Of a DNA stretch of 64,000 bases, positions 1 to 64,000 are shown piece after piece (positions within the stretch are counted from its first letter, which is position 1; the number at the start of each line of letters is the position of its first letter). The notes below the pieces were generated by a model. The model was given only the letters and a program-made list of their open reading frames with translations. It was not told where the DNA came from and searched no databases. This stretch comes from Aliikangiella marina. Its GTDB lineage: Bacteria; Pseudomonadota; Gammaproteobacteria; Enterobacterales; Kangiellaceae. The position numbers and the translations under genes are program-made. Where the stretch lies: NCBI RefSeq assembly GCF_007004765.1, contig NZ_VIKR01000002.1:1-64000 (forward strand), written 5' to 3'.

Positions 1-1
1 C

Positions 2-1309
2 TCTAAAACGACAACTTACTTCCATCGTGATCGTTTAGGTTCAATGATTGCGACGGTAAATAGTAGTGGTTATGTGATTAAAGGTCACAGCTATGACCCA
101 TTTGGTAAACCGCGCGACCAGCGAATGCGAGATAATGCTTATAGTCAGGTCAGTACTAACATACTTAATGACACGCAAACCACTCGTGGGTTTACTGACC
201 ATGAGCATTTGGATGATGCGCAGCTGATTCATATGAATGGACGGGTTTATGATTATAACCTGGGCCGGTTTATGAGTGTGGATCCGTTTATTCAGGAGCC
301 AGGAAATTCTCAAAGCTTTAATCCTTATAGTTATATTATGAATAATCCACTAGCTGGCACAGATCCTAGTGGATATAGAAGTATATGTGGCGGTAAGAAC
401 CAGAGGTCTTGTGATCAGATTGTTGACTACACCGGCAATAATCAAGGAATGTCTACAGATGTAATGGGTGGAGTTGTAAAGGTAAACGGTGCATCGAATA
501 GCTCTGGCGCAAAATCAGTCACCAAAGATTCAGTCGCAGATCTTATTTCACAATTAGATCTAATGGCTGAGCAAGTAGCAAATATGACTTTGCCGAGCGA
601 AGCCCCTCTTGAAAGCAGCACAGGTTCAGAGGGCTTTGGTTCTAAACTGACTAGATTATTCTTTCCTGCTACAACTTTCATGAGAGAAAAAGGGGTTGAA
701 GGTACATGGGGAGACGCAGCTAAAGGCTACTTTAAAGAAGCATACAACTCTGGTGTAGGATTTGCGCAGGTGATAACGAGTGGTTCTGTTATTGGAGTTC
801 TTGCACAATTTATTCCTGTCGCTAAAATTAAACCTGAGGAAGCTAGTGGAGCTGCTCTTTTTGAGTTAGGCAGCTATGCTGCAGGTGGAATTGTTAGTGC
901 TGAAACTGCATTTTTAAAAGCGATGTCAAGAGTTTCCGTATCTAAAACTGTTACAGTGAGAACGGGGCCAAGAGGAGTAGATCCGAATCATCACAACGCA
1001 AATGTAATGGTTAGGGATGCTGACGGGAATATCTTAAGTCATGAACGAATAGTTAGTGGAAACATGACTCCGACAGAAAAGGCTTTAGGATTTCCAAAGA
1101 ATACGTTAGCTTCCCACACTGAAGCTAGAGCTGTCACACATACAGCTTTGAAGCAGGGTGATACAATGACAATTACTGGTCAGCTACCTCCATGTAATTC
1201 ATGTAAAGGTTATATGAACAGGGCTGTCAACGAAACTGGAGCCAATATAAAATATCAATGGCGACAAGATGGCAAGACCCAAACATGGTTAGCAGGCAAG
1301 AAAAGATAA
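2..1309 (+). CDS. RHS-repeat polymorphic toxin, C-terminal part with deaminase-fold tip (5' end outside window)
   Basis: The reading frame is open from base 2, so the gene starts upstream; the first ATG at 44 is internal (YFHRDRLGSM is typical RHS text). RHS core sequence ends with RFMSVDPFIQ...NPYSYIMNNPLAGTDPSGY (about 260-380), the usual junction before a variable toxin tip. The tip (about 385-1309) ends in a cytidine-deaminase-like signature: a His-x-Glu in SHTEARAV (His codon 1115, Glu codon 1121) and PPCNSC (Cys codons 1193 and 1202), which would bind zinc. SGNMTPTEKALGFP upstream fits one of the bacterial polymorphic-toxin deaminase clades; I think of the Pput_2613-like clade but cannot confirm it. 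A likely role is contact-dependent killing by deaminating nucleic acid or nucleotides in a target cell. The immunity gene follows directly. RHS identity is confident, the deaminase call is good, the clade uncertain. Confidence 0.85.
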   Translation, partial: SKTTTYFHRDRLGSMIATVNSSGYVIKGHSYDPFGKPRDQRMRDNAYSQVSTNILNDTQTTRGFTDHEHLDDAQLIHMNGRVYDYNLGRFMSVDPFIQEPGNSQSFNPYSYIMNNPLAGTDPSGYRSICGGKNQRSCDQIVDYTGNNQGMSTDVMGGVVKVNGASNSSGAKSVTKDSVADLISQLDLMAEQVANMTLPSEAPLESSTGSEGFGSKLTRLFFPATTFMREKGVEGTWGDAAKGYFKEAYNSGVGFAQVITSGSVIGVLAQFIPVAKIKPEEASGAALFELGSYAAGGIVSAETAFLKAMSRVSVSKTVTVRTGPRGVDPNHHNANVMVRDADGNILSHERIVSGNMTPTEKALGFPKNTLASHTEARAVTHTALKQGDTMTITGQLPPCNSCKGYMNRAVNETGANIKYQWRQDGKTQTWLAGKKR

Positions 1310-1329
1310 TATTGGAGACTTTAGATAAA

Positions 1330-1728
1330 ATGTCATATGAATTAAATGCTAGTCATATCTTTAACCAAGATGATGATTATATGGTGATGCTAGGCTTTGC
1401 AGATGATGAGTTTGAGCCTTCAAAATTTGTCATTATCCAAAAAGCTCATGAGTACGACGACCAAGATGTAAAGCTTGGTATGGATAAGCTTCATATTCAA
1501 GTAGAAGACCAATCTCGTGCAAATTATGGTGGCATATCATCATTTACTTTAGATAATAGTTACTTGGTTATTGAGCTTGAGCTGGACACGCAATCTAGCT
1601 TGAAAGTCGACGGAAATATTAGAATAGCACTGGAAGCAAATCACCCAGAGCTTGAAAGTACTCTTTCAGTGCTCAAAAACATAGCCAGTGATGAAAATAT
1701 TCCATTCAATAGCCCAAGGTTGGGGTGA
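1330..1728 (+). CDS. Probable immunity protein (Imm10-like) for the RHS deaminase toxin
   Basis: A small acidic protein encoded directly after the toxin, the standard place for a cognate immunity gene. The frame is open from 1258, with ATGs at 1258, 1285 and 1330. I prefer 1330 because GGAG lies at 1314-1317 and the gene then begins after the toxin stop (1309), but the 12-base spacing is long and 1285, overlapping the toxin by 25 bases, is a real alternative. The pattern MLGFADDEFEPSKFVIIQKA, then a Gly-Gly-Ile-Ser segment and alternating hydrophobic strands, resembles the Imm10 family. Its presumed role is to bind and block the deaminase tip. The function rests mainly on position; the family name is tentative. 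Confidence 0.7.
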   Translation: MSYELNASHIFNQDDDYMVMLGFADDEFEPSKFVIIQKAHEYDDQDVKLGMDKLHIQVEDQSRANYGGISSFTLDNSYLVIELELDTQSSLKVDGNIRIALEANHPELESTLSVLKNIASDENIPFNSPRLG

Positions 1729-1753
1729 AATAAAACAAGATAGGCACTATTTG

Positions 1754-1785
1754 GCCAATCACTTACAGTAGTTTGAGTGATTGGC
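1754..1785 (+). terminator. Stem-loop after the toxin-immunity pair
   Basis: GCCAATCACT (1754-1763) pairs perfectly with AGTGATTGGC (1776-1785) around a 12-base loop, about 25 bases after the immunity stop codon. The sequence that follows is T-rich but interrupted, so this is a weak intrinsic terminator or an mRNA 3'-end structure. Confidence 0.45.
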
Positions 1786-2493
1786 TGGTTGTTCGTTTAT
1801 TACTCCTGGTAAGATTAATGCTGTTCTGGCAATGTAGTGATTCATCTTTTTGGGGTATGGATATAAAACCTGATACTGTCGGTCTCATTTAATCTACAGG
1901 TCTTATTTAATATGAGTTCTACCGAAACTATCTAACGCTAGTTCTAGCAACAATTTCTCTTTTTACTTCCAGTGGTACTGGCTGGCACTCGTAACAGCGC
2001 GCTGTTCGGTCATTATCAGAATTACTGATCACTTTTGGTCGGCGCGGTGAGCGAAAAGAGGCAGTCCCTACAAGATCACGAATTTTCGGTCTTTCTCTTA
2101 TGAGTGTTTTTTAATCTATTTTTTTACTGGTACTTAACCTGCGAGATTTCATTCGATTATTTTGCCTGACTTTTATTTTTGTATAAACTTGACCATTCAG
2201 CCACTATTCACCCTCAAAACCCCAAAATACCGAGCGATTCGTTGAATATGTCCAAATTTTAATAGTTTTTGGCGGATTATTGATAACGCTCAGCCGTTAT
2301 AAAACGAGAAAATAGCACTCGGAGATTAGGGGATGTTTTGCATTAATACAGGCTCATCGCTTTGTTGAAAACAAAACAGATTGAACCCGGCTCGCTAATA
2401 AAACGACAAACGATTGTGCACCATCGCTTGATGTCATCGTTATGAGTACATGATTCCAAAGAAATACTGTTTTAGGGAAATACGGGGAAAAAC
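1786..2493. other. Gene-free stretch after the RHS toxin locus
   Basis: No open frame with coding character and no RNA gene was recognised in about 700 bases. Such stretches after RHS genes often hold decayed remnants of displaced tips, but I could not match any piece here to the intact toxin or immunity gene. The promoter of the lipoprotein gene at 2494 probably lies at the right end; no convincing -35/-10 pair was found. Confidence 0.4.
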
Positions 2494-2940
2494 ATGACTT
2501 CCATGAAGTTACTTACTTGTTCACTCGCTGTACTGTGCCTTTCGGCTTGCGCCGGAACCAGTTACACCAGTCAGTCTTTTAACAACCAGAAGAGCCGAAT
2601 TGCTCAAATTTCGAGCTATCAACTCAATGATAAACAAATCCAATTCCAAGTCGAAAGCGCTGGCTGTACTTTTTACAGTAGCTTCGCGATAAGAAAAGGT
2701 GAATTAGAAAACAGCGTAGAGATAACAAGAGTAACGCCTGATAAATGTGGGATGCGCAAGCATTTAGTTGAGCTAACCTATCCATTAGGGGGGTTGGGCC
2801 TCGACTTTAGCCAGGATATATTCGTAGTGAACAGCATTGACACTGCTCAGCAAGATAGCGTTCAAGCGACTGGTGAGCTTGACGGAGGCCGCTTAAAACC
2901 AGAAAACGACATGTTAGATCATGGTTCGAGCCCCAAATAA
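2494..2940 (+). CDS. Small predicted lipoprotein of unknown function
   Basis: 148 residues. The N-terminus has a basic start, a hydrophobic stretch and a lipobox ending in LSAC (Cys at residue 19), so the protein is probably lipid-anchored to the envelope. The mature part is polar, with two further Cys residues (in AGCTFYSS and PDKCGMRK) that could form a disulfide, which fits a periplasmic location. Translation starts at ATG 2494; an ATG three codons later would also keep the signal peptide. I do not recognise a family. It stands alone, 65 bases ahead of another unknown gene on the same strand. Confidence 0.7.
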   Translation: MTSMKLLTCSLAVLCLSACAGTSYTSQSFNNQKSRIAQISSYQLNDKQIQFQVESAGCTFYSSFAIRKGELENSVEITRVTPDKCGMRKHLVELTYPLGGLGLDFSQDIFVVNSIDTAQQDSVQATGELDGGRLKPENDMLDHGSSPK

Positions 2941-3005
2941 TCAGTGCACTTAAACACTCGCAATCCGCTATATGAATAAAAATTAAATCAAGAAATGTAT
3001 TAATT

Positions 3006-3605
3006 ATGCAAACGAGTAACGCATTAGAAAAGCAACAATTAGACAGTCTGGAGTCAGAAATTTTGAAATCAGACAGTCTGGATGCAGACCATCTAGAATT
3101 AAAGCGTAAACCCCAAAGCGATTCCTCACCAACTGCTGCCGGGCGTTCTCAAAGTTTGGTATTAACCGAGCCCAATGTCTCTCAAATAGGCGGCTCTCTT
3201 CAGTTTTTTCGACTATTGAATTGGGCGCTGCTAGCTATTTGTGGGTTGGCTATTTCAGTTTTGATAGGCGTTTCTGCAGCAGACTTTACCTCGGGGAACA
3301 ATATTACTGGCTCAATTGGCTACATGCTTCAATTACTACCATTTGCGGTGTTTTCTGCGGTGTCACTCAAGTTGCTTAAGCAGCCTAACCCTTCAACGCC
3401 AGATTTATTGAATAAACACCTGACGATCTTCTTAGCCGCCTCAATTTCGATCTACGGGTTGTTACATTACTTGTCGAACAATAGCTTTATAACATCTAGT
3501 CCTTTTAATATTATCGGCAATATTCTTTATTATATTGTTTGCACAAACTATTTTTCATATTCACAAACTGTCAGGGCCTACTTTGGCGATAATGCCTATC
3601 GTTAG
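3006..3605 (+). CDS. Predicted four-helix inner-membrane protein, unknown function
   Basis: 199 residues: a charged Ser/Glu/Gln-rich cytoplasmic N-terminus of about 70 residues containing two near-repeats (LDSLESEILKSDSLDADHLE), then four hydrophobic segments at roughly 75-95, 105-125, 138-155 and 165-185. There is no catalytic motif or family I recognise. It follows the lipoprotein gene by 65 bases and may share its transcript. The coding call rests on length and a coherent membrane pattern. Confidence 0.6.
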   Translation: MQTSNALEKQQLDSLESEILKSDSLDADHLELKRKPQSDSSPTAAGRSQSLVLTEPNVSQIGGSLQFFRLLNWALLAICGLAISVLIGVSAADFTSGNNITGSIGYMLQLLPFAVFSAVSLKLLKQPNPSTPDLLNKHLTIFLAASISIYGLLHYLSNNSFITSSPFNIIGNILYYIVCTNYFSYSQTVRAYFGDNAYR

Positions 3606-3761
3606 CGAGCGCTTGTTGTGACGTTAGTATAATTGTCACACTAAAGCGTTACGTCCAATAATAGATAGCTAGGCGAGCAATACGAGCATTCAGCACAACA
3701 ATGAGGTTGCAATTCTAGCGTAGAAGACTGAATAGGTTGGGATGAATTCGTGACGAAAAAT

Positions 3762-4313
3762 CTATCCGACCATGTAATCAAACATCTTTTTAACTTGAAC
3801 GAGGCGTTGAGGCTGTTCGGCAAATACGAAGTCGATAGAGCGTATAGACTTTGAATCTTCAACACGGTCGATGAATAATACGCCATCGAGATGATCAATT
3901 TCATGTTGAGCTATTCCAGAGAATTCGCCGCTAAACTTTATCGATTGTGATTCTCCTTTCTCATCGACGTAATCGACTCGGATATTTAAATAGCGTACGA
4001 CTTTACCCCTGATTTGGTAAAAACTAAAACACTCCTCTTCAAATAAGAAAGTCTCGTTATCTAGCGCTTCGAATGAGGGGTTAAACATCGGCAAAAATTC
4101 ACCCTCTACCCTGAGAAGGACCAATCGAATCGGGGCGCCAACCTGCGGTGCGGAGATGGCATTACCATTTTCCGAAGAAATTGACTGAATACCATTGAGG
4201 ATGGATTTCATTTCTTCTAGGGTTTGTTGGTGTTGACCTGATTGAATGGCAGATATTTCAACAGATTTTGAAACTTCTCTTAAAACTGGATCACCGAGTT
4301 GTTTGACTCTCAT
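3762..4313 (-). CDS. def: Peptide deformylase-like metallohydrolase, divergent copy
   Basis: The three deformylase motifs are present in order: GNAISAPQVG (residues 50-59, matching GxGxAAxQxG), EEECFS (92-97, matching EGCLS) and QHEIDH (136-141, matching HEXDH). Cys95, His137 and His141 would bind the metal and Glu138 would be the catalytic base. The family removes the N-formyl group from new proteins. The second motif has Glu instead of the usual Gly before Cys and Phe instead of Leu after it, so this is a divergent member, perhaps a second copy with an altered substrate. The frame allows a TTG start at 4334; I prefer ATG 4313, which gives the usual short N-terminus (MRVKQLGDPVLRE). No fmt neighbour is present. 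Confidence 0.82.
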   Translation of the reverse strand: MRVKQLGDPVLREVSKSVEISAIQSGQHQQTLEEMKSILNGIQSISSENGNAISAPQVGAPIRLVLLRVEGEFLPMFNPSFEALDNETFLFEEECFSFYQIRGKVVRYLNIRVDYVDEKGESQSIKFSGEFSGIAQHEIDHLDGVLFIDRVEDSKSIRSIDFVFAEQPQRLVQVKKMFDYMVG

Positions 4314-4506
4314 GGAATAATATTTTTGTATCAACTTAGAAGATCTTCAAGATAACTGGAAACACACTCATGGTCTAGTCCCAAAGACTCAAGTGTTTGA
4401 CAAATATTGGACTGGTAAGATATCGCTCAAGGGGAGTGATGTGGGCTTTAATCAAACTCAATTTATCGTCGTCACTTTTTAGATTCTCATTAAGTAAAGT
4501 AAGTCA

Positions 4507-6513
4507 CTAGAAACGATATTCAAGCCCGATGGAGAGTGATCTTTCTGGTTCGCCCTGAAAAATTACCGCCTCTTGGTTTCTAACGTCAGGAAACAACACT
4601 TTTTCGTCGAGAAGGTTTTTGATCGAGGCATAAAAACGCCATTGATCGGATTGGTATTGATAGCTGGAATTGAGTAAATAGTTGCTGTTCACTTCCGCTC
4701 GTGCAGATGACGCCCTTAGCGACAAACCGATGCTGTGTTGATCGATTTGGTAAACACCGCCGAGTTTCACCAGCCATCGAGAGCTAAATAAAGCTGTTGG
4801 ATCGTTTTCGATATTTTGATCGCCTTGTTTAAGATAAGTGACATTCGTTAGGAGCTGAAAATCTGAATATTGAATCTGAAGCTCGTATTCAGCTCCGCTT
4901 CTTTCGACGACTTCGACACTATTACTGATGCCATTAAAAGATGTTTGAATGAGATCTTTCGCCCGAGTATAAAAAACAACAATGGATTGATTAAAAAATT
5001 GATCGTTTTGTGTATAAGCGATTTCACTGGTTTCGATGATTTCGGCCTGGACGTTAACTTCTTGAGGAATTCCAAATGTATTGCGTCCAGTAATTTGACG
5101 AAAAGTCGGGGAGTTAAACCCTTCAGAGTAGAGCAACTTTAAGGTGCTTTGCTCTGAGACCGAGTAGATATACGATACTCTTGGTGATAAATGACTACCA
5201 CTAAATTCGTTGTCCACCTGCCTAAGGCCTGCGACAAGTCGCCAATTGTCAGAACTGTGGTCGAGTTGGGCTAAGAAGGCTGTCTCGTCGAGTTTGCCTG
5301 CATCAATTAACAGAATGCTTCCATCGGGTTGAATAACAAACGGCAAATTAAATGGGGGCTGAGTGATTAAACTTAGAACGTCTCCATTGGCATCATCGCG
5401 GAATTTATTGTTTTCCGTCGAGCGTGTCTCATTTTCTACACCTAACAACCAACGGGTATTATCTGATAAGAAGAGTTCGTAGGAAATGCCGGTACGCCAC
5501 CTGTAGTTTGCTCGACCTTGGTTATCAAAACCCTGTAGGCCGTCGCCAGCGATACCATTAAAAGCCAAAACGCCTTCTATGTCCCTGCGCCAATAGTATT
5601 GATTCCAGTCGGAATAAAACAAGGTTTTGGAGTAGTCATTGTTCAGCGAGTATTGAGCCGAGAGTAAAGTACCATATTGTTTGTAAATAGCGGGGCTTAA
5701 AAAGGTGCCGCTTGCTATTGCTGAGGTCTCCTCTTGATATTTCTGAAGTATGAAGTTGAGCGAGTCTGAGTGATATTGTCCGAGAAAACTCGCATGCTCG
5801 GTTGTTCGATTGAGACTTTGGGGCTCAGCTAGTGGAAAACAGAGGCAACCGGCATCAAAAGCGGCTAGTGTATTGCGAGTTTCTGCATCATACCCGTCAT
5901 CTTGACGAAGCGCTAAGGCAAAGTCAAAGTGACCATCGTTGGATGCGATCGTGTGATAAAGGCCTGATTGAATAACACCCTGAGTGTCTATTGATTGACT
6001 AAACAGTCCTTGCGCATTCGATTTGGTCACAATGTTGATCACGCCAGATGAAGAGTTTGTGCCGTATACCACTGATGCAGGTCCCCGAATGACTTCGATC
6101 TTTTCAATCATTACTAAAGGAATACCATTGATAGGAATATCACCGTGAGAGGGCATCCAATAGGGCTTTCCATCGAGAAGAAATAAAACCTTTTGATTGT
6201 TAGCATCGGATAACCCCCTGATTTGAATAGGGTTAATCCCACCAACGGCGGGATTGATTTCTACACTGGATGCAAAACTTAAAAACTCAGAAACAGAATG
6301 TAACCCCATTGCCATCAGTTGTTCAGGGTAATAAACCGATGCGATCCCTGGAGTTTGACTAATGTTTTCTTCGGTTTTTGAGACTACTTTAACTTTGAGT
6401 AGCTCCTCTAAAGGCAAGTTAAATAGTGTCATCGCATCTTTTGCAGAAACATTCTGGCCGAGAATGGAGTGACATAAGCCCAACAAAAGAGCACTTACAA
6501 ACTTATATTTCAA
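4507..6513 (-). CDS. TonB-dependent outer-membrane receptor
   Basis: 668 residues. There is an N-terminal signal peptide (about residues 1-24), then a plug domain (about 45-165) with IQIRGLSDANNQKVLFLLDGKP and IEVIRGPASVVYGTNSSSGVINIVTK, both classical for TonB-dependent receptors, then a 22-strand-type barrel ending in a C-terminal Phe (GLEYRF). The protein imports a scarce ligand such as an iron chelate, cobalamin or a glycan across the outer membrane using TonB energy; the substrate cannot be told. The start is TTG, because an in-frame TAA lies four codons upstream and no ATG/GTG fits. A Fur-like sequence lies just upstream, which would suit iron control. No TonB or ABC partner is adjacent. 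Confidence 0.9.
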   Translation of the reverse strand: MKYKFVSALLLGLCHSILGQNVSAKDAMTLFNLPLEELLKVKVVSKTEENISQTPGIASVYYPEQLMAMGLHSVSEFLSFASSVEINPAVGGINPIQIRGLSDANNQKVLFLLDGKPYWMPSHGDIPINGIPLVMIEKIEVIRGPASVVYGTNSSSGVINIVTKSNAQGLFSQSIDTQGVIQSGLYHTIASNDGHFDFALALRQDDGYDAETRNTLAAFDAGCLCFPLAEPQSLNRTTEHASFLGQYHSDSLNFILQKYQEETSAIASGTFLSPAIYKQYGTLLSAQYSLNNDYSKTLFYSDWNQYYWRRDIEGVLAFNGIAGDGLQGFDNQGRANYRWRTGISYELFLSDNTRWLLGVENETRSTENNKFRDDANGDVLSLITQPPFNLPFVIQPDGSILLIDAGKLDETAFLAQLDHSSDNWRLVAGLRQVDNEFSGSHLSPRVSYIYSVSEQSTLKLLYSEGFNSPTFRQITGRNTFGIPQEVNVQAEIIETSEIAYTQNDQFFNQSIVVFYTRAKDLIQTSFNGISNSVEVVERSGAEYELQIQYSDFQLLTNVTYLKQGDQNIENDPTALFSSRWLVKLGGVYQIDQHSIGLSLRASSARAEVNSNYLLNSSYQYQSDQWRFYASIKNLLDEKVLFPDVRNQEAVIFQGEPERSLSIGLEYRF

Positions 6514-6526
6514 ATACTTAGCTTAC

Positions 6527-6545
6527 TTTAATGATAATGACTCAT
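6527..6545 (-). promoter_or_regulatory. Possible Fur box upstream of the TonB receptor
   Basis: By my count the 19-base window matches the Fur consensus (GATAATGATAATCATTATC) at 12 positions, including an unbroken ten-base core AATGATAATG region. It lies 14-32 bases upstream of the receptor start, where a repressor would block expression. AT-rich sequence can give such matches by chance. Confidence 0.35.
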
Positions 6546-6589
6546 GACTTTAAGCATAGTCGACTTCAGCAAAAACTTAAAAAAATGAG

Positions 6590-6618
6590 ATAAAATAAAA
6601 AAGGGCGCTTTCGCGCCC
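6590..6618 (-). terminator. Rho-independent terminator (minus strand)
   Basis: Read on the minus strand: GGGCGC, GAAA loop, GCGCCC, followed by six T and further T-rich sequence. It is a strong hairpin about 50 bases after the stop of the gene at 6668-7057 and ends that transcript before the TonB receptor. Confidence 0.85.
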
Positions 6619-6667
6619 AAAGGGATAAAATGATTACATTATTATTTTGGGGAGAATAAGTTACTCA

Positions 6668-7057
6668 TTAAGGTCTGGCACTAAGCCTACCAATTTTAAT
6701 GTCATCTGTTGCACTCGCACCATTCAGTATATTTTTTTCAATGTTAAGTTTTGATTGCGCGAAAACTGGATTAATTCGGTTTTCTTTTGTCATTGCTTGA
6801 TTCTTTGAATAATAACGAACAAATTCTTCTCGAATAACGCCCCTTATTATTACTTCAAGTCGTCTTTGATTTTGAGCATTCAATGAGTTTGTTATTTGCT
6901 GCGCTTCTTTCTGTTTTCCTTTGGACGCAATTTCATATGAATCAAAACTTTCAAGGTGACGATTTAAAAATTCGATTTCAAGAAATAATAAACCGATGAC
7001 AAATGACTGCACAATTGCTATGCCAACTAAAATGGATAAAGCTTTCGAGTGATTCAT
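6668..7057 (-). CDS. Small membrane-anchored protein, unknown function
   Basis: 129 residues from ATG 7057 (a TTG two codons upstream is possible). One transmembrane helix near the N-terminus (about residues 6-28) is followed by a polar, charged region with many Gln, Asn, Arg and Lys residues that is likely helical. This looks like a single-pass protein with a soluble domain. No family was recognised. A clear terminator follows the gene, which supports it being a real transcription unit. Confidence 0.55.
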   Translation of the reverse strand: MNHSKALSILVGIAIVQSFVIGLLFLEIEFLNRHLESFDSYEIASKGKQKEAQQITNSLNAQNQRRLEVIIRGVIREEFVRYYSKNQAMTKENRINPVFAQSKLNIEKNILNGASATDDIKIGRLSARP

Positions 7058-7429
7058 CTGCAAATTTTAGTATTTATTTTAGTAAGCAAATAGCTTGTTT
7101 CTGTCTGACAAGCATCGAGATTATTGCATTTAAAACAATAACAAATTTTATTTTTTTATCATGTAAAACAAAGAGTTTTAGCCAACGGTTCGTATTATAC
7201 TTTTGCTTATTTTTTTTGCTGCGAAGGATGCTACTAAAGTAAAAAAATTGAATCAATGACAATCTTGAATATAATCGCGAATTGAGGTTGCTTTAGAATT
7301 ATTTAAGATGCGATTAAAGTTTATTTGAGATAATAAATGACTAAGAGACACATAATTTTGAAGTGTTAGATTTGATTTGTATTAGTTAAAAATGAGTCAA
7401 ACTATAGCAATCCGGTTTAATAATCGGAA
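7058..7429. other. AT-rich intergenic region
   Basis: It lies between the small membrane protein gene and envC, both on the minus strand. It is very AT-rich; short open frames on both strands have no coding character. It presumably holds the promoter of the gene at 6668-7057. Nothing else was recognised. Confidence 0.5.
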
Positions 7430-8584
7430 TTATCGAAACCAACGCCTCGGGTTAAAGGGTTTTCCTTGATGGCGCAATTCGAAATAAAGACCAGGGCTCT
7501 GTTGCCCACCACTTTGTCCTACGGTAGCAATAGCTTCGCCAGCTTCCACATATTCTCCGACTTGTTTGTACAGTGCTTGATTGTAGCCGTATAAACTCAT
7601 ATAGCCTTTGCCATGATCGATTATCACCAGCAACCCAAATCCACGTAACCAATCAGCATAAACAATACGCCCATGATGAACAGCATTAACAGCATTACCT
7701 TCTGAAGAGCCAATGACAATCCCATTACTTTTGAGCCCTTCTGCTAACTCGCTACCATAGCGCCGAGTTGTTTTTCCACTTGTTGGCCAGCGTAACTTTC
7801 CTCTTAACGATCTCAAACCGTTTAGCGGTTGAGTAAAATCAATTTTATCGAGTGCTTCTCGGACAGAGTCTATTAATTCTTGAAGCTCTTTAGCATTAAC
7901 TTGCAGTTCCGAAAGTTTAGCGGTTTTGCTTTTAATTTCTTTGGCCAATGCATCAACTAATTTTTTACGTTTATCTTTCAGTCGCTTGAGCCGATTCGTT
8001 TCTTCTTCTTTAGATTTTTTAAGAATATTTAGATCGATAATTTCTTGTTGGATCGCTTTATCAATATTCTCTAGGTCGATCAAAGTTTGTTGTAGTTTGG
8101 CAACTTTTTGAGTTCGCGCTTTATTCATGTAGTCATAGTAGACGAGCATTCTGCCGAGTGCTTCGGGATCTTCTTGATTGAGAAGCAGCTTTAAATATTC
8201 TTGTCGACCACTTACAAATGCTGACTTGATTTGTGCTGCAAGGGCTTTCTTTTGTTCGGCTTTATTTTCATCAAGGTTTTTTTGTTGGCGTCGTAGTTTA
8301 CGAAGTTCTTGTTCTTTTTTAATTAATTGTCGATTGGTCGAGCGGAGAATTTTTGTCGCTGTGGCGATTTGCTTTTCTGCATTTCGCAATTGAGTAACAG
8401 CTTTAGATTGTTGTCTTTGTTTAGACTTAAGGTTTTTTTGTAAGCTTTCGATATCTTTTTTTAACTGTCGAAGTTCTTGTTTAGCTTGCTCTTTTTCTGT
8501 ATCGAGTTGGTCTTCACTCAATGCGTTGACATTAAGCGAAATGAGTAGTGATAAAATAACTAAAAAAACTACTTTTAACTTCAA
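7430..8584 (-). CDS. envC: Murein hydrolase activator EnvC (degenerate LytM factor)
   Basis: 384 residues: signal peptide (about 1-21, MKLKVVFLVILSLLISLNVNA), a long Lys/Gln/Glu-rich coiled coil (about 25-250) and a C-terminal LytM/M23 domain (about 270-384). The LytM domain lacks the zinc ligands: the position normally HxH reads GLYFELRH, and the Y-x-H position reads YGYN. This is what defines EnvC-type activators, which do not cut peptidoglycan but switch on AmiA/AmiB amidases at the division septum through FtsEX. The start is TTG 8584 with AGGT seven bases upstream. It follows gpmI on the same strand by about 100 bases, the arrangement seen in enterobacteria. Confidence 0.92.
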   Translation of the reverse strand: MKLKVVFLVILSLLISLNVNALSEDQLDTEKEQAKQELRQLKKDIESLQKNLKSKQRQQSKAVTQLRNAEKQIATATKILRSTNRQLIKKEQELRKLRRQQKNLDENKAEQKKALAAQIKSAFVSGRQEYLKLLLNQEDPEALGRMLVYYDYMNKARTQKVAKLQQTLIDLENIDKAIQQEIIDLNILKKSKEEETNRLKRLKDKRKKLVDALAKEIKSKTAKLSELQVNAKELQELIDSVREALDKIDFTQPLNGLRSLRGKLRWPTSGKTTRRYGSELAEGLKSNGIVIGSSEGNAVNAVHHGRIVYADWLRGFGLLVIIDHGKGYMSLYGYNQALYKQVGEYVEAGEAIATVGQSGGQQSPGLYFELRHQGKPFNPRRWFR

Positions 8585-8647
8585 CTGGACTACCTGTTTT
8601 TATTGTACTGTTTTTATTATTTGAGCGAGCAATTAACGATAGAAAAG

Positions 8648-8678
8648 GTGGCCATTTATTAAATTAATAAATGGCCAC
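8648..8678 (-). terminator. Perfect 13-bp hairpin between gpmI and envC
   Basis: A near-perfect palindrome (arms 8648-8660 and 8666-8678, 5-base centre) just past the gpmI stop. On the minus strand it is followed by CCTTTTC, so it could be a leaky terminator or an mRNA-stabilising structure within the gpmI-envC transcript. Confidence 0.5.
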
Positions 8679-8685
8679 GTTATAA

Positions 8686-10197
8686 TCACTTAATCTTCAT
8701 CAGTGGTTCACCGGTCATTTCTGTAGGTATCGGTAAACCTGCAATCGATAGCAGCGTTGGTGCGACATCGGATAAGACACCATTGGATTTAGTTGGTTCA
8801 GCGTCTCTGCCCACATAAACAAAAGGTACCAGAAAGTTAGTGTGTGCGGTATGAGGTTGACCGGTAATATGGTCTTGCATCTTTTCCGCATTTCCATGGT
8901 CGGCAGTAATCATTGCTTCACCGCCGGCACTCTCTAATGACGCTAAAATTTTTCCAAGACAGCTATCCAAACAGGAAATCGCTTTGACTGTTGCGTCAAA
9001 ATTACCCGTGTGACCCACCATATCTGGGTTAGCAAAATTACAGATAATAAAATCATATTTACCAGATTCGATCGACGCAATAAATTTATCGGTCAGTAAT
9101 GGCGCGTTCATTTCTGGCTGAAGATCGTAAGTGGCCACTTGCGGACTAGGAATTAGCTCTCGGTCTTCACCTTCGAAAGGTTTTTCTACGCCACCGTTGA
9201 AGAAAAATGTCACATGGGCGTATTTCTCTGTTTCTGCAATTCGGAGTTGAGTTTTGCCCAAATCTTGCAGATGTTCTCCAAGGACTTTTGGCAGTGTTAG
9301 CGGTTTAAATGCGCAAGGTGCGTCGATCGTTGCTGCATATTGAGTAAGCATCACATAGTGTAGGTCGAGTGCCTGTCGCTCGAAGCCATTAAAGTCTTTT
9401 TCAACAAAAGCCCGCGTAATTTCCCTTGCGCGATCGGCTCGATAATTCATAAAAATCACTGCATCTCCCGATTCGATTGGCGCTGAATCCCCAATTACCG
9501 TCGGTTTGACAAACTCGTCAAATTCGCCGCGTTCATACGATGACTCTAATCCCGCGAGCGCACTTTCAGCTTGATATTCCGATTCTCCGGTGGTTAAAAC
9601 TCGGTAGGCTGATTCGACTCGTTCCCATCTTTCATCTCTGTCCATCGCATAATATCGGCCGCTTAAAGTCGCGATACGCCCTTTATTTAATGCCTCTACG
9701 TCTTTGATGTATTGGGCGGCGCTTTGCGGAGGGGTATCACGGCCGTCGAGAAACGCATGCAGATAGAGCTTTTTAGCACCTCGCGCTTCTGCAAGTTCTA
9801 ACGCGGCTTTAATATGGTCGATGTGGCTGTGAACGCCGCCATCAGAAAGTAAGCCCATCAAATGAACAGCCTTGCCGTTGGCTACAGCAGCGTCAATCGC
9901 TGCAGTGATCGTTGTGTTGACTTGAAATTCACCCTCGCGGATCGCTTTGGATATTCGCGTAAAATCTTGATAGACCACACGGCCTGAGCCGAGGTTAAGG
10001 TGGCCTACTTCAGAGTTACCCATTTGTTGATCAGGAAGTCCGACATCTTCTCCAGAACCGGAAATCAAGGTACGTGGCGCAGTTTGCCAAAGCTTGTCCC
10101 AGACGGGTGTTTCAGCTGCCATGATAGCGTTTGATTCGGGTGATTCGCTGTATCCCCATCCGTCCATGATTATCAGTGCAATCGGTCGTTTGTCCAT
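8686..10197 (-). CDS. gpmI: 2,3-bisphosphoglycerate-independent phosphoglycerate mutase
   Basis: 503 residues, the usual length for iPGM. It interconverts 3- and 2-phosphoglycerate in glycolysis using two Mn ions and a phosphoserine intermediate. Visible motifs are the N-terminal metal site [11 protein letters not shown], the nucleophile Ser in [15 protein letters not shown] (about residue 62), [17 protein letters not shown] and the C-terminal metal ligands in TADHGNAE and QPHTAHT. It starts at ATG 10197 and lies upstream of envC on the same strand. All key residues are intact. Confidence 0.97.
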
Positions 10198-10597
10198 ATT
10201 GAATACTACTTATAAGTTAGTTGATGAAATGCGCTAAAATTGCCTGTGATTATCCTAAATTCTGACTCTGAGCGCAAAAGATCTCTCGTGATGCGAGGCT
10301 AATTTAGGATTAATTGAAAAAGACAACCGATGCAGCGAACGGGTGAATGGCCTTGGCGTGTGGGATAAAAAGCGAATGAGTTATTATGACTTTTGTGATT
10401 TACTGCTAAACTCCGACATCAATAGTGGCTTATAATTCTGCATTAGTTATTTTGAGTGCACTAAGAAATTTGTGTTTTTGAGCGCTAATTAATACAGTTA
10501 ATGACTAAATTGGGTTTTCTACGAATTTAACCTCTGGCAAGAATTTGTCCCAACGAAAATAATAAATACTACGAATCACACAGGGCAATAACAATCT
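10198..10597. other. Divergent intergenic region between gpmI and the kinase module
   Basis: It should carry promoters for both directions. It contains an inverted repeat ATCCTAAATT (10252-10261) / AATTTAGGAT (10301-10310) with a small CTCG/CGAG hairpin between the arms, and a TATAAT hexamer at 10431-10436 on the plus strand without a good -35. No gene was recognised. Confidence 0.45.
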
Positions 10598-12910
10598 ATG
10601 AAGCGAAATCTGCTCCCGTTGCACCGGTCTGGCTGGCTTTATTTGCTGATGGGCATTTGGGGGTTGTTGTTTTGGCTTAATCAAACGGGGGCTTTCCATA
10701 GCGCCAACCAAATAAACCGTAACTTGCTACAATCACTATTACCCAGTCATCAAACTACCGAGCTTTCCGAGTCCAGCGTGGTCAGTTTGTCGACATCGTT
10801 TACTGGCGATGAATTGGATAAAATTAAAAAGCTCGCCCTGAGTCATCCTGAAACGCTAATCGTGTTAATGGGGAATATCCCCGAGTCATTATTAGCCATG
10901 TTATCAAACTGGACGAACCAAGCGCCGTTAAAACAGCCGATCTTTATCGCTAAAAAACAGCAGTCCTCAGTGTCAGCAATAAGTGTTGGTTCAGAAACTT
11001 CAATTTGGACGCGCTATTTACTCGATTGGTTTCGATTCCCACCTATTTCAGCACCGCAATGGAAAACCAGCAATCAGTTGGTATTTGCCCCGCTTGGCAT
11101 CGATGCCAACAATGTCGGTGGCGGCGTTCCAACCGTTTGGCAGTTTGAAGATAAACTTTATCCAACGATGCTCGGTGCGATTACTCGGCAAATATTGGTG
11201 GGTTCGAATGAGTCATTAGCAGCGGACCTTTCTCTGAGGTGGCAGGGGGCAAATGACAGTATTCAGTTAGGTCTCTCAGGGAAGATATTCTTTGCCGACC
11301 GGCCGCACACAAATCTGCTTTTGAATGACTATTTAGCTGCAATAGAGCAACAGCCAAATCATTCCACTCAGCCTCTATTAGTGCTTATCGCTGAACCCGA
11401 CTTCCAGCCGTTAGCACAATTGGCTCAATCATCGCAGCAATTGTTATCTGGTCGTTATTTGACGGAAAATATTATCACTGCAGCGAGTCCAATCGTATTG
11501 TTAATAGCTGGATTGTTCGGCTTGTGGTTGATGCGTGAATGGTCGACAAAGATGCAAGGTTTCTGGATTGTCTGTTTGTTGATAATTGGGGCGGTAGGGC
11601 AATATATTGCTTATACGCAGATGCTATGGCTTTCACTTGTTCCAGTTGCGTTAACCTTGATTTTAAGCTGGATAATTTGGAGTGCTTATCGGCTTGAGTG
11701 TCAGTCGATGAAAGCACTGTATCAGCGACACAATTTGCTTATTGGCGATTCGCTTAACGTGTTTTATCAGTCGCAGAGCTTTGACAAAGTTCAGCCATTT
11801 TTAGAGCAAACGATGGTAGACCAACCACTGGCGGAAAAGGTTTTTGATGTTGCATTGCGTGCCGAATCGAATAACAACTTACCGCTAGCTAAGCACCTTT
11901 TGAGTTGGCTCGTTGACAGCGATATTTCTCATCCTGCCAGTCGCCAGAAGCTTCGTGAACTTGCCCCAGAACCTGGCGATAGCGGCGACCAATCGCTTGA
12001 TTCAACTATGGTTATAACACCGGGTCAAAGCGGTCCACATACCACTTCTTCTATGGCGATCCCGGTGAGCCATTTTGGCCGTTACGAAGTTGAAGGGATC
12101 TTAGGTAAAGGAGCGATGGGGATTGTTTATCAAGGGGTTGATCCGAAGATCAATCGGCATGTAGCGATTAAAACGCTCCAATTGACGGATTCGGATGATG
12201 AAGCTGTTCAGCAAGAAACTAAAGAGCGTTTTTTTAGAGAGGCGGAAACTGCAGGCAACTTGAGTCATGCCAATATCGTGACTATTTATGATGTGGGTGA
12301 AGAGGGAGAGTTAGGGTATATCGCGATGGACTTGTTAACCGGTGCACCCTTGTCTGAGTTTGTGAAATCAGAAAATCGCTTACCGGCTCCTTTTATCTAT
12401 CAATTGATGATTCAAATTACCGATGCATTGGAATATGCCCATCGGCAAAGTGTAGTCCATCGTGATATCAAACCAGGTAATATAATTCTGGATGACGAAA
12501 TTCAGCGCGTCACCGTCACCGACTTTGGGATTGCATTTGTTGCCGATAATAGCAAGACCAGAACGGGGACTATTATGGGGAGTCCTTACTATATGTCCCC
12601 CGAACAAGTTCTCGGCAAGCGCGTGGATGGGCGAAGCGACATATTCAGTCTGGGCGTGACATTTTATCAATTATTGAGCGGTCAATTGCCCTTTAATGGC
12701 GAATCTATCGCCAGTGTCGCCTATCATATTACTAAGACTAAACAACCATCGGTGCGGCAATGGGATAGTAAGTTGCCTGCGAGTGCAGCGAGGATTACCA
12801 ACAAAGCACTGCAAAAAGATGTTGGCAAAAGGTATCAAACGATGGAAGAGTTTAAGCAGGTGCTCATCAGTGCGCTTAAACGTGACTTCAAAAAGTCGCC
12901 TATCGTGTAA
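10598..12910 (+). CDS. Membrane Ser/Thr protein kinase with N-terminal CHASE2-like sensor
   Basis: 770 residues. One N-terminal membrane segment (about 12-30), then a periplasmic region resembling a weak CHASE2 sensor (about 35-290), then three membrane helices (about 298-365), a linker, and a C-terminal Hanks-type kinase (about 490-760). Kinase motifs are complete: GKGAMGIVY, AIKTL (Lys), HRDIKPGNII, DFG and SPEQ near the activation loop end. The order sensor-membrane-kinase is opposite to PknB-type kinases. The PP2C phosphatase and FHA genes follow within 60 bases, so this is a phosphorylation module: kinase, opposing phosphatase and phosphothreonine reader. Targets are unknown; no type VI secretion genes are adjacent. 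The sensor label is weaker than the kinase call. Confidence 0.9.
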   Translation: MKRNLLPLHRSGWLYLLMGIWGLLFWLNQTGAFHSANQINRNLLQSLLPSHQTTELSESSVVSLSTSFTGDELDKIKKLALSHPETLIVLMGNIPESLLAMLSNWTNQAPLKQPIFIAKKQQSSVSAISVGSETSIWTRYLLDWFRFPPISAPQWKTSNQLVFAPLGIDANNVGGGVPTVWQFEDKLYPTMLGAITRQILVGSNESLAADLSLRWQGANDSIQLGLSGKIFFADRPHTNLLLNDYLAAIEQQPNHSTQPLLVLIAEPDFQPLAQLAQSSQQLLSGRYLTENIITAASPIVLLIAGLFGLWLMREWSTKMQGFWIVCLLIIGAVGQYIAYTQMLWLSLVPVALTLILSWIIWSAYRLECQSMKALYQRHNLLIGDSLNVFYQSQSFDKVQPFLEQTMVDQPLAEKVFDVALRAESNNNLPLAKHLLSWLVDSDISHPASRQKLRELAPEPGDSGDQSLDSTMVITPGQSGPHTTSSMAIPVSHFGRYEVEGILGKGAMGIVYQGVDPKINRHVAIKTLQLTDSDDEAVQQETKERFFREAETAGNLSHANIVTIYDVGEEGELGYIAMDLLTGAPLSEFVKSENRLPAPFIYQLMIQITDALEYAHRQSVVHRDIKPGNIILDDEIQRVTVTDFGIAFVADNSKTRTGTIMGSPYYMSPEQVLGKRVDGRSDIFSLGVTFYQLLSGQLPFNGESIASVAYHITKTKQPSVRQWDSKLPASAARITNKALQKDVGKRYQTMEEFKQVLISALKRDFKKSPIV

Positions 12911-12924
12911 CAGGGAAGCAAAAG

Positions 12925-13665
12925 ATGAAATATACAATTGACCTAGAATGCTCGGTTGGCGCCTTTAGACAGAACAACGAAGATGTCATCTCCTATGGGT
13001 CTGATCCAAGGGTTGGTTTTTTCTGGATGGTAGTTGCGGACGGAATGGGCGGACATAAAGCGGGCGAAGTCGCCGCAGGGTTGCTCGCGGAGTCCTTTGA
13101 AAATGCCGTCGCAGAGTTAGACGGATACTATGAACTGAGCTGGCCAAATTGGATCGAACGGATATTTAAAGAAGCTAACGAAAATATCTGGCAGGCGGCG
13201 AGAGACAATAAGCAATATTCAGGAATGGGCACAACTGGGGTGGTGTTAGTGCAATGGGCTGGCAAGTTTCATGTTGGTTGGGTTGGAGATTCTCGGGCCT
13301 ATTTGTGGCGAGATGGTGAAGTTAAACTGTTAACCCGAGATCATTCCGCGATCCATTATTTACTCGATAAAGGCTCGATAACCAAAGAAGAGGCGGAAGA
13401 GTCTGATAGTAATCATTTACTTGCAAGAGCAATTGGTAGTAAAAAAACGGTTGAAGTTGATTTGCTCTCTGATTATTTGAAATCCGGTGATATTATGATG
13501 CTTTCCACTGATGGAATGCATGATTTTATCCCGCAGATCACCTTGCGAGATTATTTTGCGAAATTTAATTCAGGTAAAAATATAGCGGCTTCTTTAGTGT
13601 CGATAGCCATCGCACAAGGAAGTCAGGACAATATCACCTTAGGTGTTGTGAAAAGTGAATCTTAA
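12925..13665 (+). CDS. PP2C-family protein Ser/Thr phosphatase
   Basis: 246 residues, a compact bacterial PPM phosphatase. Metal-binding and catalytic motifs are intact: RQNNED at the N-terminus, VADGMGGHKAGEVAA, VGDSRAYLWRDG, LLTRDHS, LSTDGMHDFI and SQDNITLGVV. It should reverse phosphorylation by the kinase encoded 14 bases upstream. A good ribosome site (AGGGAAG) precedes ATG 12925. It is cytoplasmic, with no membrane segment. Confidence 0.95.
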   Translation: MKYTIDLECSVGAFRQNNEDVISYGSDPRVGFFWMVVADGMGGHKAGEVAAGLLAESFENAVAELDGYYELSWPNWIERIFKEANENIWQAARDNKQYSGMGTTGVVLVQWAGKFHVGWVGDSRAYLWRDGEVKLLTRDHSAIHYLLDKGSITKEEAEESDSNHLLARAIGSKKTVEVDLLSDYLKSGDIMMLSTDGMHDFIPQITLRDYFAKFNSGKNIAASLVSIAIAQGSQDNITLGVVKSES

Positions 13666-13704
13666 TTGCTGGAAGTAAACAGCAGTTGTTTAAGGAGTTA
13701 ATCC

Positions 13705-14052
13705 ATGGCCTATTTGGCACTAATCGTTGAAGACGTAGTAATTAAAAAGTGGGAACTTACTGAGGAAGTTATCATCATCGGACGCGCTAATGATTGTGAT
13801 ATCCAGATTGATGATCAGTCGGTGAGTTCTAAGCATGCTCGGTTGGTCGTAGAAGCTGATCCTTATTTTGATGGGGCTAGTAGCATTTTTGTTGAGGATT
13901 TACGCAGTACCAACGGGACCGAGTTGAATGGAAAGAAAGTTGCTCGGGAGCGCTTGAGCGATCAAGACATGATCAAAATCGGCTTTAATGAATTTCGCTT
14001 CGTTGGCAATGATAAGAAAAGCCTTGAGGATACAGCTGTCATCGTCAGCTGA
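13705..14052 (+). CDS. FHA-domain phosphothreonine-binding protein
   Basis: 115 residues, a single FHA domain: IIGRANDCDIQIDD, SVSSKHARLVV and DLRSTNGTELNG contain the conserved Gly-Arg, Ser-x-x-His and Asn-Gly residues that bind phosphothreonine. A strong AAGGAG ribosome site precedes ATG 13705. It is the third gene of the kinase-phosphatase-FHA unit and probably the reader of the kinase's product. A strong terminator follows. Confidence 0.93.
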   Translation: MAYLALIVEDVVIKKWELTEEVIIIGRANDCDIQIDDQSVSSKHARLVVEADPYFDGASSIFVEDLRSTNGTELNGKKVARERLSDQDMIKIGFNEFRFVGNDKKSLEDTAVIVS

Positions 14053-14090
14053 AGACCGCCTAATAAAGTCGGCAGTTGACCCAAAAGCTA

Positions 14091-14116
14091 AAAAAAGCGC
14101 CGCTGGCGCTTTTTTT
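14091..14116 (+). terminator. Rho-independent terminator after the kinase module
   Basis: GCGCC (14097-14101), GCT loop and GGCGC (14105-14109), with a run of A before and seven T after; the A and T runs extend the stem. It ends the kinase-phosphatase-FHA transcript 40 bases after the last stop codon. Confidence 0.92.
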
Positions 14117-14240
14117 CTAGCAATGTAATTAGTTCTGTTGATTTGAACTTTTTTACTAAGAAAATCAACGATTTACTATTCTCAGTTAATATTCACTCTA
14201 TTTTAAAGTTTTTTTTAACCAATTCGTCGTTTTCGAGTCA

Positions 14241-14269
14241 TAGATCGCTCGTGGCACTCTGTGTATAAT
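14241..14269 (+). promoter_or_regulatory. Likely sigma70 promoter of the rhodanese-secB-gpsA unit
   Basis: A perfect TATAAT at 14264-14269 in a TGTGTATAATGC context; the -35 at 17-base spacing (TAGATC, 14241-14246) matches only half. It lies 78 bases before the rhodanese start and after a strong terminator, so a promoter is needed here. Confidence 0.5.
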
Positions 14270-14347
14270 GCTCGGCCTTATACTAGCCGCATAAGCTTAG
14301 TTAAGTGGGGCTGGCGATAGATAGTTAGATAGTTTTAAAGGAAGGCA

Positions 14348-14770
14348 ATGACAGAATTTACTCAATTTGCGATGAACAACGTAGCGCTTTTTGGTGCTTG
14401 GGTTGTTGTCGCGGTGCTACTATTGGCTGTTCAAGTGCGTCTGATGGCTCACGGGCCTAAATCAATAACCACCCAAATGTTAACTAATTATGTTAACCGA
14501 GATGAGGCTGTGGTTGTTGATATTCGAGGTCAGGGTGATTTCAGTAAAGGTCATATTCCCGGTGCCATCAATATGCCTTTGAGCCAATTAAAAGATAAAG
14601 CACGAGACCTTGAAAAATACAAAGACAAACCCATTATCATGGTTTGTGCCAATGGTATCCAAGTGGGTGGCGCATGCGAAACGCTTAGAAAAGAGGGTTT
14701 TGAGAACTTGCACAAACTCACCGGGGGCATGTCTTCGTGGACCGGAGACAATCTACCTGTCGTTAAGTAG
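14348..14770 (+). CDS. yibN: Membrane-anchored rhodanese-like protein (YibN type)
   Basis: 140 residues: one N-terminal membrane helix (about 13-32) and a single rhodanese domain (about 45-138) with the persulfide Cys in MVCANGIQVGG. The family carries sulfane sulfur; the physiological acceptor of YibN is not settled. An AAGGAAGG ribosome site precedes ATG 14348. Position directly before secB matches the enterobacterial order yibN-grxC-secB-gpsA, except that the glutaredoxin gene is missing here. Confidence 0.9.
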   Translation: MTEFTQFAMNNVALFGAWVVVAVLLLAVQVRLMAHGPKSITTQMLTNYVNRDEAVVVDIRGQGDFSKGHIPGAINMPLSQLKDKARDLEKYKDKPIIMVCANGIQVGGACETLRKEGFENLHKLTGGMSSWTGDNLPVVK

Positions 14771-14847
14771 TCGTCTGGGGTTACGCCTGATTAAACGAGA
14801 ACTGACGAAAATAATTAACACTATAATTTGAAATAAAGAGAGACATC

Positions 14848-15363
14848 ATGACCGATCAACAAGACGTAAATCCAGAAGCTGCAGGCGCTGAGGCACAGCA
14901 ACAACCACAATTTTCAATCCAAAAGATCTACGTTAAAGATATTTCATTTGAAGCACCTAACTTGCCTGAAATGTTCAATATTGAATACAAACCTGAAGTA
15001 AAAATGGAAATGAATAGTAAGTCGCGCAAAGTGGCAGATGATATTTACGAGGTTGTATTGAGTATCACTTTAAGCGCAGAAGTATCAGAGAAAACTGCTT
15101 TCTTAGTCGAAGTTCAGCAAGCTGGATTATTTCTTATCAAGAACTTTAACGAACAACAAACTCATCAGTTATTGGGTGCAGCGGCGCCTGAGTCACTCTA
15201 CCCTTATGTTCGTGAAACGATCGCGAGTTTAATTGGCCGTACTGGTTTCCCTGCAATTCAATTAACGCCGGTTAACTTCATGGGCTTGTATATGGAGAAA
15301 ATGGCACAATTGCAACAGCAACAAGCTGGCGCTGAAAACTCAGGTTCAGAAACCGTCCAATAA
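14848..15363 (+). CDS. secB: Protein-export chaperone SecB
   Basis: 171 residues, typical SecB length. The hallmark FSIQKIYVKDISFEAPN opens the fold, and NFMGLYMEK lies near the C-terminus. SecB is a cytoplasmic tetramer that keeps preproteins unfolded and delivers them to SecA. The N-terminus is Gln/Ala rich and the C-terminus ends in a Gln-rich tail. It follows the rhodanese by 77 bases and precedes gpsA by 10 bases, as in many gammaproteobacteria. Confidence 0.97.
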   Translation: MTDQQDVNPEAAGAEAQQQPQFSIQKIYVKDISFEAPNLPEMFNIEYKPEVKMEMNSKSRKVADDIYEVVLSITLSAEVSEKTAFLVEVQQAGLFLIKNFNEQQTHQLLGAAAPESLYPYVRETIASLIGRTGFPAIQLTPVNFMGLYMEKMAQLQQQQAGAENSGSETVQ

Positions 15364-15373
15364 GCTGAGTTGG

Positions 15374-16387
15374 ATGACTGATATATTCAGCAAACCAATT
15401 GCGGTACTAGGGGCTGGCTCTTTTGGTACCGCGTTGGCTATTCTTCTCGCGCGAAATGGTAACCAAACGATTTTATGGGGAAGAGATCCCGAACAAGTCG
15501 CCGAGATAGATAAAAATCGACTCAATCTAAAATATCTTCCCGACGCACCACTACCTGATAATCTCCAAGTAACTGCGGATTTTGAAGCAGCTGTCATAGG
15601 CGCGCGCGATATATTGATTTCGACGCCGAGCCACGCGTTTTCAGATACTTTACGAGAACTGAAAAAACTCGACGATGGTGAGCGTCGGATCATATGGGCG
15701 TGCAAAGGTCTCGAGCCCGGTACCAGTGAATTTTTAGATACTCGGGTGGAAGAAGTTTTTGGTAAAGATAGACCCAAAGCGGTGTTATCGGGACCGACTT
15801 TCGCTAAAGAGTTGGCGATAGGCTCTCCAACAGCGATCACTATGGCGGTTGATGATGACAAACTCGCTTCAGAGCTTGGTCAACGTTTGATGAGTGATAG
15901 CTTTCGAGTTTATATGAGTAACGATTTAAAAGGCGTTCAATTTGGCGGGGCCTTTAAGAATATCGTTGCCATCGGTGCCGGTATTGCGGATGGTTTAGGT
16001 TTTGGTTCTAACGCGAGAACGGCGTTGATCACAAGAGGCTTAGCCGAAATGATGCGTATGGGAGAAAAGATTGGCGGTTCTCGCGAGACTTTCACAGGGA
16101 TGGCAGGACTGGGTGATCTGGTGCTGACTTGCACTGACGACCAGTCTCGTAATCGTCGTTTTGGATTAGCCCTCGGGCGTGGTGCGAGTGCTGAACAAGC
16201 CGCGAGAGAGATAGGCCAGGTAGTGGAAGGTATGCGCAATACCAAAGAGGTCAAACGACTGGCGGACAAAGAGCAGGTCGATATGCCAGTTTGTCAGGCG
16301 ATATACGATATTCTATACAATCAGCAAGATCCCAAAGTAGCGGCGAGAGCGCTGCTGACTCGAGCGATGAAAGTTGAAGGGGACTAA
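15374..16387 (+). CDS. gpsA: Glycerol-3-phosphate dehydrogenase [NAD(P)+]
   Basis: 337 residues, full length. It reduces dihydroxyacetone phosphate to sn-glycerol-3-phosphate for phospholipid synthesis. The N-terminal Rossmann motif is VLGAGSFGTALAILLARNG. Further on are WACKGLEPGT, LSGPTFAKELA and the catalytic-domain FKNIVAIGAGIADGLGFG containing the conserved Lys. It starts at ATG 15374, 10 bases after secB, and is probably cotranscribed with it. It converges with trmL; the usual downstream cysE is not here. Confidence 0.97.
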   Translation: MTDIFSKPIAVLGAGSFGTALAILLARNGNQTILWGRDPEQVAEIDKNRLNLKYLPDAPLPDNLQVTADFEAAVIGARDILISTPSHAFSDTLRELKKLDDGERRIIWACKGLEPGTSEFLDTRVEEVFGKDRPKAVLSGPTFAKELAIGSPTAITMAVDDDKLASELGQRLMSDSFRVYMSNDLKGVQFGGAFKNIVAIGAGIADGLGFGSNARTALITRGLAEMMRMGEKIGGSRETFTGMAGLGDLVLTCTDDQSRNRRFGLALGRGASAEQAAREIGQVVEGMRNTKEVKRLADKEQVDMPVCQAIYDILYNQQDPKVAARALLTRAMKVEGD

Positions 16388-16524
16388 GCTTCGGCGATTA
16401 GCGACTTTTTCAATTCTAGTTTTTCGAATCAAACTCAATTAAAGGTTTGCCCTGCCCAAGTCAAGCATTCAAATTTCATCCTAACGAAGAGTGCTCACAG
16501 TAAGATAATGCATAGATGACTAAG

Positions 16525-17004
16525 TTACTCACTAGGTTGAAACGAGCCCTGATAGTCGAGTTGTCGCCAAGCTTCATAAACGAAAATAGCGACACTATTA
16601 GACAGGTTGAGACTACGACTATTTTCAATCATGGGTAGACGTAGGATTTGTTGTTCTTTTACGCTCGTTAAAACTGCTTCGGGCAGCCCGCGCGTTTCCG
16701 GACCAAATATTAGATAGTCCCCTGCGTTAAACTTAACATCAGCTGGACCTTGTTTTCCATTTGTTTCACAGCAAAACAGCGTTGCATTTTGATTTCTTTT
16801 AGCCTGAAAATCGGCAAAACTTTTATAAATGTTTACATCAGCAAACTCGTGATAATCAAGACCCGCTCTACGCATACGCTTATCGTCGAGCTCAAAGCCT
16901 AAGGGTTCTATCACGTGGAGCTTAAAGCCAGTGTTTGCACACAGTCGAATGATGTTACCGGTATTGGGGGGTATTTCTGGCTCGAAAAGAACGATGTTTA
17001 ACAT
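16525..17004 (-). CDS. trmL: tRNA (cytidine/uridine-34 2'-O)-methyltransferase TrmL
   Basis: 159 residues, a SPOUT-fold methyltransferase of TrmL size. Motifs are [32 protein letters not shown] and the knotted SAM-binding C-terminus [16 protein letters not shown]. It 2'-O-methylates the wobble base of tRNA-Leu isoacceptors. It lies close to gpsA as in enterobacteria but converges with it here, and follows glnG on the minus strand after about 140 bases. Confidence 0.95.
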
Positions 17005-17147
17005 GATGATTTATGAGTTAAAATTCTGTGCGGAGTATTCTAACGACTAACCTATGCAGTGTCATCTTAGCTTAGTGGCAGAACAGTGCTATTTCTTCAG
17101 GCCTAAACATGTCCCTGATACTTTGGTTAACCGCTAACTTCATTAAA

Positions 17148-18545
17148 CTAACTCTGTTTAAGTTTTCTGGTCAAAGTGTTACGTCCCCAGCCGAGCACTT
17201 TAGAGGCTTCCGCCTTTTTGCCCATTGTTGTTTCGAGGGCCGTTTTAATAATGATTTGTTCAAACTCATCTTGAATTTTTATAAAAGCTTCATGGTCGCC
17301 TTTTTGATATTCGTTCACTAATTTGTTCGCGAGAATGTTCTGCCATTGGACAGTAGGGATTTCTTTATTTTTTGCCGCTTGTAATTCTGGAGGTAAGTCT
17401 GCTGGAACGATTACTTGACTGTTGGCCATTACCGTTAGCCAACGACAGACGTTTTCAAGTTGCCTGACGTTACCCGGCCATTGGTAATTTTGTAATGCTT
17501 TTGATGCCTCTTCCGAGAGTTGTTTTTTCGGTTCGTCAATTTCCTGAGAAATCTTATCCAGGAAAAACTCCGAGAGCAGTGGTATGTCGCCACTTCGATT
17601 TCTAAGTGGTGGTAAATGTAATGGAATAACGTTTAGGCGATGATAAAGATCTTCTCTGAATTCACCTTTTTCAACTTTGTCGAGTAAGTTTTGGTGAGTG
17701 GCGGCAATTATTCTCACATCGACTTGAGTTGGCTGGGTCGAGCCAATTCGGTAAAAAGCCCCTTCTGATAATACTCGGAGTAATCGAGTTTGGGTTTCTA
17801 GTGGCATGTCACCAATTTCATCGAGGAATAGTGTCCCACCGTCGGCTTGTTCAAACCTTCCCATATAGCGTCCACTTGCTCCGGTGAATGCGCCTTTTTC
17901 GTGTCCAAATAGCTCAGATTCAATCAAATCTTTGGGGATAGCGGCCATGTTTAAAGCAATAAAGGGCTGTTCGTTGCGAGGGCTGTGTTGATGAAGCGCA
18001 TTGGCAACTAGTTCTTTACCTGTCCCGGATTCTCCGTGTAATAAGACAGTGACCTGTGAATTAGACAGTCGGCCAATCGCTCGATAGAGGTCTTGCATTG
18101 CCGGAGATTCGCCAATAATAGAAAAACGTTTAACCGGTGGCGTGTCGTCAGCGCTTGGTGTCGCAACTTGCTTCGGCGTTAAGGCTCGCTCTACCGTTGC
18201 GGATACCTCGTCTAAATCAAAAGGTTTCGGTAAGTACTCAAAAGCACCACTTTGATATGCGCCTACGGCACTTTCAAGATCAGAGTGCGCTGTCATGATG
18301 ATGACTGGCAGTTCTGGATAGTCGCGCTGACACTTGGCTAACAGTTCCATGCCGCTTTTACCCGACATACGAATATCAGACATGACCAAATCAAAAACCT
18401 GCCTCTCAAGCAGCGCAATAGCGCTTTCCGCTGAGCTAGTTTGGGTTACTTGGTGACCCATATCCTGAAGTAATTCATTGAGTACCCAACGAATACTGTC
18501 ATCGTCATCAACTAATAATAATCGTTTACTGTGTTGATTAGTCAT
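17148..18545 (-). CDS. glnG: Nitrogen regulation response regulator NtrC (GlnG)
   Basis: 465 residues in three parts. The receiver domain (1-120) has the phosphoacceptor Asp in LVMSDIRM. The sigma54-activating AAA+ domain (about 135-370) has Walker [15 protein letters not shown] loop and [10 protein letters not shown]. The C-terminal Fis-type HTH ends in [18 protein letters not shown]. It activates sigma54 promoters of nitrogen-assimilation genes when phosphorylated by GlnL. Its start overlaps the end of glnL by 8 bases, which implies translational coupling. No glnA is adjacent. Confidence 0.97.
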
Positions 18546-19578
18546 TCTCGTTCACTACCGGTAAGTAAAGGCTAAAGCAGGTATGCCCAGGTAAGTTTTC
18601 GACTTCAATGATGCCGCCGTGACGTTGAGCCAGTGATTGTGCAATGCTAAGGCCCAAACCACTGCTGTTTTTACCACTGATTGTGGGGAAAAAAATGTCC
18701 CTCTTTATGTTGTCTGGTATTCCATCTCCATCATCGATTACATCAATTCGGATAACTTGGCGGTGTTGTAATTTTCCAATCGTTTGCTGATGGAGTATAC
18801 GTGTTCGTAATCTGACTTCCCCATGTTCGTCAGTGGCTTCCATCGCATTTTTAATTAGGTTCATGAGAGCTTGCTGTATTTGGCCGGCAGATACATTAAT
18901 TTCTGGCAAGCTCGGATCATAATCTTTTACGATCTGTATCTTGTGGGATTGCTGCAACATCAACACATCAACAGCTTTGTCGATTATCTGATGTGGATTG
19001 ATTTGGCTTTGAGCTTCGGGTTCTGCAGGCAGCAATAATCGACCGACTAGACTGCTTAATCGATCGGCTTCTTGGATTATAATTTGGGTGTATTTATTGG
19101 AGTATTCTGATGGCAATTTTCGCTCCATGAGCTGTGCCGCCCCCTTGATCCCGCCGAGTGGGTTTTTGATTTCATGGGCTAAATTGCGAATCAAATGATT
19201 ACTGACGCGACTTTGTTGTTGTAGTTCCATATCTTTTCGAATATGCGCATGATGTTCACTGGTTTGCAGCTCCATGACGAGATATTCGATGCCGTCTTCT
19301 TCATAGTTGGATAGCATGACATTAGCAGTAACTATGCCAGTTGCTGTTTTGAGTTCCATTTCTTCGAGAAATGCGGTTTGTTGCTGGTGCGAAAACTGAC
19401 TAATGAGTTTTGCGTCGAGGTCGCCGCGAATAAGATCGAAAAAGTTTTCGGACATGGCTTGGCGCCCTGAAAAGCCCAGAAGTTGCTCCGCAGATTGATT
19501 GAGATAGACAACCTGGTTTTGGGTATCAAGCATTACAATAGACGTGCCCAAGGTGTGCAGTGATGGTGCGATTGACAT
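18538..19578 (-). CDS. glnL: Nitrogen regulation sensor histidine kinase NtrB (GlnL)
   Basis: 346 residues from ATG 19578. The frame extends to a GTG at 19641, but MSIAPSLHTLGTSIVMLD aligns with the usual NtrB N-terminus. It has a PAS domain (about 12-115) and a histidine phosphoacceptor in LAHEIKNPLGGIKGAAQLM. The ATPase N box is NLIKNAMEAT, the G boxes DDGDGIP and GLGLSIAQSLAQRHGG. It is cytoplasmic, controlled by PII, and phosphorylates GlnG, encoded downstream with an 8-base overlap. Confidence 0.96.
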   Translation of the reverse strand: MSIAPSLHTLGTSIVMLDTQNQVVYLNQSAEQLLGFSGRQAMSENFFDLIRGDLDAKLISQFSHQQQTAFLEEMELKTATGIVTANVMLSNYEEDGIEYLVMELQTSEHHAHIRKDMELQQQSRVSNHLIRNLAHEIKNPLGGIKGAAQLMERKLPSEYSNKYTQIIIQEADRLSSLVGRLLLPAEPEAQSQINPHQIIDKAVDVLMLQQSHKIQIVKDYDPSLPEINVSAGQIQQALMNLIKNAMEATDEHGEVRLRTRILHQQTIGKLQHRQVIRIDVIDDGDGIPDNIKRDIFFPTISGKNSSGLGLSIAQSLAQRHGGIIEVENLPGHTCFSLYLPVVNEND

Positions 19579-19836
19579 AATTAGATGGTTTAAATGATTA
19601 ACCTTTTTGGTGATTTTAGCCGATGCAGTTGAATATTGCACCGAAATGGTGCGTTAAAATGCTAATAAGTACGATTTTTTAGTTATATCACCATATTTGG
19701 AACAGACTTTGGGAATCCGGTTTACGAGGTTGACTGACTATCTCGTCAAGATTGGTTCAAACGGGTCAATATAGCGACTAACAAAAGGCTTATTATGAGC
19801 CTTCCATTAGTCGCCTAATTCAAGCGAGTGCTTGCT

Positions 19837-21072
19837 TTAGTAGAGGATTCGGGTGCGCACTGTGCCCGGTATTTGTTTCAAGGCTTCGAATGCTTTGTCA
19901 CTTGAGGTTTGGTCGATATCGGTTACCACATACCCGACTTGGTCCTTAGTCTGGAGGTATTGAGCGGCGATGTTGACATTGTTGCTCGAAAACATGTCGT
20001 TAATCCTTGCGAGAATTCCTGGCTCATTGTGGTGAATATGACAAATACGATGTTTACCTGAGTGGGAAGGAAGCGCAACTTCAGGGAAGTTCACAGCAGA
20101 TAAAGTGGAGCCATTGTCGCTATATTTTACCAGCTTCTCACTCACTTCGATCCCGATGTTAGCTTGCGCTTCTTTGGTACTGCCACCGACGTGAGGAGTT
20201 AAAATCACGTTATCATACTGTCTTAGCGGTGAGACGAATTCCTCTTCATTTGACTTTGGTTCAACAGGAAAAACATCAATAGCGGCGCCTAAGACTTTTT
20301 TATTAGCTAACGCTTTATCAAGTGCGTCAATATCAACAACCGTACCGCGAGAAGCGTTAATCAAAATAGCACCATCTTTTAAGTGTTTGAAAGCAGTCTC
20401 GTCCATCATGTTTTTAGTTTGCGGCGTTTCTGGTACATGGAAACTCACCACATCCGAAGTCGCTAAGAGCTGTTGATAGCTCTCGGCAGCTCTGGCGTTA
20501 CCTAATGATAATTTGTTTTCGATATCATAAAACTGAACTTTCATGCCGAGGTTTTCGGCAAGAATACCAATCTGGGTCCCAATATGCCCGTAACCCACTA
20601 TCCCCAAAATTTTGCCGCGAGTCTCGAATGAGTTTTCGGCTGTTTTCAGCCATTCTCCACGATGTGCTGCGGCGTTTTTCGCCGGAATGCCACGAAGCAA
20701 TAGAATCATTTGACCAAGTACGAGTTCGGCAACGCTGCGGGTGTTAGCAAATGGCGCATTAAATACCGGGATTCCTCGTGCTCGGGTTGCAGTGAGGTCT
20801 ACTTGGTTGGTACCAATACAAAAACAGCCTATCGCCGCTAGCTTCGGGCTAAAATCAAGGAGTGCTTGGTTTACCTGGGTTCGTGAACGGATACCCAGAA
20901 AATGAGCATCGGAGAGAACGGTTTTTAGTTCCTCAACAGGAAGTGATTTGGCCGCAGTGACCACATTGGTGTAGCCATCATTGGCGAAAACCTTCTCTGC
21001 GCTGGGATGAATGCCTTCAAGAAGGACTATTTTGATGCGATTTTTATCAAAAGAAGTCGAATTTTCAGTCAC
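19837..21072 (-). CDS. serA: D-3-phosphoglycerate dehydrogenase
   Basis: 411 residues, the short E. coli-type SerA with a C-terminal ACT domain. It catalyses the first step of serine synthesis, 3-phosphoglycerate to 3-phosphohydroxypyruvate. The NAD-binding motif is GIVGYGHIGTQIG, the catalytic Arg region NASRGTVVD, the catalytic His in LTPHVGGST. The ACT domain begins at HRICHIHHNEPGILARIND and would bind serine for feedback control. It starts at ATG 21072 and is divergent from the acyl carrier protein gene at 21260. Confidence 0.97.
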   Translation of the reverse strand: MTENSTSFDKNRIKIVLLEGIHPSAEKVFANDGYTNVVTAAKSLPVEELKTVLSDAHFLGIRSRTQVNQALLDFSPKLAAIGCFCIGTNQVDLTATRARGIPVFNAPFANTRSVAELVLGQMILLLRGIPAKNAAAHRGEWLKTAENSFETRGKILGIVGYGHIGTQIGILAENLGMKVQFYDIENKLSLGNARAAESYQQLLATSDVVSFHVPETPQTKNMMDETAFKHLKDGAILINASRGTVVDIDALDKALANKKVLGAAIDVFPVEPKSNEEEFVSPLRQYDNVILTPHVGGSTKEAQANIGIEVSEKLVKYSDNGSTLSAVNFPEVALPSHSGKHRICHIHHNEPGILARINDMFSSNNVNIAAQYLQTKDQVGYVVTDIDQTSSDKAFEALKQIPGTVRTRILY

Positions 21073-21259
21073 CTTGGTGTCCTGATTGATATGCTGAGAA
21101 AAAAGTCCTCATAGGATAAGTAAAAAGCCTCTGGAATACTACCCGAAGCTACAAACCAATAGTTATTAACTCTCTCTATCGAGTCTCCATTAAAATTGGC
21201 AGTGCAAAGCGGCTTGGTTATTGATAGAATCGCGCCAATTTAAGCCAAAGACCCGATTT

Positions 21260-21514
21260 ATGAGTAATCTAGAAGTTGCTGCTAGTATCAAGCAGTTGTT
21301 AATCGAAACGCTGTCTCTCGATTTGTCTGTCGACGATCTTTCCGAAGAGACACTTTTGCTAGGTGATATCCCTGAGTTTGACTCAATGGCGATTGTGTCA
21401 GTGATTACTGCTGTTGAGGAAAAATTTGGCTTTATGGCTGAGGACGACGATTTGTCTGCTGAGGTTTTTGAAACTGTTGGTAGTTTTATCGAGTTTGTTG
21501 AAGCCAGAGCTTGA
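21260..21514 (+). CDS. Acyl carrier protein, orphan
   Basis: 84 residues from ATG 21260 (the frame is open from a TTG at 21221, which would add 13 residues without carrier-protein character). The phosphopantetheine site is PEFDSMAIVSVITAVEEKFG, with the Ser in DSM instead of the usual DSL. Helices II and III follow as expected. Carrier proteins tether acyl or aminoacyl groups. This one is not beside fatty-acid synthesis genes; it lies alone between serA and the exopolysaccharide operon, as carrier proteins do in exosortase-type polysaccharide loci. A weak ribosome site is seen. Confidence 0.9.
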   Translation: MSNLEVAASIKQLLIETLSLDLSVDDLSEETLLLGDIPEFDSMAIVSVITAVEEKFGFMAEDDDLSAEVFETVGSFIEFVEARA

Positions 21515-21749
21515 GCGAGCTGCGGGTAGCTAAATCAAGAGATATCTCATTTGTGAATCTGGTCACCAAATGAGCAAATTAAGGTGGGACGGGGCGTCGT
21601 AAACTTGACAGTAAATGAGTCACTCGGTACCATTTTCAGGCTGAAAGTGCTCGGTTAAGCAAGCGAATAATCAAGCTTGAACGGGGCCCAGTACAGTACA
21701 ATCTAATCAGGCTATAGCTTTTAAAGTGCTTAGGGAATAGCGAGTTGTA

Positions 21750-21818
21750 AAAAGGGAAGTGAGTTATAGCATCTAGAGAGCGGACTTTAACCCAGTCGAG
21801 CTCGTCACTTCCCCTTTT
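21750..21818 (+). terminator. Large hairpin with T-tract, between acyl carrier protein gene and EPS promoter
   Basis: The arm AAAAGGGAAGTGA (from 21750) pairs with TCACTTCCCCTTTT (21805-21818) with one bulged base; the loop of about 40 bases contains smaller inverted repeats (GAGCTC). The 3' arm ends in TTTTAT. It may terminate the carrier-protein transcript, although it lies 235 bases after its stop. Confidence 0.45.
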
Positions 21819-21901
21819 ATAACCACAGTGAATGTAATCATAGTGAAAACCATTTCAAGTAGAGTATTCGAGCTTGGATGGGTGGTTTGTTTGTATATAT
21901 T

Positions 21902-21930
21902 TTGTACAAGCAACAGAAAGTTTTTATAAT
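21902..21930 (+). promoter_or_regulatory. Near-consensus sigma70 promoter of the polysaccharide operon
   Basis: TTGTAC (21902-21907), 17-base spacer, TATAAT (21925-21930): a perfect -10 and a -35 matching 4 of 6. Transcription should start near 21937, about 145 bases before the first gene. It is the best promoter I found in the window and probably drives export, chain-length and dTDP-rhamnose genes. Confidence 0.8.
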
Positions 21931-22082
21931 ACGGTCGAAAATCAAACAATTACAGCCATTTCAGGTGCAATGTGATAGTCTGACGGATGGAAGTTGGAAT
22001 CATCGAAGGCAAAAGTTGTTTGAATAATAACTATTGAAAAACAATAAATTAACAGGTTTATGGACGGATATTGGTGGTAAAT

Positions 22083-22700
22083 ATGTTGAGAATCAATGCA
22101 TTACTATTAGTCGTATTGTTAGCAGGATGCAGTCAAATTCCAGAGTCAGCGCGATATGCGCAAGAAGTCAGTGAAAATAAAACTTTGCTGGTTGATCAGT
22201 ACTATATCGGCGTGGATGATATTGTGATTGTCAATGTTTGGAAAAACCCAGATTTATCAATTCAAGTTCCGGTAAGACCTGATGGTAAAATATCGGTACC
22301 TTTGGCTGGCGAAATCCTAGCGGGGGGCAAAACGCCAGTAGATGTAGCTGGTGAGATCACCAAAAAGTTATCTAAATTTATTCGCGATCCTCAAGTTTCA
22401 GTCATTCTCGGTGAGTTGCGAAGCCATGAGTATCTGTCTCGAGTGAGAGTAACCGGTGCGGTGCGTAATCCAATATCGATCAGTTTCCGACAAGGGATGA
22501 CCGTATTAGATGTTGTGTTAGCTGCTGGGGGATTGAATGAATTTGCTTCTGCAAACGGAACAAAATTGTTTCGCCGGACTCAAGGTAATTTAGAGCAACT
22601 TGATATCGATTTAGCTGATATCTTATACAACGGTGAAATGGCTACTAACTACGCAATTCAGCCTGGTGACGTGTTGTCCATTCCGGAAAGAAACTTCTAA
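22083..22700 (+). CDS. Polysaccharide export lipoprotein, short Wza type
   Basis: 206 residues from ATG 22083, which gives a clean lipoprotein signal (MLRINALLLVVLLAGC) preceded by GGTGG; upstream TTG/GTG codons at 22071/22074 would add four or three residues. It has a Poly_export domain (about 38-110, with YYIGVDDIVIVNVWKNPDLS) and a SLBB domain (about 115-190, VRVTGAVRNPISISFRQGMTVLDVVLAAGG). It forms the periplasmic/outer-membrane export channel. It is much shorter than E. coli Wza (379) and lacks the C-terminal membrane helix, like the proteins of exosortase-A-type loci. It is the first gene after the operon promoter. Confidence 0.92.
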   Translation: MLRINALLLVVLLAGCSQIPESARYAQEVSENKTLLVDQYYIGVDDIVIVNVWKNPDLSIQVPVRPDGKISVPLAGEILAGGKTPVDVAGEITKKLSKFIRDPQVSVILGELRSHEYLSRVRVTGAVRNPISISFRQGMTVLDVVLAAGGLNEFASANGTKLFRRTQGNLEQLDIDLADILYNGEMATNYAIQPGDVLSIPERNF

Positions 22701-22714
22701 GGTAGATTAGGCTA

Positions 22715-24244
22715 ATGAATACTCAGCTGGCATTTTATTTAAGACTCATAAGAAAGGAAGTTTGGTCTAATCGCAGGCTCGTGATCGCAGTCTATTTTAT
22801 TACCTCAATGGCCTTTCTTGCGGCCGCTTGGATGTCGCCGAGAGTATTCACTTCTACCAGTGTTGTATTGGTTGATTCAAAATCTATCTTAAGTCCTCTC
22901 ATGCAAGGTACAGCTGTCACTACTGAAGTCGAAGATAAAGCCCGCAGAGCGCGTCAAATCATCCTCAGTAAAAAATCAATTGATCAAGTTCTTGAGCTTG
23001 ATGTTTGGAAAAAGACATTAGGTGATGATATCTCAGAGTTTACTCTTGAGGCCTATAACAAAATTATCAAAGCCAATACATCTGTTCAAAATGTTGGTAA
23101 CAATCTGATTGAAATTAGTTACAGCGATTCGGATCCACAAAAGGCTTTTGAAACGGCAGATCTTTTTACAAAAGTGTTTGTCGACGGAAGTTTAGAAGCG
23201 AAGCAGGAAGAGAGTCGATCAGCTTTTGAGTTTATCGACAATCAAGTAGCGATTTATCAACAGCAACTACAAGCTGCAGAAAATGCGATAAAAGACTTTC
23301 GCTCACGTAATGTCGAGTCGACGCCGGGCGCGAAAGAGAATGCAAGTGAACGACTGGTTGAACTAAACACCGAACTTGAGGCTGCGGAGCTTGAAAAATC
23401 TGCTGAAGAGTCTTCGATATTAACTCGCCAAAAACAACTTCGAGGCGAAGGTAACGAAACAAATCGAGAAATCGAAAAAGAAACTACCTTAAGCACAAGA
23501 ATTTCCGAACTCGAAAATCGTCGTGACGAGCTGCTATTGAATTACATGGAGACTTATCCCGATGTCGTTCAAATCAAACAACAAATAGAAACATTAAAAG
23601 CACAATTAGCCGAAGTGGTTCGCAAACGTGAAGAGGGACGCGGAAATGCTGGTGGAAAACCAACTGGTGTATTAGCCCAAGAACTGCGCCGTCAAATATT
23701 ACTTTCTGAAAGTAAAATCACCACCTTAAACTCTCGAATTGAGCAGCTTAAGTCGCGTATAGAAAGAGAAAAGGAAACTCTCGAAAAAATTATCGCAGTA
23801 GAAGCGGAAATGTCGGAATTGACACGCGATTATACGATCAACCAAAACATGTATAACGACCTTTTAGCACAACGTGAAAATGCTCGGGTATCTATGAATA
23901 TCGATATCGAAAACCAGGGCTTATCACTCAAGGTACAAGATCAAGCTTCGTTACCATTTACGCCTAAGGGCATTCGTTTTGCGCATATAATTCTCGCTGG
24001 ATTGGTGATTAGCTTTATTATTCCCGCGTTATTAGTTTGGGGGCTCGCTGAGTTAGATCAGAAAGTTCGCAATCAGCTTTTCTTCAAAGAAACATTCCGA
24101 GTACCTGTTTTAGCATCGGTGTACAAAATTCCGTCGAGTGCTGAAAATAAAAAAGAAAAGCTAAAGTTAGTCGCTATGGTTATTACGGTGCTGTTAGTTT
24201 GGAGCATCTACGCCTATGCAATTTATTTAAGAAGATACGGGTGA
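22715..24244 (+). CDS. Polysaccharide chain-length determinant (Wzz/Wzc N-terminal type)
   Basis: 509 residues: inner-membrane helix at about 23-43, a periplasmic Wzz domain with long coiled coil (about 170-395, rich in Glu/Lys/Gln), a second helix at about 422-442 after a Pro-rich LPFTPKGIRFAH segment, and an extra helix near the C-terminus (about 482-500). It regulates polymer length and links Wzy synthesis to the export channel. There is no kinase domain; the CpsD-like partner is encoded separately 4 bases downstream. The arrangement resembles the exosortase-system chain-length proteins. Confidence 0.92.
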   Translation: MNTQLAFYLRLIRKEVWSNRRLVIAVYFITSMAFLAAAWMSPRVFTSTSVVLVDSKSILSPLMQGTAVTTEVEDKARRARQIILSKKSIDQVLELDVWKKTLGDDISEFTLEAYNKIIKANTSVQNVGNNLIEISYSDSDPQKAFETADLFTKVFVDGSLEAKQEESRSAFEFIDNQVAIYQQQLQAAENAIKDFRSRNVESTPGAKENASERLVELNTELEAAELEKSAEESSILTRQKQLRGEGNETNREIEKETTLSTRISELENRRDELLLNYMETYPDVVQIKQQIETLKAQLAEVVRKREEGRGNAGGKPTGVLAQELRRQILLSESKITTLNSRIEQLKSRIEREKETLEKIIAVEAEMSELTRDYTINQNMYNDLLAQRENARVSMNIDIENQGLSLKVQDQASLPFTPKGIRFAHIILAGLVISFIIPALLVWGLAELDQKVRNQLFFKETFRVPVLASVYKIPSSAENKKEKLKLVAMVITVLLVWSIYAYAIYLRRYG

Positions 24245-24248
24245 TTTC

Positions 24249-25073
24249 ATGAGTACTCTTGAAAAAGCTTACCTCAAAGCGATGAAAATTTCTGAGGACG
24301 TTGAAGATCACGAGAAAAAACAACTGATCGAAGAAGCTTCGGAAAAGTTACCGCTAGTAACCAAAAAGAATTCTAAAGATCTTGCTGACTCCAGAACTGG
24401 GATTTCTCAGATGGAGCAAGCCAAGAATTTTACCCTCAAGGAATTACAGGATAAAAGTTTAATCTATCCTGGTATGAAGAACAGCACTTTACTTGATCGC
24501 TATCGTACTTTACGAACCAAGCTATTATCTTTATCGAGAGACCAGAATTTTGTTACTTTGGTTACTTCTGTTGTTCCCGAGTCTAATTCTCACCTTATTG
24601 CAGCGAACCTTGCTGCAACCTTTGCGTTAGATGAAGCCAAAACATCGATGCTTATTGAGTCAAATATTCGATACCCTCATTTAAACGATATTTTCGAGAT
24701 GAGAGAGTCGCGAGGAATGATCGACTTTCTTGAGAACGAAGAGTGGGAAAGCGGTGAAGTTTTGTATAAAACGGGAATTCCTCGATTAAGATTTGTGCCA
24801 AGCGGTTTACCACGAGAAAACTCGGCAGAATATTTTACAACTGACAAGATGAGTCATTTTGTTCGAGAGTTGGTTGGTCGATATCCCGATCGTTACCCCA
24901 TTATTAATGCGCCGAGTATTGAAGATTCAGCAGACACCCGAATCTTAATAGAGCTATGTGATATGGTCGTTCTGGTTGTTCCATACGGCAAATGCTCTGA
25001 TGAAGAAGTGATGCAGGCATGTCTTGCAATCGGGGAAGATAAACTCGCTGGGGTCGTTCTCGACGAGTTCTAA
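24249..25073 (+). CDS. CpsD/BY-kinase-like protein with decayed ATPase motifs
   Basis: 274 residues with the overall layout of a CpsD/Wzc C-terminal tyrosine kinase, encoded right after the chain-length protein as such kinases are. All nucleotide-binding motifs are altered. The Walker A place reads VPESNSHLIAANLA (no GxGKS/T; about residues 109-122). Walker A' reads MLIESNIRYP instead of IDADLRRP. Walker B reads YPIINAPS instead of IIDTPP. There is no C-terminal tyrosine cluster. It probably cannot phosphorylate and may act as a structural partner of the Wzz protein, or bind nucleotide in a new way. It starts at ATG 24249. Confidence 0.8.
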   Translation: MSTLEKAYLKAMKISEDVEDHEKKQLIEEASEKLPLVTKKNSKDLADSRTGISQMEQAKNFTLKELQDKSLIYPGMKNSTLLDRYRTLRTKLLSLSRDQNFVTLVTSVVPESNSHLIAANLAATFALDEAKTSMLIESNIRYPHLNDIFEMRESRGMIDFLENEEWESGEVLYKTGIPRLRFVPSGLPRENSAEYFTTDKMSHFVRELVGRYPDRYPIINAPSIEDSADTRILIELCDMVVLVVPYGKCSDEEVMQACLAIGEDKLAGVVLDEF

Positions 25074-25088
25074 ACTTGATAGGAAGTC

Positions 25089-26468
25089 ATGAAAAAGGAT
25101 TTAAGTCCAATAAGAACAAAAACAAAATTGGCATCATTCATAAACTTTTTGAGTTGTTTTGTTTTAGTACTGACATTTTTGGTTAGTACTTCCCTACGTG
25201 CCGCGCAATACAATTACTCTATCATCACCCAAGTAGAAGATAGTAACAATATTTCCGGACAATTGGACGGAGAAGAGGGTGAGGCTTATTCGCTCGGTTT
25301 AAATTTTGGATTAGATTCTTTTCAGCTCAGAGAATGGGATATTGATCTTGCTGGTCAAGTGTCAAGTGTTGAATATTCCGATGATACATTACAAAATGAA
25401 GAGCTATATGACTTTCAGAGTTCTGTTCTATACAAACCTTTACAGTCCAAATTTACATTACTCACGTTATTAAATTATGGCCAAGTTCCTATCAATCGCT
25501 TCAGCACTCAAGAAGTCAATAACGTGCGAGATGAGCGGGTCGCGGTAATGCGCCCAAGGTACTACTTTTCTCTGAGTCCAACCGACCGTATCAATTTAGA
25601 ATACACTTATTTTGATTATTACTTAGAAGAAACCGAACAAGTCATTTTCGGACAAAATAGTTCCAATGCAACTCAAAGTTTTTTAGTCAATTATGAAAAA
25701 CAAGTTAATCCAACCAGTGCATTATCGCTAAACCTAAGAACTGCGATTACCGAGTATGAAGAGTCGGAGCAGAGTGCTATCGATTATGATCGTGATGATA
25801 TATTTTTGCGTTGGGTAATGCGAGACGCAACCAATCAAATCCAGCTTGATTTAGGGCAATCAGAAATTGTTGACGACAACAATCAAGAACTAAACCAAGA
25901 TCTTCAAGTTTTAACACTTACCAGACAAATCAATGTAAAAAACAATATCGAACTGGCTTATTCAAATAGTTTTAATAATCAGTTGGACACCAACCAAAAT
26001 GCAAATACAGTCAATGTTAATCAGCAAAATGCGTTTGCACGAGTTCAAATTGTGGAAGAGTACTCTATTGGTTTTACTCACGATGACGCACTTTTTGATT
26101 TTACTTTAAGTTTTTCTGATGCGGAGATTGAGCAGTTCCAATCGGATGACGTTGAGAGAAGAAAGTTAGGCTCAATAGGAATTGATTATTCTTTAAACCG
26201 ATTATTTAACAATGGAAGTCGCTCTAGTATACGCCTTAATTATATCAAAAGTGAAAGTGAATTTGATACCAACTTTACTTCGATAGCCGCTAACGAGATT
26301 GAAAATTATAGCGTGACTTTTAATTATGCTTTCTCGAGTAACTTTCAAATTTCACTTCAACACGCGACTAGAAATAGTATACAACTTAATGTTGATTCGA
26401 CGACAAGTGAAATTGACACTGAATCAATTTTTTTAAATTTTATTTATTCAGATCGTGGAAGATTATAG
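25089..26468 (+). CDS. Outer-membrane beta-barrel protein of the polysaccharide locus
   Basis: 459 residues. Signal peptide of about 38 residues ends at LRAAQ, followed by many alternating amphipathic strands rich in Asn, Gln, Asp and Tyr, typical of a large outer-membrane barrel. No catalytic motif is seen. A barrel of this type is usual after the CpsD gene in exosortase-type exopolysaccharide loci (the TIGR03016-like proteins), where its exact role is unknown; assistance in polymer export or surface anchoring is inferred. A ribosome site TAGGAAG precedes ATG 25089. The C-terminus (FIYSDRGRL) does not end in the usual Phe. Confidence 0.78.
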   Translation: MKKDLSPIRTKTKLASFINFLSCFVLVLTFLVSTSLRAAQYNYSIITQVEDSNNISGQLDGEEGEAYSLGLNFGLDSFQLREWDIDLAGQVSSVEYSDDTLQNEELYDFQSSVLYKPLQSKFTLLTLLNYGQVPINRFSTQEVNNVRDERVAVMRPRYYFSLSPTDRINLEYTYFDYYLEETEQVIFGQNSSNATQSFLVNYEKQVNPTSALSLNLRTAITEYEESEQSAIDYDRDDIFLRWVMRDATNQIQLDLGQSEIVDDNNQELNQDLQVLTLTRQINVKNNIELAYSNSFNNQLDTNQNANTVNVNQQNAFARVQIVEEYSIGFTHDDALFDFTLSFSDAEIEQFQSDDVERRKLGSIGIDYSLNRLFNNGSRSSIRLNYIKSESEFDTNFTSIAANEIENYSVTFNYAFSSNFQISLQHATRNSIQLNVDSTTSEIDTESIFLNFIYSDRGRL

Positions 26469-26500
26469 AGTCTTCATGATTTATACAGTGAGTAGTAACA

Positions 26501-27388
26501 ATGTCAAAACAAAGAAAAGGGATAATTCTTGCGGGTGGTAGCGGAACGCGCCTCCACCCTCTAACTCGGGTAGTCAGTAAGCAACTGATGCCGATTTATG
26601 ATAAACCAATGGTTTATTATCCATTAGCGACCTTAATGCAGTCAGGTATTCGAGAAATTTTGTTGATTTCGACTCCGGAAGAATTGCCACGCTTCGAATC
26701 TTTACTTGGTGACGGAAGCTCGTTTGGACTGACTATCGAATATAAAGAACAGCCCTCACCAGATGGTCTCGCACAGGCATTCATACTCGCGGAAGAATTT
26801 TTAGATGGTGCGCCGGCAGCACTCGTATTGGGCGATAATATATTTTATGGACATTATTTAATGTCGACGTTACAGCGAGCCAATGCGAATACCCAAGGAG
26901 GCACCGTCTTCGGATATCATGTAGCCAACCCGAAAGCGTATGGTGTCGTTGAGTTTGACAAAGAAGGTAAAGTCATTTCAATCGAAGAAAAACCACAACA
27001 GCCTAAATCAAATTATGCAATTCCAGGAATTTATTTTTTCGATGATAGAGTTGTCGAGATTGCTAAAAATGTGAAACCTTCCGCTCGCGGGGAATTAGAA
27101 ATTACTGATGTAATTGACCAATACCTTAAACTAGATGACCTTCGTGTAGAGCTTATGGGGCGCGGAACCGCTTGGCTTGATACCGGAACTCATGATGACC
27201 TATTGGCTGCTGCGCAATTTATAGCCACTATTGATAAACGGCAAGGACTGAAAGTTAACTGCCCAGAGGAAATCGCCTTTAGAAATGGCTGGATTAATTC
27301 AGATGATTTGAGAGCATTAGCCGAGCCATTGAATAAAAGCGGCTATGGTGCTTATTTATTGGGATTGCTTGAGTCTCAATCGATTTAA
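26501..27388 (+). CDS. rfbA: Glucose-1-phosphate thymidylyltransferase
   Basis: 295 residues, standard RmlA length. The nucleotidyltransferase motif is [31 protein letters not shown], and [22 protein letters not shown] marks the sugar-binding side. It makes dTDP-glucose, the first step to dTDP-L-rhamnose. It is followed in order by rfbC, rfbD and rfbB, so the full rhamnose pathway is present; the downstream rhamnosyltransferase-like genes can use the product. Confidence 0.97.
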
Positions 27389-27511
27389 GGTTTGAATTAA
27401 ACCGGGATTATTTTAAGTCTTTCTTTTGAAAGAGCGAGTGACGCTAAGATTGTGTTTTAATTTTGAGTTTTATTGACGAATAAAAAGACAATCGACTATT
27501 TAGGATTAGAA

Positions 27512-28060
27512 ATGGAATTTATTGAAACTGAAATATCTGATGTAAAAATTTTAGTTCCACAAGTATTCGGGGATGAAAGGGGTTTTTTTATGGAAACCTA
27601 TCGTCAAAGTGATTTCGCAAAACATTGCAGCGAAAAAGTTTTTGTGCAAGATAATCATAGCCGTTCAAACTTTGGAATTCTACGTGGTCTTCATTATCAA
27701 ACCGAGAACACTCAAGGTAAACTAGTTCGAGTTACTCAAGGAGAAGTTTTCGATGTTGCTGTTGATTTACGTGAGTCTTCTAAAACCTTTGGTCGATACG
27801 TTGGGGTAGTACTTTCAGCTGAAAACAAGAAGCAAATGTGGGTTCCAGCTGGTTTTGCCCACGGTTTTTATGTAATGAGTGAAACCGCCGAATTTGTTTA
27901 TAAGTGCAATGATTATTATGCGCCTGACTACGAAGTCTCAATTCGATGGGACGATCCCGAAATTGGTATCGATTGGCCAATAAGGGCGGGAACTAATCCA
28001 CAGTTATCGGCAAAAGATGAGCAAGGACTTTCTTTTAAAGACGCGCCGAAGTTTGCCTGA
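27512..28060 (+). CDS. rfbC: dTDP-4-dehydrorhamnose 3,5-epimerase
   Basis: 182 residues from ATG 27512, preceded by AGGATT about 7 bases upstream. The frame opens at a TTG (27473) without a ribosome site, and the family normally begins just before IETEISDVKILVPQVFGDERGFF. Motifs are QDNHSRSNFGILRGLHYQ (catalytic His) and WVPAGFAHGFYV. It epimerises C3 and C5 of the keto-sugar. It is the third step of dTDP-rhamnose synthesis, between rfbA and rfbD. Confidence 0.96.
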   Translation: MEFIETEISDVKILVPQVFGDERGFFMETYRQSDFAKHCSEKVFVQDNHSRSNFGILRGLHYQTENTQGKLVRVTQGEVFDVAVDLRESSKTFGRYVGVVLSAENKKQMWVPAGFAHGFYVMSETAEFVYKCNDYYAPDYEVSIRWDDPEIGIDWPIRAGTNPQLSAKDEQGLSFKDAPKFA

Positions 28061-28083
28061 AATGTATAGATTAAAAAGCTAAT

Positions 28084-28965
28084 ATGAAAATTCTTGTGAT
28101 TGGAAAGAGTGGACAGGTTGCAAGCGAGCTTTTGAGGCTCGGCAATGATCAAATTAAAATTACTTGTCTCGGCAGAAAAGACATCGATTTATTTGATAAG
28201 CAGTCAATGACTGAGGCACTCGAGCAATTGAAATTTGATGTATTGATCAATGCTTCTGCCTATACCGCTGTCGATAAGGCTGAATCTGACCAAGAGGCTG
28301 CATTTGCTCTCAATGCGACCGTAGTAGGGTATTTGGCAAAATATTGTGCAGACAACAATGTTTATTTCCTGCATATATCCACTGATTTTGTATTTGATGG
28401 GAAGAAAAGTTCGCCTTATCAGATTGAGGACAACGTGAAGCCTATCGGTGTATATGGCGGTAGTAAAGCAGAAGGTGAACGCTTAGTTTGGAAGTTTAAT
28501 GCTGCTAATAGTGCCGTTATCAGAACTTCATGGGTCTACTCTGTGATAGGCAATAACTTTGTCAAGACTATGCTGCGTCTTATGAATGACAAGCAAGAAT
28601 TGGGTGTCGTTGGTGATCAGATTGGAAGCCCAACTAGCGCAAAGTATTTAGCGAGAACTTTAATTGAAATAGCGAAACAAAAATTAGTCGGAGTTTACCA
28701 TTGGACCGATGCTGGTGTTGCAAGTTGGTATGACTTCGCAGTTGCGATACAAGAACTCGCAATAGAAAAAGGGTTACTTGAAAAAGCGATTCCAATTCGA
28801 TCGATAGCGACAAGTGATTACCCGACACCTGCCGAAAGACCGAGTTATAGCGTTTTGGATAAATCTAAATTACTAGAAGATTGCCCAGGGTTAGGAATTG
28901 AACATTGGCGGGTAAGACTGAGTGAAATGATATCGGAATTAACCGGTATGTCCGGGTTAGATTAA
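28084..28965 (+). CDS. rfbD: dTDP-4-dehydrorhamnose reductase
   Basis: 293 residues, an extended SDR. The NADPH-binding start is MKILVIGKSGQVASELLRL. Further motifs are INASAYTAVDKAESD, STDFVFDG and the YGGSKAEGE catalytic Tyr-x-x-x-Lys. It reduces the 4-keto group to give dTDP-L-rhamnose, the last step. It starts at ATG 28084, 23 bases after rfbC. Confidence 0.96.
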   Translation: MKILVIGKSGQVASELLRLGNDQIKITCLGRKDIDLFDKQSMTEALEQLKFDVLINASAYTAVDKAESDQEAAFALNATVVGYLAKYCADNNVYFLHISTDFVFDGKKSSPYQIEDNVKPIGVYGGSKAEGERLVWKFNAANSAVIRTSWVYSVIGNNFVKTMLRLMNDKQELGVVGDQIGSPTSAKYLARTLIEIAKQKLVGVYHWTDAGVASWYDFAVAIQELAIEKGLLEKAIPIRSIATSDYPTPAERPSYSVLDKSKLLEDCPGLGIEHWRVRLSEMISELTGMSGLD

Positions 28966-28991
28966 TTATTTTTGAGAAGTGAAGTATTGAA

Positions 28992-30080
28992 ATGAAAAAT
29001 ATTCTGGTTACTGGTGGCGCGGGCTTTATTGGTGCTAACTTTGTGCATTATTGGATGGAAACCTATCCAGCGGATAAAGTTGTCGTCATCGACGCACTCA
29101 CTTACGCTGGCAACAAAGCGAATTTAGCTCCTGTAATTAATAATGATAATTTTACTTTTTATCATGAAAATATTTGTTCATTTGAAAAAGTTTGCGAAAT
29201 TATACGAAACAACAATATCGATACGATAGTTCATTTCGCGGCGGAAAGTCATGTTGATCGCTCAATAACCGGTCCGGATGAGTTTATTGAAACGAATATT
29301 ATTGGTACTTATACATTACTCAAGGCAGCAAAGCAGCTATGGCTAGATGAGCCATTCATTGATTCGGTTAAACAGAATCACCGGTTCCATCATGTTTCTA
29401 CTGATGAAGTTTACGGGACTTTATCTCCAACTGACCCAGCGTTTACTGAAGATACTGCTTATGCGCCTAATTCACCTTACTCCGCAAGTAAAGCATCGAG
29501 CGATCACTTGGTTCGAGCATACCATCATACTTATGGGCTGAATGTTACAACAAGCAATTGTTCCAATAATTACGGGCCTTATCATTTCCCAGAAAAACTC
29601 ATTCCTTTGGTGATAACGAATATTCTGCAAGATAAGGAATTGCCCATTTATGGCGATGGACAACAAATTAGAGATTGGTTGTATGTTACCGATCACGCTT
29701 ATGGAATTGACTTGGTATTAAACAAAGGTCGAATTGGAGAAAATTACAATATCGGCGGCAACAACGAATGGGCCAACATCGATATTGTTAAAGTGATTTG
29801 TGGCTTGGTGGACGAAGCATTTAAGAATGACACTTCACTTATAGAGCGTTTCCCAAAGGCGAGCTTTGCGAAAAATGGTAAGTCAGCTGAGTTAATAACT
29901 TATGTAACTGATAGGCCCGGTCATGATAGAAGGTATGCAATTGACCCCAATAAGTCATTTAAAGAGTTAGATTATCGTCCTAAAGAGTCTTTTGAAACAG
30001 GAATTAATAAGACGGTTGCTTGGTATTTAAGTAATCAAGGCTGGTGGCAAGCCGTTATGGATGGTAGTTACTTAAAGTAA
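28992..30080 (+). CDS. rfbB: dTDP-glucose 4,6-dehydratase
   Basis: 362 residues, full length. Motifs are LVTGGAGFIGANFVHYW (NAD binding), VHFAAESHVDRSI, HHVSTDEVYG and the catalytic YSASKASSDH. It converts dTDP-glucose to the 4-keto-6-deoxy sugar. Here it is last of the four rhamnose genes (order A-C-D-B) instead of first. A TATAAT at 30104-30109 after its stop could serve an internal promoter for the following transferase gene, but there is no good -35. Confidence 0.97.
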   Translation: MKNILVTGGAGFIGANFVHYWMETYPADKVVVIDALTYAGNKANLAPVINNDNFTFYHENICSFEKVCEIIRNNNIDTIVHFAAESHVDRSITGPDEFIETNIIGTYTLLKAAKQLWLDEPFIDSVKQNHRFHHVSTDEVYGTLSPTDPAFTEDTAYAPNSPYSASKASSDHLVRAYHHTYGLNVTTSNCSNNYGPYHFPEKLIPLVITNILQDKELPIYGDGQQIRDWLYVTDHAYGIDLVLNKGRIGENYNIGGNNEWANIDIVKVICGLVDEAFKNDTSLIERFPKASFAKNGKSAELITYVTDRPGHDRRYAIDPNKSFKELDYRPKESFETGINKTVAWYLSNQGWWQAVMDGSYLK

Positions 30081-30219
30081 GGTTTATTAATAAAGAAACA
30101 AGCTATAATCAACCGGCTGAAAAGTCGCTTGATTCTCAGAGTGAGTCGTAGGGACATGTTAGGAATTACTGTCGTTAAATCGATAGAATGTGAAGGAAAC
30201 AAATCAGGGTTGTTGGGAC

Positions 30220-31659
30220 ATGGTAGTTAAAAAGTCAAACACATTTAAAACATCGGGGAATACATACTCGTTTATTCTTCGCTTGGTTGACCTTGGCGTA
30301 ATGTTTGTTAGCTTGTATCTGGCGATGACCATATACAACGCTATTTTTACGGAAGATAGTTACCAAGTTACTTTTTCTCAAGATTATCAAGTGGCTTCGC
30401 TAGTTGTTGCGGTATTCTTCTTGTATACCGCTGAAATGCTTAACCTATACCGCTCATGGCGCGGTAGTCGTTTTTCGCAAATGATTTTCACTTCTTGGGC
30501 GTGTATCATTTTATCGTTTGTCGGTTTCTTGTTAACCGCATTTTTATTCAAGCAATCAGAAGACTTTTCGCGTGTCACCTTAGCTATTTGGGGAACAAGT
30601 GCAATGTTTTTGACTTTCTTTTGGCGAGCCATTTACTCTGGTTATCGGAGGTTAAAGTTAGAAGCTGGGCACAATCTGAAGAAAGTCGCTATTTTAGGCG
30701 TTAATCAGCTCGGATTGGATTTACATACGCAAATCAAAACCCAAAAAGATCTCGGTTTTAAGTTTATGGGATTTTATGATGATCGCGATTCCGAGCGCGT
30801 CATGGAAGAATATGGCAAGACGACTGAAGGGCGCATCGATGATGTCGTTACTATCGCGAAAAATGGCACTATCGATACCTTGTTTATCGTGTTACCGCTA
30901 AAGGCCGAAGCGCGCATTGCAGAAATCCTCGCGTTGCTTGGCGATACAACGGTAGACGTTCACCTTGTTCCTGATTTCTTGTTAGCCAACTTAGTCCATT
31001 CTCGGATTAATCATGTCGGTGATATGGATACTTTGAGTGTTTTTGAGTCGCCTTATTACGGCGCCAAAGTCTGGGTTAAGAGAACTGAAGATATTTTTAT
31101 TTCATTTGGTATTCTGTTGATGATCGCGATACCGATGTTACTTATTTCACTTGCGGTTAAAATAACCTCCCGAGGTCCGGTCTTTTTCAAGCAGCCACGG
31201 TATGGTCTAGATGGCGAAGAAATTTTAGTTTGGAAATTTCGCTCGATGAAGGTGAGTAACGAGAATGCTCGCGAAAAGGTTGTTCAAGCGCAAAAAAATG
31301 ATAGTCGCCTGACACCTATCGGCGGATTTTTAAGGAAAACATCCCTTGACGAGTTGCCGCAGTTTTTTAATGTATTAGCTGGCAGTATGTCTATCGTTGG
31401 TCCGAGACCGCACGCAGTTTCTCATAATGAAGAGTATCGACAAAAAGTTTCTTTTTATATGTTACGTCACAAAGTTAAACCAGGCATTACTGGCTGGGCA
31501 CAAATTAATGGTTGGCGAGGGGAGACTGATACGCTTGAGAAAATGGAAAAGCGTGTGCAATACGATTTAGAATACATAAAGAATTGGTCCTTGTGGTTGG
31601 ATATTCGAATTATCTTTATGACGGTCTTTAAAGGGTTTGTCGGCAAAAATGCTTACTAG
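30220..31659 (+). CDS. Undecaprenyl-phosphate sugar phosphotransferase (WcaJ/WbaP type)
   Basis: 479 residues from ATG 30220 (GTG 30190 is an alternative upstream start). Four N-terminal membrane helices (about 20-140) and a CoA-binding-like Rossmann region (about 150-260) are followed by a re-entrant helix and a bacterial sugar transferase domain. That domain carries VWKFRSM, TSLDELPQFFNVLAGSMSIVGPRPH and KPGITGWAQINGWRGETDT. It starts the repeat unit by moving a hexose-1-phosphate onto undecaprenyl phosphate at the inner membrane. Its stop overlaps the next gene. Confidence 0.93.
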   Translation: MVVKKSNTFKTSGNTYSFILRLVDLGVMFVSLYLAMTIYNAIFTEDSYQVTFSQDYQVASLVVAVFFLYTAEMLNLYRSWRGSRFSQMIFTSWACIILSFVGFLLTAFLFKQSEDFSRVTLAIWGTSAMFLTFFWRAIYSGYRRLKLEAGHNLKKVAILGVNQLGLDLHTQIKTQKDLGFKFMGFYDDRDSERVMEEYGKTTEGRIDDVVTIAKNGTIDTLFIVLPLKAEARIAEILALLGDTTVDVHLVPDFLLANLVHSRINHVGDMDTLSVFESPYYGAKVWVKRTEDIFISFGILLMIAIPMLLISLAVKITSRGPVFFKQPRYGLDGEEILVWKFRSMKVSNENAREKVVQAQKNDSRLTPIGGFLRKTSLDELPQFFNVLAGSMSIVGPRPHAVSHNEEYRQKVSFYMLRHKVKPGITGWAQINGWRGETDTLEKMEKRVQYDLEYIKNWSLWLDIRIIFMTVFKGFVGKNAY

Positions 31660-32431
31660 TAAAAGTCAGGAAGAGATTGATTTGAATACATCAAACCAAA
31701 TAGCGACATTAGAAACCAAACTGATGCAAATTCATAATGTTACCATGGATGAAGCATTAGACAGTGTTAGGCAACTCAGTACTTCTCAAGCGCTAGAAAC
31801 GGTTGTAACACCAAACATTGATCATATGGCAAGGTTGTCTCAAAAAGATGTTAGCCCGCAATTCTTGCAGGTTTATCAAGAAGCTTCTTTATGTTTATGT
31901 GATAGCAAAATTTTAGACAAACTCATGCGTATGAAAGGTATGCGCGTACAAGAGGTTATTACTGGCAGTACCCTGACAGCAAATCTTTTTGAAAAAGTGC
32001 TCAATAAGCAAGACGTAATCATGATTGTTGGTGGCAGTGAGGCGGTTATCGAGCAATTAAGGCTTAAATACCCCGATCTTGTAATTAAGCATTACAATCC
32101 GCCGATGGGATTTATCGATAAACCAGATGAAGTAGAAAAGGCTATTTCGGTAATTGAAGAGTCTAATGCTAATTTTTTCTTTTTGGCTGTCGGTTCACCA
32201 AGACAAGAAATCTTGGCTAAGAAGTTACAAGAGCGAGGAAACACCAAAGGCGTCGCTTTATGCATCGGTGCCTCGATTTTATTTTTAGTTGGTGAAGAAA
32301 AACGGGCGCCGGTTTGGGTACAAAAAATTAGTATGGAATGGTTTTATCGAATGATGCAAGATCCAAAGCGACTTGCATCTCGATATGGAAAAAATTTCCT
32401 CAATTTACCTTTAATATATCGTAATATTTAG
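31649..32431 (+). CDS. WecG/TagA/CpsF-family glycosyltransferase
   Basis: 260 residues from ATG 31649, overlapping the previous gene by 11 bases (a TTG at 31637 is also possible). Family features are TPNIDHMARLSQ near the N-terminus, QEVITGSTLTANLF, VGGSEAVIEQ, LAVGSPRQEILAKKL and CIGASILFLVGEEKRAPVWVQ. Such enzymes add the second sugar, often a ManNAc-type residue, to the lipid-linked primer. The overlap suggests coupled translation with the initiating transferase. The sugar is not predictable from sequence. Confidence 0.9.
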   Translation: MLTSKSQEEIDLNTSNQIATLETKLMQIHNVTMDEALDSVRQLSTSQALETVVTPNIDHMARLSQKDVSPQFLQVYQEASLCLCDSKILDKLMRMKGMRVQEVITGSTLTANLFEKVLNKQDVIMIVGGSEAVIEQLRLKYPDLVIKHYNPPMGFIDKPDEVEKAISVIEESNANFFFLAVGSPRQEILAKKLQERGNTKGVALCIGASILFLVGEEKRAPVWVQKISMEWFYRMMQDPKRLASRYGKNFLNLPLIYRNI

Positions 32432-32475
32432 CGGTGCTATTTCACTCGTAAAACGAATTTATATAAGAACAGTTA

Positions 32476-33423
32476 ATGACTTTAGATAATCAAGCAAATA
32501 CTTGGGTCGAGAAACCACTTTACTACAATTGTAGGTTTGGTGAGATCCCAGTTTTTAGTAAGGTTTATCAAGGTCTGCAAAACTCTCCCAATATATTTGA
32601 GAACAACGAAGATTGGTCGGTCGAGTTACCACGTGAAAAAGCTCACGTGTGCCAACGGTTATCGGTACCGACCAATGAGAATTTAAAGCCTTCCATTGGT
32701 TTTGAGGGCGGATATATAAAGCATGTTATTCAGGTATATAAACATTACTTTGTGGAAACAACGGGTAGTTTTGAGACATACTGTGAGCGCTACAAAGGTA
32801 AGTCTCGAAATAGCTTAAATCGGAAGATAAAGAAAGTTATCAATTCCAATAAAGAACGAGAAGCTTTTCGTATTTTTAGTAAGCCTGAAGAAGTTGATGA
32901 TTTCTTAAATACCGCCAAAGCGGTTTCTCAACATTCTTATCAGGAAAAGCTTTTTGGACGTGTTTTGTCAACGAAAGATGCATTTTCAGAGTGGGTGAAA
33001 GAGCAAGCTCAATTAGGATTTTTTAGAGGATATATTCTTTATGCTGAGGATCAGCCTATTGCTTATAACTTATGCCCTATTTATGGGGATGGCATTCTTT
33101 TTTATGATTGGACTGGCTATGATCCAAAATATTCGAAATATTCGCCCGGCACGGTTCTTCAATACAAAATTATCGAAAATGCTTTCAATGATGAAGAGAT
33201 AAATTATTACGACTTATGCACAGGTGAGGGTCGCCATAAAGCGTTTTTTATGACGGGATATAAAGATTGTTTTGACGTTTATTACTTTCCCTTTTCGATT
33301 AAAAACTTTTTCATTGTTAGTAGCCGTTTTGTTATTGAACGGGTTGGTAAAGCTGTCTCTTTTGTACTTAAAAAGTTAGGGTTGATTGATAAAATTAAAA
33401 AAATCATTCGGCGCAGTAAATAG
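32476..33423 (+). CDS. GNAT/FemAB-like acyltransferase
   Basis: 315 residues. The central part (about 95-260) resembles the GNAT proteins of the CelD/BcsL or FemAB kind: YCERYKGKSRNSLNRKIKK, then GFFRGYILYAEDQPIAYNL and YSPGTVLQYKIIENA, ending YDLCTGEGRHKAFF. Such proteins transfer an acyl or aminoacyl group and are common in polysaccharide loci, including exosortase-type ones, where their target is not known. It starts at ATG 32476, in the polysaccharide operon 44 bases after the WecG-like gene. Confidence 0.78.
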   Translation: MTLDNQANTWVEKPLYYNCRFGEIPVFSKVYQGLQNSPNIFENNEDWSVELPREKAHVCQRLSVPTNENLKPSIGFEGGYIKHVIQVYKHYFVETTGSFETYCERYKGKSRNSLNRKIKKVINSNKEREAFRIFSKPEEVDDFLNTAKAVSQHSYQEKLFGRVLSTKDAFSEWVKEQAQLGFFRGYILYAEDQPIAYNLCPIYGDGILFYDWTGYDPKYSKYSPGTVLQYKIIENAFNDEEINYYDLCTGEGRHKAFFMTGYKDCFDVYYFPFSIKNFFIVSSRFVIERVGKAVSFVLKKLGLIDKIKKIIRRSK

Positions 33424-33452
33424 TTAAGTCAAACGAATAAAAGAAAATAAAT

Positions 33453-34475
33453 ATGTTATTGTCGGTTCAATATCTTAGAGGAATAGCTGCTTCTTTAGTT
33501 GTCTTCCATCATACTTTGGTTCAATTAGAGCGTCATGGCAGCGGAGCATTTAAAGTTGACACCAATGTTGGTGAGGCTGGCGTCGATATCTTTTTTGTGA
33601 TCAGTGGTTTCATCATGACTTACATTGCCGGTCAAAAAACGTTGACGCCAATGAAGTTCTGGCGTGACCGCGTTATCCGCATTGTACCGCTTTATTGGTT
33701 CTACACCGGTTTAATGGTAGCAATCGCTTTTTTTCTCCCGAGTGTATTAAAAACAGCGGTTTTTGATATTCCTCATGCCATTAAGTCGTTTCTGTTTATA
33801 CCGACCTTCCATCCCAAAATGGACACCATGGTTTGGCCGGTCTTGGTACAAGGTTGGACATTAAACTATGAGATGTTCTTTTACCTGATTTTTGGTTTGA
33901 TGTTATTACTGAGTAGCGCAAGCCAACGGCTGTGGGGACTGGTCACTATTTTTGCTCTATTAATCGCGCTTGGACTAGCGATTCAACCGAGTAACCCTTT
34001 AGCTGCAACTTATACCAATTCACTGTTAGCAGAGTTCATTGCAGGGGCGATACTCGGACATCTCTATAACCAAAATAGGTTTCCAAGTGGTCGTTCGGGT
34101 TGGTTGTTCCTAATCTTAGGCGTTGGTTTCTTCCTTTTGGCTGTTGTTATGCCTGGTTGGGGTGGTAAACGAGCTATAGAATGGGGAATTCCGAGTACTT
34201 TGCTATTGATTGGCGCGGTGGCAGTTGAACGAAATGGCAAAATTTCGGAAAACAAGCTCTTAAAATATGTGGGTGATTCTTCCTACTCTCTATATCTGGT
34301 ACATACCTTTGTATTGGGCGTTGTGGGCTTTATCTGGGGTAAGATTACTTTTCAGCATTATCTCTTCGATGTACTTGCGGTGATACTCGCGATAGTCGCG
34401 TGTTTAATTGCCGGCCTCATTTCTTTTTATTGGATAGAAAAACCAATCATTCGTTTTTTCAAAAAGCGCGCATAG
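33453..34475 (+). CDS. Membrane O-acyltransferase (acyltransferase 3 / OafA type)
   Basis: 340 residues with about ten membrane helices. The family start YLRGIAASLVVFHHTL contains the conserved Arg and His, followed by GVDIFFVISGFIM. It adds acetyl or another small acyl group to glycan hydroxyls at the inner membrane. The C-terminus is short and basic (no SGNH domain). It is the last gene of the co-directional block starting at 22083. A GCGCGC-ATA-GCGCGC hairpin (34466-34480) overlaps its stop codon but has no T-tract on this strand. Confidence 0.92.
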   Translation: MLLSVQYLRGIAASLVVFHHTLVQLERHGSGAFKVDTNVGEAGVDIFFVISGFIMTYIAGQKTLTPMKFWRDRVIRIVPLYWFYTGLMVAIAFFLPSVLKTAVFDIPHAIKSFLFIPTFHPKMDTMVWPVLVQGWTLNYEMFFYLIFGLMLLLSSASQRLWGLVTIFALLIALGLAIQPSNPLAATYTNSLLAEFIAGAILGHLYNQNRFPSGRSGWLFLILGVGFFLLAVVMPGWGGKRAIEWGIPSTLLLIGAVAVERNGKISENKLLKYVGDSSYSLYLVHTFVLGVVGFIWGKITFQHYLFDVLAVILAIVACLIAGLISFYWIEKPIIRFFKKRA

Positions 34476-34897
34476 CGCGCTAAATTCAATTCCTGTTACC
34501 GACCACAAGATGTTTTTGAGATAAATTATTAGCGTCGGCAATAAAAATAAGAATGGTTATGCGCCTTCGACGCGATAGCCCAGGTTTATTTTGAGATAGT
34601 CGAAAACCTATCTCATTTCAAAGCATTACAAGCAACACGCTATTTTATCTAACAGGTTGTTTTTTATGTAATAATTCACTAAAAATAGCGCGTTAAACTC
34701 ACTATAATTTCCTTCAATAAACATCTCTATAAATGATAATTTTGCTTAAAATACTCGAGACTGAATTCGGTTCTCATTGCTTTTGTGGGATCGGTCACAC
34801 TTTGGAGTATGAGGGGGTTAAGTATTCTAAAGATTACCGATACAAACACCAGAAGTGTTGACCACTTGCATCTTTGTTAATTTTTTTGGTGATCCTA
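34476..34897. other. Intergenic region before the beta-helix lipoprotein pair
   Basis: About 420 bases with no gene. A TATAAT at 34703-34708 lacks a well-spaced -35. It begins with the GCGCGC hairpin at the end of the preceding gene. It probably contains the promoter for the lipoprotein at 34898. Nothing else was recognised. Confidence 0.45.
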
Positions 34898-37525
34898 ATG
34901 ACATGTAAACCGACTCAGTTTTTATCTCAATCTTCAATGACGGTACTATTGGTGCCAGCGTTGGTATTCCTAAGTGCCTGCGGTGGTGGCGGAGCTGACG
35001 AGGGTAATGCCCAGTCGCCGGATACTATTGTGGAGCAGCCAACCACGCCGCCATCGTCTGAAAATCCACCACCAGCGCCTACCCCTAACGCAGCACCGGA
35101 GATAACGCTGATCGCCCCGACAAGTGGAAGCGACTTTATTCAGGGCGCTGAAATTAGTTTTGAAGCGACAGCCAGTGACCAAGAAGATGGAGATTTAAGT
35201 GCAAATATACAGTGGTCATCAAACCTAGATGGAAACATGGGTACCGGTGGTGTACTTGCAAGAGCGCTTTCGCTAGGTGAGCATTCAATTACTGCTTCAA
35301 TCGTAGATTCTGAGAATGAGTCGGCTCAGATCACATTGAATTTATCGGTTTTTAGACCCAATAGCGCACCAGAAATTACAATTACCGCACCGACAGACAT
35401 CAATTCGGTTGAGAGTGATACAGCGGTAACCTTCGCGGCAACAGCAACTGACGAAGAAGACGGTGATTTAAGTGGTTCGATTCAGTGGTCATCAAACATA
35501 GATGGTGTGATTGGAACAGGCGCATCGATTAACTCGACGCTAACTGTTGGTAATCACCAAATTACCGCAAGTGTCAGCGACAGTGCCGCTGAAAACGTTC
35601 AAACCAGTTTAAACGTTGAAGTGACAGAGCCTGTGCTACCTCCTAGCCAAGGTTCCGATAGAATCGAGATTGAAGTATACGTTTCGCGAACTCAGTGTAT
35701 CGCGCCCTGTGGTGTGATGTTTGATGCGACGGATACCACTTCATTAGATTTCACTGAGTCTTTTCATGAACTTCAATTCCATTGGGATTTTAATGACCAA
35801 AACGCCAGCTTCGAAAATCGTCCTGAAGTAGAAGCGAACCAGAGTATTTCTCCTATTGCAGGACACGTGTTTAAAAATGCGGGTACTTACGATGTCTTGC
35901 TTACCGTATCTGATACTAACGGCGAAGTTGCGACTCAGGTAGTGCGAGTCATTGTAGATAATCCAGAGACAGCTTTCGCAGAGCTTACTTACTGTGTTTC
36001 AAACACCAACGATTTTGCGAGTTGCCCATCAAGTGATTCTGAGTTCCACTTGAACTCTTTTGAAGAAGCGGCATCAATTCTCAGCACCATTAGAAACTTT
36101 CAAAATCAGCGCCCAGCACGAGTATTATTCAGAGCCGGTGAAACTTTCACGACCGGTCTGAACCGTGTCGGTATCAGTGGTTTGTCTGCTCAGCTATTGA
36201 TAAGCTCATACGGCAATGGTGAGAAGCCGGTCATTGCGGTTAATGAAGCGACAACAGCGGGTGAACTTTTCTACTTGTCGAGCAACAATGGATTCACCGT
36301 GTCTAATTTGTATTTCCGCGGTAATTATGACCCTGTAACGGGTTTGGGTAATCACCCTAATGGATTCTTTATTTGGGCACAGTCACAGAATTACTTGTTT
36401 TACCAAAATAAATTTTCAGGCCTGGGCTTGAACATTTATCCAAATGGTTATGACAACACCAAGCACCAGATGATTGTTGATAACCATATTACGGATTGGC
36501 AAGATTACGCAATATTAGGTAACTTCGGTTATTTGAGCACAGTATTGGCAAATCACATTAAACAGAATCCTAATGCTGTAAGCGGTGGTGAAGGTAAGTG
36601 CGGAGATTGCGTACCTAACTATGCCGATCATGGTCCATTACGTACCGCAGAGCCTGATCATTTATTAGTGCAGTTCAACGATATGTTTAACAATGCTGGG
36701 TGGTCTACAGCAGGTTTAGCGCATCAACCGAACATCAGACTTGGTACCAACGGAGAAGTGATTGATTCAATTGTTTCGGATAACCGATTAAATGGTGGCT
36801 TTAATACACTAGAAATGGTTCCAGCTAACAATGGGCCTGGCTCATCGGCGGTACGTGGAAAAGTGATTATTGAGAGAAATACGTTTACTGCATCTGAGAA
36901 TACTACTTCATTTATTAATTCATCATTGGGTGGCGTAGTGATTCGAAATAACGTCTTCTTTAAGCCAAACAATGGCGGACCTTCGATTGGTACAGGTACA
37001 TTTAAGTCTGCAATTTGGTTTGCTTCTTCGAATACAACAGCGGAAAACTTGACTCATACTAACTGGATTTACAATAACACTTTAAATTCAGAGGCTTTGA
37101 CATCTTCACCCAACTTAGCGTTCTTGGAAGTGAGTAATAACTTCACTCAATTTGCGGTATACAACAACTTAGCCAATATGCCTCATGTTCAAGGTGGTCA
37201 AGATGCAGGCTTGATAAGCTGGAAACACTCTGGCGCTAAGACAGGATTAGTCGAAGACAATAATCTATTGTACGCACCGAACACAACTAACTACATTTAC
37301 GATAATGGTTCTCAGACTGACTTGGATACGTGGCAAGCAAGTGGTAACGCAGCGAACAGTATGGTGGCATCGCCAGAGCTTGATACCAACTCTGAATTTG
37401 GTGAAGAGTTGACTTTGAGCAGTCCTGCTATTAATGCCGGAACTGCCATATCGGGATTGTTCACTGACTATCAATCATCGAGCCGAGAAACTACGGTAGA
37501 TATAGGTGCTCACGAAAAAGAGTAA
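34898..37525 (+). CDS. Surface lipoprotein with Ig-like repeats, PKD domain and right-handed beta-helix
   Basis: 875 residues from ATG 34898 (GGTGA six bases upstream; the frame opens earlier at a TTG). A lipobox FLSACGGGG is followed by a Pro/Thr-rich linker. Two similar Ig-like repeats follow (about 60-150 and 155-245; both contain EEDGDLSG/EDGDLSAN and IQWSSN). A PKD-like domain (about 255-350, with CIAPCGVMFDA and FHWDFND) precedes a long Asn-rich parallel beta-helix (about 365-860) with NNTF-type rungs. Beta-helices of this kind include polysaccharide lyases, hydrolases and epimerases, so processing or binding of the exported glycan is likely. No catalytic residues can be assigned. A closely related gene follows. 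Confidence 0.83.
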   Translation: MTCKPTQFLSQSSMTVLLVPALVFLSACGGGGADEGNAQSPDTIVEQPTTPPSSENPPPAPTPNAAPEITLIAPTSGSDFIQGAEISFEATASDQEDGDLSANIQWSSNLDGNMGTGGVLARALSLGEHSITASIVDSENESAQITLNLSVFRPNSAPEITITAPTDINSVESDTAVTFAATATDEEDGDLSGSIQWSSNIDGVIGTGASINSTLTVGNHQITASVSDSAAENVQTSLNVEVTEPVLPPSQGSDRIEIEVYVSRTQCIAPCGVMFDATDTTSLDFTESFHELQFHWDFNDQNASFENRPEVEANQSISPIAGHVFKNAGTYDVLLTVSDTNGEVATQVVRVIVDNPETAFAELTYCVSNTNDFASCPSSDSEFHLNSFEEAASILSTIRNFQNQRPARVLFRAGETFTTGLNRVGISGLSAQLLISSYGNGEKPVIAVNEATTAGELFYLSSNNGFTVSNLYFRGNYDPVTGLGNHPNGFFIWAQSQNYLFYQNKFSGLGLNIYPNGYDNTKHQMIVDNHITDWQDYAILGNFGYLSTVLANHIKQNPNAVSGGEGKCGDCVPNYADHGPLRTAEPDHLLVQFNDMFNNAGWSTAGLAHQPNIRLGTNGEVIDSIVSDNRLNGGFNTLEMVPANNGPGSSAVRGKVIIERNTFTASENTTSFINSSLGGVVIRNNVFFKPNNGGPSIGTGTFKSAIWFASSNTTAENLTHTNWIYNNTLNSEALTSSPNLAFLEVSNNFTQFAVYNNLANMPHVQGGQDAGLISWKHSGAKTGLVEDNNLLYAPNTTNYIYDNGSQTDLDTWQASGNAANSMVASPELDTNSEFGEELTLSSPAINAGTAISGLFTDYQSSSRETTVDIGAHEKE

Positions 37526-37546
37526 ATATTACCTTCAGTAAAACAC

Positions 37547-37576
37547 AAACCCAACGTCCAGGCGTTGGGTTTTTTA
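37547..37576 (+). terminator. Rho-independent terminator after the first beta-helix gene
   Basis: AAACCCAACG (37547-37556) pairs with CGTTGGGTTT (37563-37572) and is followed by TTTTATT. A strong hairpin about 20 bases after the stop codon; the second beta-helix gene therefore probably has its own promoter in 37577-37776. Confidence 0.92.
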
Positions 37577-37776
37577 TTGCCATTAGGGGCAATATCTCAT
37601 ATCATTTTTGTTTGTATGGGTGAAAATTAACCCGTCGCTGCAAAAAGCAGTGAATAGTGGAATCCTCTCAGATACAGGAAGTAGATTAAAGAGTTTAAGC
37701 ATTAGCTTTCTTGCGATTTACCTTGAGTCAGTCTGTGGCAATCGATTTGTGATTTTTTACAAATCAGGGTGGTAAG

Positions 37777-39741
37777 ATGATGAAAATTAAGCTGAAAATT
37801 GTTCTGATACTTTTGCTTGGCGTTGGACTCATTGCCTGTGGCAGCGTGATAGTACATCACGAAATCAAAGAGATGCGGATAAGCGAAGATTTAAATGCGG
37901 CGTTAAAAGTGTCTCGCCGAGAATGTATCGCTCCTTGTGGCGTTATGTTTGATGCCTCAAAATTCGAACTTGAGGGTTATGCTTCTCCTTTTTATGAATT
38001 GGAATATCACTGGAACTTCGGCGATGACGGTGCAAAATTCGTCAATAGACCAGGGGTAGACGCCAATAAGAGTTTATCACCCATTGCGAGTCATGTGTTT
38101 GATAGTGCTGGAATGTACAGAGTTGAGCTGCAGATCAGCGATCGAGGCGATACGATTGTTACCGAGCGCATTTCCATTCGAGTTAGAGAAGCGAATAACG
38201 CCTATCGATCTCTCACCTATTGTGTCTCTGTCAATGAAGACTTTGAAGACTGTCCCGGTAAAAACCATTTAAATTCGTTTGCGGAAGCTAAAGAGGTCTT
38301 ACAAACACTGAGAAACTTTCAAGATCGAAGGCCTGCTCGGGTTTTATTTCGAGCAGGAGAAGAGTTCACCACCACGCTTGATAGAGTTTCAATCAGTGGC
38401 TTGTCGGCAAATTTATTGATTTCTAGTTATGGTAAGGGTGAGAAACCGATTATTAAGGTTAATCGAAAAGCCACTGCCGCCCAGCTATTCTATTTGTCTG
38501 ATTTTAACGGCGTGACCGTTAGCAACCTCCATTTCAAAGGAAACTATAATCCCGTTACTGGTCACGGCAACCACCCCGATGGATTCTTTTTTTGGACTAA
38601 TTCGAAGAACTCGTTGCTCTATCGCAATAAGTTTTCGGGCTTGGGGTTAAATATCTATCCGCATGGACATGGGGAAAGTAAGTATCAAATGATTGTCGAT
38701 AACGAGATTTTCGACTGGCAGGATTACGCAGTATTGGGAAATTTTGGTTATCTAAGCGCGGTAGTTGGAAATCGAATAAGGCAGAATCCCAATGCGCGGA
38801 GTGGTAAGGAAGGTAAGTGCCAAAACTGCGTACCAAATTTTCCCGATCATGGTGGCATCAGAACAGCATTACCTGACCACCTTTTAATTCAACACAATGA
38901 CTTTTTCAATAACGCAGGATGGTCAACGGGTGGTTTGGCTCACCAACCAAATGTCAGAATTGGTACCAACGGTAACATCGTTGAATCGGTGATAGCGGAC
39001 AATCTATTCGAAGGAGGTTTTGCTGCGCTTGAAATGATACCAGCTAATAATGGACCAAACCTTGCGGCGAAAAAGGGCGAACTTATTGTCGAACGAAACA
39101 AGTTTACTGCAACTAACAACACAATGACGTTTATTAATACTTCTTTGGCGGGGTTAGTAATTCGTAATAATATTTTTCACAAGCCCGATAATGGCGCGCC
39201 GCCCATCGGGACTCGTACATTTAAAAGTGTAATTTGGTTTAACGCGGCCAATACTACCGATGAAAACCTTACTCACGACAATTTTATTTATAACAACACT
39301 TTTTTAAGTGAAGCCAAGCAGTCTGCACCAAATGTCGCCTTTTTAGAGGTAGCTAATAAGTTTAGTAGATTCACCTTGCGTAATAATGTGATTAGTATGC
39401 CCTATGTAAACGATGCGAATAGGTCCGGATTGGTAAGTGTTAATTACCTGAATGATAATTTACAAATAGATTCCAGTAATAATATTTTGCATGCTCCCCA
39501 ACTAGGTCAGTTTTATTCGCTAAACGATAAACTCTTAAATCTAACCGAATTACAGGCTTCCGGTAAGGAAACAAATAGTCAGGATATTCAGGATGGGTTT
39601 GAGATAGACTTAAATGGTGATATTTTAGTTGGCGTTCAACTCATAAAAAGCAAAGGTGCTTTAGTGAACGGACTAAATAATGACCGAAATGGGAAATCCC
39701 GAGAGGACCTTGTTGATCTTGGGGCTTATCAACTAGATTAA
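37777..39741 (+). CDS. PKD/beta-helix lipoprotein, paralogue of the preceding protein
   Basis: 654 residues. The short lipoprotein signal ends at GLIACG. It lacks the two Ig-like repeats and Pro-rich linker of its neighbour but matches it along the rest. The PKD-like part has CIAPCGVMFDA and YHWNFGDD; the beta-helix has the same RPARVLFRAGE, ISGLSA.LLISSYG.GEKP, DWQDYA.LGNFGYLS and GWST.GLAHQPN blocks. An ancient tandem duplication with domain loss or gain is the simplest explanation. A role in glycan binding, cleavage or epimerisation at the cell surface is inferred. Two ATG codons in a row (37777, 37780) can start it. Confidence 0.82.
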   Translation: MMKIKLKIVLILLLGVGLIACGSVIVHHEIKEMRISEDLNAALKVSRRECIAPCGVMFDASKFELEGYASPFYELEYHWNFGDDGAKFVNRPGVDANKSLSPIASHVFDSAGMYRVELQISDRGDTIVTERISIRVREANNAYRSLTYCVSVNEDFEDCPGKNHLNSFAEAKEVLQTLRNFQDRRPARVLFRAGEEFTTTLDRVSISGLSANLLISSYGKGEKPIIKVNRKATAAQLFYLSDFNGVTVSNLHFKGNYNPVTGHGNHPDGFFFWTNSKNSLLYRNKFSGLGLNIYPHGHGESKYQMIVDNEIFDWQDYAVLGNFGYLSAVVGNRIRQNPNARSGKEGKCQNCVPNFPDHGGIRTALPDHLLIQHNDFFNNAGWSTGGLAHQPNVRIGTNGNIVESVIADNLFEGGFAALEMIPANNGPNLAAKKGELIVERNKFTATNNTMTFINTSLAGLVIRNNIFHKPDNGAPPIGTRTFKSVIWFNAANTTDENLTHDNFIYNNTFLSEAKQSAPNVAFLEVANKFSRFTLRNNVISMPYVNDANRSGLVSVNYLNDNLQIDSSNNILHAPQLGQFYSLNDKLLNLTELQASGKETNSQDIQDGFEIDLNGDILVGVQLIKSKGALVNGLNNDRNGKSREDLVDLGAYQLD

Positions 39742-39864
39742 ACTGTTCAGTTAACGTATCGCTAATCCATCTTCACAATTTTTATTGGCACTCATTATAA
39801 GGATTTATTGTAGGTACTTGTCGTAGCTACTTGTTTTAGCTGTTTGGTGCTTAACCCCAAGTTT

Positions 39865-41274
39865 CTATTGCGTTGCAGACTTTCCAAACCCTTCGTTTTG
39901 CTTACCATGAAAAGCCTCTTGAAAGGCCGCGTGCTTGGAATTTTCCCGGGCTGATTTGTCCAGTAGCTGGTAAGAGACACCCAGTAGAGAGCCAATAATA
40001 AACCAGATATAGCCTGATATTGAGGCGTTAGGTATTTGATCAACCATTAATAAGCCTACCATTATGACGAGGCTATACATCAGTCTTTTGTCACCCTTTG
40101 ACTCTAAAGTTTCGGCGGCTTTTATCCCTTTAAGCACCGCAATCGACATCAGCCCAAAAATACAAATAAAGCCAACAATTCCCTTTATACCCAGAGTAAT
40201 AATCCAAAAGCCATCTGTAACAGAGTCATGGAGCCGGTTTCTTGCCCAGCCCCCCCAGCCAAAATAATACTTCTTCTGCGCATGAGCAAGGAGCGCTAAT
40301 TCATTATCGAATCTAACTTGGAGTGATTGACCTCTTTCCTCATTAAACTCATAAACTTCGTCTAAGATTTCTTCATGCGGGAATAAATGAGAAATCGATA
40401 AGGAAGGATATAGGATAACGATTACCACTAAGACTTGTGCGGCTCGTTTGATCAAGTTGAGTGGCGAGAGAACGATTAGTAAGAAAAAAGTGATAGCAAG
40501 AATATAAGCGCCGAGAGTTTTACAGAATGCGAGCGTCACGGCCAGGTAAACTACCGCAAAAAATAGTGGTACGCCTTGCACTTTAATCTTTGCTTTCCAC
40601 AATGAAATAGTTGCATAGAGGCCGACTGCAATAAATGTCGCAACCCACAGACCATGACCCATAAAAACGAATGGTCTGAATCCACCCATGCGAATATTCT
40701 GTACCCAGCCAGGGGGAATAAAGCCATAGAAAATCCGATTAAGTTGCGGACTCATTCGCGCTTCATACAAGACGAATAGGGAATACACGAGTCCAGCGTA
40801 CATTAGAAGCTTCATCAATTGCTTAACATCATCTTGGGTTTTGACTAATTGCAAACCGATAATAAGTGGGATCAAAACGATATACTGGGCAAGCGCGAAG
40901 GAGATACCATCTTTAAAACTTAAGCCTTGTATCCACCATTTGCCATTATACATTGCCTCAGTATTTGTCATCACAGTGAAAAATGGTAAAACGCAAAGAA
41001 TAATTGTTATTAAGCGAGGTATACCTTTAGGTGGAATCAAAGAAATATCTAATTTTTTAATCACGATACAGCCGAATAATGCACAGACTGATGCGATTGA
41101 GCCCTTGTCAAGCGGGGGTATCAAAGGAAAGTCGTAGACTATTTTTACGGGCAAAAACATATGGCCAGCGACAATGGTCCAAAATGCCGCTTGCAATGGT
41201 TGTAGTCTTTTAAACAGTATTATTGTGATCACTGGCCATAAAATGAGGACCATGTGCGCAAGGATGTTTGGCAT
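39865..41274 (-). CDS. O-antigen/exopolysaccharide polymerase-like membrane protein (Wzy/O-antigen ligase family)
   Basis: 469 residues from ATG 41274, chosen because GGGAAG sits five bases upstream (the frame opens at a TTG, 41289). It has about eleven to twelve membrane helices and a large periplasmic loop (about 310-365, containing QSLQVRFDNELALLAHAQKKYYFGWGGWARNR), as in the O-antigen ligase/polymerase family. It would join lipid-linked repeat units on the periplasmic side. It is on the minus strand between two plus-strand blocks, so it is transcribed separately. The C-terminal tail is cytoplasmic and polar. Confidence 0.85.
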   Translation of the reverse strand: MPNILAHMVLILWPVITIILFKRLQPLQAAFWTIVAGHMFLPVKIVYDFPLIPPLDKGSIASVCALFGCIVIKKLDISLIPPKGIPRLITIILCVLPFFTVMTNTEAMYNGKWWIQGLSFKDGISFALAQYIVLIPLIIGLQLVKTQDDVKQLMKLLMYAGLVYSLFVLYEARMSPQLNRIFYGFIPPGWVQNIRMGGFRPFVFMGHGLWVATFIAVGLYATISLWKAKIKVQGVPLFFAVVYLAVTLAFCKTLGAYILAITFFLLIVLSPLNLIKRAAQVLVVIVILYPSLSISHLFPHEEILDEVYEFNEERGQSLQVRFDNELALLAHAQKKYYFGWGGWARNRLHDSVTDGFWIITLGIKGIVGFICIFGLMSIAVLKGIKAAETLESKGDKRLMYSLVIMVGLLMVDQIPNASISGYIWFIIGSLLGVSYQLLDKSARENSKHAAFQEAFHGKQNEGFGKSATQ

Positions 41275-41454
41275 TGACTTCCCGTTCAATTGTCAAAGAA
41301 GTCACTATTTTACATTCGCTTGTGCCAAATTAACAAATGGAATGACTATTTCTCTCGCTATGATAGAATTCGCATCGGGGAAATAAGTGCTTTAATCCCA
41401 TTTAAAGTGCGCTTAGCATCGAGCCAACACGAATTTTAATCCACTGCTCAGAGT

Positions 41455-42522
41455 ATGATGCTTGGTAAATCATATGGAAATTACATAACGATGAAATTAG
41501 GAACTATTTATTACCTTATTCCTGATATTTTTCAGCGAAAATTTAACTTACGCGAGTTTTATAGGCATTTAAAGCGAGGCGAGGGAAGCTCTTACCTTCA
41601 CCAGTGCAAACATGTAAACAAACGCGCAATCGGTGGGATCAAAGTATTTTACCAGCACTGTAAACAGCTTACCGAACTCGGTTTCGATGCAGTGCCGCTT
41701 GCTATGGGTAATTTCGATGGCAATCTTTATTATCCTGAAATTGACTCGAAGCATATTTCTGAAGTCGGATTTAACCTCAACGAAAATGATGTCGTGGTTG
41801 CGACTGAGTTTAGTCCATACGATGCGATTCAATTCAATCATTGTAAGAAAGTTATGTTTGCGCAGAGTTGGATCTACTTAAAACCACGATTTAAGCCAGA
41901 AGATCAAGACAAGTCCTATCGTCAACTCGGCTATGATTATGTAATCTCTTGTGGCGAGTATATTTCAAGAACGATCCGCGGATTGCATAATGAAGAATGC
42001 GTTACCGTGAGCAATGGAATTGACGGTAGTGTTTTTTATCCTGATGAAAAATTACGAGAGCCGAACCGGGTGATGTGTATGCCGCGAAAAAATCGCGACG
42101 ACATAGAAACAATTAAATCGATTGTCAGTAGACAGTGCTCGAACGTAACCTTTGTCGATGTAGATGGTGTCCCTGAAGCTGAGATTGCTCTCGCTTATCG
42201 TAAATCCGACATCTTGCTCTCAACTGGCTATCCAGAGGGGCTGCCTCTACCACCGTTAGAAGCAATGTGTAGTGGAAGCGTCGTCGTTGGTTTTGCCGGT
42301 CGTGGTGGGCGACAATACATGATCGATGGGAAAACTGCTTTGGTGGCGGAAGATGGTGATTGTATCAGCGCAGCGGAAGCGTTAGTCAAAGTACTCAATG
42401 ATCGAGACTTAAAAGAATTGTTGCGTAAAAACGCGCAAAACGAAATGCAGCAGTATACGCTTAAAGCAATGCAGCAGCGTGTCGGCCAATTCTTCAAACA
42501 AGTTGAAGCTGACCTTAATTAA
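41455..42522 (+). CDS. Glycosyltransferase, GT4-like
   Basis: 355 residues from ATG 41455; ATG 41491 (MKLGTIYYLIP) is an alternative start closer to the usual GT4 N-terminus. The C-terminal nucleotide-sugar domain shows VTVSNGIDGSVFYPDEK, LSTGYPEGLPLPPLEAMCSGSVVVGF (the E-x7-E region of retaining GT4 enzymes) and GRGGRQYMIDGKTALVAEDGD. It is a cytoplasmic enzyme adding a sugar to the growing lipid-linked repeat. Its donor is unknown. Confidence 0.88.
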   Translation: MMLGKSYGNYITMKLGTIYYLIPDIFQRKFNLREFYRHLKRGEGSSYLHQCKHVNKRAIGGIKVFYQHCKQLTELGFDAVPLAMGNFDGNLYYPEIDSKHISEVGFNLNENDVVVATEFSPYDAIQFNHCKKVMFAQSWIYLKPRFKPEDQDKSYRQLGYDYVISCGEYISRTIRGLHNEECVTVSNGIDGSVFYPDEKLREPNRVMCMPRKNRDDIETIKSIVSRQCSNVTFVDVDGVPEAEIALAYRKSDILLSTGYPEGLPLPPLEAMCSGSVVVGFAGRGGRQYMIDGKTALVAEDGDCISAAEALVKVLNDRDLKELLRKNAQNEMQQYTLKAMQQRVGQFFKQVEADLN

Positions 42523-42594
42523 TCGATACGTAGCTTAAAGATTAATATTTTGTGTTAACAGTAGCGATTGATATAGGGACGAAGGAGAAAGATA

Positions 42595-43974
42595 ATTAAT
42601 AATATAGCAGTCAAAGGATGGCGTGGACTTCTCGAAAAAATTCAAAATAATCGAATTTTCAAAGCGAGCTCTTGGGTGTTAATTGGTTACGTTGTTTCGC
42701 AAGTATTGCGCTTGGGTAGCAACTTAATCATGACGCGTCTGTTGGTGCCTGAAATGTTTGGCATCATGGCTTTATGTCAGACTTTCCTTTATATATTAGC
42801 GATGATTTCTGATGTGGGAATTGGACCCAATATTATTCGAAGTAAACGAGGCGAGGAGTCAGAGTTTTTAAATACGGCTTGGACACTGCAAATACTTCGT
42901 GGCGCTTTTATCTGTTTATTAGTGGTATTGGCCGCATTAGGAATCGGCTATGCACAAACAAATCAAATGATCGGTGAAACATCGGCATTCAGTGAACCGC
43001 AACTACCGATTATCTTGGCAGTAATGTCATTAACAGCCTTCATATCCGGATTTAAGTCGACTAATTTAATCCTAGCTAACCGAAACATTCAGCTGACTCG
43101 CTTAACAATTCTCGAGCTAATCAGTCAATTATTTGGCTTAGTAGTAATGATTGCTTGGGCATTTATCGCCAAAAGTATTTGGGCACTTGTTGCTGGGGCA
43201 CTGGTTTCTGCAGTTTCATTAGTATTACTTTCGCATTTTGCATTTCCTGGCGTAGCTAATAAATTTAAGCTGGAACGTGCCGCAGTGTCAGAAATTATTA
43301 ACTATGGGAAATGGATTCTTTTGACCAGTATTGTCACTGCGATGTTGAATCAGGGTGATCGACTTATTCTCGGCAGTTTAGTTGATGCGACTACATTGGG
43401 GATTTACTCAATAGCGCTTTTCTTATCAACTTCACTTTTACAAGCATTTATGAAGCTTAATGGTATGGTCTTTTTTCCATTACTTAGTGAAGTGGCTAGA
43501 GAAAGAGAAAACGAGTTAGCGGAAGTTTACTATAAAATTCGCCGAACTACTGATGCTGCGGCAATTTCTATGGCTGGATTTTTGTTTGCATTTGGCGAAA
43601 CGCTGATTAACTTTTTATATGACGACCGATACCAGGCTGCTGGACCAATGTTGCAAATATTAGCGTTGGCTCTGATGTTAACCAGTCCCAGTATCTCTAG
43701 TGCGATCTATTTTGCGATAGGTAAACCGAAATATGTGACCATTATGGTAACGATCGAGTCAATTGTTAAACTTACTTTGCTACCGACATTGTACGTAATA
43801 GGTGGCATGAATTTGGCAGTTTGGGCTGTTGCTTTATTTACTATCAGTATTATCCCCATCGATTTCTACTATAAGCATAAACTTGGAATTTTGAATCTCT
43901 TTAAGGAGTTTAGAATGCTCCCTTGTTTTGCTTTAGGTTACTTACTTGGCTGGCTGATTTCGTTTTTATTTTAA
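42595..43974 (+). CDS. Polysaccharide flippase (Wzx/MATE-like), probable ATT start
   Basis: About 460 residues with 12-14 membrane helices; the segment GSNLIMTRLLVPEMFGIMALCQTF is typical of oligosaccharide flippases, which move lipid-linked repeats to the periplasm. The first conventional start is GTG 42676, but that cuts into the first helix (SSWVLIGYVVSQVLRLG). Upstream the frame stays open to a TAG at 42574 with no ATG, GTG or TTG. AAGGAG at 42582-42587 sits seven bases before an ATT codon at 42595, giving INNIAVKGWRGLLEKIQNN, a normal amphipathic N-terminus for this family. I therefore place the start at ATT. Confidence 0.87.
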   Translation: MNNIAVKGWRGLLEKIQNNRIFKASSWVLIGYVVSQVLRLGSNLIMTRLLVPEMFGIMALCQTFLYILAMISDVGIGPNIIRSKRGEESEFLNTAWTLQILRGAFICLLVVLAALGIGYAQTNQMIGETSAFSEPQLPIILAVMSLTAFISGFKSTNLILANRNIQLTRLTILELISQLFGLVVMIAWAFIAKSIWALVAGALVSAVSLVLLSHFAFPGVANKFKLERAAVSEIINYGKWILLTSIVTAMLNQGDRLILGSLVDATTLGIYSIALFLSTSLLQAFMKLNGMVFFPLLSEVARERENELAEVYYKIRRTTDAAAISMAGFLFAFGETLINFLYDDRYQAAGPMLQILALALMLTSPSISSAIYFAIGKPKYVTIMVTIESIVKLTLLPTLYVIGGMNLAVWAVALFTISIIPIDFYYKHKLGILNLFKEFRMLPCFALGYLLGWLISFLF

Positions 43975-44006
43975 TTCACCTTTCGAGTTTCTGTTGTTTG
44001 ATATTG

Positions 44007-44957
44007 TTAATTATTAGGTTTCAAAATTAAAGCAAAAACGCTTTTTAGCTGCGATAAATCTGAAGGGTTTTTAAAGTAACTTTTTACGCCATACCAGACT
44101 GCTGTTAAATACTTGCCATCTTTTTTTAGGCGCCATGCATTGCCCATAAAAATATTCGATAGGTGCACATTGATAGAGTTCTCTGAATCTTTTGCGCTCG
44201 GGATCTCGGGCGGATTATTTTCTTGAAGATCGTCGGCCCCTCTTTGAGCCCTTTGTTGAATAAATAAGTGAGCTGTTTCTTCAAAGAAAATTCGTTGATT
44301 GCTTGGTTGTGAGTGAGTGATAGAGCTTGAATGGAGTCGATAATAAAAAGTTGTTCCAGGCTCAAACCAGATTCGACATTTTTCCGCCAGACGAAATTGA
44401 AAGTCAAGATCAGAAGCCGTTACAAACCACTTTCGATAAGGGAGTTCTTTTGCTAGGTCGCTGCGAATAAGGTAAGAACAATGAGAAATAGATGTACTTC
44501 CTGAGCGAATTTTTTGAGTGACTTCAGAAGCTTGTGGTCGCTCGGATTTTGCTGGTAATACTTTACCTTCAGGTGTCAGCATTTGTAGCTCGCCACAAAT
44601 TGCACCGAACTCTTGGTTGTTGTCGAGAAAACTGACTTGTTTGGATATCCTAGTGTTAGTAATCAAATCATCACCATCACTATGCATGATATAATCACCA
44701 TGCGCCCAAGCGACCCCTGAGTTTACGCCATCAGTATATCCGGAACCTTGATTTTTAATTACATGAATTCGAGAGTCGTCAATTTTTCCGATAATCTCTA
44801 AAGTATCGTCGGTACAGCCATCATCCACGCACACAATTTCAAAGTCTTTGAAGTCAGAGGATAAAACCGATTGTATTGCATCAAAAATGAATTTTCCGAC
44901 GTTTTTGATAGGCATGATTACTGAGACGCGCGGAGTCCCTTTCTCAGATTCGCTCAT
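44007..44957 (-). CDS. Glycosyltransferase family 2
   Basis: 316 residues. The GT-A fold start is RVSVIMPIKNVGKFIFDAIQSVLSSDFKDFEIVCVDDGCTDDT; the DxD-type motif is in YIMHSDGDDLI. There are no membrane helices. It transfers one sugar in repeat-unit assembly; specificity is unknown. It lies on the minus strand, convergent with the flippase gene 30 bases away and divergent from the sulfotransferase gene. Confidence 0.9.
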   Translation of the reverse strand: MSESEKGTPRVSVIMPIKNVGKFIFDAIQSVLSSDFKDFEIVCVDDGCTDDTLEIIGKIDDSRIHVIKNQGSGYTDGVNSGVAWAHGDYIMHSDGDDLITNTRISKQVSFLDNNQEFGAICGELQMLTPEGKVLPAKSERPQASEVTQKIRSGSTSISHCSYLIRSDLAKELPYRKWFVTASDLDFQFRLAEKCRIWFEPGTTFYYRLHSSSITHSQPSNQRIFFEETAHLFIQQRAQRGADDLQENNPPEIPSAKDSENSINVHLSNIFMGNAWRLKKDGKYLTAVWYGVKSYFKNPSDLSQLKSVFALILKPNN

Positions 44958-45288
44958 TTCTTTTCCTTGTAAGCTTCAGTGTCACAGTGGTTTAACTTTC
45001 AGAGGCTAGCATTTTAGCAATAATTAGATTGAAAAGTTAGCTGTTATTCAGGTAGTTTTTTGAACTATGTCCAATTATTTCACTTATTCTGGAATATAAA
45101 GTTTTACTAATATAAAGATGAGTTTTTAAAACTCAAAATGGAAGTGAAAAACGTATCTGCCTCAATTCGCAATATTCTTTATTACCGGACAAAGTACTTT
45201 TTTTTGTTTTCAGATTTGTGACATAATAGGCGACTTAAGCCATAAATGAGGCGAACAAGGACAGATAAAAGGGACACAAGGGAAGTCA
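44958..45288. other. Divergent intergenic region with possible extended -10 promoter
   Basis: About 330 AT-rich bases between two divergent genes. On the plus strand TGACATAAT (45219-45227) is an extended -10 element about 62 bases before the sulfotransferase gene; the upstream run of T at 45198-45205 gives no true -35. No gene was recognised. Confidence 0.45.
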
Positions 45289-46245
45289 ATGCAAAAAGAT
45301 AATCAAACTATAATTCAAAATCCGTTTTTCATGGTTGGTGCAGTCCGTTCAGGGACGACCCTGCTGCGTTTGATGTTGGATTACCATCCCAAAATAGCCT
45401 TTGCTCCTGAGTTTGAATATGCCGTCAGTGAAGTCAGTGATGAAGGCGTATTTCCAGAAATGACGGAGTATCATCGATACTTAGATGAAAATGCCGTATT
45501 CAAACGGTGTAATTTTAGTGTTGACCCTTTTCTTAGTTACAAAGATTTAGTCGATGATTTTCTGCACCAAAAGATAAAACCGGGTGTTGAGATTGTGGGT
45601 GCTACAGTACACGAACATTTTGATCGCTGTTTACATATTTGGCCGAATGCAAAATTTATCCACATCATTCGCGACCCAAGAGATGTTGCGAGAAGCGCTA
45701 TTGCTATGGGGTGGTGTGGGAATGTCTGGGTAGGCTCGGAAATATGGGTAGAGACTGAGCGTTTGTGGGGAGAGTTTGCTAAAACGTTAAGTCCTGAACA
45801 GTATATTGAAATCAAATATGAGGATTTAATTGCTGACCATGAGTCTGTACTATCACGAATCTGCGAGTTTATGGGTACGGAGTACGATGCCGGTATGATG
45901 GATTATGTAAAAGATACCACCTACGACGTTCCAGACCCATCGAGAGTATACCCTTGGCGAAAAAAATTAGATGAATTAGGGGTTCAACAAGTTGAAAGTC
46001 AGTGCGGCGAATTAATTGAGCAACGCGGCTATGAATTAAGCGGGTTACCTCTGAAAACTTTTACTGCCAGGCAAGCTCAAGACTTTGTTAAAGACAGTGA
46101 CAGAAAGAAACGCCAATTTCGAATAAACCGATACGGTTTCTGGCTATTATCCTTTGCAAAACTCACTAAGATGTTAAAAATTAGCTGGATGAACGATTAC
46201 TTTCAAAACAAAATTGATCACGTTTCCAGTCAGTATATTAAATAG
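45289..46245 (+). CDS. PAPS-dependent sulfotransferase family protein
   Basis: 318 residues. The 5'-phosphosulfate loop is FMVGAVRSGTTLLRLMLDYHP at the N-terminus, and the 3'-phosphate motif is FIHIIRDPRDVARSAIAMGW (about residues 124-143). These are the two PAPS-binding sites of sulfotransferases. It likely adds sulfate to a sugar of the exopolysaccharide, which would be usual for a marine organism. A second, distinct sulfotransferase is encoded at 56819. It starts the plus-strand group with the two glycosyltransferases downstream. Confidence 0.9.
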   Translation: MQKDNQTIIQNPFFMVGAVRSGTTLLRLMLDYHPKIAFAPEFEYAVSEVSDEGVFPEMTEYHRYLDENAVFKRCNFSVDPFLSYKDLVDDFLHQKIKPGVEIVGATVHEHFDRCLHIWPNAKFIHIIRDPRDVARSAIAMGWCGNVWVGSEIWVETERLWGEFAKTLSPEQYIEIKYEDLIADHESVLSRICEFMGTEYDAGMMDYVKDTTYDVPDPSRVYPWRKKLDELGVQQVESQCGELIEQRGYELSGLPLKTFTARQAQDFVKDSDRKKRQFRINRYGFWLLSFAKLTKMLKISWMNDYFQNKIDHVSSQYIK

Positions 46246-46306
46246 CAACTAGGATCAGAGGCATCGGCCTCAACACAGTTGAGACATACACATTGAAGTA
46301 AAACCT

Positions 46307-47302
46307 ATGAAAGTTGCCATTTCTATTGTTAATTACAAAACACCGCAATTGGTCGTGGACTGTCTCGACAGTGTGTTGCAAGAAATGCAACGTCTTGATG
46401 GCATAGAAGTGTTCTTGGTGGACAATCTATCGCAAGACGATTCTGTGGAGACTTTTCGTCAATATATTGAGCAAAACCATTGTCACAATAAGATTCATTT
46501 GATCGAAGCAGATAGGAACGGTGGTTTTTCCTACGGAAACAATTTGGCGATAAAAAGTGCCATGTCTCATAAAAGCCAACCTGATTTTATTTACCTACTT
46601 AACCCTGACACTATCTTGCACAAAGAGGGGATCGTAAATTTAGTTCATTTTATGGAAGCTAACCCTAAGGTAGGAATAGCCGGTGGAAGTCTTGTCGGCC
46701 CGGACGGAGAAGAGCAGGGAGCTCCTCGGCGCTTTCCAAGTATTCTGAGTGAACTTGAAACCAGTGCCAGGTTAGGAGCTATTTCAAAAGCGTTGGATAA
46801 ACATGTTGTTCCACTGCCATTAAGTGAAAAGCCCTTTGAATGTGATTGGGTTTCTGGTGCGTCAATGATGATACGCCGACAAGTTGTTGAATCGATTGGC
46901 TGCATGGATGAAGGTTACTTCCTTTATTTCGAGGAGGTTGACTACTGCTTTCAAGCGAAATCAGCTGGTTTTCAAATTTGGTATGTTCCTGATTCAGTAA
47001 TTACCCATATTGAGGGAGCGGCAACCGGAGTCAATCAACGTAAACGCCGGGGAAAGTATTGGTATGACTCGAGAAGGCGATATTTTGTTGTTAACTACGG
47101 TATTTTCCATTTGCTCGGTGCTGACTTACTGTGGGCAATTGGTCGGCTCAGTTTTAATTTAAGACGAGTTTTAAGGTTGGGTAAGAGTTTTGATAGTGCT
47201 GAAAGCGACCCCACTTGGTTTGCTTGGGACCTGTTAGTTGGTGACTTAAAAGCAGTATTGTCTGGTAAGGTTTTTGGCGAGAGAAAAAGAGCAAATGGAT
47301 AA
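46307..47302 (+). CDS. Glycosyltransferase family 2, rhamnosyltransferase-like
   Basis: 331 residues. It starts ISIVNYKTPQLVVDCLDSVLQEM and contains NGGFSYGNNLAI, DFIYLLNPDT (donor-binding Asp-x-Asp position) and GCMDEGYFLYFEEVDYCFQAKSAGF. These features are typical of the GT2 subgroup that includes rhamnosyltransferases, which suits the dTDP-rhamnose genes upstream. Its stop overlaps the next gene by 8 bases (ATGGATAA). Specificity is an inference. Confidence 0.92.
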   Translation: MKVAISIVNYKTPQLVVDCLDSVLQEMQRLDGIEVFLVDNLSQDDSVETFRQYIEQNHCHNKIHLIEADRNGGFSYGNNLAIKSAMSHKSQPDFIYLLNPDTILHKEGIVNLVHFMEANPKVGIAGGSLVGPDGEEQGAPRRFPSILSELETSARLGAISKALDKHVVPLPLSEKPFECDWVSGASMMIRRQVVESIGCMDEGYFLYFEEVDYCFQAKSAGFQIWYVPDSVITHIEGAATGVNQRKRRGKYWYDSRRRYFVVNYGIFHLLGADLLWAIGRLSFNLRRVLRLGKSFDSAESDPTWFAWDLLVGDLKAVLSGKVFGERKRANG

Positions 47303-48287
47303 GCCAAATTTTAATCATTTAGGCATAGTGGTTATCGGACGTAACGAGGGAGAGCGGTTACGTAGATGCCTTGAGTCGGTTATCAATTCTGGCGCAACTA
47401 TCGTTTATGTTGATTCGGGATCGAGCGATGGAAGTATAGAGCTCGCTAAAAACCTTGGTGTAGGTGCTATCGCACTAGACGATTCTAAACCTTTCTCTGC
47501 AGCTCGGGCTCGCAACGAGGGTGTTGAGTACTTAGTTAGTCTCGATCAGGGTATCGAATTTGTCCAATTTATTGATGGTGACTGTGAACTGTTCCCTCGA
47601 TGGCTTGAACTAGGCATTAATTATTTAATGGATAATGACGAAACTGTCATAGTGTGTGGTTATTTACATGAGCGATACCCCGAAGCTTCTATTTACAATC
47701 GCTTCTGTGATTTAGAGTGGGATACCTATGTTGGCGATCTGCACTCATGCGGCGGAATCTTTATGGTGAGACTTAATGCGTTTTCTGCTGTTGGTGGGTT
47801 TAATGGTGCGGTTATCGCAGGAGAAGAGCCAGAGCTTTGTAAACGGTTACGTGCGAATGGTGGCAAAGTGGTCCGGGTTGCGGTAGACATGGCTTATCAT
47901 GATTCAGCAATGTTGCACTTTTCGCAGTGGTGGAAACGGGGAGTGCGCAATGGTTATGGCGGAATGGAAATTTTGTTTAAGTACAAAGTTGGCGGCTCGA
48001 TAAAATCGGCTTTGAGCATTGGCATCTGGGGGGGGTTATTGCCAGCTTCCATCATAGCGAGTTGGCTTTTATCCAGTGGCTGGATTTTATTAGTTAATTT
48101 GATTTATCCATTGAAAGCATTTCAAATTGCCCGGCGAATGTCACATTTAGCTGAGAAGCGAGCGGGAGACCCATGGATTTACTCTTTAAGCTGCATGACG
48201 GGTAAGTTTCCAGAAGCATTTGGGCAAATTAAGTACTTTATCTCAGCGTTACTTAAGAAGCCTTCTGGTGTGATTTCTCACAAATAG
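47295..48287 (+). CDS. Glycosyltransferase family 2 with C-terminal membrane segment
   Basis: 330 residues from ATG 47295, which overlaps the previous stop by 8 bases and so suggests coupled translation (the frame opens at TTG 47274). Motifs are IVVIGRNEGERLRRCLESVI, VYVDSGSSDGS, FVQFIDGDCEL and GGFNGAVIAGEEPELCKRL. Hydrophobic segments at about 240-285 may attach it to the inner membrane. It is probably part of the same repeat-unit assembly as the preceding enzyme. Confidence 0.9.
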   Translation: MDKPNFNHLGIVVIGRNEGERLRRCLESVINSGATIVYVDSGSSDGSIELAKNLGVGAIALDDSKPFSAARARNEGVEYLVSLDQGIEFVQFIDGDCELFPRWLELGINYLMDNDETVIVCGYLHERYPEASIYNRFCDLEWDTYVGDLHSCGGIFMVRLNAFSAVGGFNGAVIAGEEPELCKRLRANGGKVVRVAVDMAYHDSAMLHFSQWWKRGVRNGYGGMEILFKYKVGGSIKSALSIGIWGGLLPASIIASWLLSSGWILLVNLIYPLKAFQIARRMSHLAEKRAGDPWIYSLSCMTGKFPEAFGQIKYFISALLKKPSGVISHK

Positions 48288-48335
48288 TAGTGAATTGTTA
48301 AACGAATCGCTGCGAAGGGGATAACGTCAATGAGT

Positions 48336-48974
48336 TTAGCGCCATTGTTCGACGGCGTTGGATAAGTTGTAGCCCTTAGCTTGCATTTGCGGCGCGACAA
48401 TATCGACCAGTTTGGGGATTTCACCAAATGTATCATGACTCAGGACGATCGCCGAATCGTGAATTTTTTGGATAAAATTTTCAGCGAGCTTGTCAGCTGG
48501 CGCTCTAAGCAGGTAGCTGTACTCACCGGTATCAAGTGACCATTTGAAGATAGCGTGTTTTGTTTTTCTGGCTGCTAGGAGTAAAGCGGGGGTGACGATT
48601 CCACAGGGTGGGCGAAACAGGGTGGTTGTAAAACCGGTTTGCTCGAAAATCATTTGTTTACACTGATTGATTTCATCGACGATTTCCTGGTAAGAAAGTT
48701 CCGAACAGGGGGTGTGCGAGTGGCCATGATTGCCTAGAATATGACCTCTATCGAGAACTTCATTAAGCAGTTCAGGTGCTTTGTGGATGTTGGCACTGGG
48801 TACAAAAAAAACCGCCTTGGCGTTATATTTATCAAGTACATCAAGAATCTCCGGTGTGATTCCTGGTTTGGGACCATCGTCAAAAGTAAATAATATTGAG
48901 TTTTTTACGCCGAGTTTATGGCGGATAACTGACGAAGGTACGATCTTTTTTAGTACTGTTCCGACTGCCCCCAT
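48336..48974 (-). CDS. Polysaccharide deacetylase (NodB/CE4 domain)
   Basis: 212 residues, a single NodB domain. Motif 1 is ILFTFDDGPKPGITPEILDVL (catalytic and metal Asp pair), motif 2 GNHGHSHTPCSEL (metal His-x3-His), motif 3 LFRPPCGIVTP, and a late LSHD. It would remove N- or O-acetyl groups from a glycan. No signal peptide is evident from ATG 48974, so where it acts is unclear. It is on the minus strand, convergent with the GT2 gene. Confidence 0.92.
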   Translation of the reverse strand: MGAVGTVLKKIVPSSVIRHKLGVKNSILFTFDDGPKPGITPEILDVLDKYNAKAVFFVPSANIHKAPELLNEVLDRGHILGNHGHSHTPCSELSYQEIVDEINQCKQMIFEQTGFTTTLFRPPCGIVTPALLLAARKTKHAIFKWSLDTGEYSYLLRAPADKLAENFIQKIHDSAIVLSHDTFGEIPKLVDIVAPQMQAKGYNLSNAVEQWR

Positions 48975-49145
48975 TGGCTGGCCCTCTGCGTATCGTTGGT
49001 CAATTTATTAGTTTATAACGCTAGCTGTGTTGTACCTGAATAGCTCAAAATTTCTAAGAAATTGACTTCAAAGTGTGCAAATTACAGCTAAAATATCTCA
49101 CGAACCTATGTTAAACATAGTAGTGAGCAAACTCAAGGTGAATCA

Positions 49146-49676
49146 ATGAAAGCAACGACCGCTTATTTGATCATACAATTAGGCATTTTATATCTGTTAG
49201 TATTTGGAATACCTGCATCTTCGGAGTGGTTATGGGGCTATGCTGTGCTGGCATCGCTCGGGGCAGTGTTTTTATATTGGCCCCACTTTCGTTACTTGGT
49301 TTCAGCAAAACCCCATTGGTTGAGCGACGAAAATCCTGTCAATGCCGAGGATATTAAAGTGCTCGAACGAGCATTAAAATTGCTCGAAGCACCCGAAAAC
49401 TGGGACCAAAACGATGATCGGCACTGTTTAATTTGGGAGAAAAAAAGTCTCTTCTGCGCCATCGCTTTGGCGCAAAAAGAAGTAATAGGCCACTATTCCC
49501 ATCGAAGTATTCCCGCACAAGAAGTACGCTTCACGATTGAACGAAACTATCCCAAGCGTTGGGACAAACATCCCATCATGGATTTTAACAACCATCAAGC
49601 GACAACATTTGATGAAATACAGAATGTACTGAGTGACACGATTCAACGACTGGAACAACGTCTCAAAGGTGCCTAA
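49146..49676 (+). CDS. Small membrane protein with DUF6197-like C-terminal region
   Basis: 176 residues: two membrane helices (about 5-22 and 28-46), then a soluble region. The soluble part (ALKLLEAPENWDQNDDRHCLIWE, then CAIALAQKEV and MDFNNHQATTFDEIQNVLSDTIQRLEQRL) has the spacing of DUF6197 proteins (a Leu-Trp helix, a short Cys-Ala-Leu helix, an Asn-Asp-x-x-x-Thr turn and a final helix). That assignment is from memory and weak. It precedes the carrier-protein operon but a promoter lies between them. Function unknown. Confidence 0.65.
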   Translation: MKATTAYLIIQLGILYLLVFGIPASSEWLWGYAVLASLGAVFLYWPHFRYLVSAKPHWLSDENPVNAEDIKVLERALKLLEAPENWDQNDDRHCLIWEKKSLFCAIALAQKEVIGHYSHRSIPAQEVRFTIERNYPKRWDKHPIMDFNNHQATTFDEIQNVLSDTIQRLEQRLKGA

Positions 49677-49723
49677 ATCTTTGTATAAGTTGATGTATAT
49701 CAATTACTTAAGTTGTAATAAAG

Positions 49724-49751
49724 TTGTTCTATGAATCGTGTTAATTATACT
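49724..49751 (+). promoter_or_regulatory. Likely promoter of the carrier-protein operon
   Basis: TTGTTC (49724-49729), 16-base spacer, TATACT (49746-49751), about 80 bases before the acyl carrier protein start; an overlapping TACAAT follows at 49753. It would drive the long tight operon 49833-62039. Confidence 0.5.
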
Positions 49752-49832
49752 CTACAATAGACCGGTTGGTGAGAGCCAACAATTAAAAGGAAACGAATTC
49801 TCTGACAATACGGATATAGAACAAATCGCCCT

Positions 49833-50072
49833 ATGAATACAGAACAAATAAGAGCAATTTTGGCCGAACACGGCCGTTTAACGACTCCTGTAGAAGACTT
49901 AGAAGACACCAGTGATCTCTATCACTCGGGGCTAACCTCATTGGCCACGGTGGGTTTAATGCTAGCGTTAGAAGACGAGTTTGATATTGAGTTTCCTGAT
50001 TCAGCGCTAAGTCGTAAAACTTTTACTAGCATAGAGTCGATCGCGGAAGTCATCGAAGAGCTAGTGGAGTAA
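49833..50072 (+). CDS. Acyl carrier protein (second copy in window)
   Basis: 79 residues. The phosphopantetheine site is DLYHSGLTSLATVGLMLALEDEFDIEFPD with Ser in LTS; helix III (SIESIAEVIEELVE) follows. It differs from the carrier protein at 21260 (TSL versus DSM) and is clearly a specialised carrier. The next genes, an acyl-CoA-dehydrogenase-like flavoprotein and DUF1839, are the kind found beside carrier proteins that bear amino-acid-derived groups. It is the first gene of the operon. Confidence 0.95.
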   Translation: MNTEQIRAILAEHGRLTTPVEDLEDTSDLYHSGLTSLATVGLMLALEDEFDIEFPDSALSRKTFTSIESIAEVIEELVE

Positions 50073-50103
50073 TTTATTTTTAAGACTAGAAGGATTTAGA
50101 ACA

Positions 50104-51285
50104 ATGCATCAGTCAATTCAGCAAACCGATTTTGATGCTTTAATGGAGCAAGTCCACAAAATCGGCAAAGAAGTAATCGCAGTTAACGCTGACGATGTTG
50201 ATAAACAGGCACGTTTTCCCAAAGAAAGCATTGAAGCCATAAAATCACTTAAATTAATGAGCGCTTATGTGCCAGCCAGTATGGGTGGCATGGGACTTAG
50301 TGTTGGGCAAGTCGCAAAAGTTTGCGAAGCGCTAGGCCACTATTGCGGGTCAACAGCAATGATCTACGCAATGCATAAAATCCAAGTCGCTTGTCTAACA
50401 CACCACTATCATGACTCGCCTTATCTTATTGATTACATAAGTAAACTGGTTAATGAGCAGCGTTTAATCGCTTCTGCAACAACAGAAATTGGCATTGGTG
50501 GTGATTTACGTTCAAGCATATGTGCAGTCGAAGTAGACGGCGACAGTTTTACCTTAACCAAAAAAGCGCCGGTTATTTCCTATGCCCTTGATGCCGACGA
50601 TATTCTGGTGACTGCCAGAAGGCAGGCTGATTCTGCAGCTAGCGACCAAGTTCAGGTTATGTTCCACAAGGGCCAGTTTGAACTAGAGCCAATATCGGGT
50701 TGGGATACGCTTGGCTTTAGAGGGACTTGTAGCTCTGGTTTTGTTATTTCTGGAAAAGGAAGTATTGGTCAAATTTTCCCAGAAAATTTCGGCGAAATTT
50801 TGAGTGAGTCGATGCATCCATTTGCGCATATTGTCTGGGCTTCACTTTGGAGTGGAATTGCCGCAGACGCAGTCAATAAGGCTCGTAAATTTATTCGCAA
50901 TCAAGCTAAGAAAAATATTAATGCGCCACCAATTTCTGCAATTAGATTGGGCGAGGTAGATTCTGTTTTGCAAAATATGCGTAACAATATTGCAGTCGCA
51001 GAGCAGGAGTATTCCGACATGCTAACGGCTGGCGATAAAAACGCGTTTAGTAATTTCGGGTTTGGCATTCGAATAAACAACTTAAAAACCAGCAGTGCGC
51101 AACTCATCGTTGATATTGTCGGTAAAGCTATGTTGATTTGCGGTATTGCCAGCTATCGAAATGATTCACCGATGAGCTTGTCTCGTCATATTCGCGACGC
51201 ATATGGTGCGGCGTTGATGGTTAACAATGATCGTATCATGTTACACAACTCAACTCTTTTGTTGATGCATCGCGAAGAACATTAG
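50104..51285 (+). CDS. Acyl-CoA-dehydrogenase-like flavoprotein
   Basis: 393 residues with the full acyl-CoA dehydrogenase fold: N-terminal helices (FPKESIEAIKSLKLMSAYVPASMGGMG), a middle strand domain (IASATTEIGIGGDLRSS, DTLGFRGTCSSGFVISG) and C-terminal helices ending LSRHIRDAYGAALMVNNDRI. The usual catalytic Glu near the end (EG in most members) is replaced by an Asn-Asn-Asp stretch at about 372-378, so the base may lie elsewhere or the reaction may differ. Placed 31 bases after a carrier-protein gene, it probably oxidises a carrier-bound acyl or aminoacyl group, as PltE-type enzymes do for prolyl-carrier proteins. The substrate is inferred. Confidence 0.9.
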   Translation: MHQSIQQTDFDALMEQVHKIGKEVIAVNADDVDKQARFPKESIEAIKSLKLMSAYVPASMGGMGLSVGQVAKVCEALGHYCGSTAMIYAMHKIQVACLTHHYHDSPYLIDYISKLVNEQRLIASATTEIGIGGDLRSSICAVEVDGDSFTLTKKAPVISYALDADDILVTARRQADSAASDQVQVMFHKGQFELEPISGWDTLGFRGTCSSGFVISGKGSIGQIFPENFGEILSESMHPFAHIVWASLWSGIAADAVNKARKFIRNQAKKNINAPPISAIRLGEVDSVLQNMRNNIAVAEQEYSDMLTAGDKNAFSNFGFGIRINNLKTSSAQLIVDIVGKAMLICGIASYRNDSPMSLSRHIRDAYGAALMVNNDRIMLHNSTLLLMHREEH

Positions 51286-51365
51286 CATTTGCTGACAATA
51301 ATTCCGCCGATTAAGCCTAAGGAAAAGGCAGACGGATAACGAGGAAATCGGAATTAAAAAGAATT

Positions 51366-52343
51366 ATGAAGCACAAGATTCTTAATCTTTCGCCTGATTC
51401 GTATCAGGCGAATTTTATTCATACTCAAGAGCGTGATTGGGCTGAAACCAATTGTTATGTCGACATTTGGATAGAACTTCTGCACGCGCTGAAAAAAGAC
51501 CCTAGAGCCGCTCTCTCATATACCCTTGCAATTGATTTTGAAGGCGATCAATGGACTTTCTTCAAATTTCCATTAAATGATCTAAAAGATCTATATGGAT
51601 TGGATGTTCAAGAACTGGCCGTTTGGCGTCCAGTGGTTGATCATGTTGAAGAGCAGGTTGCATTGGGACGCCCGGTACTGGTTGAGTTGGACTCTTTCTT
51701 CCTGCCAGATACCGTCGGGATGGCATATCAACTAGCGCATGTTAAATCGACTGTTGCTGTAACTGCGATAGATAAACAAGAAAAGCGTTTAGGATATTTT
51801 CATGGCCAAAGTTACTATGAGTTGTCCGGTGATGATTTTGATAAGGTATTTCATTTAGATCGAGATTATGACGACGCGATACTGCCGCCCTATGTTGAAA
51901 TCGTAAAGATAAGAAAAGGTTATGAGCCGAGCGATTCGAAAATGCTTGAAATAGTCAAACAGCAATTGATAGGTCAGTTAAATTGGCTTCCTCTCCAAAA
52001 CCCATTTACTGAATATCAAAAGCGTTTACAGGCGGATCTCGATTGGCTAATGTCTGAAGACATGCAGATGTTTCATGACTATTCTTTTGCGACCTTACGG
52101 CAGCTCGGTGCATGTTACGAATTGAGCACCCATTTTATTGATTGGCTGATTGAAAATGGCGAGACTTCGTTGGACGGAATACGTGCGGAATTTAAATCAA
52201 TCTCAGAGCTTGCAAAAGTCTATCAGTTTCAATTAGCACGAGCGATGAGTCGTAAGAAGCAACTTGATTTATCAACCATAGAAAAAATGGCTGAACACTG
52301 GGACAAAGCAATGTCCGGTTTAAAAGCGAAGTATTTACAATAA
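51366..52343 (+). CDS. DUF1839 family protein
   Basis: 325 residues. I recognise the DUF1839 pattern: ERDWAETNCYVDIWIELLHAL, then FEGDQWTFFKFPLNDLKDLYGLDVQEL and VLVELDSFFLPDTVGMAYQ. The early Cys, the His/Asp/Glu positions and the CYVD segment recall a papain-like or transferase fold, but no function is established. As I recall, these genes accompany amino-acid:carrier-protein ligases, carrier proteins and acyl-CoA dehydrogenases in rhizobia and others; that ligase is not seen here. It follows the flavoprotein by 80 bases and precedes the GH2 gene by 11. It is cytoplasmic. Confidence 0.85.
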   Translation: MKHKILNLSPDSYQANFIHTQERDWAETNCYVDIWIELLHALKKDPRAALSYTLAIDFEGDQWTFFKFPLNDLKDLYGLDVQELAVWRPVVDHVEEQVALGRPVLVELDSFFLPDTVGMAYQLAHVKSTVAVTAIDKQEKRLGYFHGQSYYELSGDDFDKVFHLDRDYDDAILPPYVEIVKIRKGYEPSDSKMLEIVKQQLIGQLNWLPLQNPFTEYQKRLQADLDWLMSEDMQMFHDYSFATLRQLGACYELSTHFIDWLIENGETSLDGIRAEFKSISELAKVYQFQLARAMSRKKQLDLSTIEKMAEHWDKAMSGLKAKYLQ

Positions 52344-52354
52344 ACCAGATTACA

Positions 52355-54856
52355 ATGATTCAACACCTTTCAGATATAGCATGGCAACTTGCAGCAACCG
52401 ACTGTGATGAAGTTGCTGCGCCTCAAGAATTATCTGAAGATTTAATTTGGATTGAGACAAAAGTTCCCAGTACCGTTGGTGAAGCAATCGAAGATTCCAA
52501 TACTTACAAGCATTTGCTCAATAGTATCGAATCCAAAGATTGGTGGTATCGATGTCGCTTTGATTTACAATCTTCACCAACTTCAACGAAACCTAAACTC
52601 GTTTTTGGTGGTCTCTCGACTTTAGCCGAAGTTTGGCTAAACGGTGAAGCCATTCTCATGACGGATAATATGTTCGTTGAGCATGAGGTATTTCTTGAGA
52701 ATTTAAAAAACATTGATAATGAATTAGTTATTCGCTTCCGTTCGGTTGAAAACTTCGTGAAACGAAGACACCCTCGCCCCGGTTGGAAAACTAAACTAGT
52801 CAATAATCAAAACCTTCGTTGGGTTCGAACGAGCTTGCTCGGCAGAATTCCTGGTTGGACGCCACCAGTTGTTGCAGTGGGTCCTTGGAAGCCAATTAAA
52901 CTGGAAACAGGAGTTCAATATTCGCAAGTAAAGCTGGTCACTGACCTTGAAAACAATCTTGGTAAGGTAGATTTCAGTTGTCAATTACACTCCACGGAGG
53001 AACTCACTAAAGCGGAACTAATCATCGGTGAAATAACTTATTTAGTGAATGCTGAAACTCTCGACCGAGAGTCAATTCGATTAATTGCTCAAGCCGAGAT
53101 TGAAGACCCAAAGTTATGGTGGCCACATACGCATGGCAATCCGATGCTGTACCCCGTCAGATTAAGAGTGTTTACATCCGAGACAGAAATAGAGTGGTCT
53201 ATTGGGGAAGTCGGTTTCCGGCAGTTAGCGATTGATCAAAGCGGTGAAGAATTTGAAATTTTAGTCAATGATAATCCTGTTTTTTGTCGCGGTGCTTGTT
53301 GGACTATCAACAACAACTTATCTTTATCTGGCAACTTGATGTTGTTGGAACAGCAGCTGGTTCACTTTAAACAAGCCGGTGGTAACATGATTCGAATCAT
53401 TGGGACTATGACCTATGAATCGGATGACTTTTATCAGCTTTGTAACCGTTTAGGGATCATGGTTTGGCAAGACTTCATGTTTGCCAATATGGATTACCCG
53501 TTTAGTGATTCTGGTTTTCGTCAGTCAGTCGAACAAGAAATTAAACAGCAAGTGGCACGCCTGAGCAAAAATCCCAGTTTAGTAATGTTCTGTGGCAACA
53601 GTGAGATTCAGCAGCAAATTGCGATGCTCGGCTTTTCTAAAGAGCACCAACAAATAAAGTTTTATGATGAAGAGCTGGCTAAATTTATTAAAGAAAACAC
53701 TCGGCAAGTCGAATACATTTCGTCTTCACCCTTTGGTGGTACCTTACCGTTTCATGTAAATCAATCGGTTTCACATTATTATGGTGTTGGCGCTTACCAG
53801 TGCTCGATTGCCGAACTAAGACAGCATGACGTTAAATTTACATCGGAGTGTTTAGGGTTTGCTAATATTCCAATCGAGCACTCACGTAACAAAATACTCA
53901 ATGGAGATATTCCTAAAATACATAATCCAAATTGGAAAGCTGCGACGCCTCGTGACAGTGGAGCAGGATGGGATTTTGAGGATGTAAGAGACTACTATCT
54001 TGCGTCTGAGTATTCAGTTGAAACACAAAAGTTGCGCTATGAAGATCCTGAGAAGTATCTCCAATTAAGTGAATTAATTACCGGTGAGCTGATGGGACGA
54101 TCCTTTGCAGAATGGCGTAGTCGTCATTCTAATTGTGCTGGTGGGCTCGTATGGTTTATGAAAGATATCCAATTGGGTGCTGGCTGGGGTATATATGATA
54201 GTCTTGGTTACCCAAAGGCTTGCTTTTACGAGTTAAAAAGGCATTGGCAACCATTATCGGTATTGCTTACGAATGAGTCGATCAATGGAATTGATGCACA
54301 TGTCATCAATGAGTCACAAGAAAATTTTAGTGGGCATCTCGTTGTTGCTTTGGTAAACAAAAGAGGTTTCGTGGCGACTGAAGTCAAGAAAGACATATCA
54401 GTCAAAAGCAGAAAGAGCCTAACGATTAATCTCGAAACAGTATTAGGTGGTTTTTATGATATTAACCACACTTATCGATTTGGTCCAGCTTCACATCAGT
54501 TAATCAGTGTATCGCTTTGCGATGACGAAACTAAATTAGCTGAATCTTTTTATCGTGTTGAGAAACAGGTTCCATTGGTCGACTATGAGGCCAAACTTGA
54601 ATATCAATTGACTGCAATCGATGACTTTCGTTATCAGTTAAAGGTCAGCGCAAACAAATACATTGCCGCGGTTACTATTAAAACACCGGGGTATATTGCG
54701 GAAGATAACTTTTTCAGTCTAATGCCAAATTCGCCTAAAACGCTTGAGTTAACTCGACATTGCGAGTATCAAGGCAAATTTAAAGGCTATATAAGTGCTC
54801 TCAATCTTTCCGAAGAGATAAAGCTTCGACCCACACAGCAAGAGGTTAAAGGCTAG
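52355..54856 (+). CDS. Glycoside hydrolase family 2 protein, beta-mannosidase-like, cytoplasmic
   Basis: 833 residues: jelly-roll sugar-binding domain (about 1-180), Ig-like domain (about 185-290), TIM barrel (about 295-640) and C-terminal beta domains. The likely acid/base is Glu417 in MFCGNSEIQ and the nucleophile Glu498 in KFTSECLGF, the two GH2 catalytic positions, both present. It resembles beta-mannosidases (CRGACWTINN, RIIGTMTYESDDFYQLCNRLGIMVWQDFMFAN). There is no signal peptide, so it works in the cytoplasm, which is unusual inside a biosynthetic operon. It may trim a lipid-linked or glycosylated intermediate, or act as a transglycosidase. The gap to the next gene is one base. Confidence 0.92.
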   Translation: MIQHLSDIAWQLAATDCDEVAAPQELSEDLIWIETKVPSTVGEAIEDSNTYKHLLNSIESKDWWYRCRFDLQSSPTSTKPKLVFGGLSTLAEVWLNGEAILMTDNMFVEHEVFLENLKNIDNELVIRFRSVENFVKRRHPRPGWKTKLVNNQNLRWVRTSLLGRIPGWTPPVVAVGPWKPIKLETGVQYSQVKLVTDLENNLGKVDFSCQLHSTEELTKAELIIGEITYLVNAETLDRESIRLIAQAEIEDPKLWWPHTHGNPMLYPVRLRVFTSETEIEWSIGEVGFRQLAIDQSGEEFEILVNDNPVFCRGACWTINNNLSLSGNLMLLEQQLVHFKQAGGNMIRIIGTMTYESDDFYQLCNRLGIMVWQDFMFANMDYPFSDSGFRQSVEQEIKQQVARLSKNPSLVMFCGNSEIQQQIAMLGFSKEHQQIKFYDEELAKFIKENTRQVEYISSSPFGGTLPFHVNQSVSHYYGVGAYQCSIAELRQHDVKFTSECLGFANIPIEHSRNKILNGDIPKIHNPNWKAATPRDSGAGWDFEDVRDYYLASEYSVETQKLRYEDPEKYLQLSELITGELMGRSFAEWRSRHSNCAGGLVWFMKDIQLGAGWGIYDSLGYPKACFYELKRHWQPLSVLLTNESINGIDAHVINESQENFSGHLVVALVNKRGFVATEVKKDISVKSRKSLTINLETVLGGFYDINHTYRFGPASHQLISVSLCDDETKLAESFYRVEKQVPLVDYEAKLEYQLTAIDDFRYQLKVSANKYIAAVTIKTPGYIAEDNFFSLMPNSPKTLELTRHCEYQGKFKGYISALNLSEEIKLRPTQQEVKG

Positions 54857-54857
54857 T

Positions 54858-56810
54858 ATGACCTCTGATGTACAAACCTCAATTCGTAATCAGTCTGGAG
54901 AAGCAATATCTCGAGAGCCAGAGTCATCGAGCAAAAAAGTCGAACAAAACTCGTTTGCAGAGGATACGCGACAATTTGCGGAAAAAAGATTTAAAAAAAT
55001 AAAAAGACTGCCTTTCTACTTTGGAGAAAACGAAAGAGCAATGTTGGGATGGCTGCATTTCGATGAAAGGGTAAAACAGTCCGATACTTGTGTGCTTATT
55101 TGTCCGCCTCTGGGTTTAGAGTATATGAATACTTATCGTTCACTTCGGTACTTAGCGGACTATTTTGCGCTTGCTGGCATACCGGCATTGAGGTTTGATT
55201 ATTATGGAACCGGAGACTCCTCAGGTTTTAATATTGAAGGTAACCGCCTAGTCGATTGGACTGAGGCAATCATTCAATCTAAAGACAAAGTGAAAAGTTT
55301 AACAGGAGCTAAAAAGGTTGCAGTTTTCGGTTTGGGTATTGGTGGTACTATCGCTGCCTCGGCGCCCTTTAATGAGATTATCGATTATTTAATATTATGG
55401 GGAACTCCGGATAGAGGAAAACGATTTGTTCGCGAAATAAAAGCGTTGCAAATGACGTCGGCTATCGACTCAAGTGATCTTGAGTCCGGTCGCATTGAAG
55501 CTGGTGGAATGATTTATTGGCCGGAGACTATTGATGCGTTCGGACAAATAAACTTACAACAATCCAAGCCTCATGCAGATAGAGTACTATTACTGGAAAG
55601 GGATGACGTACCTGTCATGAAAAAACTTGCATCATCTTGGGCATCTATGGAAGACAAACTTGAGGTTAAGGTTCTCGATGGATTTTCTGATATGTTGCAA
55701 AATGCCCACCTTTCTCTTGTACCTCATTCAGCGCTGCAAGAGATTGCCTCTTGGTTAAAAGCAAAATCTAACTTAAAGGTCGAGTTGACAAGCCATCAGA
55801 TTGAAGCGATGGTTCGCGATCAGGTCTCAAAACAAGTTTTTTCTATTCCCAATAATGCACCGTCGAACATAGACGCTAGTCCGGTTACTACGACCATTAG
55901 TGAACGTTTTTTTAGATTTGGTAAAAATGATAAAGGGTTTGGAATTGTTGCCAGTCCAGAGGAAACCAGCAGCGATTTACCCAAAATAGTATTATTAAAT
56001 TCTGGTGCGACCCACAGAGTAGCACCGGGGCGATTATACGTACTTTTATCTCGTCAATTGGCCAAATGCGGATTTGATGTTTTTCGAGTAGATCTTCCCG
56101 GTTTAGGCGATAGTCAAATCAATGATCGTGATCTCGAGAGAATCGAATATCCTGATGAACCATCTGAAAAAATTGAGTCGATTATCAAAGCAATAGAAAA
56201 ACAATATCCCGGTAGTCAATTTATTGTTATGGGGCTATGCTCAGGTGCTTATCATTCATTTAAATATGGGATGGAAACAACCAGAAGTAACATTTTGGAG
56301 TCAGTCCTGATTAACCCTTTGGTTTTTTATTGGGATAAAAGAGCGTCCGTTGATTCTTTCGCAAGAAATTTTAGTGATTGGAATGATTTTAAACTAGCGC
56401 TCACCAATATAAGAAGTTGGAAGCGATTTTTAAAATTTGAGATTAACATCTTTGCTAAAATCAAGATTGTTCTAATCAGAATGTGTGTCAAGCTTGAAAG
56501 TCTGATGCGTAGAATGATTGGCCAAGCCAGCGAAGCGTCTGATTGCGGTAACACAGGCGATTTGAACAAAGACTTAAATGCGTTTATTAATAAAGGGATC
56601 AAGCTTTCATTCTTCTTTTCGAGAGAAGATCCGGGTTATGACTTGCTAACTACCAGTGCAAATATTACTGCGCCTAAGTTAATTAAAGCTAAAAAAATAG
56701 ACGTGTCTTTTGTTGAAAAGGCAGACCATACTTTTTCTAAATTTAAACCGAAACACAAAGTTATTGAGTTAATTGTCAAACATCTGGTTGAACGATATAA
56801 CAGGAAGTAA
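54858..56810 (+). CDS. Fused double alpha/beta hydrolase, related to exosortase-system hydrolases
   Basis: 650 residues with two alpha/beta-hydrolase domains (about 50-305 and 350-645). Domain 1 has CPPLGLEYMNTYRSLRYLADYFA and FDYYGTGDSSG, but the nucleophile elbow reads GLGIG (158-162), with Gly160 where Ser should be; it is probably inactive or an acyl-binding domain. Domain 2 has a GLCSG elbow with Cys461 as nucleophile, and a late ADHTF that supplies the His. Cys-type elbows (GLC) are, as I recall, typical of exosortase-A-system hydrolase 1, while hydrolase 2 also lacks Ser. A Cys thioesterase or acyltransferase acting on a carrier-bound group is a fair inference. It follows the GH2 gene by one base. 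Confidence 0.83.
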   Translation: MTSDVQTSIRNQSGEAISREPESSSKKVEQNSFAEDTRQFAEKRFKKIKRLPFYFGENERAMLGWLHFDERVKQSDTCVLICPPLGLEYMNTYRSLRYLADYFALAGIPALRFDYYGTGDSSGFNIEGNRLVDWTEAIIQSKDKVKSLTGAKKVAVFGLGIGGTIAASAPFNEIIDYLILWGTPDRGKRFVREIKALQMTSAIDSSDLESGRIEAGGMIYWPETIDAFGQINLQQSKPHADRVLLLERDDVPVMKKLASSWASMEDKLEVKVLDGFSDMLQNAHLSLVPHSALQEIASWLKAKSNLKVELTSHQIEAMVRDQVSKQVFSIPNNAPSNIDASPVTTTISERFFRFGKNDKGFGIVASPEETSSDLPKIVLLNSGATHRVAPGRLYVLLSRQLAKCGFDVFRVDLPGLGDSQINDRDLERIEYPDEPSEKIESIIKAIEKQYPGSQFIVMGLCSGAYHSFKYGMETTRSNILESVLINPLVFYWDKRASVDSFARNFSDWNDFKLALTNIRSWKRFLKFEINIFAKIKIVLIRMCVKLESLMRRMIGQASEASDCGNTGDLNKDLNAFINKGIKLSFFFSREDPGYDLLTTSANITAPKLIKAKKIDVSFVEKADHTFSKFKPKHKVIELIVKHLVERYNRK

Positions 56811-56818
56811 TAGCGTTT

Positions 56819-57637
56819 ATGGATAATAAAAATTCTCCCAAAAACATTCTTATAGTTGGTATGCCTCGATCCGGGACCAGTATGACAACTAATATTTTCG
56901 TGCGCCAAGGCTATTATGTCGCGGAAGACCTAAAGTCTCAAACTCGACAAGGCGATAAAGATAATCCCGCGGGTTATTTTGAAGCAGAACAACTGATCGA
57001 GGCTAATGTATCGGTATTCAACGCAGCGGGTTATCCTCACCACAATACTTGGTTATTTGACGCTATTGATGTTGAAACAGCTAATTCTATTGATAATGTC
57101 CGACCTGAGGAGTCACATCGAGCACTGGTTGACAGTTATAATCAGCATAATCCTTGGGTATGGAAGGATCCGCGACTTTGTTACACCTTAGGTTACTGGT
57201 GGAATATTCTTGATAAAGACTCTACGGCAGTCTTGCTATTAAGGCGCAACCCAATGGATATCTATCAAAGTTTTCTGAGAATGAATTGGCGCAAGGGCTC
57301 TGAAGAAGATAAGCAAGATGTTTTAGAGCGAGAAATCGCCCATATTACTGCCGCAAAAAAAACGATAGAAGCATTAGATATCCCCTATGTTGAAATTGAC
57401 TATGGGAAATTTGAATCAAACCCAAAAGAAATTATAGGTAAACTGAATAGTACGTTTAATTTGAATTTGAAAGTGACCGATTTGGGGTACGATAAGAAAT
57501 TAAACCATAAAGGATTCAAAGGAAAAATTGGTGTTTATCTACGCCGGCTTAAGTCGTTCCTTTTTCCGCATTGGCTACGAAGCTTTATAAAGGTTATGTT
57601 GCCAAAATTTCTCCTAGAAAAATTGAAGAAGAATTAG
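56819..57637 (+). CDS. Sulfotransferase family protein
   Basis: 272 residues. The PAPS loop is ILIVGMPRSGTSMTTNIFVRQGYYV, and the 3'-phosphate motif is AVLLLRRNPMDIYQSFLRMNW. In between, PWVWKDPRLCYTLGYWW is typical of bacterial sulfotransferases of the sugar or lipid type. It likely sulfates a sugar or acyl group of the product made by this operon. It is different from the sulfotransferase at 45289. The gap to the preceding gene is 8 bases. Confidence 0.88.
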   Translation: MDNKNSPKNILIVGMPRSGTSMTTNIFVRQGYYVAEDLKSQTRQGDKDNPAGYFEAEQLIEANVSVFNAAGYPHHNTWLFDAIDVETANSIDNVRPEESHRALVDSYNQHNPWVWKDPRLCYTLGYWWNILDKDSTAVLLLRRNPMDIYQSFLRMNWRKGSEEDKQDVLEREIAHITAAKKTIEALDIPYVEIDYGKFESNPKEIIGKLNSTFNLNLKVTDLGYDKKLNHKGFKGKIGVYLRRLKSFLFPHWLRSFIKVMLPKFLLEKLKKN

Positions 57638-57652
57638 TTCGAGTATTCATCG

Positions 57653-58648
57653 ATGAAAAACATTAGCGAATTAGATGGTTGGCGCGGAATCAGTATTTTA
57701 TTGGTGTTAGCAGCCCATTTATTACCCTTAGGCCCTAAGTTTATGCAGTTAAACGGCACGGCCGGGGCGATGGGAATGGCGCTGTTTTTTACGCTTAGTG
57801 GGTTTCTGATAACCAGTTTCTTACTGAAAGATCAAAGTATTATCAAATTTTTGATTAGGCGTTTTACTCGAATAATTCCGCTTGCATGGTTGTATCTTTT
57901 TATTATGTTTTTGTTTGTTCCAGCAACTCCAACAGACATAATGCACAATTTTTTATTTACCGCTAATTTAGGGGAATATAATACCAATCATTTTAATACA
58001 CACTTCTGGAGTTTGTGTGTCGAAATGCAGTTTTACATTGGTATTGCGTTAGTTATCGCTCTATTCAAAGAGAAAGGGTTTATTTTCATCCCGGTTTTCT
58101 GTATCGCGATTACGCTGTATCGAGTCGACAATCAAGCCTATGTAAACACGACGACCTTACTTCGTTTAGATGAAATTCTTGCCGGCGGCATATTAGCAAT
58201 GGTCAGTCATGGTAAGCTCGGCGATAAAGCTTTAGCATTTTTAGGCCAGCTAAATCCTTTTGTAATGTTTGCACTGTTTTTTATTTCGTCTCACCCCGAA
58301 AGTGAGTGGGCGAATTATTTTCGGCCCTATTTTGCTGCGATGCTAGTTGGCTCTACCATGTACAATAAAAAAGCACTGGTCAATGGTTTTCTCAGTTGGA
58401 GCGTATTAAAGTACGTCGCTGCGATTTCTTATGCACTTTATGTGATACATGGTGGTTTAAGATATACCTGGCTAGGGGAAGGTGCGGACACTTTAGAAAA
58501 GTATTTAAAGCGACCGCTCTTATTTGCGGTCATATTTGGTTTGGCACACATATCAACATTTTATTACGAGAGAAAAGTCAACGATTGGGGAAGAAAGTTT
58601 TCAAATCGTTTTGATAAAAAGAATCTGACCAAAGAGATTCAAAACTAG
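57653..58648 (+). CDS. Membrane O-acyltransferase (acyltransferase 3 family)
   Basis: 331 residues, about ten membrane helices. It begins with the family signature ELDGWRGISILLVLAAHLL (conserved Arg and His) followed by MALFFTLSGFLI. HFWSLCVEMQFYIG is the second conserved region. It acylates a glycan or glycolipid hydroxyl at the inner membrane. It lies 15 bases after the sulfotransferase gene in a tight operon. Confidence 0.92.
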   Translation: MKNISELDGWRGISILLVLAAHLLPLGPKFMQLNGTAGAMGMALFFTLSGFLITSFLLKDQSIIKFLIRRFTRIIPLAWLYLFIMFLFVPATPTDIMHNFLFTANLGEYNTNHFNTHFWSLCVEMQFYIGIALVIALFKEKGFIFIPVFCIAITLYRVDNQAYVNTTTLLRLDEILAGGILAMVSHGKLGDKALAFLGQLNPFVMFALFFISSHPESEWANYFRPYFAAMLVGSTMYNKKALVNGFLSWSVLKYVAAISYALYVIHGGLRYTWLGEGADTLEKYLKRPLLFAVIFGLAHISTFYYERKVNDWGRKFSNRFDKKNLTKEIQN

Positions 58649-58682
58649 ACGTTTAGTATTACTTAACTAGAGAAAGCTTAAA

Positions 58683-59630
58683 ATGAATAGAGATTACCTC
58701 ATTATTTCTCCATGTAGAAATGAGGAAGCATTTATGAGACATACGCTCGATAGTGTGACTCAGCAATCCATTAAACCGAAGAAATGGATTATCGTGGACG
58801 ATGGCTCTACTGACTCAACACCGTCGATACTCAAAGAATATGCGGATAAGTTTAGTTTCATCGAGATTGTCACCCGTGACAATAGAGGACATCGAAGTGT
58901 TGGCCCTGGTGTAATTGAAGCGTTTTATGAGGGATATTCGCATATCAACATTGATGACTATCAATATATTTGTAAGCTCGATCTTGATTTGATATTGCCG
59001 CCCAAATATTTCGAACTAGTCATGCAAAAGCTTGAAGGTGACCAGCGTCTAGGTACGTACAGCGGAAAAGCTTATTACACCGATAAAGCGAGCGGTAAAT
59101 ATGTTAGCGAGGGCTGTGGTGACGAATCTTCAATTGGTGCGACTAAGTTTTATAAAGTAGTTTGCTTCAAGCAAATTGGCGGTTTTGTTAGGCAGGTGAT
59201 GTGGGATGGAATAGATAGTCATCGGTGCCGGTATTTTGGTTGGAAGTCAGCCAGTTATGACGAAGAAGAAACTCGATTTACCCATCTCCGGCCGATGGGC
59301 TCGAGTCAAAAAGGGATATTAACGGGCCGTCAAAGACACGGGTTCGGTCAATATTTTATGGGAACAGGCATCGTTTATATGATGGCTGCAACAGTTTATC
59401 GCCTGGTTAAAAGACCTTTTATTATCGGTGCACTCGCAATGTTTTGGGGTTATATGAAGAGTATGCTAACGCGAGTAGAAAAGATGAACGACCCTGAGTT
59501 AATAAAGTTTATTAATCAATATCAATGGAATTGTTTATTTAAGGGAAAAGCAAAAGCCACTCGGCTATTAGAAGAAAAACAAGCAAGCAAGTGGGAGCCT
59601 CACCAAAAAGGCTATGATTTACCAATATAA
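58683..59630 (+). CDS. Glycosyltransferase family 2
   Basis: 315 residues. It starts YLIISPCRNEEAFMRHTLDSVTQQ, with WIIVDDGSTDSTPSIL as the nucleotide-binding loop and ICKLDLDLILPPKYF as the Asp-x-Asp motif. Hydrophobic stretches at about 225-260 suggest membrane contact. It adds a sugar to a lipid-linked or glycolipid acceptor; the donor is unknown. Confidence 0.92.
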   Translation: MNRDYLIISPCRNEEAFMRHTLDSVTQQSIKPKKWIIVDDGSTDSTPSILKEYADKFSFIEIVTRDNRGHRSVGPGVIEAFYEGYSHINIDDYQYICKLDLDLILPPKYFELVMQKLEGDQRLGTYSGKAYYTDKASGKYVSEGCGDESSIGATKFYKVVCFKQIGGFVRQVMWDGIDSHRCRYFGWKSASYDEEETRFTHLRPMGSSQKGILTGRQRHGFGQYFMGTGIVYMMAATVYRLVKRPFIIGALAMFWGYMKSMLTRVEKMNDPELIKFINQYQWNCLFKGKAKATRLLEEKQASKWEPHQKGYDLPI

Positions 59631-59687
59631 TGATTTATTAAAACAACAATTGATATCAATGTCGAAATAAGCCTAAAAGGATTTATC

Positions 59688-60920
59688 TTGAGTAACCAAG
59701 CGTTGAAGCGAGTTTTATATCTCGCACCGGAAGTTCCTGCACTGTCAGCAACATTTGTATATAACGAAATCTTTGCCTTAAAAAAAGAAGGCCATTTTGT
59801 TGCTGTCGCTTCAGTGCATCTTCCTGCGGCTAAAGTTGGAGAATCTGTTAAAGCAGAACTTGGCGATGTTTTTTTCTTATATAAACAAAGCTTTATGCAT
59901 AAGCTTAAAAACTTTTGTAAAGGTGTCGTAAGAAACCCAATAAATTCCTTGACTACTGTGTTTGTAATGTTGAAAGACTTTTTTAAGTTAGGTGTCATTA
60001 CTAACACTGCGCTGGGACAGTTTTATCGGTTCTTCGTTTCTTTTTCGCTTGCGAACTATATTACTGAAAATAAAATTGAACATATTCATGTTCATTTCGC
60101 CCATGTTCCGACTGATTTAGCAATGTATGCGAGTTTGATTACTGGTCGCAGCTTTAGTGTAATGGCTCATGCTAACGATATATTTGAGCGAGGCTATTTA
60201 CTTGATGAAAAAATTTCGCGAAGTAAATTCTTCGCAACAATTTCGCAATATAACATTAATTATCTCAAACAGTTTTCAAATAAAACCGAAAAGTTAAAAA
60301 TAGTCCACTGCGGTGTCGATACAAATGCTTATGGTGAACCATCATTAAGAGCGAAAAACGGCGTGCCTATTATTGGCTTTCTGGGAAGGCTGGTTGAGAA
60401 GAAAGGTTGTACCTATTTGCTTGATGCAGTTAGCCAATTAAAAGCTCAAGGTGAGTCTTTTAGGCTAGAAATTGTCGGTGATGGTCCGCTTCTAGAAGAG
60501 CTGAAAGCTCAAACTAACAAACTTCAGCTCAATGATATTGTCGAATTTAAAGGAAGTATGCCAAATAAAGATGTTTTAAAATGGTTAACTTCGCTAACTG
60601 GTTTTGTTTTACCGTGTGTTGAGGATTCGAATGGCGATAAGGATGGTATACCAGTATCTCTGATGGAAGCAATGTTGTTTGGCGTTGTGGTAATTTCGAC
60701 AAATCTATCTGGTATACCCGAATTAGTTTTAGATGAGAAAACGGGCTTTATCGCAGAAACAGGGAACACTGACGATTTAACTCGAAAAATTGCACAGTTA
60801 CTGAGCCTTGACGAAATACAAAGAAAAAATCTGCTCGGTAACGCATTAAATCATGTCGTGGAAGAATTTGATCTCCAGCGAAACGCGAACAAGCTCTCAA
60901 CTTATATCCAACAACCATGA
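59688..60920 (+). CDS. Glycosyltransferase family 4
   Basis: 410 residues. The N-terminus VLYLAPEVPALSATFVYNEIFALKKEGH is the acceptor domain. The C-terminus shows VHCGVDTNAYG, IIGFLGRLVEKKGCTYLLDA, EIVGDGPLLEELK and DGIPVSLMEAMLFGVVVISTNLSGIPELV, the donor-binding Glu motif of retaining GT4 enzymes. The start is TTG 59688 with AAAAGGA seven bases upstream, a strong ribosome site. It is a cytoplasmic enzyme. Confidence 0.94.
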   Translation: MSNQALKRVLYLAPEVPALSATFVYNEIFALKKEGHFVAVASVHLPAAKVGESVKAELGDVFFLYKQSFMHKLKNFCKGVVRNPINSLTTVFVMLKDFFKLGVITNTALGQFYRFFVSFSLANYITENKIEHIHVHFAHVPTDLAMYASLITGRSFSVMAHANDIFERGYLLDEKISRSKFFATISQYNINYLKQFSNKTEKLKIVHCGVDTNAYGEPSLRAKNGVPIIGFLGRLVEKKGCTYLLDAVSQLKAQGESFRLEIVGDGPLLEELKAQTNKLQLNDIVEFKGSMPNKDVLKWLTSLTGFVLPCVEDSNGDKDGIPVSLMEAMLFGVVVISTNLSGIPELVLDEKTGFIAETGNTDDLTRKIAQLLSLDEIQRKNLLGNALNHVVEEFDLQRNANKLSTYIQQP

Positions 60921-60929
60921 ATATAACTG

Positions 60930-62039
60930 ATGAATAATAAAGGTGAGTTAAAGTATATACCGACATTGGATGGATGGCGTGCAGTCGCTATTTTACTGGT
61001 GATGGCATCTCATGCTTTTTATTCGTTGAAAACCTATTATGGGGAAAATGAGTGGTTAACGATTTTCTCCTCTGAGGGGTTGATGGGGGTGAGGATATTT
61101 TTTGGCATTAGCGGCTTTTTAATAACCTCTAAAATCTTGGACGAGATTCAGAAAACGCAACAATTTTCTTTAAAGAATTTTTATTACCGCCGTATATTCA
61201 GGTTAGGCCCAGCGCTACTGCTATTTTGCTCTGTAATCGGTCTATTGTCTTTACTCAATATTATTAGTATTAGCCTTTTAGAGTGGTTTGGTGGAATTCT
61301 ATTTTTCGCAAATTTTATTACTAAAAGCTGGTATACAGGACATTTATGGTCTCTCTCTGTTGAGGAGCATTTTTATATTGTCTGGCCCTTATTGATTTTA
61401 TTTTTTAATATTCAAAAACGGCCGAAAGTCGTGTTAATGCTAATTGCAGTTTTTGTTATTTGGAGGTTAGTCAGTTGGAAGTACGGCCTTTTTCGCTCAC
61501 CGGCATTGTTTTGGGGAAGAACCGATATTCAAATCGATGGTTTATTATGGGGGTGTTTGCTCGCAATTTTAATGAAAGATGAGCAGTACCAAGTATATCG
61601 AAAATGGTTCACAAGCCACCTGTTTGCATATGCCTCGCTAACTTTGTTTGTCGGATTGTTTTTTATCGATGCAACTGATTACAAGTTCCGACATGCTCTC
61701 TATGCCGTACAAGCTTGTTTGATACCTATTTTTATTGCCGGTTTCGCTGCTAACCCTCAAACTCTTCTGTCTAAATTTTTAGAGATCTCTGCAATCAAGT
61801 GGATCGGTCGAATTTCATATAGTTTGTATTTGTGGCAACAGCTTTTTCTCACTAGCGAAGTTGGTGCTTCAGAGAATATGGGAGTATTCCAGCATTGGCC
61901 TATTAATATATTTGCGGCCTTTGCTTGTGCGACTTTAAGTTATTACTTAGTAGAAAAACCGATTATTCGATTTGGCCACAAATTCACTCGTAAAAGAGAC
62001 GCTTTGAGAAAGGCTAGGCATCAATCGATTGCGACTTAG
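60930..62039 (+). CDS. Membrane O-acyltransferase (acyltransferase 3 family)
   Basis: 369 residues, about ten helices. Signature regions are PTLDGWRAVAILLVMASHAFYS, GVRIFFGISGFLIT and GHLWSLSVEEHFYIVWPLL. It is the third enzyme of this family in the window and the second in this operon. It is the last plus-strand gene before a convergent acetyltransferase; its final 26 bases overlap the 3' end of that gene on the other strand. The C-terminus is basic. Confidence 0.93.
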   Translation: MNNKGELKYIPTLDGWRAVAILLVMASHAFYSLKTYYGENEWLTIFSSEGLMGVRIFFGISGFLITSKILDEIQKTQQFSLKNFYYRRIFRLGPALLLFCSVIGLLSLLNIISISLLEWFGGILFFANFITKSWYTGHLWSLSVEEHFYIVWPLLILFFNIQKRPKVVLMLIAVFVIWRLVSWKYGLFRSPALFWGRTDIQIDGLLWGCLLAILMKDEQYQVYRKWFTSHLFAYASLTLFVGLFFIDATDYKFRHALYAVQACLIPIFIAGFAANPQTLLSKFLEISAIKWIGRISYSLYLWQQLFLTSEVGASENMGVFQHWPINIFAAFACATLSYYLVEKPIIRFGHKFTRKRDALRKARHQSIAT

Positions 62040-62550
62040 TATTAGATTTTACTTTCGCGGGAATACCAACAGCAGTATGGTTTTCAGGTACATTTTCTAA
62101 GACAACAGACAAAGCACCAATCTTTGCATTGTTACCGACAGTAACATCGCCTAGAACCTGTGCATAAGCACCTAACTCTACATTGTCACCTAATGTTGGC
62201 GCAAACTCGTCATTGTACCGATTCCCGAGAGTAACACCTTGTCTCAAAGTGCAATTTGCACCAATCACGGTGTTTTGGTGAATGAAAACATTACCAAAAT
62301 GGTAAATTCTTAGACCACCACCTATTTTTATTGATTTGGCAATGCTAATGCCAGTTGCGAGAGTAACAAAGTGAAAGATTATCCAGTAAAAAGACATCGC
62401 AATTTTTTTAAAGAAACCATCTTTCATTAAGTCGATAGACTCGCCTTTTCTATGCCAATAGACAGCCCAAATGGACGGCTCTCTCAGCCACGGCTTTTTA
62501 GGGTAACGGCTTAAATCGTCTTTCCATTTTATTTTTATATCTTTATGCAT
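62014..62550 (-). CDS. Serine O-acetyltransferase-like hexapeptide acetyltransferase
   Basis: 178 residues. A short basic N-terminus and a hydrophobic segment (about 48-75) precede a left-handed beta-helix of hexapeptide repeats (about 80-165: GGLRIYHFGNVFIHQNTVIGANCTLRQGVTLGN, then LGDNVELGAYAQVLGDVTVGNNAKIGA). It resembles the short CysE-type proteins found in polysaccharide clusters, which usually acetylate sugars and not serine. Its His in IYHFGNVFIH is the likely catalytic base. It is convergent with the acyltransferase gene and divergent from the condensation-domain gene. Confidence 0.85.
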   Translation of the reverse strand: MHKDIKIKWKDDLSRYPKKPWLREPSIWAVYWHRKGESIDLMKDGFFKKIAMSFYWIIFHFVTLATGISIAKSIKIGGGLRIYHFGNVFIHQNTVIGANCTLRQGVTLGNRYNDEFAPTLGDNVELGAYAQVLGDVTVGNNAKIGALSVVLENVPENHTAVGIPAKVKSNTKSQSIDA

Positions 62551-62797
62551 TTAACTTGATAACTAGTAAATTTAAGAATGGTCCAGAAACAAAGCGACGA
62601 GTTTATATCACTGTAATCTAACAACTATGTTACGAGAAAGCGGATTATATCAAAGAAAAATTAAGAACGCTCGATTTGATGGAATTATAAGTGATAAGAG
62701 CAAGATTTATTTTAGCCAGTAGATTTATTCTGTAAGGGAATTTAAGTATCATGAGAACATATAAAATTAACTATCGTACTAGACTGATAAAGTAAAC
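62551..62797. other. Divergent AT-rich intergenic region
   Basis: It lies between the acetyltransferase (minus) and the condensation-domain gene (plus). No clear promoter pair or RNA was recognised. Confidence 0.4.
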
Positions 62798-64000
62798 ATG
62801 GATGTATTTAAATCTCAGCCTACTGATAATGCGTATATCGGCTTAGACGAGCTGGAAAAACCAGCTTGGTACGTCGTAGAAGGTAGTGAGTGTAAGAAGC
62901 TTTTATTCGATGAAAATAATCTAAATTCTCCATTTACGCGACATTCAATAGAATATGAACCTTTTAGAAACGGCAAGTTTCAAAAAGGATATCCCCTACT
63001 TCAAAATCAATCAGAAATTTGGCTTGCATGTAAACTTGGAGGTATAGCGGCTTCCAAAGCATTCAATATCGCTTGTTCGATTACAATTAATCAACCTTTA
63101 GATATTGAAAAATTTAGTCAAGCGTTTGAACGAGCACTGCATGAAACAGAAGCATTTAAAACGGTGTTTAGTAAGACTGGTCGATACCGACTGATTCAGT
63201 GTGACCCAGTTCACGATTTTGCGTATTACGATGCTGCCAGTGATGGAGCTAATGAAGCTAGCGCAAAGATTAAAGTGAAAATTCGAAACTTTGCGAATCA
63301 AGCATTTTCATTAGAAGCGGGCGGTTTGCTGCGGATCTTATTAATCAAACTAGAAGCCAATAAATATCAACTTGTTATTACAACCCATCATGCGGTCTGT
63401 GACCGAAGAGGACTGTTACTCTATATTGATCACTGTATTGCCAAGTATCATAAATTGGTCACTCAAAGCAGTGATGGAGTGAAAAAAGACATCACTAAAC
63501 GTCTCGCTATAAACGAAGCTACGCCCTTTAATTTGGATCAAGTTAAGAAGTCTCAGGATTATTGGCGCGAAAAAATGACGGTCGAGCATGAATATACCGA
63601 ATTTCCGTTAGACTTTGTTCGAGGTGCCGATAGGCAATATCGATGTGATGTTTATGCTGGCCATTTGGAGGATAGGTTATCCGAAAAACTATTAGCCTAT
63701 GCACGTTCTATTTCAGTAAAACCTAAGATTATTTTATTAACTGCTTATACACTACTTTTGGCTCGCCTAAATCAACAACCAAAAGTCGGTTTTGGATTAT
63801 CTACATCCTTACGAGATAATATATTAGAAAGCCAGTATTTAGGAAACGCCGTTTGTCTGATTCCGCTATTTGCTGATATTTCTTCAATAGAGAATACGAG
63901 GGATTTAATCACGCAGGTTGACCAAACAACCAAGGATATATATCAGTATAACCAGACGAGCTATGGCGAAATAATCGGTTACTCTTCTAGACAACGGTCA
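62798..64000 (+). CDS. NRPS-type condensation domain protein (3' end outside window)
   Basis: 401 codons are open to the window edge. ATG 62798 is the first start after an in-frame TAG at 62780. Motifs are YPLLQNQSEIWLACKLGG (residues about 65-81, the opening condensation motif), TTHHAVCDRRG (catalytic HHxxxD, His197-His198 and Asp202, with Arg203 where Gly is usual), and LGNAVCLIPLFADIS (the late VGNxVN-like motif). Condensation domains join carrier-bound acyl or aminoacyl groups to an amine or hydroxyl. Whether adenylation or carrier domains follow cannot be seen. It lies beside the carrier-protein operon and may use its carrier protein. Confidence 0.88.
   Translation, partial: MDVFKSQPTDNAYIGLDELEKPAWYVVEGSECKKLLFDENNLNSPFTRHSIEYEPFRNGKFQKGYPLLQNQSEIWLACKLGGIAASKAFNIACSITINQPLDIEKFSQAFERALHETEAFKTVFSKTGRYRLIQCDPVHDFAYYDAASDGANEASAKIKVKIRNFANQAFSLEAGGLLRILLIKLEANKYQLVITTHHAVCDRRGLLLYIDHCIAKYHKLVTQSSDGVKKDITKRLAINEATPFNLDQVKKSQDYWREKMTVEHEYTEFPLDFVRGADRQYRCDVYAGHLEDRLSEKLLAYARSISVKPKIILLTAYTLLLARLNQQPKVGFGLSTSLRDNILESQYLGNAVCLIPLFADISSIENTRDLITQVDQTTKDIYQYNQTSYGEIIGYSSRQRS

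Follow-up and report, generated by a model that had tools for sequence, protein, structure and literature searches.

Several described systems resemble parts of the locus analysed here. The exosortase-A-associated set (TIGR03098, 03100, 03101) also occurs in polysaccharide loci and, is not known to include DUF1839 or GH2; the halves of our fused hydrolase resemble its hydr2 (TIGR03101, 65.7 bits versus a cut-off of 202.75) and hydr1 (TIGR03100, 100.9 bits versus 168.45), with scores below both cut-offs. The dlt D-alanylation system (DltA/DltC) likewise has a stand-alone adenylation protein and a stand-alone carrier, and differs in that transfer here is predicted to proceed via a papain-like enzyme; scores lay below the cut-offs for DltA (TIGR01734, 304.2 versus 559.85) and DltC (TIGR01688, 24.8 versus 52.35). 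According to PMC12945683, the lincosamide synthetase CcbD is carrier-dependent, joins carrier-bound proline to an amino sugar and uses H131 as its catalytic histidine. The aaRS-like amino acid:[carrier protein] ligases, for which a review lists Gly, Ala and Ser as substrates (PMC9437257), include the Bll0957 type (Mocibob et al., as cited in PMC9437257), and a table in PMC10888616 lists B. diazoefficiens bll0958, numbered next to the Bll0957 gene, as an acyl-CoA dehydrogenase.

The locus lies in a window of 64,000 nucleotides, the whole stretch of DNA that was analysed. All genes named in an earlier sequence-only reading were confirmed as open reading frames where it had placed them, the condensation frame running off the window at its end (Table 1). 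Family matches and intergenic gaps of 1-80 bp bore out its proposal that carrier, ACAD, DUF1839, GH2 and double hydrolase are encoded in the same tightly spaced operon as a sulfotransferase, acyltransferases and glycosyltransferases; the largest gap in the run (49833-62039) separates ACAD from DUF1839. The Condensation match lay, as proposed, past the convergent gene.

Table 1. Features of the carrier-protein module and its flanks in the window
Feature	Position	Strand	Basis and remarks
Stand-alone carrier protein, 79 aa	49833..50072	+	Ppant serine in GLTSL; PP-binding 38.3 bits
ACAD-fold flavoenzyme	50104..51285	+	Family match; AF2 model pLDDT 93.6; presumed substrate carrier-bound
80-bp gap	51286..51365	.	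ORF coordinates; aaRS-like amino acid:[carrier protein] ligase sits here in relatives
DUF1839, predicted carrier-protein-dependent amide synthase	51366..52343	+	380 bits; invariant C30, H146
GH2 beta-mannosidase-like glycosidase	52355..54856	+	Family match; no signal peptide evident (by eye)
Fused double alpha/beta hydrolase	54858..56810	+	Family matches; C half GxCxG
Sulfotransferase	56819..57637	+	34.7 bits versus cut-off 27; same run, outside conserved module
Acyl_transf_3 membrane O-acyltransferase	57653..58648	+	Family match; same run
GT2-like glycosyltransferase	58683..59630	+	Matches below curated cut-offs; same run
GT4-like glycosyltransferase, EpsE/WcaL-like	59688..60920	+	Below cut-offs; TTG start in ORF list; same run
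Acyl_transf_3 O-acyltransferase no. 2	60930..62039	+	Family match; closes the run
Serine-O-acetyltransferase-like, EpsC-like, convergent	62014..62550	-	Below cut-off
C-A-T NRPS, N-terminal part (Condensation)	62798..64000	+	Continues to contig position 66187, 1129 aa in total

The possibility raised by the sequence-only reading, that the neighbourhood is conserved in no other genome, was examined in the best 80 of 557 confirmed DUF1839 stretches, and the neighbourhood recurred there. The loci were ranked by similarity to the window's DUF1839, so the gene frequencies differ from those of all DUF1839 genes. Within 8 kb, these best 80 of 557 loci contained the ACAD in 80/80, the carrier in 79/80, GH2 in 78/80, the aaRS-like ligase in 76/80 (detected with a profile built for this analysis) and the fused hydrolase in 56/80, and they were spread over at least 10 phyla as judged from record titles (3/80 without a phylum). 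The 24 loci scored without a hydrolase comprised 11 with <3 kb downstream, 12 with at least 9.7 kb, and one (L031) in which the gene was present just past the 8-kb limit. Seven loci scored with an ACAD-ACP order had over-extended ORF starts, and some module genomes are MAGs and possibly incomplete. As annotated, two Azospirillum plasmids carry all six genes in order, and Caballeronia and Shinella have the same order minus the hydrolase. In a phylum sample of 398 genomes, DUF1839 was found in 16, and the 15 besides the window's own have the ligase immediately beside a DUF1839 gene. Finding the same genes side by side in 80 loci from at least 10 phyla makes the gene set more than chance; it is a real, widespread bacterial assembly line, of which positions 49833-56810 are one instance. 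No description of the set was found in a search of mainly open-access literature; in the literature searched DUF1839 occurred in a single paper, and nothing useful was found on aminoacylated carriers, CtaG as a carrier enzyme or exosortase-associated ligases. As separate observations, a Rhizobium plasmid (L015) carries DUF1839 without the module, and nine phosphopantetheinyl-transferase-like ORFs were flagged, three of them confirmed, with that of L083 doubtful.

The individual proteins were then compared with their families. The carrier belongs to NF005480/PRK07081 (105.6 bits versus a cut-off of 72), and its Ppant serine was kept in 81/81 aligned carriers. Fold matches of the ACAD include AnaB, ColB1, TcsD and KijD3; dehydrogenases and monooxygenases all scored at Z 41.3 to 38.4, a tie within three Z units, and assignment of a chemistry from the fold was therefore dropped. 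The two classical catalytic Glu positions of acyl-CoA dehydrogenases were located by eye from motifs that we take to mark them: the C-terminal one is V/I in 86/87 rows, with one gap (L021 and L024, the same contig, are counted twice here and in an 85-row set), and the window's protein has a residue other than Glu at the helix position. In GH2 the nucleophile position E498 was conserved in 75/75 sequences and the acid/base position E417 was E in 70/75 and D in 5. Analysis of 55 double hydrolases revealed GxCxG in the C half and no nucleophile at that place in the N half.

The DUF1839 structure model (pLDDT 95) matched CcbD over nearly its full length (Z 19.9, 286 residues, 3.4 A), followed by AziU3/U2 (Z 18.0) and CtaG (Z 16.8, 271 residues), after which the next row dropped to Z 8.0. 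It has the papain-like core and C-terminal helices of the CcbD/CtaG-type amide synthases. Identity to CcbD/LmbD is approximately 12%, with the Cys and His at similar spacing and a carrier adjacent; unlike CcbD/LmbD, the module has an ACAD, a GH2 and a fused hydrolase, and spans many phyla. CtaG (closthioamide) and AziU3/U2 (azinomycin), identified from their PDB titles, share the fold at Z 16-18 but are 10-14% identical and belong to other pathways; CtaG is an amide-forming enzyme. C30 and H146 were invariant in 53/53 DUF1839 sequences (alignment A2), as were several acids (E107, D109, D157) that are candidates for a third catalytic residue, and the C30-H146 spacing of 116 compares with 112 for C19-H131 of CcbD and 117 for C11-H128 of CtaG, an equivalence by spacing and not by superposition. 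A C-T/S-H catalytic arrangement is proposed for DUF1839 in PMC10318531. DUF1839 probably takes the aminoacyl group from the carrier onto Cys30 and then passes it to an amine. The sequence-only reading had foreseen an acyl or aminoacyl group on the carrier and a transfer enzyme; an aminoacyl group and such an enzyme agree with the ligase in 76 of the best 80 of 557 loci and the CcbD-like DUF1839; its choice of the condensation domain or Cys hydrolase for transfer or release gives way to DUF1839 as the most likely enzyme.

The window's module is without the ligase only; the other conserved members are present. Relatives encode the ligase between ACAD and DUF1839, and a search of the whole genome of the window gave no match to NF005479 or to the ligase of L020, which itself matches Bll0957 (236 bits). 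The earlier observation that no loading ligase is visible was correct for the window and its genome, and this absence proved the informative point. An NRPS-type adenylation protein encoded at C4:547460-548995 of this genome has an orthologue in each of the ligase-less module genomes (5/5 with its own, one copy truncated at the edge of a contig), with identities to the window genome's protein (100%) of 76% in G748 (L037), 67% in G747 (L032), 63% in G346 (L024) and, in G749 (L052), 54% over residues 1-147, where the contig stops. Searches of 75 module genomes that carry the ligase, 25 at E 1e-40 and 50 at 1e-60 (up to 50 and 30 candidates scored per genome, respectively; the 1e-60 limit would miss a truncated copy such as the one in G749, E 1e-43), did not detect it, and the best other match was 39%. 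These comprised 73 genomes from the 76 ligase-bearing loci (L072, L088 and L101 omitted) plus G071 and G203. In a class sample of 369 genomes (four candidates scored per genome) the protein occurred only in the window's genome (G000) and G346, exactly the two that are ligase-less among the four DUF1839 genomes of that sample. The two ligases were thus inversely distributed in the genomes searched. In L032 the adenylation gene adjoins the module, and in the other genomes it lies elsewhere; three modules that do have the ligase (L022, L080, L098) have different adenylation-type proteins no more than 10 kb away.

A module tree was used to place the ligase losses (quick LG+G4, 41 rows chosen around the ligase-less ones from a 77-locus FastTree, 15 rows with odd amino-acid make-up). 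The losses were scattered, and five changes were needed, with starred branches forcing five; descent of the ligase-less modules from one inherited variant was ruled out on this basis. The placements without a star were those of the window (86) and L032 (82). Five independent pairs give p 0.0625 at best and, since in the 41 rows one trait is present exactly where the other is absent, the pair test contributes no more than the count of losses. The stretches taken to line the pocket were nearly unchanged in the four full adenylation proteins. The code, read by eye at the usual reference positions, is DNFFIAMVDK, which differs from the glycine code; naming an amino acid from it was dropped because of this manner of reading. 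Set beside the Gly, Ala and Ser listed for aaRS-like ligases, this code suggests that the amino acid may not be the same for both loaders. The C4 protein is our best candidate for the missing loader, linked to the module by co-distribution only.

A loader past the window's end had also been suggested, and extension past 64000 did reveal an adenylation domain just beyond, in the condensation protein itself, which runs to 66187 as a C-A-T NRPS with no TE match; the best candidate is nevertheless a single gene on another contig. The NRPS could supply glycyl groups from its A domain, with the condensation domain passing them on or joining them to a carrier-bound group. It is the nearest to the module, and its code, DILQLGMIWK as read by eye at the usual reference positions, is one letter off the glycine code; a deltaproteobacterial module (L057) also adjoins an NRPS (C-A-T-hydrolase) with motifs read as a similar code. 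However, a convergent gene intervenes, the NRPS has its own T domain, and NRPS modules abound in this genome, which makes proximity a weak argument. The other four ligase-less genomes hold no close relative (at most 34% identity over most of the length, among the matches listed), and on this ground the NRPS was ruled out as the loader; even as a partner its involvement is very unlikely. That the ligase is missing from the whole genome would also fit a module decaying after loss of its loader. Yet all five genes are open with their conserved residues kept, DUF1839 shares up to 63% identity with those of relatives, and the ligase has gone at five scattered tree positions, in genomes that all encode the C4-type adenylation protein, which leaves decay scarcely credible.

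For DUF1839 itself, a role as protease, thioesterase or ring-forming enzyme has to be weighed against amide formation. AziU3/U2, at Z 18, is a ring-forming enzyme, so the reaction cannot be read from the fold by itself. Papain-type proteases also match, but at Z 6-8, far below CcbD, an amide synthase that ranks first by Z and whose match also takes in the C-terminal helices. PMC10318531 places DUF1839 among papain-like peptidases, with glycan processing at the cell wall as a guess, but a carrier gene lies next to it in 79 of the best 80 of 557 loci, and we regard a reaction other than amide formation as rather improbable. Whether the product joins the local sulfated exopolysaccharide, in one pathway with the sulfotransferase, acyltransferases and glycosyltransferases, turns on the flanks. 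The single tight run from 49833 to 62039, upstream polysaccharide genes (an XrtA-type chain-length determinant over its cut-off, a priming transferase and a flippase), two sulfotransferases, and a sulfotransferase near the module in two related genomes of the class (L019, L020) are consistent with this. Across modules, however, single-seed phmmer, which misses distant members and so gives lower bounds, found sulfotransferases near at least 3/87 modules and glycan-assembly genes near at least 20/87, and a single-sequence phmmer search found a GT4-like gene near at least 14/84, the window included each time. No polysaccharide locus was seen round the annotated plasmid modules, save for a single gene of glycosyltransferase family 9 in that of Azospirillum brasilense. 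For the most part the glycan context lacks conservation, and the earlier proposal of attachment to a sulfated glycan fails as a general rule; for the window it is possible but doubtful.

From these data we infer the following reactions, together with the amino acid and acceptor involved and any link of the product to the sulfated polysaccharide encoded nearby. A loading ligase would activate an amino acid and place it on the carrier phosphopantetheine, and the ACAD-fold flavoenzyme may oxidise either an amine or the aminoacyl group bound to the carrier. DUF1839 would take the aminoacyl group onto Cys30 and transfer it to an amine, most likely that of an amino sugar, forming an amide as CcbD does; none of the flanking genes shows the acceptor. 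GH2 and the fused Cys hydrolase may trim or release a glycoside or thioester. In most related loci the predicted loader is the aaRS-like ligase whose gene sits between those for ACAD and DUF1839; the window's genome has lost that gene, and the stand-alone C4 adenylation protein would load instead. Taken as a whole, this conserved aminoacyl-carrier module, with amide transfer to an amine and the C4 protein as loader, is somewhat more probable than not to be correct. A stronger version appears unlikely: a hitherto undescribed, phylum-spanning route to N-aminoacyl conjugates of amino sugars that employs a papain-like amide synthase and where the aaRS-like ligase was swapped several times, each independently, for the same stand-alone NRPS-like adenylation protein and the product here enters a sulfated polysaccharide.

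The biological role of the aaRS-like ligases, for which solved structures exist, is stated as unknown in the review (PMC9437257). They are now placed in a constant set of genes, together with a glycosidase and a predicted amide synthase, which makes their role testable gene by gene in culturable strains. If the proposed reading is true, DUF1839 would gain a function, and the repeated swap of an aaRS-like for an NRPS-like loader would show that two unrelated amino-acid-activating families are interchangeable in one pathway.

The open reading frames of the sequence-only reading were all present, open and in the same direction, and their families matched the description given; we regard this gene set as practically certain. 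From the carrier gene through the last acyltransferase, the genes of the window are spaced by 1 to 80 bp. Extended past position 64000, the condensation protein proved to be a 1129-aa C-A-T NRPS; beyond it lie two single hydrolases on the opposite strand that both match the profile of the fused hydrolase. The polysaccharide genes upstream of the module include an XrtA-type chain-length determinant (346.9 bits against a cut-off of 278.85), and two phosphopantetheinyl transferases are encoded in the Aliikangiella marina genome.

A tblastn match on an Azospirillum plasmid carried the module genes of the window together with an amino acid--[acyl-carrier-protein] ligase between the ACAD and DUF1839 genes. 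The identical six genes were found in Azospirillum oryzae, and the same set without the hydrolase in Shinella and Caballeronia. Among named strains, Azospirillum brasilense Sp7 (L016) and Pleionea sediminis (L040) also carry the module together with the ligase. Genome contigs were scanned with a DUF1839 alignment, and the best 80 of at least 557 stretches were scored with profiles built from the module genes, using a limit of 8 kb. This analysis of the best 80 loci, which represent at least 10 phyla according to record titles, identified the ACAD gene in 80, the carrier in 79, GH2 in 78, the ligase in 76 and the hydrolase in 56. Both loci without GH2 and the sole locus without a carrier are on short contigs. 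For the 24 loci without a hydrolase, there is less than 3 kb downstream in 11 and at least 9.7 kb in 12; in locus L031 the hydrolase lies just beyond the limit. Among 398 sampled genomes of the phylum, DUF1839 was present in 16, and in the 15 besides A. marina the ligase directly adjoins a DUF1839 gene; 12 further genomes in this sample carry an over-cut-off ligase without DUF1839. An AcpS-like phosphopantetheinyl transferase ORF was located no more than 3.5 kb away on the carrier's side in 9/84 loci (L064, L066, L070, L074, L076, L081, L083, L092 and L098); three were confirmed as PF01648 (L064, L092 and L098) and L083 is doubtful.

The sequence-only reading had suggested attachment to a sulfated glycan or glycolipid. 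Sulfotransferase genes were detected near 3/87 modules, detectable glycan-assembly genes near 20/87 and a GT4-like gene near 14/84, with the window counted each time. Thus, coupling to a sulfated polysaccharide holds for the window locus and perhaps two relatives, but not as a property of the module, and we consider it rather unlikely that such a polysaccharide is the target.

Coordinates of features in the window, its genome (G000) and related DUF1839 loci (L, loci; G, genomes; C, contigs)
Feature	Coordinates	Setting	Content
Polysaccharide genes	window 22071-48974	upstream of module	export protein, dTDP-rhamnose genes, priming transferase, flippase, glycosyltransferases, further sulfotransferase
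Two large proteins	window 34874-37525 and 37777-39741	within polysaccharide locus	PKD-domain matches
DUF6197 protein	window 49146-49676	directly upstream of carrier gene
Stand-alone adenylation protein	G000:C4:547460-548995		NRPS-type
Run of NRPS modules	G000:C1 about 1199000-1389000, minus strand	~190 kb	open frames up to 9002 aa
Second set, perhaps a sister pathway	L022:381-5323	upstream of module	adenylation ligase, small carrier-like ORF, ACAD, two single hydrolases
Neighbouring genes	L037:2384-7142	beside module	NAD+-synthase-like protein, AMP ligase, carrier-like ORF, XrtA-like amidotransferase
NRPS	L057:16169-20446, minus strand	adjoining module	C-A-T-hydrolase; adenylation motifs read as glycine-like
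555-aa protein	L019:10047-11714	downstream of module, between carrier-like ORF and another double hydrolase	no Pfam match
Lone DUF1839 gene	L015:8962-9948	conjugative Rhizobium plasmid	beside ParB-domain gene
Second DUF1839 genes	G605:C159:127-1047; G677:C2:2215276-2216190	away from ligase
Ligase gene	G548:C23:92354-93265	beside DUF1839	one in-frame TAA; perhaps a further loss under way
Ligase gene of a relative	L020:6038-6967 (genome G203)		aaRS-like

An AlphaFold2 model of DUF1839 was built from 53 sequences (mean pLDDT 95). The best PDB matches span nearly the whole chain and comprise CcbD (Z 19.9, 3.4 A over 286 residues), AziU3/U2 (Z 18.0) and CtaG (Z 16.8). The next matches score far lower, led by Lpg2622 (Z 8.0) and including other papain-type proteases, which align over residues 1-185, as well as unrelated helical proteins. 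Foldseek placed AziU3/U2 first (E 1.8e-7) and gave CcbD E 1.6e-5, with TM-scores of 0.53-0.62. Since AziU3/U2 is a ring-forming enzyme, the fold leaves the reaction of DUF1839 unsettled. C30 and H146 are invariant in 53/53 sequences, with a spacing like that in CcbD and CtaG. R292 is invariant as well and may have a part in docking the carrier. According to a review (PMC12945683), CcbD and LmbD depend on a carrier and use a ping-pong reaction on a cysteine to link thiooctose with alkylproline by an amide bond. In the literature searched, DUF1839 was named by a single paper (PMC10318531), which expects it to fold like papain, proposes a C(T/S)H triad and speculates on a role in glycan processing. 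We predict DUF1839 to be a carrier-dependent amide synthase, and it probably acts as a carrier-dependent transferase. Carrier-based transfer, as proposed from the sequence alone, is retained, but DUF1839 is now the most likely transfer enzyme.

The ACAD model (pLDDT 93.6) was nearly equidistant from acyl-CoA dehydrogenases, TcsD, ColB1, AnaB and KijD3. PDB titles describe TcsD as acting on acyl-ACP, ColB1 in assembly-line-tethered cysteine dehydrogenation and AnaB as a prolyl acyl carrier protein oxidase; some enzymes with the ACAD fold therefore act on carrier-bound amino acids. The ligase of solved structure, B. diazoefficiens bll0957, and bll0958 (acyl-CoA dehydrogenase) are consecutive in one table of PMC10888616. 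In the fused hydrolase, GxCxG is kept only in the C half, with Cys in all 53 sequences that have a letter there; the corresponding position of the N half is R or G in 55/55. The closest relatives of the module GH2 are beta-mannosidases, and its nucleophile position is kept in 75/75 sequences and the acid/base Glu in 70/75. Given these features and the presence of GH2 at nearly all of the best 80 loci, an amino sugar would be the likeliest amine acceptor, a proposal to which we give about an even chance.

The ligase was not found in the A. marina genome by family or protein searches, and loci L024, L032, L037 and L052 also lacked it, with no match in their genomes. Comparison of adenylation domains across the ligase-less genomes revealed stand-alone proteins of ~512 aa that are alike at the start. 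A search with the A. marina copy identified relatives at 76% in the genome of L037, 67% in that of L032 and 63% in that of L024; the relative in the genome of L052 matched at 54% over the first 147 residues, where the contig ends. The gene lies 2.1 kb beyond the module's hydrolase in the genome of L032, and in three genomes it sits amid apparently unrelated genes with no carrier gene seen adjoining it, as judged from first residues only. No such relative was detected in ligase-bearing module genomes (0/25 and 0/50; best other match 39%). Among 369 sampled genomes of the class it was present only in A. marina and G346, the genome of L024; of the four genomes in that sample with DUF1839, precisely this pair lacks the ligase. 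The protein scored above the cut-off for amino-acid adenylation domains and below those of DltA and the exosortase-associated ligase.

In a 41-row tree of DUF1839, ACAD and GH2, the rows without a ligase, five in number, are dispersed, and starred branches force five changes. All five independent pairs differed oppositely, which is inevitable with complementary traits, and the p value for five pairs has a floor of 0.0625. The carrier is little altered between ligase-bearing and ligase-less modules. The inverse distribution of ligase and adenylation protein, together with the scattered losses, argues from genome comparison that the loader has quite likely been replaced repeatedly. We regard the absent ligase as the most interesting point of this locus.
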